A stretch of DNA of 62,183 nucleotides from a virus: IMG/VR virus record IMGVR_UViG_3300025141_016207, positions 1 through 62,183 of that record; one strand, written 5' to 3'. Both the position numbers and the translations under genes were made by a program. Positions 1-62,183 of the stretch are shown piece by piece. The notes under the pieces were generated by a model, which saw only the letters and a list, made by a program, of their open reading frames with translations, was not told where the DNA came from and did not search any database. Within the stretch, counting starts at the first letter, position 1. Every line of letters starts with the position of its first letter.

Positions 1-1617
1 ACCACCACCCAAAGAGATGTGTGCAACAACCGTCAACGTCACCGCATTTATCTTTGCAATAGTGCTTGTTGAGTCCAAAGCCACATAGACATGACCATCG
101 TTGCTCGTCGCAACGCCGCGTGAACGCTTGTTGTGGCTGACCGAATTCCACGCTCCGGTAATCGGGTCATAACGAGAAGTATATGTGTTTGTATTCGCAA
201 TCCAGATTTTACCAAACATATCAACATTAATTCCATACGGTGAACCTTTTCCGTTGCCCACTTTGGTCACAGCCTTGGTTTTCGGGTCAACTCTAACAAG
301 AGAACTACAACCCCGACCAGAAACCCAAATAATTCCTTTTTGATCAATGACCAAACCATAAGGATTGCAGTTGATATTGATCATATCAGTAGAAGCTCCC
401 GTCAGGGGGTGCAATCGGCGTAGACGTTTGGAGTTCCAGAACCCCATCCAAGCGTAGTTATCTTTGTCAACGCCTGCGGCTCGCGCAACTGTGGCTCCAT
501 CAGGATAGACAATAAACTTTACGCATTCGTCTTGCTGATAAGGGAGCATTTCATTCGATTCAATTTGTTTATTATTGTTTGTATCCTGCGAAGTTTGAAT
601 CGAGCCATTATTATTTTTATCAATGCATTTGTTCTTTTCGTTAATAATTTTAACAACGCCGCCATCAGAGCGGCAACCCACCCAAACATCACCATTTAGA
701 TCCACAGATGTGCGGGAAGGGCTTCCGCAGACTCGATATCTGCCGACCTCGTTACCAGTTTTAGTATTTAATTTTGAAATAGTCTTTTCAGAAGAGTTTG
801 CGATCCAGATGTGATTCAGATCAACGTTAGACTTGCCAATGTCTAGCTCAATGTAACCGCTCTTATTCTTTTTAATTCCCTTGGAGCTTCCAATGTCAAA
901 CGGAGTTCCAAAATCAGGACCAATCTTTTGCTGAGTGCAAGACAAATCGCACGTCCCACAACTAGAAAGCACGCCTTCATCAATTAAAGCATCACAATCG
1001 TCGTCTTTGCCATTGCAAATCTCTGGGGTCGGGAGTGTTTCACCCTTGCAATCGCCCCAATAGCCACCCTTGCAGAGTTGAACACCGGCTTGACACACTC
1101 CTTTACCGATCCATTGAGGATTTCCGGTATAACAATTGGCAGCAACCCCCTTGCAAGCACACCCAACATAATTTTTCTTGGTGCAGTCGGGACAGACCAC
1201 GGCGAAGTTGGGATTAGAGTCATCGCAGTCTGGTCCAGCATCACAATTTATGCCAAAGCCGTCCTTGTCTTTGTCAATGCAAATAAGTTTCGGTGGTCCA
1301 GTATCTTTTTTTGTTGTATCGGTAGCACTCTGTGTGTCAGAAGAGGACGACGATGTGTCAGATTGTGCAACCTCGGATAAAAAGGTATCCACTTGGCTTG
1401 TAGTGGAGGAATCACTATCCACGATGGCAGTTGCATCGCCGCTAAGAGCAACAGAGTCAGCCGTAGTTGATGAAGTGTCTGATGGTATTAACGTTTGTGC
1501 GTCAGGCGTGTTATAGCCAATAGGAGTTTTAAAATCTTGACCCTTTTGTGAATCGGAACAACCGATCAATAAGGCAAGTATTAAAACTATCTTATTTTGA
1601 AGCCTGAACTGCTGCAT
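1..1617 (-). CDS. Secreted lipoprotein with MopE-type metal-binding motifs and NHL/Vgb-like beta-propeller (3' end cut by window)
   Basis: An open frame of 539 codons runs from ATG at 1617 to the window edge without a stop. Residues 1-20 form a lipoprotein signal (basic start, hydrophobic core, lipobox LLIGC with Cys20), so the product is probably lipid-anchored in the envelope. A Ser/Thr/Asp-rich linker (about 21-105) is followed by DKDKDG near 115, CDDSNPN near 131, a Cys-rich stretch, and EICNGKDDDCD near 199-209, the putative metal-binding motif seen in MopE-like and many myxobacterial proteins. From about 265 there are repeated blades (HIWIANSS, GDVWVGC, GIIWVSGRG, GKIWIANT) typical of NHL/virginiamycin-B-lyase-like propellers. 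It overlaps the preceding gene by 26 bases with a GGGGAT-like ribosome site. The function in a phage is unknown; host surface conversion or exclusion, or a lysis role, are guesses. Family style is clear; role is not. Confidence 0.8.
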   Translation of the reverse strand, partial: MQQFRLQNKIVLILALLIGCSDSQKGQDFKTPIGYNTPDAQTLIPSDTSSTTADSVALSGDATAIVDSDSSTTSQVDTFLSEVAQSDTSSSSSDTQSATDTTKKDTGPPKLICIDKDKDGFGINCDAGPDCDDSNPNFAVVCPDCTKKNYVGCACKGVAANCYTGNPQWIGKGVCQAGVQLCKGGYWGDCKGETLPTPEICNGKDDDCDALIDEGVLSSCGTCDLSCTQQKIGPDFGTPFDIGSSKGIKKNKSGYIELDIGKSNVDLNHIWIANSSEKTISKLNTKTGNEVGRYRVCGSPSRTSVDLNGDVWVGCRSDGGVVKIINEKNKCIDKNNNGSIQTSQDTNNNKQIESNEMLPYQQDECVKFIVYPDGATVARAAGVDKDNYAWMGFWNSKRLRRLHPLTGASTDMININCNPYGLVIDQKGIIWVSGRGCSSLVRVDPKTKAVTKVGNGKGSPYGINVDMFGKIWIANTNTYTSRYDPITGAWNSVSHNKRSRGVATSNDGHVYVALDSTSTIAKINAVTLTVVAHISLGGG

Positions 1618-2035
1618 AAAAAATCCCCAACGACATGGCTACACCACTAAGAACACCACCAGCAAACCACCAATGGTTGTGGGAGTTGGGCTGGTTCATC
1701 GCAATCTTTTGAAGGCGTTCAATCTCATCGGTTTTGATACTGAGGATTGAATTATATTTCTTTTCGGCGGCATCCAATGACACTTTAACCGTAGAAGTCA
1801 ACATATCGCACTTGGCTTTCTCTTTAGCCAAAGTGTGCTTAAGTTGAAGAGAGCACTCTAACTGACCCTTCTCTTTTGCGGCAAGCAAAACTGCGTTCGC
1901 TTCATAATCATATAAAATACCATTGTAAGGGGCTTTCTGCCCCGCTTTGATCTCTGCTACTTTCGGATTGGCATAAATGTTTGCAGGGATTAACACAATT
2001 AAAAAAACTAAAATTAAACTAATCAGCCTAACCAT
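1592..2035 (-). CDS. Small membrane/periplasmic protein, probable lysis accessory (spanin-like)
   Basis: 147 aa. The N-terminus (MVRLISLILVFLIVLIPA) is a signal peptide or membrane anchor ending near an ANIYA cleavage-like site. Then comes a PYNGILYDYEA segment, a pattern of the form P-[FY]-x-G-[IV]-L that I associate with phage-encoded lysis membrane proteins, a charged helical region (about 55-115), and a C-terminal hydrophobic helix (about 122-142). It overlaps the preceding gene by 8 bases (ATGGTTAG junction), so translation is probably coupled. Its position directly after a holin-like and a coiled-coil membrane protein suggests a role in envelope disruption, but no spanin family can be assigned from sequence alone. 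Confidence 0.6.
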   Translation of the reverse strand: MVRLISLILVFLIVLIPANIYANPKVAEIKAGQKAPYNGILYDYEANAVLLAAKEKGQLECSLQLKHTLAKEKAKCDMLTSTVKVSLDAAEKKYNSILSIKTDEIERLQKIAMNQPNSHNHWWFAGGVLSGVAMSLGIFYAAVQASK

Positions 2036-2447
2036 CCGCCATCACCAATTCAAAGCCAAACTCTTCAGAAATCTTTTTAGCTCTGCCCTCTGGATCATTA
2101 TGCGTCTCTTCTACAATTTTTTTAATCTTTTTCTTTTCCCATTCGTGAAGTTTGAGATTTTGCTTCTTGTATTCATCATCAAGCTTCATAATGGTTGCAT
2201 GGTAATCATCGATGATCTTGTCTCTCTTCGCTAGCTCTTCTGTGTGGGCATTGTTGATTGCTTCAATTTCTTTTTTATGAGAATCTTTTGAAGCTTTAAA
2301 AGCGGCTTTAATGTTGTCAACATTTTTCTTATCGCGCAGCAAAACAACGACGACAATCGTATACAAAGCCAAAGCAACATATTGCCAATATTTATAACCG
2401 AGTGCCCAAGCCTTTTTGAAAAATGTTTTAACTGCTAGCCAAGTCAT
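2028..2447 (-). CDS. Inner-membrane coiled-coil protein, i-spanin (Rz)-like candidate
   Basis: 139 aa. A single transmembrane helix lies at about residues 18-38 (YWQYVALALYTIVVVVLL), followed by a long, highly charged, Lys/Glu-rich helix (about 45-125). One N-terminal membrane anchor plus a periplasmic coiled coil is the architecture of Rz-type inner-membrane spanins. It lies between a holin-like gene and a secreted membrane protein, which supports lysis. No endolysin is adjacent; the only muralytic enzyme visible in the window is the tail-associated transglycosylase at 37084-38355. It could equally be an unrelated membrane protein. Confidence 0.55.
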   Translation of the reverse strand: MTWLAVKTFFKKAWALGYKYWQYVALALYTIVVVVLLRDKKNVDNIKAAFKASKDSHKKEIEAINNAHTEELAKRDKIIDDYHATIMKLDDEYKKQNLKLHEWEKKKIKKIVEETHNDPEGRAKKISEEFGFELVMADG

Positions 2448-2657
2448 TTAGCCCTTCTTTAACAACTGACCCGACTTCCAAGCTGTCGCAATATCTGCTA
2501 GCCCTTGCGATCCAATATAAGCTAACGCAATCGCTACCCACTGGTCGTTATTAACATAATCTGTTAACAATAAACACGTCGTTGTTAGCCACACCAGTAG
2601 CTTTCTCGACATAAATCTTTCTAAATGTTTATCTGCAAATGCTTTAATTCTTGACAT
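2448..2657 (-). CDS. Holin-like small membrane protein
   Basis: 69 aa with two hydrophobic segments: about residues 19-34 (LLVWLTTTCLLLTDYV) and 40-58 (WVAIALAYIGSQGLADIA), with basic residues at both ends. The pattern SRKLL...VAIALAYIGSQGL matches a common type of short two-helix phage holin-like protein. It opens a cluster of three small membrane proteins, 9 bases after the Mre11-Rad50 fusion gene, with AAGGAT upstream of the ATG. Holins oligomerise in the inner membrane and trigger lysis timing; here the role rests on size, topology and context. Confidence 0.55.
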   Translation of the reverse strand: MSRIKAFADKHLERFMSRKLLVWLTTTCLLLTDYVNNDQWVAIALAYIGSQGLADIATAWKSGQLLKKG

Positions 2658-2666
2658 TTTTTATCC

Positions 2667-5600
2667 TTATTGGTTAACATAGGCATAACCCTCTTCAGAC
2701 TTTATAATATCAATTGTTGTATCTACCGAGTCTTTCAGGTTATCTATATGTGTAATTAGTAATGTAGTCTTGAAATGTTCTTTTAAGATCTCCAAGATCC
2801 TCGTAAAGCCTTCCATATTATCTGCATCAAGCGCTGTTCCTGGCTCGTCAAGAATAAAAACATCCGGCTTGGGCATATTGCTCACATTGAGAAGCGCAAT
2901 CCGAATTGCCATAGCAGCCAAAGTTTTTTCTGCACCAGAGCCAAGCTCTAATGGTCGATGAGGATATCGAGGATGTTTAATATTAATATCTAACTTGTTT
3001 CCCCTCTCTTCAAAAAATACTTCAAAGTCTACCACATTGGCTAGAATTTCTGAAATGGCTTCATTAATAAATGGAAGCTTCTTCTTGATAATATCAAAAG
3101 CAATTCCGCTTGAATGAAAACATTTCATAAAAAGATCATACGCTGAGAACTCAGTTTGTAGGGCGACAAGTTCAGTTTTCTTTTCTCGGATATTTTCCAC
3201 CTTTTGTTGGAGGGATCCTTCGCCTTTTACGAGTTCGAAGATCTTTTCGGTACACTCAACAAGCGAGTCTTCTAGCTTAATTTTCTGCGTGGCACAAAGT
3301 GTCTGCTGCCACATTAATCTTTCTGCATTGTCAATGGTGTCTTTATGCTCTTTATAGTAATCGAACTCGGCTTGTAGATCTTGGATTTCTTCGTGACGAG
3401 TGGCAAGCTCTTTCTTGTTTTTTTCAAGGAAAAGCTTGTTGCGAGATATTTTTGTTTTTGCCTCGGAAACCTTAAGGATCAGGTTTCGATACTGGCTAAT
3501 AACATTGTCCATGTTATCATCGGTCAAGGTCTCTTCCGCAGCCTTCGCAATTTTCTTCTTGCCCCCAATAGCCAAATCCACATCTTTAATCTGACTTTTA
3601 GCCAAAAACGCATTTTTGATGAATCGACATGATTGAGCATAAACATCACCGCACGGAACCGAATCTAAAATTTTAGCTGATCTCTTTAAGTGGATCAATT
3701 CTGTTTCGCCTTTTTTGATTTCAACAAGAACTTTACCTAACTCTTCCCTCTTGAGGGCAAAATTTTCACGCCTTTTAATTAGTTCTTCAAGGCACATGCT
3801 GTCTAAAGTTTCTTCTGACTTTTCTATAAAAAGTTGTTGATTTTCAATTTCCAGCCTTAAGGCTTCATTGCGATTTTCGCAACGCTCGACAGACTTCTTT
3901 TTAGCTCCAATTTTTTCCTTGACTTTTTTAGGATTAATGATACGATCAGGAATCGCTTCTAACGCCTCTTTAATATTCCGAAGCTCCGTTGCCTTGTTTA
4001 TTATTTTACCCTCGATATCACGACACTCTTGGCGCTTTAATACAAGGTTTTCTTTAACTTTGTCAAATTCTATTTGCGCTTCGGATTCTTCTGTGGTATA
4101 ATCCACGCTTTCCATCCGACGAAGAATTGCCTTCACTTCGGCACACTCATTTTTAGCCAGCTTGAACTTGGTATCAAAGAATTCTAGATCAAGAAATTTG
4201 GCTAACAATTCCTTTCGGCGGGTGGAACCCTCGTTAATAAAATTCATAGCTCCCATCTGAGAAGACATCGAGGTAACGAGGAAATCTTCAAGGGTGCCAA
4301 ATGTGCGTCGGATAGCAGCATCGGTCGCCTTGCGGTCTATGCCATCAAGCGTTTCTTCTTCTCCAGTAACGAGGTCTTTAACCACAAACTTCACATCGGT
4401 TCTTGCTTCAATTGTCACTTCGCCGTGCAATTTGCGTTCATACTTCTCTGATATTCTCTCAATTGTATAAAGCTTTTCCCCCACTTGAATAGTGACCTTG
4501 CCCGATCCCTTGTCTTTGTTTTGGTTAATGATGTTAACATTTTTACGAATATTCTTTGACGTTGAGTTAAACAACGCATAAAGCATCGAATCAACAATAC
4601 TAGACTTACCAGAAAAATTCTTTCCAAAGATGCCGGCAGTTCCGCTCAGTTTATCAAAGTCTACTGAGTTGTTCTCTCCGTAGTTAAAAAGATTATTCCA
4701 CTCTAGCTTCTTGATAGCCCAATTTACATTTCGCACAACGTCTTCTTTTTCCTCTGCTTCGCGATTAAGACGAGTGTTTAATCGATAGACTTCCCTTAAA
4801 AGCTCTTCGCTTGGCTCATAATCCTTGAGGTAATCTTTTATAAACGATTCCTGCACCGCAATATCACGAAGGTTCTTTTCGATGAGAAGCTGGTTCTCGT
4901 TGACAAACGCTTGTCCCTTATAGCGATTAAGATATGTAACACTCTCAGGGCGGAAGCGAGTCTTGACAGCTTCGGTTGCTCTACGAATTTTATCATAAGG
5001 TAGGCGAGCATTGGCTACAACACGAATCCTCGCACCCTGTGGGGCGGTGATATTCTTTGGAAGTCTGCCGCTTGGCGTCAATTCAATTGTAACGAAAGGT
5101 TTTGGATTCTTAAACGAACACATCCTTACATCAAACTTATCTTTGTCCTCGATCTCCCAGATCAAAAACCCCTTGTCGTCTGTCTCGGCAAAGTTCTGTT
5201 GAAGCGTCGAACCACAATAACGCACTCGACCTTCAATGTCAAGCTCTTGATTGGTTTTATGAATGTCGCCCAACATGGCGTAATCGTGTCCCTTGAAAAT
5301 AACCAAATCATGATCGGCATTATCCATCTTCCAGCCCAAATCTGTTTCACAACCCGACACCGCACCGTGATAAAGCGCAATATTGATCTTAGAGTCATCA
5401 GATGGTTTAACCCAATTATCGGTATCAAACACGGATAACACATTGAAACAAACAGAACCAAGGACAAATTCTCCAGACTGCTTTAAATAATGAATATTGG
5501 AATGATTCAAGGCTTTAACAATCGGGGTGATCGCATCCTGCCTTGTAGACGTTCGTAAATTACCATCATGATTGCCGGGGATAATAACAAGCGGCGCAAT

Positions 5601-5810
5601 GTCAGCTAAATTCTTAAGGAAGCCTGATGCAACATCAAAATATTCTGGAGATAAATTAGTCTTAGTGTGCGCCAAGTCACCGCAGTGAACAATAATGTCC
5701 ACCTCTTCTTCTCGGAGCTTTTTATACATTTGATCGAAAACGATCTTATATTGTTTAAGGTATTTTAAATTCCTGACGTGAGTGTCAGATGAGTGAGCTA
5801 TTTTAATCAT
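2667..5810 (-). CDS. SbcD-SbcC (Mre11-Rad50, T4 gp47-gp46) fusion recombination nuclease
   Basis: 1047 aa. Residues 1 to about 220 are a calcineurin-like phosphoesterase of the Mre11/SbcD/gp47 type: SDTH (8-11), GD (44-45), GNHD (79-82), YHGA (147-150) and GDIH (181-184). From about 365 a Rad50/SbcC/gp46 ATPase begins: Walker A GKNFSGKS (396-403), long coiled coils, a hook-like pair Cys720 and Cys728 at the apex, ABC signature LGSGAEKTLAA (955-965) and Walker B VFILDEP (984-990). In T4 and bacteria these are two polypeptides that process DNA ends for recombination-dependent replication; here one uninterrupted frame encodes both. Its ATG overlaps the primase stop (ATGA). All visible catalytic motifs are intact. 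Confidence 0.93.
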   Translation of the reverse strand: MIKIAHSSDTHVRNLKYLKQYKIVFDQMYKKLREEEVDIIVHCGDLAHTKTNLSPEYFDVASGFLKNLADIAPLVIIPGNHDGNLRTSTRQDAITPIVKALNHSNIHYLKQSGEFVLGSVCFNVLSVFDTDNWVKPSDDSKINIALYHGAVSGCETDLGWKMDNADHDLVIFKGHDYAMLGDIHKTNQELDIEGRVRYCGSTLQQNFAETDDKGFLIWEIEDKDKFDVRMCSFKNPKPFVTIELTPSGRLPKNITAPQGARIRVVANARLPYDKIRRATEAVKTRFRPESVTYLNRYKGQAFVNENQLLIEKNLRDIAVQESFIKDYLKDYEPSEELLREVYRLNTRLNREAEEKEDVVRNVNWAIKKLEWNNLFNYGENNSVDFDKLSGTAGIFGKNFSGKSSIVDSMLYALFNSTSKNIRKNVNIINQNKDKGSGKVTIQVGEKLYTIERISEKYERKLHGEVTIEARTDVKFVVKDLVTGEEETLDGIDRKATDAAIRRTFGTLEDFLVTSMSSQMGAMNFINEGSTRRKELLAKFLDLEFFDTKFKLAKNECAEVKAILRRMESVDYTTEESEAQIEFDKVKENLVLKRQECRDIEGKIINKATELRNIKEALEAIPDRIINPKKVKEKIGAKKKSVERCENRNEALRLEIENQQLFIEKSEETLDSMCLEELIKRRENFALKREELGKVLVEIKKGETELIHLKRSAKILDSVPCGDVYAQSCRFIKNAFLAKSQIKDVDLAIGGKKKIAKAAEETLTDDNMDNVISQYRNLILKVSEAKTKISRNKLFLEKNKKELATRHEEIQDLQAEFDYYKEHKDTIDNAERLMWQQTLCATQKIKLEDSLVECTEKIFELVKGEGSLQQKVENIREKKTELVALQTEFSAYDLFMKCFHSSGIAFDIIKKKLPFINEAISEILANVVDFEVFFEERGNKLDINIKHPRYPHRPLELGSGAEKTLAAMAIRIALLNVSNMPKPDVFILDEPGTALDADNMEGFTRILEILKEHFKTTLLITHIDNLKDSVDTTIDIIKSEEGYAYVNQ

Positions 5811-6739
5811 ATGTTTGCCACCTGCATATCGAAGAGCGTGTCAGGGTTGACCCAAGTTGCTGCCGCCTTCCTCTCTAGAAATTGACCTCGCGTCATTTCT
5901 CCCACATCTTCAAATCCAGAGATGTCTACTTTGTAAACTTCTACATCATATTGTAGCATCTTTTGAATGATGTGGCAAGCTTTTTTTTCCGCATCAGGAT
6001 CGAGAGCCATGTAAACTGCGGTATCATTCTGAACGATACTTTGAAAGAGTTTTCCTTCTTCGTTTAACGTCGAGCCTAAAATTGGAACGGCATTCTCTCC
6101 TGCCTTGATGGCATCGAAAACACCCTCAACCAATACGAGATCTTCATCAAAGTCAACGTAAAGGTCATTAAAGATAACATCCTTGCTGACCTTCGGGTTT
6201 TTGTATTTCATCCAACCCCCCTTGTAGGAGCGAGCTATAAAATAGTTGGGGTCTCCATTGCTGTTAAAAGAAGGAATAACGATGCGCCTGCTGTATGGAC
6301 CATTGGCGCAATAACCAATCTTCCAGAACAAGATGTCATCCATTGTAATCCCGCGTTCAGCAAGATACCTGCGCGGTTCTAGAGATGACATTGGCAGACC
6401 CCCGTTGCCAAGAAAAACATAATCCTCTGGCAAGTCAACTACCTGCTCCCACTCACTATCTTCTTTGCCCTGCAAAAATTCTTCAAACCTGCTCAGATCT
6501 AGATCGGGAATGAACTCGCGCCACTTGCGTTGGTGTAGGAAAGAGCCAAAGCGCCTGATAATGCGATACAAGGATCTTCCTGCGTATCCACAATGCCAGC
6601 ATTGAAACTTGTCTTTTTCGATGTTAATTGAAAGTTTGTTTTTGGAATGTTTGCAAGCTGGACAATGAAAAAGGCGTTCGGATCCCGTGACGCGGAAATC
6701 TCCTAAGACGCCTCTAAGAATTCTGACTTTTGCTTCCAT
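5807..6739 (-). CDS. DNA primase, DnaG/gp61-like with zinc ribbon and TOPRIM domain
   Basis: 310 aa from the ATG at 6739; an upstream in-frame TTG at 6769 would add ten residues but lies deeper in the neighbouring gene. An N-terminal CHC2-type zinc ribbon is present (Cys26, Cys29, Cys47, Cys50), then a linker, then a TOPRIM core with VEGVFDA (acidic Glu205) and ALDPDAE (Asp247, Asp249). It makes RNA primers for lagging-strand synthesis, normally together with a replicative helicase, which is not in this window. It overlaps the RuvC-like gene by 37 bases upstream and the Mre11-Rad50 fusion by 4 bases downstream, forming a replication/recombination block. Confidence 0.85.
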   Translation of the reverse strand: MEAKVRILRGVLGDFRVTGSERLFHCPACKHSKNKLSINIEKDKFQCWHCGYAGRSLYRIIRRFGSFLHQRKWREFIPDLDLSRFEEFLQGKEDSEWEQVVDLPEDYVFLGNGGLPMSSLEPRRYLAERGITMDDILFWKIGYCANGPYSRRIVIPSFNSNGDPNYFIARSYKGGWMKYKNPKVSKDVIFNDLYVDFDEDLVLVEGVFDAIKAGENAVPILGSTLNEEGKLFQSIVQNDTAVYMALDPDAEKKACHIIQKMLQYDVEVYKVDISGFEDVGEMTRGQFLERKAAATWVNPDTLFDMQVANI

Positions 6740-7242
6740 TCTTGCCAGCCTGCTTTTGCGAGAATCCAACTATCTGCTCGGTCATAGACACCGGGCTTTG
6801 GGTTACCATACTTTGTATATTGTACACTGAAAGTGGGGTCTTTGTCAAGAACAAATTGCAAAACAACTGGTTTTGCTTTTTGACCTCTGGGAATCTTCAA
6901 TCCCACTAGCTTTCTAGCTTGACCAGCAGTGAGATACATTGGCTCAGAAGAAAACTGCTCAAGGCACAACCAACTCACAATCCCATTAAAGCGTTGTAAT
7001 ATTGCCATTGTTTTTGCCGAAGAGCCACCCGAGTTAAAAAACATAAAGGGCTGCTCGATATAAACACGCTCGATAGGAAATGTATTAAAAATGTTTGCTA
7101 ATTCGATTTTTACTTTTTGTGCCTTGTCGAAGACGCCTTGGTTCTTTCTCAAGTCCCAGGCTTCACAAAAAACAATGCCGCCATCCTGATCAATGACAGA
7201 TGCTCCGGTTATACTTGTAGAAATGTCGAGGGCTAAAATCAC
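6703..7242 (-). CDS. RuvC-like Holliday junction resolvase (RNase H fold)
   Basis: 179 aa. The arrangement of acidic residues fits the RuvC/RNase H-like nuclease fold: Asp6 in LALDIST, Glu63 in VYIEQPF, and Asp154/Asp157 in YDRADSWILAKAG near the C-terminus. Such phage enzymes cut branched DNA during recombination or packaging, a role T4 fills with the unrelated gp49. It starts 4 bases inside the preceding structural gene and overlaps the primase. The family is recognisable; the precise substrate cannot be read from sequence. Confidence 0.75.
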   Translation of the reverse strand: MILALDISTSITGASVIDQDGGIVFCEAWDLRKNQGVFDKAQKVKIELANIFNTFPIERVYIEQPFMFFNSGGSSAKTMAILQRFNGIVSWLCLEQFSSEPMYLTAGQARKLVGLKIPRGQKAKPVVLQFVLDKDPTFSVQYTKYGNPKPGVYDRADSWILAKAGWQEWKQKSEFLEAS

Positions 7243-8339
7243 AGATCTATCGCTAACTTAAAAATATAAGAATCTTTTTCTTCTTTTCGAACAGGGGTGG
7301 CTAACTTTGCAATACCTATTAGATTTCTATTTTGATCAAAAAGTCCTATTTGGGAAATATAGGTTGTTTTCTTAAAACTGGCACTATGGTTAGTATACGA
7401 GCTTTTGACAACATTTTTAATTGTTTTATTTCTATATTCCGAATAAGATGTAGACCCCGTGTTTGAAACTTTATTATCATCAATATCGATAAACGTGGGG
7501 TTCGTAGAATAATTAAATTCATTAACATCGGCTATGGCAAACATCGTCATAACCGGAGTATTTGTTGTGCCACTAAAAGCGAGCCTCCATATGGACGCAG
7601 AAACATTTGAACTTATATCTCCAAAGTTCAACCACGATGCATTGCCTGCGCCACGCGAATAAGCGTCATAGGCTCCTGGCTGGATGGTTGTGCTGCCCGT
7701 GAGAATAATAAAACCCTCATTGTATAAAACAAGACCAACAGGTTCTCCGGTTATATTGCCTGTTGTTTGATAAAGAATTCCATCTTCATCTTTATCTTGG
7801 GCTCTTCCAACCAAGCTGCCAGTAAAGACTAAATCTAATTTAACCGACCCTTTTTTAATATGAGAACTATAAAAAATTGACGGAATGCTTAGTAAATTTG
7901 TTTCAACTCCCTCAATATACGCAGCGTAGTCAAAATATTTAGAATAATATCTATAATAATCTACCGCGACTCGGAGGGCTTTAAGATGAGTTGTATCAGT
8001 GCCAAGCTCCTGATGAATGGTAGATGTCAAAGGGTAAGAAGACGTGAATTCCTCGCCGAAAGCTGACGATACATAATCATCAGTATTTGTGATAGTGAAC
8101 GAATTTTTCGCGCCGTCTTTCGAAATAAAAGCGTAATAGGGAGCATCATCGCCGCCGTAGATGGCGAGACGATCAACACTCATGCCGTAAAGACTAACAT
8201 TGCCATCAGGCACATCAGGATTAGAACTGGAGATATTATTTAATAATATTCTTCCGTTACCAAAAACAAATTCAGTTTTTGGATGGGCTTTGAGGGTGTT
8301 TACTAATACCTCGCCTTTCTTGAATTCCTTTAAATACAT
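7239..8339 (-). CDS. Probable virion structural protein, paralogue of the 8346-9374 product
   Basis: 366 aa, no signal peptide or membrane segment, rich in Ser, Thr, Asn and Tyr as expected for a beta-rich virion protein. It shares a pattern with the upstream gene's product: a [LV]YxxGxx[IV]LT segment mid-protein, [ND]-[ED]-FNYSxNPT in the C-terminal third, and an ending with G-[LI]-[FY]-x-x-[ND]-x-[NE]-L-x-[AG]-[IV]-AKL followed by a Pro-Val/Ile-Lys-like turn and a final RVRLDY/KLAIDL strand. The duplication and the position at the end of the tail module suggest a tail or baseplate component. No family name can be given. Confidence 0.6.
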   Translation of the reverse strand: MYLKEFKKGEVLVNTLKAHPKTEFVFGNGRILLNNISSSNPDVPDGNVSLYGMSVDRLAIYGGDDAPYYAFISKDGAKNSFTITNTDDYVSSAFGEEFTSSYPLTSTIHQELGTDTTHLKALRVAVDYYRYYSKYFDYAAYIEGVETNLLSIPSIFYSSHIKKGSVKLDLVFTGSLVGRAQDKDEDGILYQTTGNITGEPVGLVLYNEGFIILTGSTTIQPGAYDAYSRGAGNASWLNFGDISSNVSASIWRLAFSGTTNTPVMTMFAIADVNEFNYSTNPTFIDIDDNKVSNTGSTSYSEYRNKTIKNVVKSSYTNHSASFKKTTYISQIGLFDQNRNLIGIAKLATPVRKEEKDSYIFKLAIDL

Positions 8340-8345
8340 TCTTCA

Positions 8346-9374
8346 TCAATAATCAAGTCTAACCCTCAATGTCAACTCCGATGCCGGTGTTTTCTTAATG
8401 GGTTCTGATAGCTTTGCAACTGCGAGCAATTCATTATCTGCTCCATACAAACCTACCGTCGTTGGATAAGTTTGTGGCTGATCGGCAGCTACGTTTTTTA
8501 CCATAATCTTGCTCCCAGTAACATAAGTGGGATTGCTACTATAATTAAAATCATTATTATTGGCTCGACAAAAATAAACGGTAGAATTTAGCTCTGTTGT
8601 GTTATTAAACTGAATGTTTCTCGTTCGATGTCTAACTGCCTGCGTAATCGTGTCGATCGAAGCAGAGACCATCATGTCAGACATGTTATCATTGTTTGTT
8701 GGATCCATGCTTGTAGCGGCATCAAAAAGCGAAGAAGTTAGCACTACAACGCCTGCCTGATAATAAACAAGCCCGAGCGCGTTCGCTAAATCTGCCGAGC
8801 CGTCCTTGTAAAGAATGCCATATTCTCCTGCCGGTGAATTAACCTTTGAAGAAGTGGCAGCGCCGACATCAGTAAGAGTAACGTTTTGAGTGGGGCTAGC
8901 ATATGTGCCGCCCGTATCAAACGATAACTGAACGGTGCCTTTTTGAATTTCATCCTTGCTCAACAATCGAGCAAAATTAAAGAAAAGACAATTGTCTAGT
9001 TTAGTACCCCCTGCCGCAATGTCACCATCTTGGTCAAACCGCTCCAAGGTGCCGGTCATATCAAATCCGACCAAAACTTGAGCCATCATATTATACATGT
9101 TGATCTTTTTATCTTGCATGTTGGTGCCGGTGTGAGTAGCTGACATCTCTGAATGCGTTGAATATCCCGCCGACATATCAAAAATATGGTTAGCCGAAGA
9201 GCTTAAATACGGATAATCGTATACCGATACAAACATTCCATGACCATACGTCTTTATGTTATTATCGGCATAAGTTCCACTGACAATTGTTCCTGTGATT
9301 GGAATTGCTTCATGCAAAAGCGTCTTCGTTGAAGTAACATCATTTGAGGTTAAAGTTTTAAAAATACTAGCCAT
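8346..9374 (-). CDS. Probable virion structural protein, paralogue of the 7239-8339 product
   Basis: 342 aa, soluble, Thr/Ser/Asn-rich. It shares with the next gene the GLVYYQAGVVVLT-like strand, the NDFNYSSNPTY segment and the C-terminal pattern VGLYGADNELLAVAKLSEP. Six bases separate the two genes. The ATG follows an AAAGGATGA ribosome site. It lies between the FLD-type protein (9391-10317) and its paralogue, still within the late structural block. Its exact place in the particle is unknown. Confidence 0.6.
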   Translation of the reverse strand: MASIFKTLTSNDVTSTKTLLHEAIPITGTIVSGTYADNNIKTYGHGMFVSVYDYPYLSSSANHIFDMSAGYSTHSEMSATHTGTNMQDKKINMYNMMAQVLVGFDMTGTLERFDQDGDIAAGGTKLDNCLFFNFARLLSKDEIQKGTVQLSFDTGGTYASPTQNVTLTDVGAATSSKVNSPAGEYGILYKDGSADLANALGLVYYQAGVVVLTSSLFDAATSMDPTNNDNMSDMMVSASIDTITQAVRHRTRNIQFNNTTELNSTVYFCRANNNDFNYSSNPTYVTGSKIMVKNVAADQPQTYPTTVGLYGADNELLAVAKLSEPIKKTPASELTLRVRLDY

Positions 9375-9390
9375 TGTTCATCCTTTTAGT

Positions 9391-10317
9391 TTATACCTTT
9401 TTCATATATCGAATGGGCACATCCACTGAATATCCCATCGTTGCACCAATTACTCGCACTGAGGTGTCAATGAAGCGATAATCGATAGCATTCAAAGTTA
9501 CAGTGCTGCCAAATTTGGTGAATAAGTGTGTAGACGATTGTAGATCCAAGCTTGCCTGAACCATAAATTTATAACTTCCCTGGCGCGGACCAGCAATAAC
9601 AAAGTCGCCTTTACCGCCACCGGGCTTGACCGCCACGGCAGGAGCAATGGGATTAATCAAAAAATACGTCGCTACCTGATCATCGTCTAAGAATGAGATG
9701 TTCTGGGCAACGCCAGGGAGATGTAGCAAGTTGCCCAAGCGATTATCCATCTGTACCATTAATTGAGTTTCGCGCAAGCTATTATCAAACTGCGCGGCTG
9801 GTGGGAGATCCGTTGTATCCAAGCCAAAGTCTACCCTGCAATATTTTGAACCTTCACCGATATTTTGTCCATATAAGACGCCCCTTTGCCCCACCAGGGA
9901 CTTCTCAGTATCCTGATCCACTGCAACCAATTGGATCAGAAGAGTCTCGTTTCGGACAGAGTTCTCGTCGCCGTTGTTGTCACCGCTAACTCCAACATTG
10001 TTAACCTTTGCAACGGGTAAATACAAAATATCCGTTCTTGGAATCGACAGAAGATTATACTTCATCACAGAAGTGTTATTCGTAAACGCTTCGAAAACAG
10101 GAGTTTGCAAGATTGACAAATCATAATAAGCAGAGCCCGAAGCGTGAACGCCACTTGGATTGTTTTCATTCTCGTATAAACGATAATTGATTTCGTCATC
10201 GCCCAGAGCAAATTTAACAATTTTAAAGCTGCCATCACCCTTTGCCATCCTAAATCGTCCGGTATCGGTGAGCACCGCATCTAAAATTATGTCTCCAGAA
10301 TTATCTAAAAAAGCCAT
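9391..10317 (-). CDS. Structural protein with conserved 'FLD...VLT..GR' N-terminus (paralogous N-terminus at 17938-18852)
   Basis: 308 aa, soluble. The first about 45 residues (MAFLDNSGDIILDAVLTDTG then R, ending FALGDDEINY) match the start of the 304-aa protein at 17938-18852 (MSFLDKKEQVVEVVLTPYG then R, ending FYDNDIIYD), while the bodies diverge. A shared N-terminal module on two virion-region proteins suggests a common docking element. The remainder is beta-rich with no catalytic motif. It starts with AGGAGTAAGAAATG and sits between the 1288-aa protein and the paralogous pair. Tail or baseplate location is inferred from context only. Confidence 0.6.
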   Translation of the reverse strand: MAFLDNSGDIILDAVLTDTGRFRMAKGDGSFKIVKFALGDDEINYRLYENENNPSGVHASGSAYYDLSILQTPVFEAFTNNTSVMKYNLLSIPRTDILYLPVAKVNNVGVSGDNNGDENSVRNETLLIQLVAVDQDTEKSLVGQRGVLYGQNIGEGSKYCRVDFGLDTTDLPPAAQFDNSLRETQLMVQMDNRLGNLLHLPGVAQNISFLDDDQVATYFLINPIAPAVAVKPGGGKGDFVIAGPRQGSYKFMVQASLDLQSSTHLFTKFGSTVTLNAIDYRFIDTSVRVIGATMGYSVDVPIRYMKKV

Positions 10318-10326
10318 TTCTTACTC

Positions 10327-13300
10327 CTAATCATCTTCTTTGTTTCTCAATTTTTCAAAATTCTCTATTAACGATAGAACCGCGAGTTTATCCAAACCCT
10401 TGTGTTCAAGCATATCACTCAATTTATTAATTAATTTTGGTGAAACGCCATAATCATCGTAATCTCTAGTAAATAGTTCATTTGTAGATTTAAAGTTCAA
10501 ATCAAAATATTTTTTGATGTCCTGTTGATCCCCAAAGCTTAAATCGCCAAATTTTTCCAAACTAAAACCCTGCACGGGGGGTAAGGTATAATTAAGAGTT
10601 TCCAAAGTGGGAATTAAATTGATGTCCACTACTTTGCCAGTAGATTTGGAAGTAAGTCTTAATTTGATATACTTATTTTTACCCTTTTTCTTGTTGGTAA
10701 ATAAATTAGTCTTTTGAGACGCTGTTCCATCTGACAACGCCAGAGTTGTAGCATCGGCTGAATTTGCCTTTGACACGTCTGTCACCATCATTTGTTCTGG
10801 AGAGAGGGCTATGTGCAATAACGAATTAAATTCATACACTTCTTTTCTCTTTGGCGATCTGAACTCAAAGAGTTTAATCTGTGGGAGTCTGACGGCATCA
10901 TGTTCTATCAGTTCGACCTGATAAATGGCAGTTGGGTTAGAAACCAAGCCATGCCAGTTAACGGTTCTAAAGGTATACCAATATTTTTTATTTGTTTCCA
11001 CCTTGTCGATAAAACCCGTAGTTTGATCGAGATGGATTATTTGTAATTTGGCATCTTCAAAATCTGCATATTCTTTTGGCTCCTCGTCGAGCCTAAACAT
11101 TTCTACTTTTGTTAAATCTGATATTGTCGCAAACTCCAAATTATAACCCTGTTTCGAAGATTGACCAACCCACGAGTACATGCTCGCAGCCATCTGCTTG
11201 GTAACTTCCCAAGCTTCCCGAGATTTTGCCTCGCCTTCCATTGCTTTTTGGTTAACTCTTGCCTTCGCAAACAAAGCCTCATCTTTTTTGAAAATTGCGA
11301 TTGGCTCTGCTTTGAGCCTATCGGAATTATTTTGGAAAAGAAAACCTACTTCATTGGGCTTATCCTTGTAGGGAATTGCCCTAATAACGGGAAACACAGG
11401 TGGTCTATCATAAATATTGATCACGTTAGACTGACCAACTTGCACCTTGAACATTCTTAAATCAGGATAAGAAACACAAGCAAATTTCAGCTTGGTTTTG
11501 GACGCATTTGTAATCGGGGCTCCATTCTGACCAATCGTTTCAAATCCCAAAAACTGATGGTACGCTGTTGCCACTCCCAAACTGGCAACATGATAATAAA
11601 ATTTATAATAATAATCTGTATCATAATAAACGTCGGAATCAACAATATTAAGTGCCTGCTCGGCATCTATATCAATAGGGAAAAACATTTCTTTTTCGAC
11701 CTGTTGTTGTTCATCGCCTTGCTCTTCAGCAATGCGAACTCGCTGAATCGAATAGCCGACCACTTCTGCATAAGTACGCTTGCCTTTTAGAGAATCCCAA
11801 AAAGTAAGCTGGTTATCTTTAACAATTTGACTAAATTTATTTACCATTAACGCTTTAAATAATTTGCTCTTTTGAGGCTCGCCGCCAGTTGTTTTGTTAT
11901 GCCTGGATATAAAGTTGCGATATTTTAAATTTTTAGCGATATCGGCGAGAATCATAAGATTCGTTCCTTTGACAAGAGGTATTGTGGGTTTTTTACCCTT
12001 CGATGGCTCAACTGTATTGTCTTTTCCGTAAAAAGGATTGGTTACAAACATTTCTACGGGTTCGGCTTCGGCGGGGGTGAGGTTGAAGCCCTCCTGTTGC
12101 ACTTGGTAGGGTCGAGCGTGTGCTATTTTCTTTACCCAACGATCTGCCAATGCATTTAAGGTGTTTGGTTCTAAAAATCCTGCATTTTTATTTAATATAG
12201 CGGGATTAGTCGCGCCGTCCGTAAAGAAAAATTTAAGATATTCGCCTAAACGATCACCGGATTTAACAACATTCAAATGTGAATCAGGTGAAAGTTGCAG
12301 ACCGGCAACTTCAAATGGTCCCGCATACGTTTCCTTGCCCGAGATGAAGGGCGCATCATCTTTGTCCGCAGAGAATAAAATTTTTGGATTGAAGGAGGCG
12401 TCCTCAAGTGAATCCCCGCGCAATAAACCTCCAACTTCTGATGCGTCATTATATGAGGAAACAGAATTAAACAAAAACGTATCTCTTAATTTGAACTCTT
12501 CTAAAGCCTTTGAAAAAGATGGTTCGGCAATAAGAGAATTCGATCGCTCAAATGAACAATAAATTTCATTATAAAAGGGCAAATAATTACGATTGGCATA
12601 AACATCTTTTAAAAATGGGTCATCTCGCACAAAATAATAATCGCTATTACGCACCATAATATTATATGCGCCCATGGGGTCTCCAGGCGTTGGATCCACC
12701 TCGTTAACAACTTTAGCCTTAAAAGTCTTTTCGAACTTTTCTACCGGGCTTGGTCCGACAGCAGGGGCACTGCCGCCGATGCCGCCAACCTTGCCGCCCT
12801 TGTTGCCACCGACGTTGCCGTCGTTGATGTTGGGCACGGCATTGAACCAAGGCGATAAATAATTTTGATAAAACCCCTTATCCTGCACCCAATCGTTGGG
12901 GTTTTGGCTAGCCCGACTAAGCAAATCAAACTTCCAATTATATGAACCTTTTTGAACAACATCTCCAGCATCCTTGCCGATGCCAATCTGTTTCTGATGA
13001 AACTTTGCAATTTTATAAGCATAGTAAGATGACGGTCGAATTACGCTATCAATTAGATTGGGGGAACTGGCAGTAAAAAACGAATCTCTAAGCTCCAAAG
13101 CTTTTACAAGATAATTGTATCTTCCAAAAGTATCAAATTTCGTCCTATCCTCTTGGGTGGGTCTAAACTGATCAATCGCCAAATCGGGGCTAAGTGGATC
13201 AGGGGGAGAAGCATCAGCCAAGAAAGCTGGTGTTGGTAATTCAAAATAATGGTAGTGAGATGGCGGTGTTTCAGAAAGGACGTGAGTTGGGGCAACGGCA

Positions 13301-14193
13301 TCACCATGAGGTTTGATATCAAATAATTGAAACAAGGATCCCCACAAAAAACCTTGAGGAGGCTTGGGGTTATCTGGGTGAGGGTCCGCTGGCTTGATAT
13401 CGGGACCGACCCACATATCCCAACCCGCAGCAGCCTCTGGATCCGTCAATGGATTTGGAGGAGTTGGCGAGATGGCGTTGGGTGACGTAGCGATCATGTT
13501 TAAAACACTATTGTTGCTTTCTACTATTTCACGAATTTTATATTGTAAAGCGGTGTCCTCAAAAAGAACCTGCTGCAAATAACCGCCAGATTTCTTATCC
13601 AAAAAGTAGCCATCGGTTTTGTCAACATTATTATCTTGTTTAAGCGTATCAAAAGAGGCGACGAACACCCCCTCCTTCTTGCCTTTGGAATCTCGCTTAA
13701 ATGGCTCATATCTCTCTAGTTGCACCTTGGTGTCGGCAGGGGTTATAACGTTGCCGCCGCCATCGTGAACCGTGGCTTGCACAGCAAACTCAACATCAAC
13801 AATTTCAACATAGGCATCGCCTAGCCAGTAATTGGGATCGAACTCTCTCAAACGAGCGGCGGCCTTTGGGGGCAGTTTCATTTTCCACCGCTTTGAAATG
13901 GGAGGCGGTTTTCCTGTTCTAGTGTCAATTGAAAATAACGAATCTTTATAATCGGTACTTCCTGAAAATAATTGATTTCCAAATGTTACCTCAGATCGAT
14001 ATATAGTCGAATTATCATCCCCTAGTCGTTCCGTATTCAATTGTGGATAACGACCCAAAAGCTTGGCGAGGGGATTGATATTGTCCACCTGAATAAAGTC
14101 GGCATCGGTGATGGTGGCGTCGTCTGGACCTTGCGCCATGGCAGCACGCGAGACGTTTATGTGGTTTCTAAATGTATATTTCTTCGTCTTCAT
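10327..14193 (-). CDS. Very large virion/baseplate-region protein (1288 aa), function unknown
   Basis: 1288 aa, no signal peptide or membrane helix. It is rich in Asp, Lys, Asn, Pro and aromatic residues, with a Gly-rich patch near the middle (NDGNVGGNKGGKVGGIGG). A segment in the last third (KKYWYTFRTVNWHGLVSNPTAI) resembles a fibronectin-III-like beta strand pattern, followed by a strand-rich stretch, and the last about 50 residues are charged and helical. I do not recognise a named family. Position between gp6/gp25-type genes and small tail proteins makes a tail or baseplate component the best guess. GGAATTTAAG precedes the ATG. Confidence 0.65.
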   Translation of the reverse strand: MKTKKYTFRNHINVSRAAMAQGPDDATITDADFIQVDNINPLAKLLGRYPQLNTERLGDDNSTIYRSEVTFGNQLFSGSTDYKDSLFSIDTRTGKPPPISKRWKMKLPPKAAARLREFDPNYWLGDAYVEIVDVEFAVQATVHDGGGNVITPADTKVQLERYEPFKRDSKGKKEGVFVASFDTLKQDNNVDKTDGYFLDKKSGGYLQQVLFEDTALQYKIREIVESNNSVLNMIATSPNAISPTPPNPLTDPEAAAGWDMWVGPDIKPADPHPDNPKPPQGFLWGSLFQLFDIKPHGDAVAPTHVLSETPPSHYHYFELPTPAFLADASPPDPLSPDLAIDQFRPTQEDRTKFDTFGRYNYLVKALELRDSFFTASSPNLIDSVIRPSSYYAYKIAKFHQKQIGIGKDAGDVVQKGSYNWKFDLLSRASQNPNDWVQDKGFYQNYLSPWFNAVPNINDGNVGGNKGGKVGGIGGSAPAVGPSPVEKFEKTFKAKVVNEVDPTPGDPMGAYNIMVRNSDYYFVRDDPFLKDVYANRNYLPFYNEIYCSFERSNSLIAEPSFSKALEEFKLRDTFLFNSVSSYNDASEVGGLLRGDSLEDASFNPKILFSADKDDAPFISGKETYAGPFEVAGLQLSPDSHLNVVKSGDRLGEYLKFFFTDGATNPAILNKNAGFLEPNTLNALADRWVKKIAHARPYQVQQEGFNLTPAEAEPVEMFVTNPFYGKDNTVEPSKGKKPTIPLVKGTNLMILADIAKNLKYRNFISRHNKTTGGEPQKSKLFKALMVNKFSQIVKDNQLTFWDSLKGKRTYAEVVGYSIQRVRIAEEQGDEQQQVEKEMFFPIDIDAEQALNIVDSDVYYDTDYYYKFYYHVASLGVATAYHQFLGFETIGQNGAPITNASKTKLKFACVSYPDLRMFKVQVGQSNVINIYDRPPVFPVIRAIPYKDKPNEVGFLFQNNSDRLKAEPIAIFKKDEALFAKARVNQKAMEGEAKSREAWEVTKQMAASMYSWVGQSSKQGYNLEFATISDLTKVEMFRLDEEPKEYADFEDAKLQIIHLDQTTGFIDKVETNKKYWYTFRTVNWHGLVSNPTAIYQVELIEHDAVRLPQIKLFEFRSPKRKEVYEFNSLLHIALSPEQMMVTDVSKANSADATTLALSDGTASQKTNLFTNKKKGKNKYIKLRLTSKSTGKVVDINLIPTLETLNYTLPPVQGFSLEKFGDLSFGDQQDIKKYFDLNFKSTNELFTRDYDDYGVSPKLINKLSDMLEHKGLDKLAVLSLIENFEKLRNKEDD

Positions 14194-14205
14194 CTTAAAT
14201 TCCTA

Positions 14206-17200
14206 TCACACATACATCCCGCCATCAGGATGCTCTGGATCTTCCATCCACTGTTGCCCAGGCTCTGGTGGGGCACCCGTTGCTGGATCAATCGGCGGTG
14301 GACCATTGCCCACGCCGCCACCCGGCATGGGTGGCGGTGGTGCAGCAGCTTGTTTTTTCTGAGCCTCAAGAAATTCTTTAGGCGAAGCACAAACCTGCCA
14401 AGTACCGTCCTTCAACTTATGAGCGCCCTTACATCCCCAAACCGCAACTGCTTGGTTGGCGGCTTCTTTTGCAGACGTATAGGTAGCGTATTCAGGTGGC
14501 GGCGCTTCAACTGCGAAAATCTCAGGGAGGTTGCCATAAAGCTTTACCTTTTCACCCTTAATTATGACCTCAAACCCAAAACTGACTGATGGTATGTCTA
14601 TAACTCCAGTTTTCTGATACTTATCCGATACAATCAGAAAAAATTCATCTTCAACATCAAATCCCAAATTTGTAAAAGATGCAACCGAAAGAGTACCATT
14701 TGAAGAGGGCGCAAACCGAGCAAGGAAGTTTTCTTTCCCAATCCTTTTTGTAATATCACCAAGAGATAATGGCTTCCATTGCCCGTCTTTATAATCCCAA
14801 ACTTCAATCCTTCGCGTGTTTTGCACCGCAAGTAGGTAAGTTGGCACGGCTGCTCTGGTCATCCCAAACCTATTTTCTTTAAATTCAAAATCCGTACCCG
14901 AGACAGAATTGGTCGAATCCACTGATTTCAATAAGATCGACTTATAAAAAGGTGGCAGCTTGTTTAGCCAATCCATTACCAGCCCTTGAATCGAGGGGTG
15001 GAAAGAATTTACAACAAAATCATTTGCTGTCGCATTAAAAACGTTGGCATTTAGAGAAAAAAGATAATGGAATGGAAAAAGTGCATATAATCCCCAGAAA
15101 AAAGAATAAACTGAGAAATCTTGAACGGCAGCTTCTTGCGTTTGCTGACCCTGAAGATAACTCTGTAATGCCTTTTTGTTGACTTTCTGCTGTTTGCCAG
15201 TAAATAATTTTTTGTCTTTATTGGAAAGCATCAAGGCGTCTTTTTGCGTAACAATTTGTACATCGGTTATGTCAATAAAGCTTTCAAACAATTCTTGTTC
15301 CAGATTGGTAGCGTCAAGCGTCTCAGAGCCCCTGAAGAATTTGCTAGAGGCTTTTTGGAAAAATTCATTAAGGTTATCATAGTTTTTAAAGGTTAATTTA
15401 TTGTTACCATCTAAACAATTTACCCGTGGTTCTTTAGCCCCCAATTTCAGAGAATACGGGGTAAAATATAGCCCATCGTTATTTATATTCAATTTGGCGG
15501 TGGCGTCAACATCCATCCCGGCTGCGCCCTGTTGAAACAATGAAACCTCTACATTCTGAGAGAAAAAGAATTTTTCCATTTCAAAATCTGAAAACTCTTT
15601 TAGATCGGCTGGCGTCATCATTAACATTGGAGATGATTTGTATGGAAGCGCACCGAATGGATCCTGTGGCTTCGCTACGCTTTCTTCTGGAAAAAACTGT
15701 AGATGAGGAACATTGTCAAATTTTATTATATTCTTAATATCATATGACTTTATACCAACACTTATCGATGCAGTTTTACTGGAAACGTTGACAGCGTTAA
15801 AAAGATATTGAGGAAACTTAACAAGCTTACGAACTGAATTCAATAACGCTTCTAACATGTCGTTGGTAAATGAAAGATAATTGGGATCCGTGTTCTCAAG
15901 ATCTAACGAATTACCAGCCTGAAGACCTATTTTCTTTAAACCTTCAAGCAAGTGCCAGCGCGGATCGTCCTCCACAAGCTTTACAGAGAAAACAAACCTT
16001 AAATAAGAGATAAAATCGTTTGTAAACTTCTTTACCTCTTCGGCATCTTTCCAAAAGTCAGTAAAAAATTGTGACCGCATTCTGTTAATTGACTTATCAT
16101 AATATTGTGGCAAAATACTTGCGGCAACGAGGCTTTGCATTTTTGTAGACCAAATTGACTCGTATTTCATAACAAACTTTTTAAGATCCTCAAGCTGTGT
16201 CGATATATAAGATACTTCTAAACGATATTTATATTCTCTCCCCAACGCGGCAGTCTTATCGACAAACGCAATATATTCCATATTGGAGTCATTAAGCGTC
16301 ACCTTATTAGCAGTAATTAAATCAGTATTGGAGCTATCCACCTTATCAGGCTCCTTTGATTTGCCGACCTTCTTGTCAGCGGCAGGGGCTCCAATCGGGG
16401 GAAGACCCGGTGCGGTTAAGTCTTGCCAATCAATAGTTCCCAAAAGTTCCTCGGGAATAGTTTTATCATAGGTTATATCTGCACTCGTCTGTTGCTTTCT
16501 GTAAATACTCAACGCCGTAATTGTCATGCCTGGGTTAAATCCCTTGTAAATAAAGCTATTCTTCTTAAACTTCTCAGTGTCAAATACGACTCCATTAACA
16601 ATATTATAATCCGCATTTACATAAGAATAAAATTGAGAAAACGGGCTGCCGTCGAGACCGAGTTCCGACTCGATCCAGCCAGCAGGCATTAGCTCCTTGA
16701 AGGGAGAGGGGCTTAATTCTTTTTGTAAAAAATCTTCAACCACTGATACATTAAGGTCTATTGTCCCTAGTGACAGATTTCGTATATCTTTAATCTGCGA
16801 TGTTCTGTCCACCCTTTGATAGAGCAAGGCATCGTTTTTGTTGTCGGCACTCCCACCATATTTAACATATCTTACATGTGGCATTTGATTTATAGCTAAA
16901 CGATAGCCATCTACGCCGACACCGTTTGGACCCCATATCATTAAGTTCTTTTTTTCGTTTTCCCAATCGGGCTTGTCAGTTATAACCCTAGTGCTCTCCC
17001 CAATCCAATATTTTAAACCGGTCGTTAAAACCGCGTCATATTGTAAAACGGGGTTGCCGTTTTTAAAAATATCGTAAAAGCAAACGCGGGAAATATTTAA
17101 ATCGTTAGATGCAATACCAAAATCCCCCAATGCACCATCCACATCTATGGTCACTTCTAAAACACACATCGCTTCCAGCGGATTATAAAACCATCCTGTA

Positions 17201-17934
17201 GCATCATCGGAGAGGTCGCCATGAGAAGTGTGATAAAACTCAAGCTCATCAAATTTATACTCCATGAAATATTTCTGATAGGAGTCCAAGCCAGTGGTGA
17301 CAATTGGTTGCAGTTTAAAACCGGGATTGACGCTTATAACGTCTTGACCCTTCCATTTTGATGTAGTTTCATAATCACTAAATCCTTTGGATATCTTCCT
17401 CACTGCCTTTTTGCGAAACTGATGCTGGTAGGCTAACTTCGACCACTCCACGTTGCCCTTGCCCGTGGACCAAACCTTCGCCGACTTGTGCCAAAGGGCT
17501 TTCTCGGTAGCTAATGTGTCGAGGGATTGAGCAAAAGTGGGAGCAACCTTCTGACTGCCAGGAGTATCGTACACGGCTCCTTCAAACTCAAAACTGCCGC
17601 CTTGCGGTGTTAGCCCGTGTAAAAATGGGTTAAGCTTCAAAGACCTGATCATTTCGGGATCAGTTATAACATAGGCGTTGATTGATAACAAATTTTTAAA
17701 TTGTTCAATATCCAACAAATCACCCTCAAGAAGATCTAGAAGTGCCACTCTGAATGAGACGTTTACTGCCTGAGAGTTTGGACTATTGTTAAGTGGAGCA
17801 CCCAAATCCTCCATACTTTTAGGAGAGGCTTGAATCACCCCCTTATCGACCCTGGTCACCATCATGTCGGTCAGGATAGGATGAGGAATCAATTGACTCT
17901 TTACGGAATTTAAATCTATTTTTTTAATATCCAT
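14206..17934 (-). CDS. Very large virion/baseplate-region protein (1242 aa) with Pro/Gly-rich C-terminus
   Basis: 1242 aa, soluble. The bulk is mixed charged and aromatic sequence without recognisable enzyme motifs. The last about 50 residues are low-complexity: AAAPPPPMPGGG, then GPPPIDPATGAPPEPG, then an acidic end. Such flexible tails on structural proteins often act as linkers or assembly baits, but that is inference. The gene is packed 3 bases after the FLD-type gene and 12 bases before the 1288-aa gene. Membership of the tail/baseplate is inferred from neighbours. Confidence 0.65.
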   Translation of the reverse strand: MDIKKIDLNSVKSQLIPHPILTDMMVTRVDKGVIQASPKSMEDLGAPLNNSPNSQAVNVSFRVALLDLLEGDLLDIEQFKNLLSINAYVITDPEMIRSLKLNPFLHGLTPQGGSFEFEGAVYDTPGSQKVAPTFAQSLDTLATEKALWHKSAKVWSTGKGNVEWSKLAYQHQFRKKAVRKISKGFSDYETTSKWKGQDVISVNPGFKLQPIVTTGLDSYQKYFMEYKFDELEFYHTSHGDLSDDATGWFYNPLEAMCVLEVTIDVDGALGDFGIASNDLNISRVCFYDIFKNGNPVLQYDAVLTTGLKYWIGESTRVITDKPDWENEKKNLMIWGPNGVGVDGYRLAINQMPHVRYVKYGGSADNKNDALLYQRVDRTSQIKDIRNLSLGTIDLNVSVVEDFLQKELSPSPFKELMPAGWIESELGLDGSPFSQFYSYVNADYNIVNGVVFDTEKFKKNSFIYKGFNPGMTITALSIYRKQQTSADITYDKTIPEELLGTIDWQDLTAPGLPPIGAPAADKKVGKSKEPDKVDSSNTDLITANKVTLNDSNMEYIAFVDKTAALGREYKYRLEVSYISTQLEDLKKFVMKYESIWSTKMQSLVAASILPQYYDKSINRMRSQFFTDFWKDAEEVKKFTNDFISYLRFVFSVKLVEDDPRWHLLEGLKKIGLQAGNSLDLENTDPNYLSFTNDMLEALLNSVRKLVKFPQYLFNAVNVSSKTASISVGIKSYDIKNIIKFDNVPHLQFFPEESVAKPQDPFGALPYKSSPMLMMTPADLKEFSDFEMEKFFFSQNVEVSLFQQGAAGMDVDATAKLNINNDGLYFTPYSLKLGAKEPRVNCLDGNNKLTFKNYDNLNEFFQKASSKFFRGSETLDATNLEQELFESFIDITDVQIVTQKDALMLSNKDKKLFTGKQQKVNKKALQSYLQGQQTQEAAVQDFSVYSFFWGLYALFPFHYLFSLNANVFNATANDFVVNSFHPSIQGLVMDWLNKLPPFYKSILLKSVDSTNSVSGTDFEFKENRFGMTRAAVPTYLLAVQNTRRIEVWDYKDGQWKPLSLGDITKRIGKENFLARFAPSSNGTLSVASFTNLGFDVEDEFFLIVSDKYQKTGVIDIPSVSFGFEVIIKGEKVKLYGNLPEIFAVEAPPPEYATYTSAKEAANQAVAVWGCKGAHKLKDGTWQVCASPKEFLEAQKKQAAAPPPPMPGGGVGNGPPPIDPATGAPPEPGQQWMEDPEHPDGGMYV

Positions 17935-17937
17935 TTA

Positions 17938-18852
17938 TTAGTCCTCGCAGAAATCTTCCTCGATCTGTGGCAGGTTATCATAAATGCTCGTTGTTGCTTG
18001 TGGGGGCTCTTTCTCTGGAATGGAAACGTCGAAATCACTTTCGATAGAAAGAAAGTGAAAAACACTATTTGGCACATCTTCCTCAAAATATAATTTTTCT
18101 GGCGTTATCACCGTTTTGTCTTCTCCGGTGGCTTTGTTTGTTACTTTTTCTTCTGTGACCAAAAAAGCCTCCATCTCAAAATTTGAACTAAACTCTCTAG
18201 AGTTAAATTCAGTGAATAAAGCTACAATATTATTGCGAGCAACTTTCAACACCGTTTTATCATCATATACCTTAATTATTTTTTCTCCAGCGTCCTCTAT
18301 AGTAGTAAAATTAAATGACCCACCCGCTTTTTCAATCGGCATAAATAAATCAAACATTTCATCATCAAGAACATCAGCCACGGTAAGCCCCTTAAGTTCG
18401 ATGTCTAATTGAGGAATTGTCATTTCTCCATATGATGAAGACAGAGTTCCTGATGAGGATGAAATCTCGCTTTTTAACATTAATATGTTAAGAGCCGGGG
18501 CATTCTGCACTCCAATTTCTGAGTTGGCGAGAAAGCAATTGTTATTAACAATATCCAGCCTTGTCGGATTTTCCAATCTACAACCCTCGGCATTGCTAGA
18601 AAAAATCTTGGAATTTGTTGTATCGACGCCGACTATATTAAACAAGGGGCTCTGGCGTGCAGTTTCGTCTTTAATCCTGGGAAGTATGTCGTTCTGATAG
18701 TTTGTCAAACCCGCATATCGACCATCATAAATAATATCATTATCGTAAAAGGCGTAAAACGCAGGCATCAAGGTGCCCTGTGAAAGTAATTTTCGACCAT
18801 ATGGTGTCAAAACCACTTCTACCACTTGTTCTTTTTTATCTAAAAAGCTCAT
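17938..18852 (-). CDS. Structural protein with 'FLD...VLT..GR' N-terminus, acidic C-terminus
   Basis: 304 aa, soluble. The N-terminal about 45 residues parallel the protein at 9391-10317: FLD, then VxxVVLT, then GR, a Gly, and a closing D-[ED]-I-x-Y-like strand. The end is very acidic (PQIEEDFCED). It begins 35 bases after the 2956-aa gene; those 35 bases contain no clear Shine-Dalgarno sequence, only an AT-rich run, so translation may be weak or coupled. Probable tail or baseplate component; no enzymatic motif is visible. Confidence 0.6.
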   Translation of the reverse strand: MSFLDKKEQVVEVVLTPYGRKLLSQGTLMPAFYAFYDNDIIYDGRYAGLTNYQNDILPRIKDETARQSPLFNIVGVDTTNSKIFSSNAEGCRLENPTRLDIVNNNCFLANSEIGVQNAPALNILMLKSEISSSSGTLSSSYGEMTIPQLDIELKGLTVADVLDDEMFDLFMPIEKAGGSFNFTTIEDAGEKIIKVYDDKTVLKVARNNIVALFTEFNSREFSSNFEMEAFLVTEEKVTNKATGEDKTVITPEKLYFEEDVPNSVFHFLSIESDFDVSIPEKEPPQATTSIYDNLPQIEEDFCED

Positions 18853-18887
18853 ATATTAAATAGCCATTGTGAATATAAGTTTATCAT

Positions 18888-21800
18888 TTACGAACCGGGC
18901 TTTTTCATGTTCTCCTCCACCGATTCAAGGAGGTTGTCCAGGGCCGGATTTAACTTCTTGCCCTTCTTCTTTTTCCCAAAGTCTCCCTTGCCCAAGCCTC
19001 CAGATAACTGCTTATCTTTTAGCTTTTGCACTGCGCCCTTTACTCCCGTTTCCAAGGTGACCTTGGATACCTTGTTAATTGATTCTTGATTGTTGATGTT
19101 AATTTTATCAGGGTCTATTATCAATTTATCGGCGGCAACAATTTTCATAGCCCCATCAATAGCCTCTGCTGCTGTGGTTTGAACAGCAACATCAATCTTG
19201 GCGCTTTCGACCACCGAGCAATAATCATAAGGCCAATTATAGGAAGCTGGTTTTTGGACAAATTTATTAGCACCAAGAAGGGGATCAAAATCAAATTTAT
19301 TTTCTGAGCCACCATCGGCTAACAGAGAGAAATAATTATTTTTAGCAATCTGCTTCACTTTAAAAACCATCCATTGAACGTCGGTATCAAGAAGGGTCAG
19401 ATCATACTCAGGTCGATCTTGAAGCATTTCCGAAGTTTTTAAATTAATAACCCGACTTTTATTTCGGACTAACGTATCATATATGGCAGTTGGGGGGAGC
19501 CCTTGCCACATTAATCCCAAATCAGTTCGATCTAATTCGACACTAAATTCAAACATAATCATTCCAATGGCATCTCTCTGGAGATCAAGAGGATCATTAA
19601 TAAAATCAAAACGAGGCGGCATTTTAAACCTTTTCAATTGTTTGTCCAAAAATGACCACTCATTTTCAACTCCCGTCTTTGCAGCTTGATTAACGAATCC
19701 ATCATACAACTTTCTGCGAAGAGTGAAAAATTGGTCTTCTCCGTTTCTTACGGCATATGGAACACACACCAACGCTTCTTCAATTTTTTGGTCGTCCCTT
19801 ATTGTGCCCACTCGCTTCCTGTCTTCAAACCCGAGCATGTCCTTTAGAGAAACCTTGCCTTCCATATCTCTAATCTGTATATAAAGCCCCTCACCCGTGC
19901 CAGCGTCGGGGGCATTCAATAAAGTGTTCCATATGCCTCTGCCGTCTGATTCACCTGTATTGCCAACAACATCATTCGATTGAGTAAAATATGTCGGATC
20001 TGCCGTGTACTCATCACTTATTGACAAATAAGGAGTTTCCCACCTGGGTTGTATTGCCCAAACGGTAAACGAATCATCAGCGGGGTCTATTGCTTTTTCT
20101 TGCTCTCCTGTAATTGCATTGTATTCCATTCTTTTAAGTTCTGCCGTTTGGACCACATTCACTGAAGCTGTAACACTACTGAGATTTTCTATAGCTAAGG
20201 CTGTAAGCTCGCGCTCTGACGGGAACGAAGAAGTAAATGACATCGTAAGTGCTTCTTGGATGTCTGCTACCACATATTTCTTTGTATCGCCAGGATTAAA
20301 TTCTAGAAAAACGGATGCGCTACCAAAAAACCAAGGTGGGGCATATGGTATACATGTGGCATGGCGAGCCGAAGCCAAATCACCAGCCTCGGCAACACCA
20401 TCCATCATTGGTCCCCAAGTACGTTCATTTTCATACATAAGCGGTTGGCTAGCCGAAGAAGATACTAATGAAACAACAACCTCCATTCCGTAACTCTTGC
20501 CAGAGCCAAATGCTTCTATTTTTTTCTGAGGCTTGGAAAGGAATGTTGTCATCCTGCCCTCTGCCAAAAAGAAGTCTACAGTAGAAGCCAAAAAGTTATT
20601 TACAGCTAAACCATATTGCGGATTATAAAAGCCATTCCACGAAGCGGTTGAGTTCATGGACATTGATTGATGAGGAAAAAGATCTACCAAGCGCATATCT
20701 TTCGCTGCAAGGCGATCGGGATTTAACAATTGTTCAAAGGGGAGCTTCTGACTAAACGTTTCGTCAAAAACCTGATCATAGCCAACCAAACGAGCCGATG
20801 GAACTGACTGCGTTACAAGATCAAGATCATAACTGCTGGTAAAAATGCCATAATCCATAGCAAGCCCAGCTTTAATAGAATTATAAAGAATTCCTGGCAT
20901 AAAGAAAGGCTGCATAAACGTTCTAAATGTTGGTTCGTTTCCTTCCAGCGCAACATAAGGGGAGTAAGATTGGGAAAACAAGGTCGCTATCTGAACCGTG
21001 CGGTCTGCTGGATAAAATCCATCGTAAGGCAGCAGCTTAAGCACCGCCTCGGCAGAGATTGTAACTTTCCAAGGTTCTGCAAATTTAGCGTGCTCTTCTT
21101 TAATTTGTTTCACCTCAAAAATGCGATCAGAATTCAAATATCTTTTGACAAAATCTTGTTCCAAAGACGACGACACAACTGAGCCCGTGATTTCCAAATA
21201 ATTAAATTCAGAATCAAAAACGCTCTTTTTCTTTAATGCATCGTCAACGTGATTACTGCTGATATACTCGGGAACAATGGTATATGCTTTTCCAAAAATC
21301 CTTGTTTTCTCTGCAAAGTGGTCATAGTCCCTATAAAAAGGCGAGCGCTTATCCGCACTTGAATCCTTGTATTGGGTTAGAGCATTGTTAATAAACAAGC
21401 CATCTAAATAAACTTTGCCTTTTTTACAAATATCATCAATGCAATTGTCATTAGCCGATCCGCTGGTTATAGTCAAAGCGTATGGCATTGCCAAAAGAGG
21501 ACCATAAGAGTGAGTGGGGCAAAGGGCGATGTTTAGTGATGCACTATTGAGTGCGCCAGTGGGATCTGTGCAAAGGGGGGCTCCTTGAGCGTGATTCTGT
21601 GTGGCATCGGCTATATAACGAGGTATGACGCTTTTTGGATCTTTTAAAATACCGTAAGAAAAAGCATTAGCCACCCTTGGATCAAATGGAGATCCATAGG
21701 AACAAGCGGTGTCGGCGACCGATTTGGCATTGGGTGGATAAAAGTTTAAATTTCTTAAATCTACATATTTGTCGCCAGCGATAACTTTAACATTCGCATT

Positions 21801-24800
21801 AATTTCGGGCTTTTCTATGTTGGGATCCGAATAAGCTATATCCGCATCTGTTACCCAACGGCTTGGACCGGGGCGCGGGATTAAAAGAAAATCTGAATCA
21901 TCTGGACCCTTGTTTGCGTTCGCCCAAGCATCTATATTAAAATTAAACCACTCTGTGCCGCCGCGAGTTCCGACTGCAACAGCCGAACAACTTGGGGCAA
22001 GAGTAGGATTATCAGCCAAGAAGGACGCCTCCGAGTAGGTTCCCTTATAGTTCAAGTCGAACCCCATGGAATTTGGCGTCGGAGGTGCATCAGATCGTTC
22101 TTTTCTCGTATCTCTCCAAAATTGATTCAAGAAATTATCGCGTTGGCGGGAAGAACTTAAATAAGTGTAAGTTACTCGGGGATAAATGGATTGTTTATAA
22201 TCCATGTTAATAAATGAATCTGGATCTATTACAGACTGCAACGAGGGATCGGAATAGAAATTCATCAGTTTTTCGGCTGGTGATGTTCCCTCGACCACGC
22301 TCTTTTGAAGCTCTACATCATTACCATTCGTTAAATACTTATTGATATCCAAATTTAACATCGCTGTCTTATCATTAAGATAAGTTGCGCGAAATTGAGT
22401 GAAAGCTTCTTTGCCATCCCCCTCAAAGTCAACATTAAGTCGAATATCTGCGGGGTAATTTAAAGTCAAAGGTGGAATAACATATTTTCTAATTGTGTCT
22501 TTGGTAACTTCATTTTGCTGTCCGGTTGATACTCCATCTTTTTTAATACCTATCACGTTATTTCTTCTTTGATAGGCTAAAATAGGATGGTAAAACTTGT
22601 GTAGCTGTTTAAACGAAGGATAACCATATGGTCCTTCATTAATTTTGAGATGATAGACGGTAGTGTAAGCTCCTTCGAACCCGCCGCCAGCGGTGGCGAG
22701 CGTGGACCATAGCTGTGAATTATGCTCAATGCGATTATTGGCGAAATCACATTGATATATTGGTTCAGCATCGTTAACGGAAATTCCTTCATTGTAGCTA
22801 GTGTTGAAATAATTAAATGCTACGGGCTCTTGTTCGTTGACCCCCTCACCTTGAGTTGGAATTACGATCATCGTTCCAGTCGGAAGTTGAATCTGATCCG
22901 AAGCCGTTTGATAGCCCATGATAGAATTCAGGCGATCATAAAATGTTGTATCTCCCGCAGATGCTGTTCCCTTCATCGATGCGGAAATCCATGCATAATC
23001 TGCAACGCTGCCGGGAACACACTCTTGGAAAAAGTAGTTGTTGTATAAAGTTGCCGTCGCGATGGTATCGCCACTAGAATAGTTCAACCTTCGTTGGTAT
23101 CCTCTAGGTGTTTTGTGGAAAGAGGCGCTATCTTGATCGCTATCAACGATATAACCGCCCCAAGCCATCGGCTCCAAGGACATGCTGTTTAGAGCCTGTC
23201 GCACTATTAAATTGCGATAATTTAAGTCATTGTAAACAGAAAACTGCCCAGAATATGTATCTAAAAAACCGCCCGCAGTATCTGGACCACCAGGGGCATT
23301 AAAAATTTCAGCAATAACCGAATCCGATCCAGAGTTTCGCAAAGGAAGTTCATAATCCAACACGCCGCTTACAAAAAAATTCTCGGCATCATCAAGATTC
23401 CATTGTGCGTGAACAAATTGAATATTGTTAATATTGCGACCGCTTGTTTGCACAATTTCGTAATTTTTAGAATAATTTCCTACCGCCGGGACAGTTCCTG
23501 TGGTTGTTTTTATATTTTTAATACTGAGTGGTGCCTTCGCATAGGGCTCGGAAATCCATCTCTGTTGCGGGTTGTGAATAGTAACCTTGCCCAACGCAAG
23601 TTGGTCGTCGTCGGTAACATAAATATCATACAATTCAGCACGATTTTGGCGATGCGAAGAGCCAGAATTTAAAGGCGTTTTCCCAATTACCTTCGAACCA
23701 CCAATGTGTCTTGCCGTCCATACACCTTGAAGTGGTACATAGTTGTTTTCACCATAGCCATCAATATGAATATTGGTAATTGCAATACCGGGAAATTCGT
23801 TATTAAAGCTATTATTTCTATAACCGGCGACCGAATTAAAGGAAGAAGTTATGAGACTAAAGGGGAGCAACATCTTGGAAGAACCCAAAAATTCTCCGGC
23901 ATTATTGGTAACAGCAGCCCTTACATGAGCTTTTTTAAGTTCGGGGTGAATAAGGTTATCGTCGCAATATTGATCTGCGGCGATTCCGCTAGCAGTGACT
24001 ATCAAATCAGAGTGCGGTAAAGCTGGCTTCCAATAATCTGTGTTCTTGTTAACGGGGAAATTAGCACCACCGTGGAATTGATCACTAAAGGACATATCAA
24101 ATCTATAAGGAGTTGTCCATGCCCTCCGAAATGATCCAGACTTTACATCAAATATTTTTTGTTTGTCCACATTCACATCTGCATCGCCACTCGTTATAGA
24201 TTGAGTAGTGGCAAAATGTGCCCACCAAAAACAATTGGTGTTCTCTTTTTCGTTGAGAGGGGCATGTGAAAATTTCCAATTTATTAAAGACTTGTTGATT
24301 CCCTCTATGCCAATTTCGGGGTCCGTGCGACGGAACTCTAATGTTGGAAATTTATGATCATATTTACTTCTTTCTAAAACGTGGCTCTCCACTACGTTTG
24401 ACACAAGGCGACCGGAGTCCAAGCTAGCAGGCGTTACATTCAACAAGATTTGATTTAAGGAATTGTCAATCCAGTTATAATAATCAAAAAATTTGTTTAT
24501 ATCCGTTAAGGTGCTAACCTTTCTAAAATATGTTTGAGCCAATTTTCGCAAATCTTTATAATGAAGTCTATATTTATTTACCGGATCTCCTATTAATTCA
24601 TTAAATCCACTAACCCCGGCAAAAAATTTCAAAATATCTCTAGAAATAACATGATAAAGACTTTTTTCAAAAGTTATTGTACTCACTTCAGGCTTCTGAT
24701 TAAGTTGGAATGCCTCCATATCTACATCTAATATTTTAATATTCTCAGCAGTAGAAAACTGGAGAGGTTGTTTTTGTGAAACTACATTTAAATAACGTGT

Positions 24801-27758
24801 ATTATAGATGTTAGAATTGTCGGACTGAAATCCATACCCAAGCCCGTCATGTTGGGCTCCCACAATGTCTCCGTACCAAGAGGGCTTCCAATAATTATCG
24901 GTTTGAAATGACCCCGAAGACAAATCGGTGACAATGAATTGACCGCTGTCGTCGGAAGATGATAAATTATAAGTTCCCCAGTTCAGTAACAAAGTATTAA
25001 TACGAGATACATAAGAACCCGACATTCTGGGTGAATTTCCAAATTCACTACTGAAAGGATCATCTAGACCCAAATTATTAGGAGTAAACGCATGGGAATT
25101 TATTTCGTTAGCTTTTAGATCTGTGGTCCACACACGCGCCGACAATATATCCACATCCGATGACTTAAGAACAGACCCTGTAAAATTAGTCCTGTGGGCA
25201 CCAATAAACAACTTCCGTGGTTGAGATAAGATTCTTACGGCGCGTTCATAGTTTATAGAGGCTGTTTGGCTAAAGGAGTCAATTATTGTATTGCCAATGG
25301 CGTGAACGCCATAAAATATCAAACGATACCTGTCTACGTCTGTGAGCTTGTCGTCTTCAAGACCAAGGGCGTCATTTATAGAGCCATATGGATAAGATTC
25401 GGGCTTGATCTTTACCGCTAATTGCCATGTGCTATTATCATAAAGTTTGGAATAATAATCTGTTTCTATCTCTGGAAATTCTAGATTTCCAGTGCTTACG
25501 TTAGTGGTGGTGAGAACAAATTTGGCTTTGGAGCTATAGTGCTGATCCCTAACTGCATAAACTTGAAAATTGGCGTAATCATCACCGGAAGCAAAAGTAT
25601 CTGTGCTATCTTGGGGATCGGTTGGGTTTACCGCATGGATACCAAAAACGGAAGAGGATACACTTGTTAGCGCAAAGGAGCCCGTGTTATATAAGGCTTT
25701 TTGTTTTTTAAAAAATGCATTAACTTCGTAAGTATTGGCAAAAGTTGCTTCTTCGGGCAGATCGCCTCCTGATTGGGGGTCGGTATTCCCTGAAACGTAA
25801 GTACCCGAAATATAAGGTCTTTTATTAGAGCCATTATTGTTAATATACACCGTAGCATTAACATTAGGTTCGTCTGAAAATGGAAAAAATTTATTTTTCT
25901 CGGTGAATGTTTCAAAGCGGTCTTCCAGATCTACTTCTGAAAGGTTGTAATAGGTGTTGATGGAGATAAGGTCGGTGTCAACGCCAAAACATCTCATAAT
26001 GTTTCTAAAAGATTCTTCGGTTCCTTTTGTTTTCAGGATCTCCATCAGGTTGTTGTTAAGGTTGTTATAGATGGTGCTTTTAATTTCTTCTATATTTTTA
26101 GTAAAAATAACCTTTTCAGTGCGACCTAATAAGTTGGTAATCTCGGAAATATCGTCTAAAATTGGACCAACAACGAACCCTTTAGAATTTAATGCTGCCC
26201 GCACTAGTGCAGCCTTAGGTTGCTTTACGTCGTCCTGATAATACTCGATATTAGCGACAGAAGGAAAGCTTTTAATCTCTAAATAAATCTCGTCCAGCAC
26301 AGAACCCAATATCTGAGCAAGGGCTCGAAGTTCCAGATCCGCGTTCTCATCTTCTTCCCTGATCCAACCGGGAAACTTATTTATAACGCTATTATGATTT
26401 TCGCGATCGTATATAGACCCTGATAAAACTTTATCCTCATAGTATGCCTTTACCTCGGGATGAAAAGAGTAGAGAATCGGATCTTTTGTTTCTTTGGTGG
26501 CTTTGCCAGACTGAACAATAGCGGAGCCGGTACTACGAGCATTTGCCGTATATCCTTCCCACGACCCGTTATTAACCCGACCCGAATAATCCAAAACCCC
26601 CTGGTCTACAGAAGCTGTCTCGGTTATGCCCTCGTTAAATTTATAATATACGCCCAGATAACGATTAACACTTTCAATGTCATCGCCGCCAGCACCAACT
26701 GGCTGAATATAAAAACGACCAATTTGTTGCGGATTTCTCACCTTTTTCCAAAAGCGGAACTCATCCAGAGAACCAGAAAGTTTACCCCAACCAATACGAG
26801 TGTTAGAAGAACCAGATTGTTGGGTTACAAGCGAACCAACGCTGCCGACGAATGCTCCGGTAACTGCACCGATCGTTGCGCCGGCATCCGTGAAGAGAGA
26901 TGTTTCTGAATCAAAATCTCCATCTACATATAATTTAGCTGTGTAAACATCTGAAGTGTCTGCGGAGGAAGTTAAAGTAATGGCGTAATGATGCCATTCG
27001 TCATCTGCAATACTGGCTGTTGTAACTGCGCCAAATGTTTCATGGTCAATCCTGGCAGTTCCCGAATTGTAGACAAGGAAAAACGGCGCGGTGCCGTCTG
27101 AGCTAGCTGTCAGACCGAGAGTTAATCTACCATAAGCGCCACCGCCGTCGCCTATGGTTCCACTATTCCAAATATCAAAAATAACTTCTTTTTCGGTTAA
27201 AGTGGGCAAGAATTCTGATTTTTTCAACCAAAATTCAATTGTAGAACCAGAAACATTTCCAAACTCTAAGTTGTAACCAAGCCCTTCATCCTCATCGATG
27301 ATATTATTAATGTTTACTGCGCCATCTAATAAAATATATTCTTTAGTTGTTGGCTCGCCGTAACCATCCTGTTCGTCTGTTTGAGCAGTCCAGCCATCGG
27401 GGGAAAATACACCCCAACCAGTGGTGCGAGGATATTCATTGTCAAAAATATAATTCTCAACAAATGAGGAACTATAATGCCACAATTCTTTATCGTAAGG
27501 AGTTCCATCATATGGATAGGTATTATAAACTCTCTTTATGGCATTTTTATAATATTCTTCTGCTAACCCGTAAAAAGCAAAATTGCTTGCTGAAGAGAAA
27601 TCAAAGGGTGGAACAAAGCGTTGTTGATTTTTAGACCAAATGTCATAAAACTTTCCAGAATCGTACTGATCCCCCACATCATTAAGACTTTTTCTAATGA
27701 TGGAGTGGGTCTTAATTTCTTTATTTCTTAACTTTTCAAGATATTTTTGAAAATCCAT
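18888..27758 (-). CDS. Giant virion protein (2956 aa) with N-terminal LamG/concanavalin-like domain
   Basis: 2956 aa in one frame, the largest gene here. After a helical N-terminus and an aromatic YPYDGTPYDKELWHYSS segment (about 81-98), residues about 140-360 form a LamG-like jelly roll: STIEFWLKK (172-180), DEWHHYAITL (253-262), YVDG (277-280) and LDEFRFWKK (331-339). Such domains bind carbohydrate or act as structural lectins. The following helical part (about 430-640; NNLMEILKTKGTEESFRNIM) precedes long beta-rich sequence, and the C-terminus is Lys/Gly-rich. By gene order after gp25 and gp6 it occupies the place of T4 gp7, a wedge core protein of about 1030 aa, but I see no sequence proof. 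A combined wedge and receptor-interacting role is possible. Confidence 0.7.
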   Translation of the reverse strand: MDFQKYLEKLRNKEIKTHSIIRKSLNDVGDQYDSGKFYDIWSKNQQRFVPPFDFSSASNFAFYGLAEEYYKNAIKRVYNTYPYDGTPYDKELWHYSSSFVENYIFDNEYPRTTGWGVFSPDGWTAQTDEQDGYGEPTTKEYILLDGAVNINNIIDEDEGLGYNLEFGNVSGSTIEFWLKKSEFLPTLTEKEVIFDIWNSGTIGDGGGAYGRLTLGLTASSDGTAPFFLVYNSGTARIDHETFGAVTTASIADDEWHHYAITLTSSADTSDVYTAKLYVDGDFDSETSLFTDAGATIGAVTGAFVGSVGSLVTQQSGSSNTRIGWGKLSGSLDEFRFWKKVRNPQQIGRFYIQPVGAGGDDIESVNRYLGVYYKFNEGITETASVDQGVLDYSGRVNNGSWEGYTANARSTGSAIVQSGKATKETKDPILYSFHPEVKAYYEDKVLSGSIYDRENHNSVINKFPGWIREEDENADLELRALAQILGSVLDEIYLEIKSFPSVANIEYYQDDVKQPKAALVRAALNSKGFVVGPILDDISEITNLLGRTEKVIFTKNIEEIKSTIYNNLNNNLMEILKTKGTEESFRNIMRCFGVDTDLISINTYYNLSEVDLEDRFETFTEKNKFFPFSDEPNVNATVYINNNGSNKRPYISGTYVSGNTDPQSGGDLPEEATFANTYEVNAFFKKQKALYNTGSFALTSVSSSVFGIHAVNPTDPQDSTDTFASGDDYANFQVYAVRDQHYSSKAKFVLTTTNVSTGNLEFPEIETDYYSKLYDNSTWQLAVKIKPESYPYGSINDALGLEDDKLTDVDRYRLIFYGVHAIGNTIIDSFSQTASINYERAVRILSQPRKLFIGAHRTNFTGSVLKSSDVDILSARVWTTDLKANEINSHAFTPNNLGLDDPFSSEFGNSPRMSGSYVSRINTLLLNWGTYNLSSSDDSGQFIVTDLSSGSFQTDNYWKPSWYGDIVGAQHDGLGYGFQSDNSNIYNTRYLNVVSQKQPLQFSTAENIKILDVDMEAFQLNQKPEVSTITFEKSLYHVISRDILKFFAGVSGFNELIGDPVNKYRLHYKDLRKLAQTYFRKVSTLTDINKFFDYYNWIDNSLNQILLNVTPASLDSGRLVSNVVESHVLERSKYDHKFPTLEFRRTDPEIGIEGINKSLINWKFSHAPLNEKENTNCFWWAHFATTQSITSGDADVNVDKQKIFDVKSGSFRRAWTTPYRFDMSFSDQFHGGANFPVNKNTDYWKPALPHSDLIVTASGIAADQYCDDNLIHPELKKAHVRAAVTNNAGEFLGSSKMLLPFSLITSSFNSVAGYRNNSFNNEFPGIAITNIHIDGYGENNYVPLQGVWTARHIGGSKVIGKTPLNSGSSHRQNRAELYDIYVTDDDQLALGKVTIHNPQQRWISEPYAKAPLSIKNIKTTTGTVPAVGNYSKNYEIVQTSGRNINNIQFVHAQWNLDDAENFFVSGVLDYELPLRNSGSDSVIAEIFNAPGGPDTAGGFLDTYSGQFSVYNDLNYRNLIVRQALNSMSLEPMAWGGYIVDSDQDSASFHKTPRGYQRRLNYSSGDTIATATLYNNYFFQECVPGSVADYAWISASMKGTASAGDTTFYDRLNSIMGYQTASDQIQLPTGTMIVIPTQGEGVNEQEPVAFNYFNTSYNEGISVNDAEPIYQCDFANNRIEHNSQLWSTLATAGGGFEGAYTTVYHLKINEGPYGYPSFKQLHKFYHPILAYQRRNNVIGIKKDGVSTGQQNEVTKDTIRKYVIPPLTLNYPADIRLNVDFEGDGKEAFTQFRATYLNDKTAMLNLDINKYLTNGNDVELQKSVVEGTSPAEKLMNFYSDPSLQSVIDPDSFINMDYKQSIYPRVTYTYLSSSRQRDNFLNQFWRDTRKERSDAPPTPNSMGFDLNYKGTYSEASFLADNPTLAPSCSAVAVGTRGGTEWFNFNIDAWANANKGPDDSDFLLIPRPGPSRWVTDADIAYSDPNIEKPEINANVKVIAGDKYVDLRNLNFYPPNAKSVADTACSYGSPFDPRVANAFSYGILKDPKSVIPRYIADATQNHAQGAPLCTDPTGALNSASLNIALCPTHSYGPLLAMPYALTITSGSANDNCIDDICKKGKVYLDGLFINNALTQYKDSSADKRSPFYRDYDHFAEKTRIFGKAYTIVPEYISSNHVDDALKKKSVFDSEFNYLEITGSVVSSSLEQDFVKRYLNSDRIFEVKQIKEEHAKFAEPWKVTISAEAVLKLLPYDGFYPADRTVQIATLFSQSYSPYVALEGNEPTFRTFMQPFFMPGILYNSIKAGLAMDYGIFTSSYDLDLVTQSVPSARLVGYDQVFDETFSQKLPFEQLLNPDRLAAKDMRLVDLFPHQSMSMNSTASWNGFYNPQYGLAVNNFLASTVDFFLAEGRMTTFLSKPQKKIEAFGSGKSYGMEVVVSLVSSSASQPLMYENERTWGPMMDGVAEAGDLASARHATCIPYAPPWFFGSASVFLEFNPGDTKKYVVADIQEALTMSFTSSFPSERELTALAIENLSSVTASVNVVQTAELKRMEYNAITGEQEKAIDPADDSFTVWAIQPRWETPYLSISDEYTADPTYFTQSNDVVGNTGESDGRGIWNTLLNAPDAGTGEGLYIQIRDMEGKVSLKDMLGFEDRKRVGTIRDDQKIEEALVCVPYAVRNGEDQFFTLRRKLYDGFVNQAAKTGVENEWSFLDKQLKRFKMPPRFDFINDPLDLQRDAIGMIMFEFSVELDRTDLGLMWQGLPPTAIYDTLVRNKSRVINLKTSEMLQDRPEYDLTLLDTDVQWMVFKVKQIAKNNYFSLLADGGSENKFDFDPLLGANKFVQKPASYNWPYDYCSVVESAKIDVAVQTTAAEAIDGAMKIVAADKLIIDPDKININNQESINKVSKVTLETGVKGAVQKLKDKQLSGGLGKGDFGKKKKGKKLNPALDNLLESVEENMKKPGS

Positions 27759-27762
27759 TTAA

Positions 27763-29217
27763 CTACTCTACTCGGAAAACAAACGTGTCTGGTTGCTCTC
27801 TCAATTGTCCACTTTCTTTTATTATGAAAGAAATCTCATATTGATAATCCGCTGCAAAACTAGTAAAGTCTAAATCAAAATAATTGCCGCTTAAATCATA
27901 TGATAATTTAGACCAAGCATCAGCACCAGTTCCTGTTCCATAATGAATAACAATATAATCATCTATAGTGCGCTTTACCTGATAGTAAACTAGCTCCTTG
28001 GTTAAAGTCTGCGGTGTTGCCGATGCCACATTGTAAATGTTGGGGGACCAATTTGCCGGTCGGATATACAAACGCAGCCTTGTTTTTTCGTTCTTCCTGT
28101 AGGGAGAGTTCAAATTACTCAATGCTAAATAATATGTGGTCGACAATTGTGAATACTGCTGCTTCAATGCCGATGCTGTTACAACAGACCCTGTATAATA
28201 TTCCGTTGATCCAGTATGCCACACCGGATAGATATATTTAATGGCACTACTAGTGTAAGCAAAAGTTGCGGAATAGATCCCCGTCCCAACCCAGCCGCCA
28301 GTAACATTTGTATCACCGGATGTCTCAATGCCGCCACCTGTTGGCATCCCGATAGCATCACCGGTTGGCTCATCATCACTAGAACCAGAATAAATACTTA
28401 CAAAAATCTCACCCGTAGATACATCGGGAATATTTTTCAATTCTCCGCGAATATAGTTGTACAAATAAATTGTATTTAAATTATCGGCGGCAGGAGCGAG
28501 AGAACTAGATATTACAAAATTAGCTGAATTGTCATCCAGTGAATCGTCCCACCGCGCCTCAAGGGCGGGTCTCTTGAGTTCATACTGACTTGTTCGCGCA
28601 TAAAACTTCTTATCAAAATAAGTCACAGTGCCCGTTTCAATAGAAGCTGTCATTCGGATCAAGAACCCATAATTTATAATCGTACTATCAAGCCATTTTT
28701 CTACAATATCACTTACATCTACTTCTAGATTTTCCGTTCCGGTGGGGAAATTATAAGAGGCTGTATGCCCTTCATGGAAATCGCCGCCAGCTTTAGTCCA
28801 ATTAACGGTGTCGGTTGCCTTATCCCAATTCGACGCATCAGAATCTGAATAATCATCCATATCCATGCCAACGCCTTCGTCCCACCCCCGCTCAATAGGA
28901 TATATCTGCAAATCAAAATTACTAGGAACGCTGTATGGGGTTTCAGCATTGGTAAGATTTAAAATCCACTTTACACTTCCGCTATCACCGATAGCGCCAG
29001 CAGTTCGGTCGGTATTGATGTCGTCTGTATTGAATTTAATTAAAATTCTAGATTTTTCATTGCCGCCAGCGCTGGCTGTCACTTGCCCATAAATTGTAAA
29101 GACCTCAAGCGCATCTGCTGCGCCCATATTTGAGCCAGTAGCCCGCGTGTTCAAACCCGGCTTATAAGCATTTGTGATGGTGTTGTCTTTAACTGCTCTA
29201 TATTTTTTAATAGCCAT
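27763..29217 (-). CDS. Beta-rich baseplate/tail protein with DNRLRE-like N-terminus
   Basis: 484 aa. The N-terminal about 200 residues (KYRAVKDNTITNAY, then SRILIKFNTDDI, a long hydrophilic insert, and LEVDVSDIVEKWL) follow the pattern of DNRLRE-like jelly-roll modules seen in secreted and phage structural proteins: ligand-binding beta sandwiches with an SRxLIxF strand and a [LV]D[LV][ST]xxVxxW strand. The rest is Ser/Thr/Tyr-rich beta sequence. Its start overlaps the stop of the gp6-like gene (ATG/TAA region at 29217), so it is translated together with baseplate wedge genes. Probably a peripheral baseplate or fibre-attachment protein. Confidence 0.65.
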   Translation of the reverse strand: MAIKKYRAVKDNTITNAYKPGLNTRATGSNMGAADALEVFTIYGQVTASAGGNEKSRILIKFNTDDINTDRTAGAIGDSGSVKWILNLTNAETPYSVPSNFDLQIYPIERGWDEGVGMDMDDYSDSDASNWDKATDTVNWTKAGGDFHEGHTASYNFPTGTENLEVDVSDIVEKWLDSTIINYGFLIRMTASIETGTVTYFDKKFYARTSQYELKRPALEARWDDSLDDNSANFVISSSLAPAADNLNTIYLYNYIRGELKNIPDVSTGEIFVSIYSGSSDDEPTGDAIGMPTGGGIETSGDTNVTGGWVGTGIYSATFAYTSSAIKYIYPVWHTGSTEYYTGSVVTASALKQQYSQLSTTYYLALSNLNSPYRKNEKTRLRLYIRPANWSPNIYNVASATPQTLTKELVYYQVKRTIDDYIVIHYGTGTGADAWSKLSYDLSGNYFDLDFTSFAADYQYEISFIIKESGQLREQPDTFVFRVE

Positions 29218-31010
29218 TACAATACCGTCCCCACAAAGTCATCCGAAGGAAATTTAATTTCAAATGCAACGTCCTCCGGTGGACTAAGCACCCGACCATC
29301 AGTGGACATATTGCCGGGGATGGCAAAAAATGTGTCCGCATAGAGTCCTCCGTTTTTAACGTCGGGATCGATTCTCAACACATCGAGCACCCCCGTAGTG
29401 TCTCTCAGCTTCCGATACGCATCATTGATAAATAATGGTTCACCAATATTAAAAGCAACATCATAAAGGTCCATCAAATCTGATATGCAGTTTTGCAATA
29501 CGTCAAACTTATTAAATCCTGGGTCTGCTTGAACACTAAAAACTAACCCAATGTTGACAATTTTAGCATCAAGAATATCAATTGTATCGGAAATCATCTT
29601 ATGCCGAGAAATCCAAGTTTTCAAATTTTTCTTGATTATGGCGTTTGCATTTGTAAAATCTCCAAACACGTCTTCGCCCAGAACATAAAGATTAAGATTT
29701 GTTTTCATTGAATCTTTATCTCTGGCAACTCTAGCTCTCTTAATTGCTCCAAATTGGCTTGGCATCGCATAACACAAGGAAACATAATCTTGCGCCGTTA
29801 CTGCTCTTTTTTGCGTGGCAAATTGAGAAGTTGCCCTTATTCTCAATTCGTCAGAATCGGGCACGGCTAGATCTCCCGTTATCGCTTCGTCATTATTAAT
29901 TACAATTGATGTCCTTACATATTCTTCAACATTTGTCGCATTGTCGAGACCGGGAAAATTTAAAGACATGTCTACCACCCTATTAATGGAATTTCGACCC
30001 GCATTAACATTGTTAAATGTATTCTTTATATATGCAATTGTCAAAGTAGTATTCGAAGGAGCTACGCCAAATTTATCATTACTAATCAAGTTTGTGGGGT
30101 CAAAGCTAGTAGAAGAAACATAATCTCTACCATATTTTTGAATAGCAACATTTTCTGGTCTACCATATTTATCGGTTGTAAAATTTTGTTCGGAGCCATA
30201 CCCAAACTGCAATACCGTTCGGTCTGAAAAGCGATCTGTTGTAAACCTTCTGGTTACCAAAAGAGGCTTTATAATAGATTTAACGCGATCTGTCGCAGAA
30301 TTTGGGTTTGTTAAGTCTTTATAAATCACGTTTTGTGATAAATGGTCTACTTCAAAATATTCATTCCCGTCAGAATCCTCAACGCTCAAAATTTCCGTTA
30401 TAAAAGGCTCGTTAACTGCTACCTGTAAAAACCGCTCAAAATCTGCAATGACGCTGGTGGCAATATTAATTTCACCGGAAGCGACCTTGCCATACGCCTT
30501 AACCGCATAATAGCTCGGCAAACCAGTTGTATCGTCAATAACGGCGGGCTGGCGCTCCAGTGAATTATCTGCAAAATTAACATCTTCCATTAAAATAAAA
30601 CTTGCATCATTTAAATTAGAAAAAACCGTTCCTTTTCTTATTGTGGGAGCATAATCTCCATCAAGTTCTAAAGGTTGTGAAGTCGACGCCGGAATTGATA
30701 AAAATATTGTAACGGTGCCATGAGATGCATAATCATATTTAAATTTATATCCCAAAGTTTTAGCTAATCTAATAACATTATCAAACTCAAGCGCAGTATC
30801 TAAGTAAGTTTCATTGGCTTGGTAATCCAGATAAAATGAAAGGATGTCGCCGATATACGCGACCATATCCGTTGTAAGCGCCCCAAAGCCAGCAACGCTA
30901 AAATCCTTATATGTGTCGGGATAATATCTCTTAGCATAGCTAACTAGTGATTTTTTAATGCTATCAAAATCTCGATCAGTATACTTTACAACATTGTCTT
31001 TTCTTGGCAT
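29217..31010 (-). CDS. Baseplate wedge protein, T4 gp6-like
   Basis: 597 aa. The N-terminus (YTDRDFDSIKKSLVSYAKRY, then DFSVAGFGALTTDMVAYIGD, then LSFYLDYQANETYLDTA) is the characteristic opening of gp6/J-type wedge proteins in T4-like marine phages. A mid-region segment (ATQKRAVTAQDYVSLCYAM) matches the conserved AVT..DY motif of the baseplate J-like family. The protein forms the inner ring of the baseplate with gp25 and gp53 homologues. It directly follows the gp25-like gene, with GAAGAGGATAAATC ahead of the ATG, a gene order common to contractile injection systems. Confidence 0.88.
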   Translation of the reverse strand: MPRKDNVVKYTDRDFDSIKKSLVSYAKRYYPDTYKDFSVAGFGALTTDMVAYIGDILSFYLDYQANETYLDTALEFDNVIRLAKTLGYKFKYDYASHGTVTIFLSIPASTSQPLELDGDYAPTIRKGTVFSNLNDASFILMEDVNFADNSLERQPAVIDDTTGLPSYYAVKAYGKVASGEINIATSVIADFERFLQVAVNEPFITEILSVEDSDGNEYFEVDHLSQNVIYKDLTNPNSATDRVKSIIKPLLVTRRFTTDRFSDRTVLQFGYGSEQNFTTDKYGRPENVAIQKYGRDYVSSTSFDPTNLISNDKFGVAPSNTTLTIAYIKNTFNNVNAGRNSINRVVDMSLNFPGLDNATNVEEYVRTSIVINNDEAITGDLAVPDSDELRIRATSQFATQKRAVTAQDYVSLCYAMPSQFGAIKRARVARDKDSMKTNLNLYVLGEDVFGDFTNANAIIKKNLKTWISRHKMISDTIDILDAKIVNIGLVFSVQADPGFNKFDVLQNCISDLMDLYDVAFNIGEPLFINDAYRKLRDTTGVLDVLRIDPDVKNGGLYADTFFAIPGNMSTDGRVLSPPEDVAFEIKFPSDDFVGTVL

Positions 31011-31032
31011 GATTTATCCTCTTCGTAAATAG

Positions 31033-31395
31033 TTAAGTTTTAACGATTATTTGAATACTATCCTGAACACCTAAAGTAAATATCAAGTAATCCACTTTTA
31101 CAGCCAGCACTTGGTCATCAATTTTTGTTTGCACGTCTAAAAGCTGGACGCCCTCCAAATATTTGTCAAATTGAGTTTCAATGGTTTCCTTCACCAACTC
31201 GGACTTTCCACTATTTTCAGGTTCAAATAAAAACCTCCTCAAGCCACACCCAAAATCTTCAATCATAATACGTTCGCCGGGTGAGGTTAACAAAAGGTTT
31301 TTCACGCGCTGCTTGATCATGCCCTGTCTGGTTTCAATCTGTTCATAAGTTAAGTTGTTACTCTGGGCTAATGGTAATTTTACGGTAAAGGACAT
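31033..31395 (-). CDS. Baseplate wedge protein, T4 gp25-like
   Basis: 120 aa, the usual family length. Residues about 32-58 hold the hallmark NLLLTSPGERIMIEDFGCGL followed by RRFLFE, matching the conserved core of gp25/lysozyme-like wedge proteins found in T4, P2 (gpW) and type VI secretion (TssE). It connects the central hub to the wedge inner ring. The ATG at 31395 has GGAGAAATTAAA in front and overlaps the end of the 1569-aa gene by 16 bases. Confidence 0.93.
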   Translation of the reverse strand: MSFTVKLPLAQSNNLTYEQIETRQGMIKQRVKNLLLTSPGERIMIEDFGCGLRRFLFEPENSGKSELVKETIETQFDKYLEGVQLLDVQTKIDDQVLAVKVDYLIFTLGVQDSIQIIVKT

Positions 31396-34300
31396 TTTAA
31401 TTTCTCCAATTGTTGTTGCTTCTTGAACTGCTGTGCTGCTGCCGACTGCGGATATTTTGCCGCTTGATCACTCGCCATTTCTTTTTCTTTGCCCTTGAGA
31501 TATGTATCTGCTGCACCCAGAAGGTCTGCTTCGTCCGACCCAGCTAAATCCAAACCAAGTGATTCAAGAGTTTTAAGTAAGAAATACACGATTGGAACTT
31601 GCATAAAAAGATAAGTTTCAATTATTGATTTGATTCCCGCGATAATTATTTTAGGAATTAACATCAAAATCATAATCCACAGAGGCGTACTATTCATCTC
31701 TAGGGATAAACTACCTGCGCCCATCTTCAATTCATTAAGGGCAAATTTTAATTGATCTTTGGTCGCGCCATATGCATTTTCTTTATTAAACGGAATCCCG
31801 CCAATAAACTCGACCAACGTAGCTTTAAACTTCTGAAAGATGTTTAATTTTTGTTCCTTTGTAAATACGTCGTTTAAAGCATCAAAAGTTTCTAGCTTAA
31901 TCGCCGTAGCCATTTCATTAGCATCAAATGACGGAGCAAGAGTGGGCGGTGGAGGAGTATTGGGAGCCGATACTATCGAAACCGAGGGGTAATTGCTGCT
32001 AAGGGGTGCCTGCATGGATTTAACGTCGGTGGCGTTGATGTTGGCATTACCTTTAAACACCTCCTCCGGCCACAGGTGCGAATTACCGGAAGACCCCATA
32101 TAATAAGCATAATATTCCTTTGTTGCAAGGTGCCATTTCAACCAGACTTCATCCTTTCCCTTAAAGACAACATTCGTTGAGTGGGTTGGTGGTTCAAATA
32201 TAATGTCTGCCTCTTTCGAAAAAAGCCGAACGGAATCTCCTCCAACAGGAGCTTGTACAATGATTGAGTCATCGGCTCCTACCAAAACATTCGTAAAAAA
32301 CTTATGAAACAGATCTCCGCTACCGAAGTTCCACAAAGGACCAAGCTTTGTATGGGCTAGTTTATATTCATTATATTGCCCGAGAGTTTTAAGAGTAACG
32401 TATTGCTTAAAATTGATTCCAAAGTTGGTAAGCATTTCAGGAACGATGTCGTTGCCAGCAACGGTGCCGATCGGGTTGGTCCATTTAACCTCATTAATCT
32501 TCTTGCCGGTTGATTTCGATATAAACGCGCTGTCTTCGGTGCTAAAAAAAGTGTTCTTCTGTTCGAAAAGATCTTTTAGAAAAATGTTTAAACTCTTGAT
32601 CAAAAACCAATAAACAAGGTTGAGATTTTCGTCGGCAACATCGAATTCAACCGATAGAGATTCGGATAAAGTATTAGAATCTGCGGGTGGCTTCGGCGGC
32701 ACAAGGGAAGTGAAAGCAAGAATAATGTTGCCAGCGTCCTGCCATTGTTTGCTCATAGCTTCGTGTTGCGGAGATTTTAAAACTTTGTCCCAATCTCTCC
32801 AAACAGGGTTATAAAGACTCACCATCCAATCGAAAAAGCCCAACTTCTCTTTACCATATGGATTGTGCCATACCATATCATGCAAATAAAAAGTTTGTAT
32901 TTCTGGTTTTTTGTAGTTGCTCGACTGAAGATCGCCCTTATAGAGTGGTTGCGTGCCAGGAGGGATTTTAGCATTAATAGGGTTAGTGGCTTGTGCTCCT
33001 AGCGTCTGGGGATTTACGGTCATCTTGAAGGGATCGCCGACCTGGCCACCAGTTAAAAAAATTAAACCGCCCAAGTTCTTCAATCGAGACTTCACCCAAT
33101 CGGCTGGGGGTTGTGGGGAGCCCTTTGCAGAAGCATATCCTTTTTCGCCTGAGAGCCGTGATTTAATTAATTTTGTTTCGTCGAGCACCAGCTTTTCCAC
33201 AGTGAGTTTGTTTCCGTTTGAATCCACGCTATCACAAAGGATTTGATTAAATGGAATAATCAGATTATGGTTCTTGATAAATTTCTTAAACTCAGGTACG
33301 ATTTCCTGCGTTTCTACCATAGCGAAACTGCTATCGTAAGGAATCATCTCTTCAGCTAAGAAAATGGGCAAAGAATTTTCTATCATAAAAACGTAAACAA
33401 GCGACTTCAACGCTTCTAGGTCTAATAAGTAATCTTCATTGTATAACACTTTATTGCTTTGTTCTTTGCTTTCTTTTAAGTCACAAAGCTTTTTCTGTAA
33501 GTGGTCTATGCGATCCTTGCCGAAATAGGGAAGTGATTTGAGAATGGACGAAACACTGGGTTGCTTGTCGTACTTTTTATAGAAGCCCTCGATGGCTTCC
33601 TTGTAAATTTGAAAATAGATATCCTTATAAATGGCAAAACACGTCTCCCACCATACTTTGTCCATGGCGGCAGGCTGATTCACAAACCCTTTTAAAAATG
33701 CATCCTCATGGGGAGTTCCCTTCATTGATTCTTTTAAAACATTGCTAATATTAAGAAGAGAGTCTGGCCATTGACCTTTTACCGGCACGGCATTAGTATC
33801 AAAAACTGCGCCATCTTTAGCAAGCTTCTCCTTTTCAGCTAACTTTTTTAAACCAGCATCTGCCATTATATACTTTTTATGTTGTTTCTGCTTAGCATCG
33901 CGAAAAGTTTCCACTTGAAAATTGTCAAAATCTAAAATCATGGATGAATTAGCATGATTGAGAGACGAGTTTTTTAAAAATACTGATTGCCCAATAACGC
34001 TTTCCATCGACGGAAGTGGAGGAAGTTTGTCCACTAAAGCTAAAGCTTTTACTTGTGGATTAGCTTGAAGCTTTTTAAGCTCGCCCTGATCGAGCGATGG
34101 CGAGTCGGCGTCGGGAAATGCCTTGGCAATCGCTTGAGCGCCCTGTTTAATTCCCACGGTGGGGTTAGCGTCCGCAAGTTTGCCGAGACCTTTTAAATCT
34201 TCATTAAACACACCCTCCCAGGTGGGGATTACTTTCTTAATTCTTGTCCAAATTGGATCATAAAATGGACCCATCTCGATGGAGGGGTATGAGGAAGCAA

Positions 34301-36089
34301 AAGGATCCTCGCCAGAAAGAAACTGTTCTAAAAGATTTGCTGTATTTAACAAGTCTTCATTCCTCTGTTTGGACAGATTTTGTAAAAGATCATCAGGAAC
34401 TTTATTACGCAATTGTTCAGTAAAAGGATCAAGTTTTCCCGTATCACAATATAAGGGGTCGCCCATTGCTAAAGGAGCAGCCATCATTAAATCTTCACAA
34501 ATGGTCAAATTACTCAGTTTACCGAGGGCAAGGAAGAAACTTTTAACATCAGCATAACCCTTAAATTTAGGATATTTATAATTTTCGGCAAAACTAAAAA
34601 CAAAAGCAACAAGTTTTGGCTCGGGTGAGCCTAAAAACAACCTACATAATTCTTTGGGCGTTAAAGTTTCAAAAACATCTGCAATGAATCTTTTAATGTT
34701 GTTTTTTTGATTTTCGTCTCCTCCATCACCCATTTGTGCGAGAGTGACACCCAAGTCACGATTCAATGCCACATCAAATGAGTTCGAAGGGTCGTAAGGG
34801 CTGGTATTAAAGCTTTGTCCAAATGATTCCCCCGGTGACAAAGCTCCGAAATCAAAATCAGAAGCTGGTTGTTCAGAGGCTAATTCCTCAAGACAAGCTG
34901 CCAACGCCATTTGCACTATTTGACGTAACGCTTCTTTTAACATTCCCACAAATGCTTCCTTGATCTCCTCTTCTAGATCAAATTCTTGAGTTGCCATCAT
35001 GCGGGCGATGAAAGCAGCAACCATTTCGTCCACTTCTTGAAGTTGAGCTTTAAACATTTTATAACTTTCTAACAATTCTTCGGCTTGCTCTATTAATTTC
35101 TGTGCCACCACAATATAACCCGCTAGGGAAAGTTTCTCGGCAGTGAGAGCAATTAAACATTCCAATAAGCCAGTAAGCCCCCATTTGTTCAAAAATACAA
35201 CAATTTTGTTTAATTCTTTGGCGGCGGCGGCAGATGCGTTCTGTGCTTTCTTGAGAGCCTCTTGAGTTCCACTGGTATCTATAATCCAATAGTCGGCGTC
35301 GTCGACTACTTCCTCTACATCACCCAGAAAATCCGGCATTTGATCAAAAAAGAAATCACCTACAAAATCTACCGCTTGCAAACTTTCGTTATAATTTCCT
35401 GCAAGGGTTGATGGATTGCGGGCAGAAGACATTCTAGCCAGATTGTCCGCTGCTGTTTCAGGTGGATTTTGAAACCTGCCCAAAATGCCTGCGGTTTTAG
35501 AAATATATTTTTGGTTTGTAGAGAGTTTTCTCTTAAAATATTTATTTAATTCATCTATTTTTCCGACACCTTTAAGGAGATCATCTTGGAGATCTTTATT
35601 GCTAGTCTCCCACCACCCATCTTGACCAAAACGAGGCTTGCGTGGTGGCTTAAGAAATTCGGCATTCTCCCTGGCGCGTAAATATTCCACCTTTTTCAAA
35701 TTAATATACTTAGCAGGGATAGAATATAAAATCTTTAATTTTGCCCCAGGTCGAGGTGCAATATAAAATCGTTCTGGTGTGATGTGTTCGGGCAGCGGGA
35801 GTAAGTTACTGGTGGCACTGGCTGACTCTGGTCCGCAATACCCGACTTCGGTCAAGGTTTGGGGATCTAAAATCAATTCATTGGTTGTAAAAAGCTTTAA
35901 GGTTTTAAAAGCCTCTATGACATTCTTCCGGTTACCCGACGACAGGTCGGTTAATTCTTTTGTGGTAAACGACGAAACCTGTGTGTGGTATACCCAATAA
36001 ACCCTATTATCTCCTTTATTATAAAAAGGTGCCCGCGACACAACCCATGTGCTTTTTAAAAAATTATTAGATAGAAGATCGGATGCCAT
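31380..36089 (-). CDS. Very large baseplate/tail protein (1569 aa) with C-terminal hydrophobic helices
   Basis: 1569 aa, unrecognised family. Helical stretches occur around 255-400 (Ala-rich, then TGLLECLIALTAEKLSLAGY) and a strongly hydrophobic pair of helices near 1465-1510 (LWIMILMLIPKIIIAGIKSI and MQVPIVYFLLKTLESLGL), followed by a charged Gln/Lys-rich tail. Buried hydrophobic segments are typical of tape-measure or membrane-contacting tail proteins. The location between the spike-like gene and gp25 fits a hub or central-tube component, but the N-terminus is not coiled-coil as expected for a classic tape measure. No usable ribosome site lies in the single base separating it from the upstream gene. 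Confidence 0.65.
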   Translation of the reverse strand: MASDLLSNNFLKSTWVVSRAPFYNKGDNRVYWVYHTQVSSFTTKELTDLSSGNRKNVIEAFKTLKLFTTNELILDPQTLTEVGYCGPESASATSNLLPLPEHITPERFYIAPRPGAKLKILYSIPAKYINLKKVEYLRARENAEFLKPPRKPRFGQDGWWETSNKDLQDDLLKGVGKIDELNKYFKRKLSTNQKYISKTAGILGRFQNPPETAADNLARMSSARNPSTLAGNYNESLQAVDFVGDFFFDQMPDFLGDVEEVVDDADYWIIDTSGTQEALKKAQNASAAAAKELNKIVVFLNKWGLTGLLECLIALTAEKLSLAGYIVVAQKLIEQAEELLESYKMFKAQLQEVDEMVAAFIARMMATQEFDLEEEIKEAFVGMLKEALRQIVQMALAACLEELASEQPASDFDFGALSPGESFGQSFNTSPYDPSNSFDVALNRDLGVTLAQMGDGGDENQKNNIKRFIADVFETLTPKELCRLFLGSPEPKLVAFVFSFAENYKYPKFKGYADVKSFFLALGKLSNLTICEDLMMAAPLAMGDPLYCDTGKLDPFTEQLRNKVPDDLLQNLSKQRNEDLLNTANLLEQFLSGEDPFASSYPSIEMGPFYDPIWTRIKKVIPTWEGVFNEDLKGLGKLADANPTVGIKQGAQAIAKAFPDADSPSLDQGELKKLQANPQVKALALVDKLPPLPSMESVIGQSVFLKNSSLNHANSSMILDFDNFQVETFRDAKQKQHKKYIMADAGLKKLAEKEKLAKDGAVFDTNAVPVKGQWPDSLLNISNVLKESMKGTPHEDAFLKGFVNQPAAMDKVWWETCFAIYKDIYFQIYKEAIEGFYKKYDKQPSVSSILKSLPYFGKDRIDHLQKKLCDLKESKEQSNKVLYNEDYLLDLEALKSLVYVFMIENSLPIFLAEEMIPYDSSFAMVETQEIVPEFKKFIKNHNLIIPFNQILCDSVDSNGNKLTVEKLVLDETKLIKSRLSGEKGYASAKGSPQPPADWVKSRLKNLGGLIFLTGGQVGDPFKMTVNPQTLGAQATNPINAKIPPGTQPLYKGDLQSSNYKKPEIQTFYLHDMVWHNPYGKEKLGFFDWMVSLYNPVWRDWDKVLKSPQHEAMSKQWQDAGNIILAFTSLVPPKPPADSNTLSESLSVEFDVADENLNLVYWFLIKSLNIFLKDLFEQKNTFFSTEDSAFISKSTGKKINEVKWTNPIGTVAGNDIVPEMLTNFGINFKQYVTLKTLGQYNEYKLAHTKLGPLWNFGSGDLFHKFFTNVLVGADDSIIVQAPVGGDSVRLFSKEADIIFEPPTHSTNVVFKGKDEVWLKWHLATKEYYAYYMGSSGNSHLWPEEVFKGNANINATDVKSMQAPLSSNYPSVSIVSAPNTPPPPTLAPSFDANEMATAIKLETFDALNDVFTKEQKLNIFQKFKATLVEFIGGIPFNKENAYGATKDQLKFALNELKMGAGSLSLEMNSTPLWIMILMLIPKIIIAGIKSIIETYLFMQVPIVYFLLKTLESLGLDLAGSDEADLLGAADTYLKGKEKEMASDQAAKYPQSAAAQQFKKQQQLEKLKCPLP

Positions 36090-36090
36090 G

Positions 36091-37068
36091 TTAATTCGTA
36101 TTATTAAACTTGCTAAGAATATAGTGGTCGGGCTTTACACCGCTCATATATTTAAAATAATCACTTGCAATTGCTGCTTGGAAAAGCCCCATGTTCATCT
36201 TTAATTCAAGATGTTTCTTTTCATGTACCGGCGCTTTCAGCATGAGATCGGGAGAAATAGAGTTTGGTCCCCACAAAGGGGCTACATGGATATGAGATCT
36301 CAAATCCTGCTCTAAGCTGGACACCCCTTTTGCAAATGCGGATACCATTGTCCCCAAGTTCTTCATCTGCTTGTAAATAGCTTCAATGCACTCGATGAGG
36401 TTGTCGCCTTTGGGGATCGGCTGCAAGTCTGGATCTTTCCAGTTGCCCGCAATCAAATCTATCCCCTTGATTGATGCCAATGATCCATCGCGGGAATTTT
36501 TTTGTTGGATCTGTGCTCCTTCGCCTGTAACTAATTTGATTCCTTCTCTGCCAATAATCCTAACGGCATCTGCCTTGATGGCGATTGCCGATCGGGCTCT
36601 CGGGCTCCCTACCTTGCCATCGACCAAACGAAAATTGTAATCGACATTGGTTTTTTGAGCGATATAAATCCTCGCGGCATCATTAAAAAAGTTAGGAGGA
36701 GTGCTTACTTTCTTACCGGCAGCGTTTTCCACATTAAATGCGCTCTGTCTCCCTGCAACGAGATCAATTATCCAACAATTATCTCCAGGCATTGAACCGT
36801 AGCCAGTGTCTCTAGTGACCGGCTTCTTATCTGATTTTTCTGTCTGTTCTCCTGTCCGGTCGCGACCGAATACCATCCAAGAATTTCCCTTTCCATATGC
36901 CTTCTCAAGAGGATCTTTGGAGTAATTTTTATAAGCACCTACGGGATCTTGGATATTAGAAGCACCACTATTCCTGGCTTTCCACTTTTTAGTGGCATCT
37001 TTGAGAATCCTTTGTTTTTCTTTTGATAAGCCTTTTATGTTGGGCTTGTTGCCTTTATATTGAGTCAT
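36091..37068 (-). CDS. Baseplate spike/hub-associated protein
   Basis: 325 aa, soluble. A Lys-rich N-terminus is followed by GDNCWIIDLVAGRQSA (about 95-110), ARIYIAQKTNVDYNF (about 132-146), and a repetitive strand pattern (SAIAIKADAVRIIGREGIKL then VTGEG) like the beta-prism/helix repeats of gp5-type spikes. A helical segment (ECIEAIYKQMKNLGTMVSAF) and a His-containing turn (LRSHIHVAPLWG) follow. The neighbour upstream is the tail lysozyme, so this pair may divide the roles that T4 gp5 combines in one chain. Ribosome site AGGAAATAATGTAATG. Confidence 0.6.
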   Translation of the reverse strand: MTQYKGNKPNIKGLSKEKQRILKDATKKWKARNSGASNIQDPVGAYKNYSKDPLEKAYGKGNSWMVFGRDRTGEQTEKSDKKPVTRDTGYGSMPGDNCWIIDLVAGRQSAFNVENAAGKKVSTPPNFFNDAARIYIAQKTNVDYNFRLVDGKVGSPRARSAIAIKADAVRIIGREGIKLVTGEGAQIQQKNSRDGSLASIKGIDLIAGNWKDPDLQPIPKGDNLIECIEAIYKQMKNLGTMVSAFAKGVSSLEQDLRSHIHVAPLWGPNSISPDLMLKAPVHEKKHLELKMNMGLFQAAIASDYFKYMSGVKPDHYILSKFNNTN

Positions 37069-37083
37069 TACATTATTTCCTGC

Positions 37084-38355
37084 TTAAAATTTCAGCACCT
37101 TGTTAATTTTTGCCGAAGGAACTCCTGCTTTGGCGGCTGCGTTAATAATCGCTTTGTCTGGCTGACCCTTTAGGGCAATTGCTCCATCAATAATATTTTC
37201 ATAATATTTTCTTCTGGTCTTCTTCGAAGAAATAACTTTATCAACTTTTTTAAAGCCTGCTGCCCCACCACACTTGCCCATCACAGCCTTCTTTTTCCTT
37301 TCGCCGCCCTTCTTGGTGCCAGCATAACCTCTCAAGCCCCATGTAAGATCACCCTTGGCAATGACTTTCCCAACAATAACATGAGCTACCGATTTATAAC
37401 CATATTTAAGGGGGTCTGAGATCTCCCAATGTGCGGCGCGTAGGGCAAAATTAACCCCAAGTGATAAATATGTACTTGCAACTACCTGACCAACGCCGAG
37501 TGCTGATGAGTTTGCCTTGTTCGCTGCGGCTATACTGGGCTTTTCGCTGAATAACCCTTGACCAAAGATTCCCACCGGTCTGCCGCCGCCGGACTCAGCT
37601 TTCATAATCCCATGTAATATACAAACAGGAATTCCATACATCTTGGCGGCTGCCTCTATTGCCTTTATGGCGACCTGGGGGATGCCTGACTTGCCATAGA
37701 TCTTCCTCAAACGTGGCTGGCGAGATTTGAACGTTTCCCAATTTCTCGTATTATATTTTCCGAATGGCTTTGGACCCAATCCTAGTATTTTATACATCGC
37801 TTTTACCGAAGTAATTCTAGCCAAGTTGTTAGCTTTTCCGGGGGGAAACTTGGGGGCTGTTCCTGGGACATAATCTTCTACAACATCGACCGCGTTCTGA
37901 GCAGAAGTCGAAACAACAATGCCATAAGTAAACGCTTCAGTGTTATTAAACTGGACCGTGACGTGAGTGCCTACGCAAATATCTTCAGATATTGGTGCCA
38001 CACAAAGAGAATACTCCTCAATAACAGGGTCGTCGTCAGTGGCTGGTAGTGGCAAAGAGGAATGAGCTTCGGGAACTCTGACGTAGCATTGTTGCAAATT
38101 CTCATAATTTAAAATCCCGGCGTTTTTAATGGCATCTAATAACCCACCAGGGATTGGTGCGGTCTCGGTGGGTAAAATTTTAAAAACTTTACCTATAAAG
38201 GTATTCGTTTTGTCAATGGAGTTAACATTGGTTTGACTTCGAACAACTCGGGATAAGCCTTCAAGATTATAAGACTCATAATCAAACCTAATTTTACAGT
38301 AACTTGATTGTATGAAATTCTGATTTGTATACCCAAATTTTTCTGTTTTTGACAT
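37084..38355 (-). CDS. Tail-associated lytic transglycosylase / baseplate hub protein
   Basis: 423 aa. The N-terminal about 165 residues contain an OB-like region (EEYSLCVAPISEDICVGTHV, then GIVVST). The C-terminal part is a goose-lysozyme/Slt-like muralytic domain: a catalytic-type Glu254 in HGIMKAESGGG, then ALGVGQV (285-291) and a helix with YLSLG. The C-terminus is very basic. It would cut peptidoglycan during DNA injection. It starts in a TAATG overlap with the 96-aa gene and heads the tail module. The glycosidase type (transglycosylase versus lysozyme) is a family-level inference. Confidence 0.8.
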   Translation of the reverse strand: MSKTEKFGYTNQNFIQSSYCKIRFDYESYNLEGLSRVVRSQTNVNSIDKTNTFIGKVFKILPTETAPIPGGLLDAIKNAGILNYENLQQCYVRVPEAHSSLPLPATDDDPVIEEYSLCVAPISEDICVGTHVTVQFNNTEAFTYGIVVSTSAQNAVDVVEDYVPGTAPKFPPGKANNLARITSVKAMYKILGLGPKPFGKYNTRNWETFKSRQPRLRKIYGKSGIPQVAIKAIEAAAKMYGIPVCILHGIMKAESGGGRPVGIFGQGLFSEKPSIAAANKANSSALGVGQVVASTYLSLGVNFALRAAHWEISDPLKYGYKSVAHVIVGKVIAKGDLTWGLRGYAGTKKGGERKKKAVMGKCGGAAGFKKVDKVISSKKTRRKYYENIIDGAIALKGQPDKAIINAAAKAGVPSAKINKVLKF

Positions 38356-38645
38356 TAAGCATCATGCTCCGATGAAATTTTACTATAGATATTTTCTATT
38401 TCTTCTGTCGAGATTCTTTCAGATTGTTGTCTCGTTTTGTTTTTTAAAGCCAATAGCTTCACCAATTGTTCGTTCGAACGTTGAAGAGTTTCTAAATATT
38501 TCGCGATGACCATGCCGCTTTGATGATGGGTGGTCTTGCCTTGGTGTACGTCCTGCACAATCTCATCTAAGGCGGCATTAGCGGTGTCTCTGTCACCCCT
38601 AATATTGCCTATGGCTTCCCTAAACAACTTCTCAAATTTCTCCAT
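38355..38645 (-). CDS. Small helical protein next to late sigma factor, unknown
   Basis: 96 aa, predicted mostly helical, acidic and basic residues mixed, no cysteine or membrane segment. Motifs such as LFREAIGNIRGDRDTANAAL and SGMVIAKYLETLQRSNEQLV suggest a helical bundle. It overlaps the gp55-like gene by 14 bases (AGGAG upstream of ATG) and the tail lysozyme gene by one base. A late-transcription co-activator like T4 gp33 would fit its size and position, but I see no clamp-binding C-terminus of the T4 type, so this is only a suggestion. Confidence 0.6.
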   Translation of the reverse strand: MEKFEKLFREAIGNIRGDRDTANAALDEIVQDVHQGKTTHHQSGMVIAKYLETLQRSNEQLVKLLALKNKTRQQSERISTEEIENIYSKISSEHDA

Positions 38646-39327
38646 CGTCCCAGCTTCTCCTAAACTCTCTATATTTTATTTTAAATCTTGAAAGAGATGA
38701 CGCTATTTGTTTTGTATTAAGATCTGTTATCTCTCTCATATACAAGTAAATAGCTTTTTTGTTGAAAATTTCGATTTGTTCAGAATGCTCAAAAAGCATT
38801 TTAATTGCTTTTAAAAGCTTGATATCGTTTGGGCGGTCGGCTTCTTCAAGCCAATTGTCTAATTGCCCGTTTAAATAAAGAAAAAATTCGGCATGTTCTC
38901 TTTTATCATCAACCTCATTTTCAACTATAACAGCAGACTCGACCCTGGTCATATCAGCCAAAGGGGTCTCTGTTTTCATTCGTTTTGTGGTTTTTTTAAC
39001 TTTATGAATAAACCAATTCTTAGTAATAACTGAAAAATAAGAAAAGGCTTTAGAACCTTTCGATTGATCATACTTGTCAAGAATGGTAACGAGCCAAGAT
39101 TTGCACTCCTCTCTTAAAAAATCAATATTGGGGAGCGTTGTAAACTTGTAAGTAAAAACTATTTTGTCGACCATTTCATCGAGGGCGGGTTGTATAAGAT
39201 CTTTATATAAGACTTCTTTTCTTCTCTGATCCTGTGTTTTGCAATATTCAATTATTGCATCTTCGTGAATTTGAGTAAAATATAGTCTTTTAGTTTTCTT
39301 GCGTCTCTTTTTCGTCATCTGAATCAT
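38632..39327 (-). CDS. Late-transcription sigma factor, T4 gp55-like
   Basis: 231 aa. After a basic N-terminus, the region about 72-117 (LREECKSWLVTILDKYDQSK, then AFSYFSVITKNWFIHKVKK) has the sigma-70 region 2-like pattern seen in gp55: an acidic/hydrophobic helix binding the RNA polymerase clamp, then an aromatic-rich helix that melts the -10 element. A C-terminal helix-turn-helix-like stretch (EITDLNTKQIASSLSRFKIK) may be a region-4 remnant. gp55 replaces the host sigma for late promoters in T4 phages. The gene overlaps both neighbours. Family assignment is moderate because overall length and C-terminus differ from T4 gp55. Confidence 0.65.
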   Translation of the reverse strand: MIQMTKKRRKKTKRLYFTQIHEDAIIEYCKTQDQRRKEVLYKDLIQPALDEMVDKIVFTYKFTTLPNIDFLREECKSWLVTILDKYDQSKGSKAFSYFSVITKNWFIHKVKKTTKRMKTETPLADMTRVESAVIVENEVDDKREHAEFFLYLNGQLDNWLEEADRPNDIKLLKAIKMLFEHSEQIEIFNKKAIYLYMREITDLNTKQIASSLSRFKIKYREFRRSWDDGEI

Positions 39328-39610
39328 AATCCTCTTCTATGCCAAACAATTGTTTTTCGATATCCCTTACAGCCTGGAGTGATGCTTTTAATTGGTTTGA
39401 AAGGGTTGCCAATTCTTCGATAGTGGGGTCGCCATAATAAGTTGTTTTAGAGTTCAACTCAGTCACAAAAATATCATATTCGTCTGCTAGATCTGCCACT
39501 TCTTGAATCATTGTTTGTATATTTTTAACAGTCAATAGCAAATTTCTAATATATAATATCGCGATAGCAATACACACAAATTGTATTATAATAATAAAAA
39601 CTTCAATCAT
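39290..39610 (-). CDS. Small membrane-anchored protein, unknown
   Basis: 106 aa. The N-terminus is a strong transmembrane helix (VFIIIIQFVCIAIAILYI, about 4-21) followed by a helical domain and a very acidic C-terminus (EEDYDSDDEKETQEN). It is translated from an ATG inside the end of the zinc-ribbon gene (8-base overlap) and itself overlaps the sigma-factor start by 38 bases. No family recognised; the likely place is the inner membrane with the acidic tail in the cytoplasm. Confidence 0.6.
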   Translation of the reverse strand: MIEVFIIIIQFVCIAIAILYIRNLLLTVKNIQTMIQEVADLADEYDIFVTELNSKTTYYGDPTIEELATLSNQLKASLQAVRDIEKQLFGIEEDYDSDDEKETQEN

Positions 39611-39866
39611 TGTGTTCGTATGTCCTCTCTTCTAAGTTTTGTTGATAAGTTCGAAGTTCTTGCTTCGAATCTTCTATAAATTCCTTTGTCATTTCTCCGA
39701 CTTTTTTCTTTTGTGGATCTTTTTTTTCGATCTTTAGCGCGAAACTAGACGGCAAACGCTCAAAATCCATCGAACCGCACGGACAGTTGGCAGGAGATTC
39801 ACTCATCCCATGCCACTCTCCCCACTCATCCCCACAATCATTACAGTGGTAAAAATACTTGGGCAT
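39603..39866 (-). CDS. FmdB-like zinc-ribbon protein
   Basis: 87 aa from the ATG at 39866; an upstream TTG adds one residue only and is unlikely. The N-terminus PKYFYHCNDCGDEWG contains CxxC, followed by SPANCPCGS (CxC), a one-domain zinc ribbon resembling FmdB-type regulatory proteins. The C-terminal half is charged and helical. The start is a TGATG overlap with the preceding gene. A role in transcription or small-protein interaction is possible, but not shown. Confidence 0.65.
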   Translation of the reverse strand: MPKYFYHCNDCGDEWGEWHGMSESPANCPCGSMDFERLPSSFALKIEKKDPQKKKVGEMTKEFIEDSKQELRTYQQNLEERTYEHND

Positions 39867-40054
39867 CAATCGCTTTCTTCGTCATCAGCGCCGATTTTAA
39901 ACACGGGAGGATTCGCAACCATTAATTCATCCTGTGATTCGCCATTAATAACGAAATCAAATGCCCTTAAAATGGGAACAATATCAGTTTGCTCATATAA
40001 TGATTTTTGTAGTGCCATCATCAGTGCTCCCATCGCTTGATCAGATAATTTCAT
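39866..40054 (-). CDS. Small acidic protein, unknown
   Basis: 62 aa, acidic end (ADDEESD), one predicted helix (DQAMGALMMALQKSLYEQ) and a hydrophobic strand. It is preceded by AGGAGAAGAAACA, a strong ribosome site, and overlaps its neighbours by one and four bases, so it is probably a genuine gene despite its size. No function can be suggested. Confidence 0.55.
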   Translation of the reverse strand: MKLSDQAMGALMMALQKSLYEQTDIVPILRAFDFVINGESQDELMVANPPVFKIGADDEESD

Positions 40055-40392
40055 TGTTTCTTCTCCTTAAAGTTAATATTGGGGGCAGTCATCTGCTGCT
40101 CAAAAAACATATCTGAATTGATGTTTTTATCGTCAATAAACAAATCATAATTTGGCTTTCCAAATTTAAGATCATGGTATTTGACACCCCATTTTTTAAA
40201 TTGTTTAGTAGTTGTCTCGGACCAGTCTATGCCCGACCCAGAGCCCCTAGCTGTCCAGTAAATAATTGTATTGCCATCATCATAAAGCTGATTTATTTTT
40301 TTGATTCTATTTGCCATAGGGACCGCCTCTGCATAATTGCGAGATGGGGGTGATTGGCAAATCGTTTCATCAATGTCAACATAAATAACCAT
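40051..40392 (-). CDS. Small HAD-family hydrolase
   Basis: 113 aa. Motif I is YVDIDET (nucleophile-type Asp6, Asp8), motif II is IIYWTARG, and motif III/IV is DLFIDDK, an arrangement typical of compact HAD phosphatases lacking a cap. Similar small HADs occur in polysaccharide and nucleotide-sugar loci; a sugar-phosphate phosphatase for the adjoining carbohydrate island is possible, since NeuB products can be phosphorylated. AAGGATTAAATC precedes the ATG, 3 bases after the FkbM gene. Confidence 0.75.
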   Translation of the reverse strand: MVIYVDIDETICQSPPSRNYAEAVPMANRIKKINQLYDDGNTIIYWTARGSGSGIDWSETTTKQFKKWGVKYHDLKFGKPNYDLFIDDKNINSDMFFEQQMTAPNINFKEKKQ

Positions 40393-40395
40393 GAT

Positions 40396-41319
40396 TTAAT
40401 CCTTGCCTACAACTGAATGATTGGCAAATCTTTCCATCAATTGTTTTAAATCTTCGTTCTCTAGTTCTACATGCAAAATCTTTTTCTCCCAACGCAACTC
40501 GGTCGCAACTGGATCAATTCCCATGATATCATACCTGATTTTTAAATTTAACGTATCGCCCGAAAGAGGGAGAGGACTCTCAACCACCTGTTGCTTAATG
40601 CCCTGATTTACCATGTTTTTAATGATATTGGATTCGTGATCGAATGATCCAGTTCTAGCTCTCTCTAACAACCCTATAATTTCAGATGCTTTTCTATAAC
40701 CCCACTTTACATATTCTTTTTGGAGAAGCTTCTCATCATAAATGCGTTCACCAAGCGACGACATATCTTGAGCCGACCATACATAAATGTGATGCCCAAA
40801 ATCCTTTGCACCGGCAACCAAATTTAAAGATTGCGCCAAACTTTTTCCGCATTTTGCACCATGAATTTCACAATATAACTTATCAATATACCTTAAAGTG
40901 CCATCATTATATAATTTTTGCAACACCTCGTATTCGGCTCCTTCAATATCAAGCTTTAAAATAATTGTGTCACTTTCTAAAAAATTATCCTTTATCCAAG
41001 AACTTAAATCAAAAGATTCTGCCTTTCTTGGATTATGCGCGTATTTGTCTTTTATAACACTAGAACCTTCGTCTGCGTCGTCATACCACGTTATAGTTCC
41101 ATCTTTTACCCACACAGCTTTAGTATCCCATACCGCACTTTTAATATTTTTTTCCAAAACAAGTCTGGACATAATTTTTAAACCAGCTTGTTTAAACATG
41201 CGGCGATCTGAAATCTCAAAACAATAAGCCTCATATTCGCCGCTATCTGCATAGAGACTCGAAAAGGCTTCTAGAGATTCGCCTTTGTGTGCTCCACAGT
41301 CTATAAAAACTTTTTTCAT
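40396..41319 (-). CDS. FkbM-family methyltransferase
   Basis: 307 aa. The SAM-binding loop is VFIDCGAHKGESLEAF at the N-terminus, and the FkbM signature is IILKLDIEGAEYEVLQKLYN about 120 residues later. FkbM enzymes O-methylate sugars or polyketides with S-adenosylmethionine. The C-terminal about 100 residues are an extra beta-containing region (LNLKIRYDIMGIDPVATELR). It is the last member of the carbohydrate island; a second FkbM gene sits at 48138-49025. Methylation of the island's sugar product is the likely role. Confidence 0.8.
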   Translation of the reverse strand: MKKVFIDCGAHKGESLEAFSSLYADSGEYEAYCFEISDRRMFKQAGLKIMSRLVLEKNIKSAVWDTKAVWVKDGTITWYDDADEGSSVIKDKYAHNPRKAESFDLSSWIKDNFLESDTIILKLDIEGAEYEVLQKLYNDGTLRYIDKLYCEIHGAKCGKSLAQSLNLVAGAKDFGHHIYVWSAQDMSSLGERIYDEKLLQKEYVKWGYRKASEIIGLLERARTGSFDHESNIIKNMVNQGIKQQVVESPLPLSGDTLNLKIRYDIMGIDPVATELRWEKKILHVELENEDLKQLMERFANHSVVGKD

Positions 41320-41325
41320 AATCTG

Positions 41326-42012
41326 TTAATCCAACATAAATACTGATAGGATCTCTTCGCCATTAGCGACTTGACCTCTCTTGGTTTTCAGTATCATTTT
41401 ACACTTGAACTCCGGTTCCATTAGCTTCCTCAAAGATTTTTCAGAAAAATAGTGATAATGTCCATCGAATGGTTCCTTACTGTGTAATGTCCGGTTTACT
41501 GGAACTTGTATAATTGCCTTGCCTGTTTTATTAAGCAACTTTAATAATTTATTCTTATAATGTTTTGGGTCGTAAAAATGTTCCAGAACATCAAAAGAAA
41601 TAATAACATCGTATTTAGAATTCTCCGGTATATTTTGCATCGAACATCCAAATACCTTTATACCCTTGTTTTTTGCAGCAGAAGAGAGATTTTCATCTAT
41701 TTCACATGCATGATAATTTTCTAAACCAAATTTTTCTTTAAAAATATCACAAAAATGTCCATACCCTAAGCCGATTTCCAACACCCTATCAGCGGCGCAT
41801 ACATAGTCCCCTATCAAGCTGAGTTTGGTTGCTCCTCTGGCTTTTATGGGCGCGGTTTGAACCGCAGGTGTTATTTTTTGCCTATAAAGATTTGTGTAAT
41901 AATCTTTCAAATCTATTGCGGAATAATTTCTGAAGACATGTTCACATTCATCGCACTTACAGACCTTTTCTCTTATATTTTCAATTGTGTTCTCACAAAT
42001 TATACATTTCAT
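41326..42012 (-). CDS. Class I SAM methyltransferase with N-terminal zinc-binding motif
   Basis: 228 aa. The N-terminus carries a Cys cluster (CIIC, then CKCDEC), as in zinc-ribbon-preceded Methyltransf_23 sugar methyltransferases. The SAM site is VLEIGLGYGHFCDIF, with a DVIISFDVLEHFYDP motif and an HSKEPFDGHYHYFS segment. It is a clear paralogue of the protein at 43710-44423, which has the same HYHYFS/HSHYFS ending and zinc region. Such enzymes act on nucleotide-sugar methyl groups or lipid-linked glycans. It has an AAGGAG site upstream. Confidence 0.78.
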   Translation of the reverse strand: MKCIICENTIENIREKVCKCDECEHVFRNYSAIDLKDYYTNLYRQKITPAVQTAPIKARGATKLSLIGDYVCAADRVLEIGLGYGHFCDIFKEKFGLENYHACEIDENLSSAAKNKGIKVFGCSMQNIPENSKYDVIISFDVLEHFYDPKHYKNKLLKLLNKTGKAIIQVPVNRTLHSKEPFDGHYHYFSEKSLRKLMEPEFKCKMILKTKRGQVANGEEILSVFMLD

Positions 42013-42025
42013 AAAATCAAATTTT

Positions 42026-42895
42026 TTACTCCTTTAATAAAAAATCACACACAGGCTTTTTCCAATCGGGCAACGAATCATAAAAACTTTTTTTAATTTT
42101 AAACGAAATGGATTGTTCTTTGCCATCGGCAAGTTCTGGATGCACCACGAAGTTTATAGTAAACATGAGGCGTGAGCCTTGGCGAACCTTCTGCCCCTTG
42201 TGCCAGCCGTTGGTCCAGCCCATAAGCAAATCTCCTGCTTTCGCAGTGCAGCGTTTTATGCTTTGCTTGCTATAGGCATTTTCTAGTTCAGCATCCATCC
42301 AACGTTGTTTGGCGTCCCACCCGCTAAACATTTTTGCATTACTTCCTTCGACGTAGGTAAAGGGACCAGTATGAATATCTACATCATTTAAATAAGCAAA
42401 AAACTTTATTATCCTTACACTATTAAAATCACGATGAAACAAATTGGTAGTTCTTGAAGGGAGATTGTTGGCATAGCTTTTACGCAAATTGCATGTGCCA
42501 ATTGCCGGTAAACAGCCATAAAACGAAGCCGCCATCTCTATAATTCTGTCGTCAAAGGCAATTTGAGCGGCACCCTCTATATTGTACAGGGGCTGTGCAA
42601 TCATCGAATGTTCTTCATTATGAATCTTTAAAGATTGTCCTGTCTTTATTAAATTCTCCGTGTCTTCACGCATTTTATCGATAAACTCTTTGTCAAAAAA
42701 GTTCTCTATTTTCGTGTAGCCTTTTTGTTTTAAATCATTAACATATGGCTCATATTTTGAACTAGCACTATGGGGATGCTGCGCGGTGCGATCGACATAT
42801 TTTTGATTATAATACTCTACTGCCTCTCTGCCATTTTTTAAAAGCCAATGCCCATAAAAGTTCGCTTGATTCGGTTGTATCCAAGATGTCGTCAT
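42026..42895 (-). CDS. PhyH-type Fe(II)/2-oxoglutarate dioxygenase
   Basis: 289 aa. The metal-binding triad is visible: HRD (HxD motif) in TTNLFHRDFNSVRI, and a distal His in NGWHKGQKVRQGSRLMF followed by an Arg suited to bind 2-oxoglutarate. Phytanoyl-CoA-dioxygenase-like enzymes hydroxylate small molecules or sugars. It is paralogous to 46299-47237 along its whole length (NFYG...; DWKKP..DFL ending). Together with the next gene it repeats a two-oxygenase cassette. AGGAGATTTA precedes the ATG. Confidence 0.8.
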   Translation of the reverse strand: MTTSWIQPNQANFYGHWLLKNGREAVEYYNQKYVDRTAQHPHSASSKYEPYVNDLKQKGYTKIENFFDKEFIDKMREDTENLIKTGQSLKIHNEEHSMIAQPLYNIEGAAQIAFDDRIIEMAASFYGCLPAIGTCNLRKSYANNLPSRTTNLFHRDFNSVRIIKFFAYLNDVDIHTGPFTYVEGSNAKMFSGWDAKQRWMDAELENAYSKQSIKRCTAKAGDLLMGWTNGWHKGQKVRQGSRLMFTINFVVHPELADGKEQSISFKIKKSFYDSLPDWKKPVCDFLLKE

Positions 42896-42903
42896 TAAAT
42901 CTC

Positions 42904-43713
42904 CTAATCTAAATTATAAACTTTAACATTTTTCTTCGGCAAAATCGTGCGAGTGCGGTGATTAAAATAAGAGTCCATTTTTTGTAGGCTTGGGCGTATA
43001 AAAAGAAAAAGACAATCTCTGGGAGCAGTGTGTGATTGGGGAATTGTTGCGCGATGCATGATATTAGGAGTCAACATTCCGTAAGTGCCGGGGGGACCAA
43101 TTAGGCTTTGTTGCCGACCTCCTTTCTTGCAAATTTCATCAATAACCTTTGGTGGGATGCGAGAGCCTTTGTAAAGTTGCTGTCCGATACCCATGTGAGG
43201 CGTATGCCGAGAGGAAGGAACAATCGGTGCATTATTTTTTTCATCCACCATAAACTGAAAACAACCGTTTTCTTCCGTCACCTCATTTAAATAAACCACA
43301 AATTTTAAAAATTCTCTTGGGCAATCATCATAATGCCACAGCCAGGATGCGGCTGGCTTCTCTTTGGTAGGATTGTTGCGATAAGGCATCACAAATTCAA
43401 CTTGTATTCCACAATGAAAAATTTCTCTCTCTACTTGCGGCGCAACATGATTTACAAACGCTTTAAGGCTTTCTATTTCCAAACAATCATTTACATAGCG
43501 AGCAAAGGAAGAACCATTATAGCATCCTAAATTATTATCTAGTCGGTATCTTATGTCTTTTGCCAGTTCCTCTACCAAAGAAAAATATCTTTCGTCTGTG
43601 GCGAGAAAATCGGCATCAATAGACAAATCATACAAAGAATCATATTTATCCCCCGAGGAAGTGACCGGATTGATTTCTAAACATCTTTTATAATGTTCGG
43701 CATAGGTTTTCAT
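42904..43713 (-). CDS. Fe(II)/2-oxoglutarate-type oxygenase, paralogue of 47247-48053
   Basis: 269 aa from the ATG at 43713. A TTG at 43734 would add 7 residues, but the ATG aligns with the paralogue's start (MKTYAEHY vs MLTYKEHY), has GGAGAAGAGAAA just upstream and overlaps the preceding stop as ATGA. The HxD motif lies in SWLWHYDDCPREFLKFVVYL, and the distal His in PNIMHRATIP, with an Arg in RDCLFLFIRPS. The fold is that of cupin-like dioxygenases. Substrate unknown; location suggests oxidation of a sugar intermediate. Confidence 0.7.
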   Translation of the reverse strand: MKTYAEHYKRCLEINPVTSSGDKYDSLYDLSIDADFLATDERYFSLVEELAKDIRYRLDNNLGCYNGSSFARYVNDCLEIESLKAFVNHVAPQVEREIFHCGIQVEFVMPYRNNPTKEKPAASWLWHYDDCPREFLKFVVYLNEVTEENGCFQFMVDEKNNAPIVPSSRHTPHMGIGQQLYKGSRIPPKVIDEICKKGGRQQSLIGPPGTYGMLTPNIMHRATIPQSHTAPRDCLFLFIRPSLQKMDSYFNHRTRTILPKKNVKVYNLD

Positions 43714-44423
43714 TTTCTCTTCTCCCATACACACAACATTTCTTCGCCTCTAGCCAAAGAGCCCCTATTACCAAAATAAATTTGCAAAGCTTTAAAATCA
43801 CTCTCAAATAGATTAAGTATTGAGTCTTTAGAAAAATAATGAGAGTGACCATCAAAAATCGGGTTTGGGGGCACCATTGTTCGATTTATAGGAACCTGTA
43901 ATATCAAAAACTTATTAACAATTTCTGCCATCTTTTCTTTAAACTTTTGGATATCCAAAACATGCTCTAACACATCCATCCCGATAACCACATCAAACCC
44001 TTGATCAATTTCTAAAACACTTTTATTAATAACCTCAAAGCCCAAATTGGCGCACTTATCGGTCATTTTTGTATCGATATCGGAACACATAATTGTTTTT
44101 ACATAGTCTTGTGCCTTTACCGCAAACAAGCCGTCGCCAGAGCCAATTTCCAATACCTTAAACTCTTCACTTAAAAAATCCTTCGTAGCGTTTAAAAACG
44201 TATCAATATACTTATATCTTTCTTTAGAAGAATACATGGCATACCCCTCTTCTCCCTTAATCCGATACTTTTCTCTATGGTATTCTTCAACATCGCCTTT
44301 AAAATATCTAAAAATGTGATCGCAAAGTTTACACTGATGGGTATCTGATATGAGGTTGTTCTGCCAATAATAATTGGAGTTATAAGACTTTTCGGCGCGG
44401 CAAGCGTGACATCTATCCAACAT
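43710..44423 (-). CDS. Class I SAM methyltransferase with zinc motif, paralogue of 41326-42012
   Basis: 237 aa. Zinc-type cysteines are Cys5, Cys8, Cys31 and Cys34. The SAM loop is VLEIGSGDGLFAVKA (about 90-104), then FDVVIGMDVLEHVLDI and GHSHYFSKDSILNLF. The family is the sugar/glycan methyltransferases with an N-terminal zinc knuckle. Its start is a TAATG overlap with the DUF115-like gene, and its end an ATGA overlap with the oxygenase gene, so it is part of one translated run. Methylation target unknown. Confidence 0.78.
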   Translation of the reverse strand: MLDRCHACRAEKSYNSNYYWQNNLISDTHQCKLCDHIFRYFKGDVEEYHREKYRIKGEEGYAMYSSKERYKYIDTFLNATKDFLSEEFKVLEIGSGDGLFAVKAQDYVKTIMCSDIDTKMTDKCANLGFEVINKSVLEIDQGFDVVIGMDVLEHVLDIQKFKEKMAEIVNKFLILQVPINRTMVPPNPIFDGHSHYFSKDSILNLFESDFKALQIYFGNRGSLARGEEMLCVWEKRK

Positions 44424-45523
44424 TACGCGGCACCTATTTTTCTCTTGATGGTATCAGGCAACGGGCACAAAGTTCTAGAGACGGTGGCAAGCGTATTGTA
44501 TTTCTTTTCTTCTCCTAAGTTATAAATATTAAATTCATATTTGTGCTTCAAGTGAAAAATGTAATCCCAAAATATTAAATTTTGGCGGGCTTGAAATCTG
44601 TCTCCATGCAAGTTGTACCACTTTGGAACCCGCTTTTTGCTGTTAAAGGCGTGCAGTAATTTACCGTCTTTTTCTACCTTATTCCGACCATCAACCCCAA
44701 CAAAATAAACATCCTTAGCACCACTAAAAATAGCCAGGGCAATCATTCGCACTCCCGTGCCAATAACCGACGAATATCTGGTATACCAATGACAAGAGTT
44801 GGAGGGGTATCTTTCTACAAAGGACTTCACAGGATCTAGTGGAACCTGATCATATAAATAAGTCACGAGGGGGAAAGAAATTATCGGGGCGTCACGCCTC
44901 ATTATATCATTTAATTCTTTATTATCAAGGTCAACCACTGAAGCAAGCGCTGCAAAATCAATTTTTACATCTTGTAATTTGTCATTTTTGTAAAATTCAT
45001 TACAGGTCCATAAATAATCATAATCCACAGCTTGCCAATCCACTTCGTTAGCGGAAGGACCGCCGCACACGATCATTATCTTCTTGCCTGTATATCGATT
45101 AAAATGATTATCAACATTCGAAATGAAAAACTCTCCTGCGTCATCGAAGACAAGTTCCTGTGTCTTGAAGACATCTATTTTGTCAACGATTGTGGAATTA
45201 TATTCTTCCAGTATATTTTCAAAATATTTATTCTGTGCTGGTACAAAAAAATGCTGTTCTTTTTTCGCATTTTTAAGCGTCACATATTGGGCATCACTGA
45301 AAAATTGATTATCCCTGGTGTCGAGCCACACGCTTCTTGGCGGCGGCGCTTCGTCACCACATATATCCAGAACATGCTTATGAACTCTCTTAATGTTAAT
45401 GCTACGGTTGTTGTTAATATACACCGTAGCATTTTCATGAAGTTCTTTATCTATGCCCGACCAGAAAGAACCTTCGTCATAAAGCAGAGTGCAATCATCT
45501 AAATGTGTTCCTAACTCTATCAC
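44423..45523 (-). CDS. DUF115/Maf-like (MptE-type Rossmann) protein, probable nonulosonate-handling transferase
   Basis: 366 aa with a GTG start in a GTGA overlap with the neuA-like gene. The core at about 149-300 (IMIVCGGPSANEVDW, then YDYLWTCNEFYKND, a central SSVIGTGVRMIALAIFSGAK, then DVYFVGVDG) matches the 6-hydroxymethylpterin pyrophosphokinase/DUF115 Rossmann family that includes Campylobacter-type motility accessory factors, which transfer nonulosonic acids to flagellin. It is paralogous to 52560-53573. Here a transferase role is an inference supported by the neighbouring NeuA- and NeuB-like genes. Confidence 0.7.
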   Translation of the reverse strand: MIELGTHLDDCTLLYDEGSFWSGIDKELHENATVYINNNRSINIKRVHKHVLDICGDEAPPPRSVWLDTRDNQFFSDAQYVTLKNAKKEQHFFVPAQNKYFENILEEYNSTIVDKIDVFKTQELVFDDAGEFFISNVDNHFNRYTGKKIMIVCGGPSANEVDWQAVDYDYLWTCNEFYKNDKLQDVKIDFAALASVVDLDNKELNDIMRRDAPIISFPLVTYLYDQVPLDPVKSFVERYPSNSCHWYTRYSSVIGTGVRMIALAIFSGAKDVYFVGVDGRNKVEKDGKLLHAFNSKKRVPKWYNLHGDRFQARQNLIFWDYIFHLKHKYEFNIYNLGEEKKYNTLATVSRTLCPLPDTIKRKIGAA

Positions 45524-46206
45524 TTGGTAGGCACCCCTTTATACAAAGCTTCACAAAGTTTAAATTGCCATTCATAATCAATATCAAAGACCTCTTCTTC
45601 TTTTACCACAAAAAGCTCTGGCTCGGGAGGCACCTTTGTATCCATCCAACAACCACCTTTAACAATATCAAGCCTGCTAGCATATAAACAATGCGCGGCT
45701 TCGTAAGTTATGTTCATGGTTTTTGTGTTCATTAGTTTTTGGTCTTCAGGCCACGGACTAATCATCTTCCCGGTGGCGTCCCAAAAATATTGCTTTTTGG
45801 CTATTACAGCAAACATGCCATCATCCGAGGAAGAAAGATAACTTCTCATAAAGTTATCAATGGTCTCCGTGGTTAATAGCGGAGTACAAGCACTTATCAA
45901 CACAACATATTTATAATCCAACTTATCGTGCCACTCATAGATATCCGTAATGCTGTTTTCTGCCATAGCAGATTTTTCACTTCTATGAAAAATATTAACG
46001 CCGTGCTTTTCGCCTATCTCGACCAATTCTGGTTCGTAAACCGACAAATAAAAGTTTTCCTTTGGAATGACTGAGGAATTCAAAACATTCACAACCCCTA
46101 TATCTGTCAATGTTGTCCCGGCGAAAGGGCGAGTCATTTTTTTAGGAACACGCTCCGAATTTAAACGAGCTTGTATCACCACACACACATCTTTAATATC
46201 CTTCAC
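45520..46206 (-). CDS. NeuA-like CMP-nonulosonate cytidylyltransferase
   Basis: 228 aa, the usual length. N-terminal VVIQARLNSERVPKKM is the nucleotidyltransferase entry with basic residues for CTP; a Ser/Thr-rich helix, LISACTPLL (substrate loop) and the C-terminal VFDIDYEWQFKLCE (metal-binding Asp plus WQF) are characteristic of CMP-sialate/KDO-type cytidylyltransferases. It would activate a nine-carbon sugar with CTP to CMP-sugar. GTG start with GAGGAT. It lies just after a strong terminator and has an overlapping promoter of its own (46252-46280). Confidence 0.8.
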   Translation of the reverse strand: MKDIKDVCVVIQARLNSERVPKKMTRPFAGTTLTDIGVVNVLNSSVIPKENFYLSVYEPELVEIGEKHGVNIFHRSEKSAMAENSITDIYEWHDKLDYKYVVLISACTPLLTTETIDNFMRSYLSSSDDGMFAVIAKKQYFWDATGKMISPWPEDQKLMNTKTMNITYEAAHCLYASRLDIVKGGCWMDTKVPPEPELFVVKEEEVFDIDYEWQFKLCEALYKGVPTK

Positions 46207-46218
46207 GCTAATATCCTC

Positions 46219-46256
46219 AAAAAAAAAATAATGGACCCACTTAGTGAATCCATTAT
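46219..46256 (-). terminator. Intrinsic terminator after the oxygenase pair
   Basis: On the minus strand, ATAATGGA pairs with TCCATTAT (8 bp, 46228-46235 with 46249-46256). The stem continues, after a two-base mismatch, with three further pairs (CAC/GTG) around a TAA loop, and a run of T residues follows immediately. This is a classic rho-independent terminator placed between the PhyH-type gene (ends at 46299) and the neuA-like gene (starts at 46206). Confidence 0.8.
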
Positions 46257-46280
46257 AACTTGTTAAAAAATAAAAGTTAA
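46252..46280 (-). promoter_or_regulatory. Sigma70-type promoter for the neuA-like gene, overlapping the terminator
   Basis: Minus-strand TTAACT (46275-46280), a 17-base spacer, then TATAAT (46252-46257). The expected start point lies inside the terminator hairpin just behind it, so an RNA made here lacks much of the outer 5' arm of the stem and can escape termination, while transcripts arriving from upstream form the whole hairpin. The -10 is a perfect consensus; no experimental support exists. Confidence 0.55.
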
Positions 46281-46298
46281 TCCCAAAATATCAATCGT

Positions 46299-47237
46299 TT
46301 AAACCTTCCATAAAAAATCTGCGGTGGGCTTTTTCCAATCTGGAAAAGCTTCAACATCTTCTTTTCTTATACAATGACGCTCATCAAGGGGCACCTCAGA
46401 CTTGTGGTTATAACCACCCAACTCAGGATGGATCAAATAAGTAAAATGGATTGCAGTTCTTTCAGCCTTCGTCGGTTTTTGTCCCTTATGAAAACCATAG
46501 GTATCAGCCATCAATAAATCGCCAAATTTTGCTGTTATTGGTAAAATACTATCTTTACCATAAAGAGCCTCGACCATTTCATCAGTGGGGTAATGATGAT
46601 TCCACCATCCATTAAACATTTTTCTATTGCTTCCGGCGACATATGTAAATGGTCCACCACCCTCCTCAACATCATTCAAGTAAATAACAAATTTCATCAT
46701 TTTGACCAAACTATTATAATCACGATGATAATTTTGGTTGGTCAGAGGGGGAGCATCATTCACAAAACTTCTCCTTACGGCAACTGACCCCATGGCTGGT
46801 CGACAACCATAATAAGCTGTCGCAATATTGATCAATCTATCATCAAATAAAATTTCTGGAAGCGATGTTAAATTTAACAAAGGCTTATTAATATAGATCA
46901 TCTGCTCGCTAGGGTATTTTAGATTTGTATTGGTATCAATGCTGCTTTGAATCTCCTCTCTAATGTTTTGCAAAATTTTCATTTGTTCTTCATTAAAAAA
47001 ACTTTCAATCTTGGAATAACCTAAGTTTTTCAAATTTTCAGCATGTGGCTTCGCAACAGAATCAATTTCAAATGAATATTTTTCCTTTCTATTCTGAAAA
47101 TTTTCATTCCAATATCGAATAGCCTCTACGCGGGCTTTCTGGTGATCCTGCGCCGGGGCGTCACAAGTGTGAAAACCATAAAAATTAGCATCTTCTGGAT
47201 AAATCCAACTGAGTCCTTGAGTTTCTATATTAATCAT
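46299..47237 (-). CDS. PhyH-type Fe(II)/2-oxoglutarate dioxygenase, paralogue of 42026-42895
   Basis: 312 aa. The HxD motif is NYHRDYNSLVKMMKFVIYL, and the distal His/Arg region is YGFHKGQKPTKAERTAIHFTYL. Same order as in the copy at 42026-42895: NFYG near the N-terminus, a GY-[ST]-K-IE-FF segment, GGPFTYVAGSN and a DWKKP..DFL end. Soluble, cytoplasmic. It lies directly after the second oxygenase gene, and the terminator at 46219-46256 follows it, so the two oxygenases form a compact unit driven by the promoter at 48090-48117. Confidence 0.8.
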   Translation of the reverse strand: MINIETQGLSWIYPEDANFYGFHTCDAPAQDHQKARVEAIRYWNENFQNRKEKYSFEIDSVAKPHAENLKNLGYSKIESFFNEEQMKILQNIREEIQSSIDTNTNLKYPSEQMIYINKPLLNLTSLPEILFDDRLINIATAYYGCRPAMGSVAVRRSFVNDAPPLTNQNYHRDYNSLVKMMKFVIYLNDVEEGGGPFTYVAGSNRKMFNGWWNHHYPTDEMVEALYGKDSILPITAKFGDLLMADTYGFHKGQKPTKAERTAIHFTYLIHPELGGYNHKSEVPLDERHCIRKEDVEAFPDWKKPTADFLWKV

Positions 47238-47246
47238 TTTATTTTC

Positions 47247-48053
47247 CTAATTTAAATCATAAACCTTAACATTTCGACCTGACGCAATGGAATAAGTGTT
47301 CTCGTTAATATAAGATTCGCGATTCGCAAGCGATGGTCTAATAAAAAAGAACACACAATCTCTTGGAATAGTCCCAACTTTGGGAACGGTAGCGCGATGG
47401 TAAATGTTAGGTGTAATTATTGCATATGTGCCGGGGGGTCCAACTAAATCTCTTATGTGACCGCCCTCTTCTACTTTTTCTTGAATAACTGATGCCGGGA
47501 TTCGCGAGCCAGCATAAAGTTGCTTTGGAGTGCCCCCAGTGGGAGAAACGCGACGAGAAGGAATTACAGGAATGCTGCCGTCAGCAGCTTCTAAATACCG
47601 AAAACATCCATTATCTTCATCAACTTCATTTAAATAAACCACAAATTTCAAAAATTCATTTGGGCAATCATCATAATGCCAAAGCCAGGACGCCACTGGT
47701 GGTGCGCCGGGAATATTCCGGTAAGGGGCGACAAACTCGATTTGTGCGTTACAATGAAAAATTTCTGCCTCGATACGGGGCATAATGTGTTCCGCAAGTT
47801 CTGAAATTTCGGGAATGTCTCTCCACTTATCGAGATAGAGAGCCGTGGCTCTTTTTACGCAGCCCTCATTATTATCAAACTTGTCGGCGAGCTTGGGAGC
47901 CAATCTTTTAATTATATCACGATATGCCGGATCGTCGCCAAGGAAGGTGCCATCAACAGTAAGATCATAAAGAGATTTATATTTTGATTCTGGCGTTGCA
48001 GGTAGAGCGGCGCTTTCTAAGCTTTTTTGATAATGTTCTTTATATGTCAACAT
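47247..48053 (-). CDS. Fe(II)/2-oxoglutarate-type oxygenase, paralogue of 42904-43713
   Basis: 268 aa. HxD in SWLWHYDDCPNEFLKFVVYL, distal His in PNIYHRATVPK, and IPRDCVFFFIRPS near the end. Identical segments with its paralogue (SWLWHYDDCP, LKFVVYLNEV, GSRIP, GPPGTY, NVKVY) show a duplication. The ATG has AAAGGAGA in front and follows a promoter-like sequence. Its role is inferred as oxidation of a sugar intermediate because both copies sit beside a PhyH gene in the carbohydrate island. Confidence 0.7.
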   Translation of the reverse strand: MLTYKEHYQKSLESAALPATPESKYKSLYDLTVDGTFLGDDPAYRDIIKRLAPKLADKFDNNEGCVKRATALYLDKWRDIPEISELAEHIMPRIEAEIFHCNAQIEFVAPYRNIPGAPPVASWLWHYDDCPNEFLKFVVYLNEVDEDNGCFRYLEAADGSIPVIPSRRVSPTGGTPKQLYAGSRIPASVIQEKVEEGGHIRDLVGPPGTYAIITPNIYHRATVPKVGTIPRDCVFFFIRPSLANRESYINENTYSIASGRNVKVYDLN

Positions 48054-48089
48054 TGTACGATCTCCTTTAAAGCATTGTCACATATAACA

Positions 48090-48117
48090 ATTATAAAAGC
48101 CTTTTAAACAATGTTAA
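48090..48117 (-). promoter_or_regulatory. Sigma70-type promoter for the oxygenase pair
   Basis: Minus-strand TTAACA (48112-48117), 16-base spacer, TATAAT (48090-48095), about 37 bases before the ATG at 48053. It lies in one of the few real gaps (48054-48137). The spacer holds a short palindrome (AAAAGGCTTTT) that could be an operator; that is speculative. Confidence 0.5.
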
Positions 48118-48137
48118 GAACCCTTTTTTGATTTGCG

Positions 48138-48326
48138 TCAATTATATTTACCAAGTGCCCTTTTTATATCACGAGCGACAACTTCTTTAAAAAATTTAAG
48201 GTCTGCCTTTAGAGTTGAAATCTCATCAGAAATGTCGCTAATTCTAATCCTTAATTCAATAATTTGTTGATGGTCTCGACTTGTCAACTGAGATATAATC
48301 TTTTCTTGTTGTTCCTTCAAACTCAT
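48138..48326 (-). promoter_or_regulatory. Internal in-frame ribosome site and ATG; possible separate 62-aa coiled-coil product
   Basis: Inside the FkbM frame an AAGGAG (48332-48337) lies 5 bases before an in-frame ATG at 48326. Starting there gives a 62-aa coiled coil (MSLKEQQEKI to the shared stop). Either the coil is simply a C-terminal extension, or the gene makes a full-length and a short product, or the two were once separate genes that fused by loss of a stop. Confidence 0.4.
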
Positions 48327-49025
48327 TTTTTCTCCTTGGGTTGTTTTCGCTTCAAGTGGCGAACTACAAAAAACCATATTATCTTTTTGCACAAAATTTT
48401 TGTAGTTAGATTTTAACATAGAAATTAACCGATCATATTCGGGAGCGATCCTGCTTTTGGAGGGTTTCCCGTGTATCTCCATAGAAAGGGTGTGGATACG
48501 CGGAAACAAACCCATTTTTTCAGCATGAAATAAAATTTCATATTCCGATCCCTCCACGTCCATTTTTAGGAAATCAATAAAATCAATCTGTTGTTCTTCG
48601 AAAAGCTCATTTAAAGAAAGTGAATCAATTTGTCGTGGGGTCCATTCTTGACCAAATCTATCTTTTCCACGATAACTTTTATTGTTGTCATAAATACAAG
48701 TATTGCCGCCAGGGTTGCGCGAGAAGGCGATGCCAATTGGTTCACTATTGCCAATCAAAGCCTTATTGTAACAAAGAATATCTACATCATCATCAATTAC
48801 ATTTTCCTTCAAAACCTCAAATATATCCCCCAATGGTTCAAAACTAAAAATTTTGCACTCAGGATATAAACTGGCAGCAAGAATAGTAAAAACGCCCATA
48901 TTTGCGCCAGCGTCCACAATAAATCGTGGAGTTCTAATTGGCTTCCACTGATTCACAAAACCATAACAATCCTTTGTCCATACCTCTTTCACCAATTCAC
49001 GAAAGAAATATTCTTTATCTCTCAC
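48138..49025 (-). CDS. FkbM-family methyltransferase with C-terminal coiled coil
   Basis: 295 aa, GTG start after GGGAGATTAAC. The SAM-binding part is FIVDAGANMGVFTILAA, followed by IFSFEPL, then the FkbM motif FLKMDVEGSEYEILFHAEKM and SMEIHGK. The enzymatic part ends near residue 230. The last 62 residues form a Lys/Glu-rich coiled coil (EQQEKIISQLTSRDHQ, ISDEISTLKADLKFF) not needed for the fold. A well-placed internal ribosome site sits exactly at the junction (see separate entry). Likely O-methylates a sugar of the island. Confidence 0.78.
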   Translation of the reverse strand: MRDKEYFFRELVKEVWTKDCYGFVNQWKPIRTPRFIVDAGANMGVFTILAASLYPECKIFSFEPLGDIFEVLKENVIDDDVDILCYNKALIGNSEPIGIAFSRNPGGNTCIYDNNKSYRGKDRFGQEWTPRQIDSLSLNELFEEQQIDFIDFLKMDVEGSEYEILFHAEKMGLFPRIHTLSMEIHGKPSKSRIAPEYDRLISMLKSNYKNFVQKDNMVFCSSPLEAKTTQGEKMSLKEQQEKIISQLTSRDHQQIIELRIRISDISDEISTLKADLKFFKEVVARDIKRALGKYN

Positions 49026-49026
49026 G

Positions 49027-49395
49027 TTAATCTCCCTTTGTCACACGATAACTATCTTCATCGAAATGCTGAGTGGAAAACTCAAACAACTCTGAATCTT
49101 CAAGGGCGTGCATTTGATGCCTCAAACCAGCGGGAACATAAAAGTTCTGCCCAGGCTCAAGAAGTATTTTATTGGCGAGTTCGGGATTATCCTCGGCGCT
49201 ATATTTAACAATTAATTTGCCGGATTGAAGATAAAATACTTCATCTTTAATTTTGTGGTAATGCCAAGAGCATCGCCTTCCCCCTTCAAAGAAGAGCAGT
49301 TTCCCACAATATTCTGATTTATTAACAATCCACTTTTCATAACCCCATCCCTTTTTCACATATTTCATAGGAATGTGAATTTGTTTATTTACCAT
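49027..49395 (-). CDS. Cupin-fold sugar enzyme or sugar-binding protein
   Basis: 122 aa. Cupin motif 1 is CSWHYHKIKDEVFYLQSGKL (His45, His47, Glu52 for metal) and motif 2 is GQNFYVPAGLRHQMHALED. This resembles the C-terminal cupin of mannose-6-phosphate isomerase/GDP-mannose pyrophosphorylase-type proteins and stand-alone isomerases of polysaccharide loci. It overlaps the end of the SDR gene by 7 bases. Probably cytoplasmic and acting on a sugar or sugar phosphate of the same pathway; the reaction is unassigned. Confidence 0.7.
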   Translation of the reverse strand: MVNKQIHIPMKYVKKGWGYEKWIVNKSEYCGKLLFFEGGRRCSWHYHKIKDEVFYLQSGKLIVKYSAEDNPELANKILLEPGQNFYVPAGLRHQMHALEDSELFEFSTQHFDEDSYRVTKGD

Positions 49396-50210
49396 ACTGA
49401 TTTTCCCCCATCAATAACAACGTTTTCACCCGTCATATAAGAACTAGCATCCGAACACATAAAAGCAATTACACCCTTATATTCGTCAATATCAGACATT
49501 CTCCCCATAGGAATAAGATTAGTAAGCTTGTTCACAAAATCTTCGGGATGATCATTATACACCGCAGTTGGACTGATGCAATTAACACGGATACCCTGTT
49601 GGGCATAATAAACTGCTAAATACTTAGTCATCCCCACAATTGCCCATTTTGCTGCGGAATAGGTTACAGGTTTAACATTCTGCATGTCTTCGGCTAGCCC
49701 ATCTTTACGATAAATTCTCTGATCAGGTGCAATCACCCCCAAGTCGGACGCAATATTTAAAATCACACCACCATCGTTCTTCAACATTCTTTTGGCTGCT
49801 GCCTGCGAGCAGAAAAAAGTACCGTTCATCGCGGCGTCGACGCCCTCATACCAATACTCTGGAGTCATCGTTTCAAAGCGGCTGTCGGGCGTTAAGCCGC
49901 CGTTCTTTTTAACCTTCGGGTCTTTAGCCGCATTATTAATTAAGATGTCTACAGCGCCACAGACCGCAAACACGGCACTAACTGATTCGGGATCGGTAAC
50001 ATCCATATGATGGGCTACCGCGCAGTCTTTTCCATATTTTTTATTTAGTTCTTTAGCCTTCGCTTCGACCCGATCTAAATGATGATCTGTCAAAACAACG
50101 GACCCCCCAAACTCAATTATAGCCTCGGCGTGCTTCGGACCTAAAAGCCCTCCTGCGCCCGTGATTAACGCCGTTTTTCCCGTTAAATCAAACATATCAC
50201 GCGCATTCAT
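49389..50210 (-). CDS. Short-chain dehydrogenase/reductase (sugar oxidoreductase)
   Basis: 273 aa from ATG at 50210, which follows GAGGAGATTTATA; an in-frame TTG at 50225 overlaps that ribosome site and is unlikely to be used. The Rossmann start is TALITGAGGLLGPKH, then LVTD/HHLD-like adenine-binding region, NNAA, and the catalytic YSAAKWA, followed by NCISPTAVYND. The protein is a classical SDR using NAD(P). In Campylobacter legionaminate loci a related SDR (PtmA) is present, and the family mix here is similar. It overlaps the TIM-barrel gene by 14 bases. Confidence 0.8.
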   Translation of the reverse strand: MNARDMFDLTGKTALITGAGGLLGPKHAEAIIEFGGSVVLTDHHLDRVEAKAKELNKKYGKDCAVAHHMDVTDPESVSAVFAVCGAVDILINNAAKDPKVKKNGGLTPDSRFETMTPEYWYEGVDAAMNGTFFCSQAAAKRMLKNDGGVILNIASDLGVIAPDQRIYRKDGLAEDMQNVKPVTYSAAKWAIVGMTKYLAVYYAQQGIRVNCISPTAVYNDHPEDFVNKLTNLIPMGRMSDIDEYKGVIAFMCSDASSYMTGENVVIDGGKSVW

Positions 50211-50964
50211 TATAAATCTCCTCAAACAATTGTTTATGTTTAGTAATGGTTTTCACTTCTTGTCCGTATTCTTCTCGGGCAGTTTGAAGTGTAAAAACGC
50301 CATCATACCCGCTAGAAACTAGATTTTTAAAAATTAAATTAAAATCTGTATCTCCCGTGCCGGGTTCTACCGTTTTCGCTGAAAATGTCCGGTCTTTAAG
50401 ATGAACATTGCTTATCTTTTCTTTAAAGATACGAATATAGTCTTCATGATCGATTCCGCATGATGTAATATTGCCGGTATCATAGGTGACCAAAATATTA
50501 TCTCCCAATTCTAATAGCTCAAGCAGCTTGCTCGGCTCTAGCTCTGCCTCAATGGAAAAAGTGAGTTGAGGATATTTTTGTGCCAATTCTCGCATCAACC
50601 CACAAAACAGCTTTCTTCTAAAATTGTCCTTTACGTCACTATCCTCTAACAATGGTATTGTAACATTCTTTATGGCGTTTTTTAACGCTGCAACGCAAAT
50701 AGGTTCCAAATTTTCGAAAAAGAAATCCCTTTGAATAATTCTACTATCCACAATGTTATCGGCACAAATGGAATTTATTGAATACCCTGAAACGTCCTCG
50801 GAAAAGATAGGATTACTTTTAAAAGAATTTTTGGTTACTATCCACTCCACATGATTCAATCTTAGTTCTTTTAATAGTTCGAATTCGCGACGCCAATTAG
50901 ATGGACACTCCTGAAAACCATTGGTTGGGGTGGAAAGTCTTCCCTGAATTATTCCCATTTTCAT
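50197..50964 (-). CDS. Sugar isomerase/epimerase-like TIM barrel (xylose isomerase-like)
   Basis: 255 aa. MGIIQGRLS start, ELLKELRLNHVEWIV, metal-ligand region FSIEAELE, VTYDTGNITSCGIDHEDYI, ISNVHLKDRTF and GTGDTDFNLIF are the successive beta-strand ends of the AP-endonuclease-2/xylose-isomerase-like TIM barrel. Members isomerise or epimerise sugars and sugar phosphates. It starts in an ATGA overlap with the SDR at 50961-51689. Together with two SDRs it probably prepares the hexose precursor. Substrate unknown. Confidence 0.72.
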   Translation of the reverse strand: MKMGIIQGRLSTPTNGFQECPSNWRREFELLKELRLNHVEWIVTKNSFKSNPIFSEDVSGYSINSICADNIVDSRIIQRDFFFENLEPICVAALKNAIKNVTIPLLEDSDVKDNFRRKLFCGLMRELAQKYPQLTFSIEAELEPSKLLELLELGDNILVTYDTGNITSCGIDHEDYIRIFKEKISNVHLKDRTFSAKTVEPGTGDTDFNLIFKNLVSSGYDGVFTLQTAREEYGQEVKTITKHKQLFEEIYNECA

Positions 50965-51689
50965 TGTACGTTAACCCTGTTCAGCCTCACCTCTTCAGAG
51001 ATCATATCTTCATTGAAAGATACCATAAAGACTATATATTCGGCAATTTCTCTCGGATCAATAAAGGTTTCATAAAGCTGTCCCTTTACTTGCTTTCCCA
51101 TCTCGGTTTTAATAGAACCCGGCGAAAAACAAAAAGTTCTTACATTGTGATGTTTTAGTTCATCGTGCAACGAACGAGACAAGCCCAACAATGCATGTTT
51201 TGAAGCGCAATAAATGGAAGTATTTTTAAAACCACTATAGGAGGAGGAGGAGCCAATGTTAATTATTCGACCCCACTTGTTTGCCACCATATCTTTTATG
51301 AATTCTTGACAGAAAATGAATGGCGCACGAACATTAACATTAAAACAATTATCGAAATCTTCAATTGAAGTGGCATTTAGTGCGGACACCATAAACTCCC
51401 CAGCGCAATTAACCAAAACATCAATTTGACCCAAGGTCTTCCTGGCTTCTTCAATCAAAAAAGCTATATCGTCCAGACTTCTCAAATCCCCCACTTGACA
51501 AGTAGCCGAGACATCGTAATTAGATTCCTCTATTTGACCAATAATGTTTTTTAACTTTTCTGTGTCTCGACCAGTTAAATATAAATTACAACCACGCTTC
51601 GCAAATTCTAATGCAATCTGCTCGCCCAAACCACCCGAAGCCCCCGTAATGAAAACATTCTTGTTTTTCAATATTTGGATTCTATGCAT
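50961..51689 (-). CDS. Short-chain dehydrogenase/reductase
   Basis: 242 aa. NAD(P) motif VFITGASGGLGEQIAL (Thr15-Gly21), DVLVNCAGEF, GSSSSYSGF and catalytic YCASKHALLGLSRSL. The ending (RVNVQ) is short. Overlaps NeuB-like and isomerase genes by 8 and 4 bases. Distinct from the SDR at 49389-50210, which has the larger YSAAKWA form, so the island contains two different SDR activities. Substrate unknown. Confidence 0.8.
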   Translation of the reverse strand: MHRIQILKNKNVFITGASGGLGEQIALEFAKRGCNLYLTGRDTEKLKNIIGQIEESNYDVSATCQVGDLRSLDDIAFLIEEARKTLGQIDVLVNCAGEFMVSALNATSIEDFDNCFNVNVRAPFIFCQEFIKDMVANKWGRIINIGSSSSYSGFKNTSIYCASKHALLGLSRSLHDELKHHNVRTFCFSPGSIKTEMGKQVKGQLYETFIDPREIAEYIVFMVSFNEDMISEEVRLNRVNVQ

Positions 51690-52542
51690 TAAAATAACGA
51701 AGCTTTTGAGAGACTACCTTTTCGGTTGGTAAAATAGTTTTTTTACCGGAACCCATGATCCTTTGAACTTTTGTAATTTGCTTAACAAGTTCTCTAAGCT
51801 CTTCGGGCTCCAAAGAGGCTGATTGATCTGAACCATACATGTTCTTATCCAGGGTTATATGTCTTTCAATTGCAAGCGCACCTTCTGCTACCGCCATCAA
51901 CGTGGGCAACATATGTGCCTCGTGTCCGCTATACCCAACCGGGCATGTATAACGCTGCTTCAATTTATTAATCATACTAATGTTACAATTTTCATCCACA
52001 CACGGATAAATTGAGACACAATGAAGGAGTGTAAAGGGGCATGGGTATTTATAAAAAATTTCCAATGCCGCATCAATTTCTTCATATGTGCTCATTCCAG
52101 TTGAGATAAAAGTGTGCTTTTTTTCTTGTGCAATCTTTTCCAATAAGGGCAAGTGGGTAAGCATCGCTGAAGCTACCTTATTAAACTCTAAATCATATTG
52201 TTGTAAAAACTCTTGACTAGGTTCGTCCCACGCTGATGCTGTCCAAAGGATGTTTCTTTCTTTGCAATAAGAATCGATTACATCGTATTCTTCCTTGCCA
52301 AATTCCAAGCCCTCCTTTTGAGCACGTTGGGTTGTTCCCCATGTGCTCTCTCTTTCTCCAGCAAGATATTCTTGAGTATAAACAACGTCAACATTTCTTT
52401 TTTGAAACTTGACGGCATCGCAGCCAGCCTCAACTGCTGCATCGATTAATTTTTTAGCTACTTCTAAATCACCATTGTGATTAATGCCAATTTCAGCAAT
52501 AATAAAGGGAATTTGTTCCGCTAATTCATATGGGTTAAGCAT
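51682..52542 (-). CDS. NeuB-like nonulosonate (sialic/legionaminic-type) synthase, short form
   Basis: 286 aa from ATG at 52542, which follows AAGGAGGGG; the in-frame GTG at 52563 lies upstream of this site. The NeuB TIM barrel is clear: FIIAEIGINHNGD, DAVKFQKRN, TFISTGMST, TLLHCVSIYP, PVGYSGHEA, IERHITLDKNMYGSDQSASLEP. It would condense phosphoenolpyruvate with an amino-hexose. It ends shortly after the barrel (KVVSQKLRYF), so the C-terminal antifreeze/SAF domain of typical NeuB (about 350 aa) is missing. Confidence 0.82.
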   Translation of the reverse strand: MLNPYELAEQIPFIIAEIGINHNGDLEVAKKLIDAAVEAGCDAVKFQKRNVDVVYTQEYLAGERESTWGTTQRAQKEGLEFGKEEYDVIDSYCKERNILWTASAWDEPSQEFLQQYDLEFNKVASAMLTHLPLLEKIAQEKKHTFISTGMSTYEEIDAALEIFYKYPCPFTLLHCVSIYPCVDENCNISMINKLKQRYTCPVGYSGHEAHMLPTLMAVAEGALAIERHITLDKNMYGSDQSASLEPEELRELVKQITKVQRIMGSGKKTILPTEKVVSQKLRYFNA

Positions 52543-52559
52543 AAACCCCTCCTTGTTAA

Positions 52560-53573
52560 TCACAGTATAGCATGATTTTGAGGGATTTGAAGAGGAAATT
52601 CTTGCTTTGAAATATCAGTTGATTGATTCGCTCGGTGACCTTCACCAAGATTTTGATATTCTACTTTGTTATTTTCTAAAGTGTTTAATAAATAATCCCA
52701 CAACAAAACATACTGTTGCCGGTATCTGTCATATGAAAATGTCCTGCCTTGATGATCTGTTTTGTGAATCCCCTCATACGCATGTTGATGCTTGGTTCCA
52801 TCCTTGCCCATATCACCATCCATACCTACAAAATAAATCTTTTTAGCTTTTAAAAATGTAGCCAAGCAAATTAACCTCGCTATGGTGCCAACTTTGGAAA
52901 AATAACGCAAATGGTAATAAGCCACTTGCTCAGAGAAAGAAGACTTGAGTTCTTCAAATTCTTCTGACTTCCTAAAAGGAGATATGCCGGCTTCAAAAAC
53001 ACACAATGTTTTATGTCGTTTGACATAATCATTAAATTCTGAAGATTTTAAGTCTACCGTAGGACCGACAGACAACAAAGAAGCTGCCAGTTCGTCCGAG
53101 TCCGATTTCATAAAAAAATTATTACAAGCCCAAATATGATCATATTCTAGATTCATATTTTTCCAATTTATATCGTTTGTGCTGGGACCGGCTCCAATGA
53201 TTAAGATTGTTTTATCTTCAAATTTTTTAAAATGTTTGGAATCTTGTATCATGAACTCCGTCGTTGTCTTAATGTTGGATCCGAAAAACTTGCCGAAATA
53301 CTCTGTGACGTGTTCATATCCCCACTGTGGATTGGATAAAAAATCCTCTTTTTGGGCAAAAAAGGAAAAATCCCCAGGATTTTTATAAAAATCTTGCTCT
53401 GGTCCAAAACAATTTCCTGTTTTCATATCATACCACACATTAAGTTGTGGCTCCCTAAGAATAACATTCTGGTAACGACGAAAGGAATTAAAAATATCAG
53501 CGCCAATATCTATATTATCGGTAAAATCACCATCTTTATAAATTTCAACACAATCATTCCAAGTAATCACCAT
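52560..53573 (-). CDS. DUF115/Maf-like (MptE-type Rossmann) protein, paralogue of 44423-45523
   Basis: 337 aa. The core ILIIGAGPSTNDINW (about 124-138), LEYDHIWACNNFF, KVGTIARLICLATFLKAKK and IYFVGMDGDMGKDG match the same family as at 44423-45523. Such Rossmann proteins include flagellin glycosyltransferases (Maf) in Campylobacter and Helicobacter. It sits between two NeuB-type synthases, ending 17 bases before one ATG and beginning 2 bases after the other's stop, so it is in one transcript with them. Transferase activity is inferred, not shown by a catalytic motif. Confidence 0.7.
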   Translation of the reverse strand: MVITWNDCVEIYKDGDFTDNIDIGADIFNSFRRYQNVILREPQLNVWYDMKTGNCFGPEQDFYKNPGDFSFFAQKEDFLSNPQWGYEHVTEYFGKFFGSNIKTTTEFMIQDSKHFKKFEDKTILIIGAGPSTNDINWKNMNLEYDHIWACNNFFMKSDSDELAASLLSVGPTVDLKSSEFNDYVKRHKTLCVFEAGISPFRKSEEFEELKSSFSEQVAYYHLRYFSKVGTIARLICLATFLKAKKIYFVGMDGDMGKDGTKHQHAYEGIHKTDHQGRTFSYDRYRQQYVLLWDYLLNTLENNKVEYQNLGEGHRANQSTDISKQEFPLQIPQNHAIL

Positions 53574-53575
53574 TC

Positions 53576-54400
53576 CTAACCTCTTAGTTTTTTTCGAACC
53601 TGTTTTTCTTGATCTGTGATCTGCTTATAGCCATCCCCAGCGGCAATTTCCAATTCTCTGATCCCTCTGACCAGCTTGATCATGCCTTGTGGCTCAACTG
53701 AACAAAGCTGATCAGTGCCCCACATAGTTCTATCTAACGTTATATGTCTCTCGATTATATTTGCACCCAAGTATACTGCGGCGACTGAAGTTCCCAAACG
53801 AAATTCATGACCACTATAACCAACCTCGCAGTTATAACGTTCTTTTAACGTTTGTATGCATTTCAAATTTAAATCTTCTAATGGTGCTGGATAAGATGAA
53901 TTACAATGCATCATCACAATCTCACAACCCTTAAGCCACTCAACAACTTGATCAATTTCTTGATAAGTGCTCATGCCCGTAGAAAAAATAATCTTTTTTC
54001 CGGTTGCGGCGGTGGCTTTCACCAAAGGTTCGTTGGCGATCATAGCTGATGGGATTTTGATCCAAGGAATATCGTAGCGCAATAAAAACTTAAGGCTGTC
54101 TAAATCCCATGGGGAAGCAGACCATTCAATACCCTTTTCTTTACAATATTTATTTATCTCGTCATACTCGGCTTTTTCAAACTCTACCTTGTATTTGTAA
54201 TCAAGATATGTCATTTGTCCCCATGGGGTTTCTTTCATGACATTCTTTTGATGGTCTGGGACACAAGCGGCAGGATTTCTTTTTTGAAATTTAACTGCAT
54301 CACAGCCAGCGACAGAAGCAATATCGATTAGCTTCTTTGCCGTATGAATATCTCCATTATGATTAATTCCAATTTCAGCTATGATGTATGTCTTTCGCAT
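53576..54400 (-). CDS. NeuB-like nonulosonate synthase, short form (second copy)
   Basis: 274 aa. AEIGINHNGD (8-17), DAVKFQKRN (34-42), IFSTGMSTYQ (138-147), HCNSSYP, VGYSGHEFR (193-201), IERHITLDR (216-224), GTDQLCSVEP (228-237). Condenses PEP with a mannosamine-like sugar in the family. Like 51682-52542 it lacks the C-terminal SAF domain. The two copies are clearly diverged outside the core motifs, which suggests different sugar substrates. Confidence 0.82.
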   Translation of the reverse strand: MRKTYIIAEIGINHNGDIHTAKKLIDIASVAGCDAVKFQKRNPAACVPDHQKNVMKETPWGQMTYLDYKYKVEFEKAEYDEINKYCKEKGIEWSASPWDLDSLKFLLRYDIPWIKIPSAMIANEPLVKATAATGKKIIFSTGMSTYQEIDQVVEWLKGCEIVMMHCNSSYPAPLEDLNLKCIQTLKERYNCEVGYSGHEFRLGTSVAAVYLGANIIERHITLDRTMWGTDQLCSVEPQGMIKLVRGIRELEIAAGDGYKQITDQEKQVRKKLRG

Positions 54401-55192
54401 TTATTTTTTTACCAAAACTGCAATGTATTTTTTGTATGGGCGATGCAATTCAAGGCTTTTCGGTTTTAAAATTTTCCATTCTCCCTGTCCAGCCAGTTTA
54501 ACAATCTCAGTAAATACTGTCTCGGTACACTGAAAACAATCAGCTTGAGTATCCTTGTTATTCTTCACGTTTAAAGACGTATCCAACGACATTGGTGTTT
54601 TGTTGGGGCGATCATCATACCCTCTTTGAATGTAAATTCTGCCTCCCGGTTTAATACAACTCATCCATGCCTTTAAACATGTGATGGGATCATACGAGTG
54701 GTCCAACGAGTTACTAAAGATGAAACACACATTCCCTAGCCATTCTTCTTTTATGTTGTGAAAATCCCATTCAATAGTATCGGAAAACTCAGTTGCAGTA
54801 TAGGAGATTTCTGTTCCAATAACTTCAACCCCCAAAGCCTTTCGAAAACGGGATTGTTCGTGACCTCGACGTGTGCCGTGACACAATCCAAATTTCAAAT
54901 CAGGAATATTTTTTTTGATATCTTGGGAAATTTTTGCAATACGTTTAGCGTCTGGACCGGGGAAATCTATTTTTTTTAAATTGATGTAAGTCTGTGATTC
55001 TACATACGCTTCATAATCAAAAGTGCCATCCGCAAATTCATATCTAAAAAGCTGGGCTGTTGATTCGGAGTGATGTTTAAAAGGTTTAAAATCTATACCT
55101 GCTTTGTTATATTTATCTAAGATTTTGATATAATTTTTATTATCAGCGGTGGCGGCTTTCAAGATAGCTGATTTTTGTTTAATTTTCTTCAT
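54401..55192 (-). CDS. Class I SAM-dependent methyltransferase
   Basis: 263 aa. A methyltransferase fold is suggested by GLCHGTRRGHEQSRFRKAL (SAM loop), VEVIGTEIS, WDFHNIKEEW, VCFIFSNSLDHSYDP (motif with Asp/His) and GGRIYIQRGYDD. Lys-rich ends. It starts in an ATGA overlap with the GT4-DUF115 fusion gene and is followed directly by the NeuB-like gene. No zinc motif, so it is a different type from the two other small methyltransferases here. Likely a sugar O- or N-methyltransferase. Confidence 0.68.
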   Translation of the reverse strand: MKKIKQKSAILKAATADNKNYIKILDKYNKAGIDFKPFKHHSESTAQLFRYEFADGTFDYEAYVESQTYINLKKIDFPGPDAKRIAKISQDIKKNIPDLKFGLCHGTRRGHEQSRFRKALGVEVIGTEISYTATEFSDTIEWDFHNIKEEWLGNVCFIFSNSLDHSYDPITCLKAWMSCIKPGGRIYIQRGYDDRPNKTPMSLDTSLNVKNNKDTQADCFQCTETVFTEIVKLAGQGEWKILKPKSLELHRPYKKYIAVLVKK

Positions 55193-57225
55193 AAAGACAC
55201 TCTTGGAATCCCTTCAAATAGGGCGCTTTCCGAAGACGCCAATTCCAACTGAACGCCACGGTTTAACAACCAATTATAAATTTCTTCTGTTGCGTCCACA
55301 TGGGCTTTAACCTCCCACGGTAGGACATCAGCCCTATTAAAAAGTTTATCAGTCTCTCCATAAAAGTGTTTATGATCGCTCTGCTTCTTGGGGTTATCTT
55401 TTGATAAATCATAACCGATCGCGACTATTTTAGAGACGCCAAGATGTACAGCCATGTGAAGAACCGTTTCTAACACAATGCCAGGACCGCAGGGGCGGTC
55501 GATGGAATTTTCCAGACAATACTTTTCAAACTCCTTTGTAAACACAAGAAACTTATTCGCTATTTCAGTTCTAATGGGAATTTTAAAAAACAGATCTACT
55601 TCTTGTTGCGGAGCAAAGCGCTTTTCCAAATCATAATTGCTACTAACCACACTAATTGGATCAGACTCATCATAAGGATAATGTACGTCTGGTCGAGGGT
55701 GAGGCAAGTTTGAACAATTAAAAAAATGAAAATCGGCAATTTCTGGACAATAATCATAAGCCTGCTTAACAGAAAGCACCAATTTATCAGCCAACAGACT
55801 CTTTAAATGAGAAACGGAGTTTTTCTTTAAAGAAGGTCCGCAACTGAGTAAATAACACGTCTCTCCTTTATACGCATCTTTCAATAAATCAACTTTTTGT
55901 TGTAAATTGTTTACTAATTGAAGTTCCCTTTTTAGTTCCTGTGTTTTGTGTTTAATTTTGTTTGTAGGGGTGTTTAAGTCAGAGCAGGATTCAAACTTTA
56001 AAGAATCTTTCAAAATCTTGCTGATGTTAGTGCTAGAACAATGTGCTGACAGCTTTTTATGATTTAATTTTGTTACCTTGTCGAACGCCGCAATGTTTTG
56101 TTTCTTTACATTATATGCCGACCTCATTTTTGACATCAAATCTAGAATATTCGGTTCATAATAGTTCATATCACAAAGGTAATTTTGGACATTATAACAT
56201 GGAGATTTATAGCACTCAAAAAGAAACTCGTTATCATGTAAATAATCTATATGACCACCCTTGTTGGGCACAATAACCGGCATTTTACGCGCAACGGCGT
56301 CGGCTATAGTTAGACCAAAACCTTCTCCCCGCGTGGGGAGAATAAAACAATCTGAAACATCATAAAGGTGACTAATCTCCGAAGGAGAGATAATCTCGTT
56401 GATAAGAATAACAGGAGCGGTCGGGTGATTGTTAGAATCATCAATATATACCTGTGATTTTATAGTATTAATGTGATTAGCAATAATCTTATATTGTTCT
56501 TCGGGCGTAGCAGTTTGAACGCTCATATTATCAATATAGGTTTTTATAATTAAAGCAACATCTTGCCGATCTTTAAATTCTGAAAAATATGCTCTTAAAA
56601 GCACCTCAAACGCTTTTCGGTGATTCCATTGGGATATCGCTAAAAATGTGAATTTATCTTCTAAATTCGGAAGAGGGAATGGATCACTTTTAAATTTTCT
56701 AACATCAATGGGAATATAATGAGGCAACAATTTAGTTTTCACATTGGCTTTGTTGTATGTTTCCTCATTCCAACGACAGGGCACAAAACAAAATTCGGTT
56801 TTCAATCGAGACAATACCTTGACCCAAAAATCTGGAATTTTGTCAGCTTCCCAAGTTGAAATATTAATATTTTCGTTGGAGGATGACAGCAGCCTTTTCG
56901 CTCTTATAAAAACCTTTCTCATGTGAATGGGCAAATTATTTGCCGACTCAATCCATGATATTACTGCGGGGGGAATGTGCCATATTAAAGTGTATTTTTC
57001 TTGAAGTAGTTGATTTAGGTGTGCTTCCCCTTTTATATGATGTTTATCAATCAATTTTTGATCAGAATCTTTTAACCGATGAGGTTTTTCAAAGGGCAAA
57101 TTAAAAATGTGAAATTTAAACCCCACCTCAGAAGCCAATTGATCCAAAACATGCAAATACCCACGGGCAGCAGATGCATAACCGGAGGCGTCAGTAAACT
57201 GCGCTAAATAAATTAATCTCTTCAT
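55189..57225 (-). CDS. GT4 glycosyltransferase fused to a DUF115/Maf-like domain
   Basis: 678 aa. Residues 1 to about 400 form a GT4-type glycosyltransferase: FTDASGYASAARGYL at the N-terminus, FLAISQWNHRKAFEVLLRAY (193-212), and the donor-binding signature PTRGEGFGLTIADA (297-310) then GGHIDYL. From about 450 a second domain begins: CYLLSCGPSLKKN (like the DUF115/MptE entry loop), LVLSVKQAYDYCPEI, and PCGPGIVLETVLHMAVHLG followed by VSKIVAIGYDLS, which is the family's conserved core. Fusing a retaining GT to a Maf-like domain implies stepwise or processive glycan building on one carrier. Confidence 0.78.
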   Translation of the reverse strand: MKRLIYLAQFTDASGYASAARGYLHVLDQLASEVGFKFHIFNLPFEKPHRLKDSDQKLIDKHHIKGEAHLNQLLQEKYTLIWHIPPAVISWIESANNLPIHMRKVFIRAKRLLSSSNENINISTWEADKIPDFWVKVLSRLKTEFCFVPCRWNEETYNKANVKTKLLPHYIPIDVRKFKSDPFPLPNLEDKFTFLAISQWNHRKAFEVLLRAYFSEFKDRQDVALIIKTYIDNMSVQTATPEEQYKIIANHINTIKSQVYIDDSNNHPTAPVILINEIISPSEISHLYDVSDCFILPTRGEGFGLTIADAVARKMPVIVPNKGGHIDYLHDNEFLFECYKSPCYNVQNYLCDMNYYEPNILDLMSKMRSAYNVKKQNIAAFDKVTKLNHKKLSAHCSSTNISKILKDSLKFESCSDLNTPTNKIKHKTQELKRELQLVNNLQQKVDLLKDAYKGETCYLLSCGPSLKKNSVSHLKSLLADKLVLSVKQAYDYCPEIADFHFFNCSNLPHPRPDVHYPYDESDPISVVSSNYDLEKRFAPQQEVDLFFKIPIRTEIANKFLVFTKEFEKYCLENSIDRPCGPGIVLETVLHMAVHLGVSKIVAIGYDLSKDNPKKQSDHKHFYGETDKLFNRADVLPWEVKAHVDATEEIYNWLLNRGVQLELASSESALFEGIPRVSL

Positions 57226-57229
57226 TTAT

Positions 57230-58471
57230 CTACAAAACCATTACTCTTGGTTCGTTGGCAATATCCTGCGCGGGGGTGATAACATTGATAAACTTTTCAT
57301 ATTGATTTTCCTCGGAATGAGTTTTTAAAATATGTTTTTGAAGTCGTTTGGCAGTTGCTTTAAACCTTCCATAATCTTTTTGGAACTCCCTTAGCTTCAT
57401 TTTAAAGGATCCCTCTTTGGGGAATGCCCACATTGACTCCTTCTGAAGGACTCCCTTCCAAATCGCCTCTTTTTGAATGGGCTGAAGATCATAATCAACT
57501 TTGCAAAAATGTGGTTTTATTTTTGTCAAACCTTTTTTGCTCTTTTTAGCTGCATAAAGGTAGTCTACCTGACCAGACCAATCGGTGGTAATTACTGGTA
57601 GCCCATGATACGCCGCTTCAAAGATCGGCAAGCCAAACCCCTCACCGTGAGAAAGGTTAATCAATCCCTTTATCTTCGAATTGGTATAAATTGAATTCAT
57701 TTGTTTTTCAGTGAGATATCCATGTAACAAGTACACCTTGCACAGCCTATCCTTATAGCCTGCCAACATCGACTTGAATGCCTTTAGAGTTAAATCACGG
57801 TCAATTTGACAATTTTTTGCTAAATTGGTTTTTACAACTAAACCAACATTCTTATCAATATTTTCTTCGACAAACCATCTTATAGTATTATGAAGATTTT
57901 TTCGTGGTCCCCATTGCGAAATAGTTAAAAAGTTGAAATCTGTACTTAAATTTAAATCTATACTATCAACTTGTGTTCTGTGTGAACGAACGGGAAAATT
58001 TACAACTTCAATTGGCTTTCCAATTTTAATCACTTGACCGGTTTGTTGGTTGGTATAAAAACTGCTCTCAAAAACATTCTTTGAGTGGTTGGAAGGAACG
58101 ATCAGTTTATCTACTATTTGATTGGATTTTAAAATCCATTCGGGAGCGACCTTGGTACTTTCAATGCCAGCAGTATATCCAATATCCCGCAGTGCCATCT
58201 TTTCAAATTCATTGGGGATGGTAATCTGAATAGAGATATCAAACCTTCCTTGTTGTTTGATATATTGCATGGTTTTTGAAAGAAGTTCGTCATACCATGC
58301 GCGTTCTTCATTGTCTTCGATTATATGATTGGTTTTACCCCACCCAATATTAATTAAAAATATATCAAAAAGGTCTTGACGACTTTTAAGCGCTCTTAGA
58401 GCAAAACGAGTTTGTTCGCCATAGCCGCTTTGTGATAATGCCGGTCCCTTAACAATTACCTTTTGTTTCAT
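57230..58471 (-). CDS. GT4-family glycosyltransferase
   Basis: 413 aa. GPALSQSGYGEQTRFALRAL at the N-terminus (acceptor loop), FLTISQWGPRKNLHNTIRWF, and the donor site INLSHGEGFGLPIFEAAYHG (E-x7-E type) followed by PVITTDWSGQVDYLY. Rossmann-like two-domain retaining glycosyltransferase, cytoplasmic. It overlaps the upstream GT by 4 bases. Sugar donor and acceptor cannot be told from sequence. Confidence 0.85.
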   Translation of the reverse strand: MKQKVIVKGPALSQSGYGEQTRFALRALKSRQDLFDIFLINIGWGKTNHIIEDNEERAWYDELLSKTMQYIKQQGRFDISIQITIPNEFEKMALRDIGYTAGIESTKVAPEWILKSNQIVDKLIVPSNHSKNVFESSFYTNQQTGQVIKIGKPIEVVNFPVRSHRTQVDSIDLNLSTDFNFLTISQWGPRKNLHNTIRWFVEENIDKNVGLVVKTNLAKNCQIDRDLTLKAFKSMLAGYKDRLCKVYLLHGYLTEKQMNSIYTNSKIKGLINLSHGEGFGLPIFEAAYHGLPVITTDWSGQVDYLYAAKKSKKGLTKIKPHFCKVDYDLQPIQKEAIWKGVLQKESMWAFPKEGSFKMKLREFQKDYGRFKATAKRLQKHILKTHSEENQYEKFINVITPAQDIANEPRVMVL

Positions 58472-59784
58472 AGTTCAAATATTCCCCAAGATTTATAATT
58501 CTTTCTCGTATCCCACGCACCATTTTCTTCTACCACTTCATCAACAAATTCAACCCAAGCAGCATTAAAAACTTCAAAACCATAATTTTTCTTCACATGC
58601 TCTCTGCCTTGTTGACCTATTTGTTGTCTTTTTTCAGAAGACATCTTAAACATTTTTAACAATGCATTAACGACATCATCTTCATTAAGTCTTTCTTCGC
58701 GAATAAAAGGAATGTCTTGTGAGCCAATAATCGCTCGCGAAGCAGGTTCGATTCCAATGCCGAACCACTTCTCACCATCTGTGACCTGTTCCTGAAGACC
58801 ACCCGTCATAGAAACAATAATAGGAGTGCCGCACGATAATGCCTCAAGAGTTGCCAAGCCGAACCCTTCTGCGTCAGAAATGTTTATTACAACATCGGCA
58901 GCGTTATACAGCAACGCCAACGCATGTGGTGGAACTTTTTCGCGTGAAAATTTGACTTGCCCGTCTGTAAGCCCAAGTTCTGTAATTATTGCATCCAAGT
59001 CCTGACCATTGGGATCTTTAGTATCTGTATGCATAACGAGGAGAGCTTTATCATGTCCAACTTTATCTAGAAACTTTTTAAACCAAAATATTAAACTGCC
59101 GGATTGTTTTCGTCGTGCATTTCTATTGTTCCACACAACAATAAACTTGTCCACATCTTCCTTAAAATTATCTTGCTTAAACTGTGTAATTACATTGGGA
59201 GGGAGTGGCTTAAAAAGTTCCTCGGGAACAGCGTGAGGAATGCGGAGGTGTTTTACTTCAGGAGCAACCTTTGTTACAATATCCGCAGTTACTTTACTAA
59301 TGCTGGCAATGGCATCATTTGATTGATAAAACTTTTTATTAAAAGTTGGATAAGGATAATTATCCCAAACATGATAATATATCAAGGGACAATGATATCT
59401 AATTTCTTCTTCTATCTCCCACAACCAGTGCCAGAAACGAGGATCCGTCATAATCCAAACTGCGGCTGGGCGCTCTGTGCGAACTGCTTGTCTGATTAAA
59501 TCTGGCGTTCCATACCCATCGATTGGAATAACAAGTAAATCATCCTCATACTCTTGTGTTTTTACGGGAGTATAATCTTTATGTTTAACGGCACCGCCGA
59601 GACAGATAAATTTATATCTTCCCGTATTAAGGAGGGCCTCAATAAAATATTTTGTTTGTGTGCCAACTCCGCTGGGTGAAAAGGGATGATCAGAAATTAC
59701 AAGAATTTTTTTCTTGGCGATGGCTGGAGTATCTTTTTGTGTTTCCGAAAAATCCTTGGAAAGGGGTAATAATTCAATTGTCAT
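58468..59784 (-). CDS. GT4-family glycosyltransferase
   Basis: 438 aa. KKILVISDHPFSPSGVGTQTKYF (N-terminal GT4 loop), LIYYHVWDNYPYP, IVVWNNRNARRKQSG, and the signature VINISDAEGFGLATLEALSC followed by TPIIVSMTGGLQEQV. First gene of the carbohydrate island, starting 7 bases after the nuclease gene. Clear GT4 retaining transferase. An N-terminal about 25 residues appear disordered. Confidence 0.87.
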   Translation of the reverse strand: MTIELLPLSKDFSETQKDTPAIAKKKILVISDHPFSPSGVGTQTKYFIEALLNTGRYKFICLGGAVKHKDYTPVKTQEYEDDLLVIPIDGYGTPDLIRQAVRTERPAAVWIMTDPRFWHWLWEIEEEIRYHCPLIYYHVWDNYPYPTFNKKFYQSNDAIASISKVTADIVTKVAPEVKHLRIPHAVPEELFKPLPPNVITQFKQDNFKEDVDKFIVVWNNRNARRKQSGSLIFWFKKFLDKVGHDKALLVMHTDTKDPNGQDLDAIITELGLTDGQVKFSREKVPPHALALLYNAADVVINISDAEGFGLATLEALSCGTPIIVSMTGGLQEQVTDGEKWFGIGIEPASRAIIGSQDIPFIREERLNEDDVVNALLKMFKMSSEKRQQIGQQGREHVKKNYGFEVFNAAWVEFVDEVVEENGAWDTRKNYKSWGIFEL

Positions 59785-59791
59785 CTAATAC

Positions 59792-60574
59792 CTATGGGCA
59801 ATGTTCCGTTCGATGGAACTCACACTTGGAACAAGAAATGCGATTCTTAACGTGATTTCCACGATTTATATTGTACAAAGCTTTTTTCATTAAGTTAAGG
59901 GCATTTTTTGTTTTTTTCGCACCACTCGTGACGCGAAATAGCTCAACACGATCTCCAGGCTTTCCAGTGCGCTTTAAAAGACAAAAATGGGTTTCCACAT
60001 CTTGCGGGTCGCAGCCAACCTTCTGTGCCCAATAGTGTTTATAAAGTGTAAGCTGGTATGTGACCATCGGGTCCGACCGCTTCTTCATGTCCCAGCCCCA
60101 CGAACAAGATTTATAATCAATAACGTGGCACTTGCCGTCAGGCGTCTGAACAACCAGATCAATAAAGCCCTTGAACTTGTAATCATTCTCAGTGAATTCG
60201 GTAATGCTTTCCATCAAAGTGTCTTCAGCTTTTACAAATTTGAAATCATGCCCAAAATAATCCGTAAAAGAATCATCAAGCTCGGTTAAAATTTCAAGAC
60301 CCTGTTGGTAAAAGTCTTTAATCTTTTTACCATCGACAAAAATATTCTTCTTCTCTAGAGATTTTAGTTCTTTACGCAGAACCTCTCCAAAGAAAAAGTC
60401 TTTGTCAATCTCCTTGTTCGTTTCGAAATACTTTTCACACACAGCGTGAATAGCAAGCCCGAAAGCCGTAAAAACGTTTCCTTGAAAATTACGAATACGA
60501 TCCTCATATGCGAGTTTTCTCGCATAGGGACAGAAATTCCACTTCGCCAACTCTGAAAAAGAAATGTGAGACAT
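59792..60574 (-). CDS. Cas4/RecB-like PD-(D/E)XK exonuclease with Fe-S cluster cysteines
   Basis: 260 aa. The catalytic core is GFIDLVVQ (Asp139), HVIDYKS (Asp153, Lys155) and YQLTLYKH, with His43 in the AIHAVCEK helix. Four cysteines of an Fe-S cluster are placed as in Cas4/AddB nucleases: Cys15 (FCPYARK) near the start and Cys248, Cys251, Cys259 at the end, with seven residues instead of the more common five or six before the last. The enzyme would process DNA ends during phage recombination. It has its own promoter and a strong AAGGAGGG ribosome site. No CRISPR genes are nearby. Confidence 0.85.
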   Translation of the reverse strand: MSHISFSELAKWNFCPYARKLAYEDRIRNFQGNVFTAFGLAIHAVCEKYFETNKEIDKDFFFGEVLRKELKSLEKKNIFVDGKKIKDFYQQGLEILTELDDSFTDYFGHDFKFVKAEDTLMESITEFTENDYKFKGFIDLVVQTPDGKCHVIDYKSCSWGWDMKKRSDPMVTYQLTLYKHYWAQKVGCDPQDVETHFCLLKRTGKPGDRVELFRVTSGAKKTKNALNLMKKALYNINRGNHVKNRISCSKCEFHRTEHCP

Positions 60575-60593
60575 TTACCCTCCTTATGACTCT

Positions 60594-60622
60594 ATTATAC
60601 CAACTTTTAAATTAAAAATCAA
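60594..60622 (-). promoter_or_regulatory. Sigma70-type promoter for the Cas4-like nuclease gene
   Basis: Minus-strand TTGATT (60617-60622), 17-base spacer, TATAAT (60594-60599), then about 13 bases of leader with AAGGAGGG before the ATG at 60574. The -35 overlaps the stop of the small upstream gene. Its host-type form suggests early expression by unmodified host RNA polymerase and makes it the probable entry point for transcription into the carbohydrate island. Confidence 0.65.
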
Positions 60623-60888
60623 GCTTTTCTTGCTAATTCTGATTCATGAACGGCTTCTTCATAGCCTTTTATAAAATTTTCTTTGGCGATAACCAAAAGA
60701 AACTCGGGGAATTCTTCAGCGAAGACAGAAACAACGTCATCAACAGTGACCTCATTATTGTCGGGATTAATTTTTTCACCCACATATTCTATAACCATCT
60801 CTCTTAATTTAGAATCTGTTTTATTAATAATTAGATTTTTTGTATCGTCGAGAGATTGGAAATATTCTTTTTCTGTTATAGTTTTCAT
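60619..60888 (-). CDS. Small acidic helical protein, unknown
   Basis: 89 aa, helical, acidic (VDDVVSVFAEEFPEFLLVIA), no cysteine or membrane segment. It starts 9 bases after the PhoH stop with GAGGAAAAAAA upstream and ends in the -35 element of the next promoter. A short conserved-looking segment (KENFIKGYEEAVHESE) may contact another protein. No family assigned. Confidence 0.6.
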   Translation of the reverse strand: MKTITEKEYFQSLDDTKNLIINKTDSKLREMVIEYVGEKINPDNNEVTVDDVVSVFAEEFPEFLLVIAKENFIKGYEEAVHESELARKA

Positions 60889-60897
60889 TTTTTTTCC

Positions 60898-62183
60898 TCA
60901 AAGTATTTTGGCTGCCAGTGTTGCAACCTTTGAACGCTCACCTTTAATCAATTTGATATGACCTGACAGTTCATAAGGTTTTAATCTTTCAAAGGCGTGT
61001 GTCAAGCCGTTAGAGCGAGAATCTAAATAAATATTATCAATTTGTTCGATGTCGCCGGTCAAGACGATCTTCGTATTCTCGCCCACTCTGGTTATTATAG
61101 TCTTTAATTCGTGCGCTGTTAAATTTTGTGCTTCATCAATAATAATAAATGCATTACTGATAGAACGACCACGAATATAGGTAATAGCTTCTACCTCTAT
61201 CACCCCCTTAGAAAAATAAAGTGCCATCGCTTCTTTATCATCGTTCATGAGGAACTGGAGATTGTCTTTTATAGGCGCAATCCACGGAGACATTTTATCT
61301 TCCATAGTCCCCGGTAAATATCCCAAGTCTTTTCCCATTGGTTGAATGGGTCTGGAAATCAATACCTTTTTGTATCTCGGCTCAGACTTGCCCGATAAAT
61401 CTATTGTTTGTTGTAGTCCTGCTGCTATTGCTAAAAGAGTTTTGCCGCAGCCTGCTTGTCCAACCATAGAAACAATTTTGATAGCGGGATCTAATAACAA
61501 ATTCAGAGCAAAAGTCTGTTCCTTGTTGCGCGGCTGCACTTCCCAGATACCCCTTTTGTGGTCGATGACGCGGCGGAGGGGCTTGTTATAATTAATAAAC
61601 ATAGCCAAGGCTGTCTTCTTTTCGTTAGACGATGAGACAAGCATTACAAACTGATTTGGAAAAAACTTACCCTTGTCCTGTTCAATAAAAATCTCTTCGC
61701 CAGAATAAAATTGGTCAATAACTTCTTCGTCTACCAAGTGTTTTGTAAACCCAGAATAAAAAGCGGCTTTTTCTTTTATTACTTGGTTCTCGCTGTAATC
61801 TTGACAATCTAAGCCAATCGCATCACATCGAACACGGAGATTGATGTCCAGAGAAACAATCACCACCTTACGGAGTGGGGCACTTTTTTGTTCGCCAAGA
61901 GCAGCCGCAATAATAATATTGTCGGCGTCCCTTCGATCCATGTTAGATGGAAGTAGAGAAGTATCGCTGGAAACGGCTCTAATAATGCCAAGCCCCTTTC
62001 CAATACGGACACCTTTGTGAAGATTGCCCCTTGCTCTAAGCTCGTCTAAAAGACGTATAGCGTGGCGAGCATTTGCGCCAACTCCGTCTTGTCTCTTTTT
62101 GTGTTTGTCTATCTCTTCCAAAACCTTTATCGGAAGGATGATGTCATTTCTGCCAAATTTTTTAAAGCAATGAGCATCTGTTA
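60898..62183 (-). CDS. phoH: PIN-PhoH fusion ATPase/RNase (5' end cut by window)
   Basis: The frame stays open to the right edge, so at least 20 codons lie upstream of the TTG at 62121 (DAHCFKKFGRNDIILPIKVL), including part of the PIN domain; the real start is outside. PIN part: DRRDADNIIIAAAL and VVIVSLDINLRVRCDAIG supply acidic nuclease residues. PhoH ATPase: SMVGQAGCGKTLLAIAAG (Walker A), KVLISRPIQPMGKDLGYLPG, FIIIDEAQNLTAHELK (Walker B), and IVLTGDIEQIDN. Cellular PIN-PhoH proteins are RNA helicase/nucleases. Widely found in large marine phages; its effect in infection is not settled. The gene is followed by a 9-base gap. Confidence 0.9.
   Translation of the reverse strand, partial: TDAHCFKKFGRNDIILPIKVLEEIDKHKKRQDGVGANARHAIRLLDELRARGNLHKGVRIGKGLGIIRAVSSDTSLLPSNMDRRDADNIIIAAALGEQKSAPLRKVVIVSLDINLRVRCDAIGLDCQDYSENQVIKEKAAFYSGFTKHLVDEEVIDQFYSGEEIFIEQDKGKFFPNQFVMLVSSSNEKKTALAMFINYNKPLRRVIDHKRGIWEVQPRNKEQTFALNLLLDPAIKIVSMVGQAGCGKTLLAIAAGLQQTIDLSGKSEPRYKKVLISRPIQPMGKDLGYLPGTMEDKMSPWIAPIKDNLQFLMNDDKEAMALYFSKGVIEVEAITYIRGRSISNAFIIIDEAQNLTAHELKTIITRVGENTKIVLTGDIEQIDNIYLDSRSNGLTHAFERLKPYELSGHIKLIKGERSKVATLAAKIL

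Follow-up and report, generated by a model that had tools for sequence, protein, structure and literature searches.

A Cys-rich β-propeller lipoprotein of Myxococcota type encoded by a large myovirus-like phage

The left end of a viral record from IMG/VR holds a phage gene for a Cys-rich β-propeller lipoprotein whose bacterial counterparts are surface-type lipoproteins of Myxococcota. The identity of this gene is well supported. In the reading that we prefer, with a probability of roughly 0.45, it derives from a Myxococcota-type surface lipoprotein that was taken long ago and kept as late accessory cargo altering the surface of the infected cell.

The record and the lipoprotein gene

The stretch of DNA analyzed here (the window, 62,183 bases) is the whole IMG/VR record. 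Its gene content, including an SbcCD-like nuclease, baseplate-wedge genes and PhoH at the right end, is that of a large myovirus-like phage, and all its major genes are carried by the minus strand, as are the lipoprotein gene, its features and the neighboring genes located below. The lipoprotein gene (1-1617) is the outermost gene on the left of the record. It starts with an ATG and encodes 539 amino acids in a reading frame that is open at the record end, the 3′ end lying outside; because the window is the whole record, the sequence left of base 1 is absent. Full-length viral homologues are 677-713 amino acids long. The first 26 nt of the gene (1592-1617) are shared with the end of the phage gene lying upstream. 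No match to Rfam was found in the window, and scans of the window for promoters and terminators yielded nothing clearly above shuffled sequences.

Anatomy of the protein

The protein begins with a lipoprotein signal peptide (1558-1617) harboring the lipobox LIGC at residues 17-20, within the string MQQFRLQNKIVLILALLIGC; Cys20, conserved in the phage homologues, is the predicted site of lipidation. Lipobox calls were made by pattern alone, without a signal-peptide predictor. The anchor is followed by a Ser/Thr/Asp-rich linker of 92 residues (residues 21-112; 1282-1557), predicted to be disordered and composed at 60% of D, E, S, T, P and N. This long linker is missing from the chromosomal single-module homologues aligned, including L124, the closest of them. 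Then comes a Cys-rich module (residues 113-227; 937-1281), which displays a DxDxDG motif and a MopE-like CNGKDDDCD motif (strings CIDKDKDGFGINCDAGPDCDDSNPN and EICNGKDDDCDALIDEG), matches PF11617 at 976-1026 and lies upstream of the propeller blades. The mature part of the protein contains 23 cysteines. The β-propeller itself, of the Vgb/NHL/YVTN type, extends from about residue 258 (1-846) and is incomplete at the record end. Inserted in it is an EF-hand/dockerin-like loop, CIDKNNNGSIQTSQDTNNNKQIESNE (residues 331-356; 550-627), which is conserved in the chromosomal homologues and may bind calcium, judging from its motif.

Pfam matches of the window sequence alone stay below threshold: 2.2e-5 for Vgb_lyase, 1.8e-5 for SGL, 0.003 for NHL and 0.026 for MopE. 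The window copy reaches 15-20 bits against PF11617 (Cu-binding_MopE, cut-off 27 bits), for which the homologue of the viral contig L154 scores 27.4 in the genome search and 22.2 in the Pfam scan. Likewise, the window copy misses the 50-bit cut-off of PF24684 (Vgb_lyase) with 23.9 bits, whereas the viral homologue L222 passes it with 55.2. The propeller resembles virginiamycin B lyase (Vgb) in sequence and fold, but Vgb is an enzyme and the window copy remains under the Pfam cut-off; its domain is described as a propeller and not assigned as a lyase. A phmmer search of the PDB with the window protein retrieved the PknD β-propeller (1rwi, 4.9e-7). The AlphaFold2 model of the L154 homologue (713 amino acids) comprises a disordered segment (residues 1-114), a confident propeller at residues 270-580 (pLDDT about 90) and a C-terminal β-sandwich. 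Foldseek placed β-propellers at the top of the PDB matches to this model; 1l0q, a YVTN propeller from an archaeal surface layer, came first, and the lower ranks included virginiamycin B lyase, NHL and BtuG-type surface lipoproteins. A C-terminal PYTYSDMTG domain is present in the phage copies L154 and L156, and its C-terminal part also in L222 and L224; its position in the window gene falls past the record end.

The first-pass annotation had described a lipobox, a Ser/Asp linker, DKDKDG/CDDSNPN and CNGKDDDCD motifs and propeller blades in the manner of Myxococcota surface proteins, and all of these elements were found. The resemblance is not due to chance, because the 23 mature cysteines come with one co-linear match of 330 bits to a Myxococcota lipoprotein.

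A phage gene with copies in other phages

Co-linear copies sharing 47-65% identity are found in six other viral contigs (L154, L155, L156, L222, L223 and L224), the L154 lipoprotein being 62% identical to the window protein over the aligned length. Alignment query A2 recovered L154, L155 and L156, and query A5, built from the phage copies, added L222/L223 and L224; a single-sequence scan of IMG/VR had missed copies that these queries later recovered. tblastn against 50,697 INPHARED phages revealed no relative, and a search of plasmids gave two weak propeller matches only. The contigs concerned are diverse: the L224 copy lies between a major head protein gene (phrog_138, 3.5e-68) and neck/tail-sheath genes, and L156 is another kind of phage, with an NAD-dependent ligase, a thymidylate kinase and an RNA ligase/tail-fibre attachment catalyst. 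In an unrooted tree made by a quick method, the five distinct phage copies group in a single clade with an SH-aLRT of 99, and all five of these propeller copies keep the lipobox, the linker and the Cys-rich module. A single clade spread over differing contigs and positions therefore indicates one gene family that has moved between phages and between positions.

The location of the gene at the extreme end of the record would fit an assembly artefact or a bacterial flank, in which a phage contig had been fused at its end to a Myxococcota gene. We give this virtually no credence. The gene overlaps its phage neighbor, its codon usage correlates with that of the other window genes (r 0.876), and its GC3 is 0.42, as compared to 0.62 for the Myxococcota homologue L124. 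Moreover, the separate contigs L154 and L155 hold the 62% identical homologue in the same slot, and the clade is made of phage copies only. L154/L155 and L224 refute the artefact in practice. The proposal that this is a phage gene and not a host flank is thereby borne out. Neither observation that would have spoken against the first-pass annotation was made: the relatives of the gene are not restricted to phages, and no integration junction was seen.

Bacterial relatives and the host

The nearest bacterial kin found are chromosomal Myxococcota lipoproteins, as had been anticipated. The best homologue, L124 (genome G173, 634 amino acids), has the same domain order as the window protein, to which it is 41% identical in a single 330-bit match over residues 109-533 (alignment A1). 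The gene adjoining L124 is, as we read its sequence, presumably dihydrolipoyl-dehydrogenase-like. In a pattern-based scan of 84,980 genomes for the Cys-rich module, nearly all of the matches listed were Myxococcota or deltaproteobacterial MAGs. The propeller search matched 56 of 195 Myxococcota genomes at 1e-6 (best 1.7e-69), with a homologue in all three genomes examined of the best-matching order. A control phylum, to which the Patescibacteria genome G004 belongs, gave one match among 287 genomes, and neither a lipobox nor a Cys-rich module was seen in the N-terminal part of this lone protein.

With its Cys-rich module and propeller co-linear behind a lipoprotein signal, the window gene fits the Myxococcota propeller-lipoprotein family. 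Like the phage copies, L124 and L127-L132 possess a signal with a Cys (a lipobox in L124 and L128), one MopE-like module, the EF-hand-like loop, the propeller and a YTYSDMTG-type C-terminal domain, and they are 33-41% identical to them along the length. Unlike these Myxococcota lipoproteins, the phage copies carry an acidic linker of 71-103 amino acids after the lipid anchor, have a phage-like GC content and form a separate clade.

A Myxococcota-like host is likely, to judge from these sequence relationships. A search of 193 Myxococcota genomes for relatives of the phage terminase, run without a positive control, found none. The tRNA genes, absent from the window and numbering three in the relative G200, are uninformative on the host. 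GroEL-like chaperonin genes occur in the phages L259 (phrog_5725), L240 and G200 (139733-141307), the latter two recognized from sequence only, and may possibly be used for host inference.

An accessory slot next to spanin-like genes

Upstream of the lipoprotein gene, from the nearest outwards, are sp147 (1592-2035), a spanin-like gene with a signal peptide and a C-terminal hydrophobic WWFAGGV segment that is conserved in more than 40 phage contigs; tm139 (2028-2447), spanin-like by its topology of an N-terminal TM segment and a coiled coil; hol69 (2448-2657), a holin-like small membrane gene by topology only; and the SbcCD-like nuclease (2667-5810), which serves as a syntenic anchor of the phage lineage. 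The first-pass annotation had termed this neighborhood a lysis-like cassette: the topology of the small TM/coiled-coil genes agrees with this, although no PHROG or Pfam lysis family was matched.

In relatives of these neighboring genes, sp147 precedes ds155, p210 and the genes for the terminase large subunit and portal. Among the 55 distinct sp147 alleles whose contig also carries ds155, 43 have no insert of size between the two genes and 12 have one, mostly tail-fibre-like proteins. The window gene sits after sp147, at what is an accessory slot of the phage lineage, the other side of which lies past the record end. In L154 and L155 (contigs of 159.6 and 121 kb), the order is sp147, a 204-amino-acid protein, the lipoprotein, a 100-amino-acid protein, ds155, p210 and the terminase, and the window lipoprotein probably resides in this same sp147-ds155 slot.

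To note, the 100-amino-acid protein directly after the lipoprotein in L154 (11788-12087) carries a second copy of the C-terminal WWFAGGV segment found in sp147, as if the insertion had duplicated or split this gene. In L155 (near 9650-9860), the signal-peptide region and the remainder are in different reading frames (645 amino acids instead of 713), which reflects a frameshift or an assembly error. The slots of L011, L012, L179, L187, L192 and L195 contain tail-fibre-like genes, several with S74-chaperone-like ends.

The slot evokes two other functions. A virion-associated or receptor-binding protein, replacing the tail fibres that relatives encode there, is improbable: most of the 12 occupied alleles do hold fibre-like genes and the L224 copy has head and tail genes around it, but the lipobox and the 23 mature cysteines imply export and oxidation and are thus at odds with virion assembly in the cytoplasm. 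Furthermore, the full-length L154 model shows neither a trimerisation nor an S74-type domain, and the gene position varies in other phages. Still less probable is a giant o-spanin that would act at the outer membrane in lysis. Rz/Rz1 spanin genes overlap, and the 26-nt overlap with sp147 and the adjoining TM/coiled-coil gene are reminiscent of them; yet in 54 of the 55 related alleles no such lipoprotein separates the spanin-like gene from ds155, the L224, L222 and L156 copies are away from spanin-like genes, and the protein is not small, proline-rich and Rz1-like. An o-spanin of Rz1 type was set aside on its size and on the lack of a constant i-spanin pairing.

A wider class of viral MopE lipoproteins

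Query A5 drew 39 further viral contigs with MopE-like stretches. A set of 39 viral proteins was assembled, the window and L154 copies among them. PF11617 matches 38 of these (E up to 0.01), and a lipobox pattern is likewise present in 38; their C-terminal part contains the DxSGS metal-site string in 28 cases, a Pfam VWA domain in 18 and a propeller in 5. Portal (L261), UvsX-like recombinase (L235), ribonucleotide reductase (L239) and head and sheath (L224) genes are found on class contigs; only several of these contigs were checked for phage genes, so the tally of true phages is provisional. The existence of a viral lipoprotein class is well supported. The window gene, which encodes a lipobox, a MopE-like module and a C-terminal binding domain on a viral contig, is a member of it, and more than the one-off moron that had been envisaged. 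It is rather probable that uncultured tailed phages of several lineages share modular outer-surface lipoproteins from Myxococcota-like bacteria, which remodel the surface of the infected cell, and of which the window protein is a propeller-type member; the class architecture would then be a lipid anchor, a MopE Cys-rich stalk and a VWA or propeller head. No report of phage MopE, VWA or propeller lipoproteins was found in a mainly open-access literature search, and their novelty is provisional.

Beside the propeller type, L226-L264 provide about 34 distinct viral MopE lipoproteins, mostly with the VWA metal-site motif. In L232, L234, L236, L257 and L258, the MopE/VWA lipoprotein adjoins a protein of 98-115 amino acids with 2-3 TM segments and an ‘EANPxM’-like motif, possibly its partner. 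A HELxHH metalloprotease-like gene follows the VWA-type lipoprotein at a distance of one or two genes in L232, L234, L236, L246, L251 and L254, and in L226-L230 (viral contigs of 41-236 kb) the VWA lipoprotein adjoins site-2-protease-like and DnaJ-like genes.

The VWA members, together with CglB, suggest the main rival to an exclusion or masking role: a surface conversion adhesin, by which infected cells would stick to neighbors, prey or particles and progeny would meet new hosts. CglB reportedly has a VWA domain, and as a surface lipoprotein with such a domain it resembles most of the wider viral class (28 of 39 with the DxSGS string, 18 by Pfam). It is known as a cell-surface lipoprotein adhesin of Myxococcus xanthus (PMC12288465), likened here by description and not by homology, and the closest bacterial family of the window protein also consists of surface-type lipoproteins. 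The window copy, however, harbors a propeller and, by Pfam and motif, no VWA domain with a DxSxS metal site of the CglB type, and the gain for a lytic phage is speculative. We consider this adhesin role unlikely for the window protein.

A host-envelope lipoprotein as the proposed role

Superinfection exclusion or receptor masking by a late host-envelope lipoprotein is the role that appears most likely. The gene stands in a co-directional phage array after sp147, where relatives have nothing or mainly tail-fibre-like genes. Its product would be exported by Sec, lipidated at Cys20 and folded outside the cytoplasm, with disulfides in the Cys-rich module. It would then be anchored in the outer membrane of the host, the long acidic linker projecting the Cys-rich stalk and the propeller. 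Taken jointly, these first three steps are highly probable. The last and least certain step is more tentative: the propeller of this late product might bind or mask a host receptor, or mimic a host surface protein, and infected cells and debris would adsorb neither further phages nor progeny. The late-gene placement is deduced from synteny.

Precedents are found in better-studied phages. Receptor blocking is the function of the T5 lipoprotein Llp, whose gene adjoins that of the receptor-binding protein pb5 (PMC9586334). The window protein is, by prediction, a phage-encoded outer-membrane lipoprotein like Llp/Cor, but Llp is a small periplasmic protein, the two showed no homology, and the viral copies are modular, Cys-rich and, at 677-713 amino acids, beyond the Llp/Cor size. 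Ltp of Streptococcus thermophilus phages is also a phage lipoprotein, reported to be surface-exposed and used in superinfection exclusion (PMC3952083); it belongs to temperate phages of a Gram-positive host and is likened by description only. Against exclusion, L222, L226 and L239 were not seen adjoining structural genes, known exclusion lipoproteins are small, and VWA and propeller domains are equally typical of adhesion and of receptor masking.

The presence of similar genes in dozens of uncultured viruses suggests that cells infected by such viruses have their surface remodeled. Most known phage lipoproteins that alter the envelope are small and come from laboratory coliphages and dairy phages. 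If a large, modular, Cys-rich class is indeed spread over dozens of environmental viral contigs, phages would also take over entire surface-protein architectures, with predatory or social bacteria as the probable source; the surface proteins of such bacteria are themselves poorly understood. Few phages of Myxococcota-like hosts are known; the class offers a marker by which they could be tested for, as well as a gene set ready for surface display and exclusion assays.

Elsewhere, the window encodes a surface-sugar island (40396-59784) with two NeuB-type synthases (51682-52563 and 53576-54400), a cytidylyltransferase, PhyH-type dioxygenases, a cupin and several glycosyltransferases.
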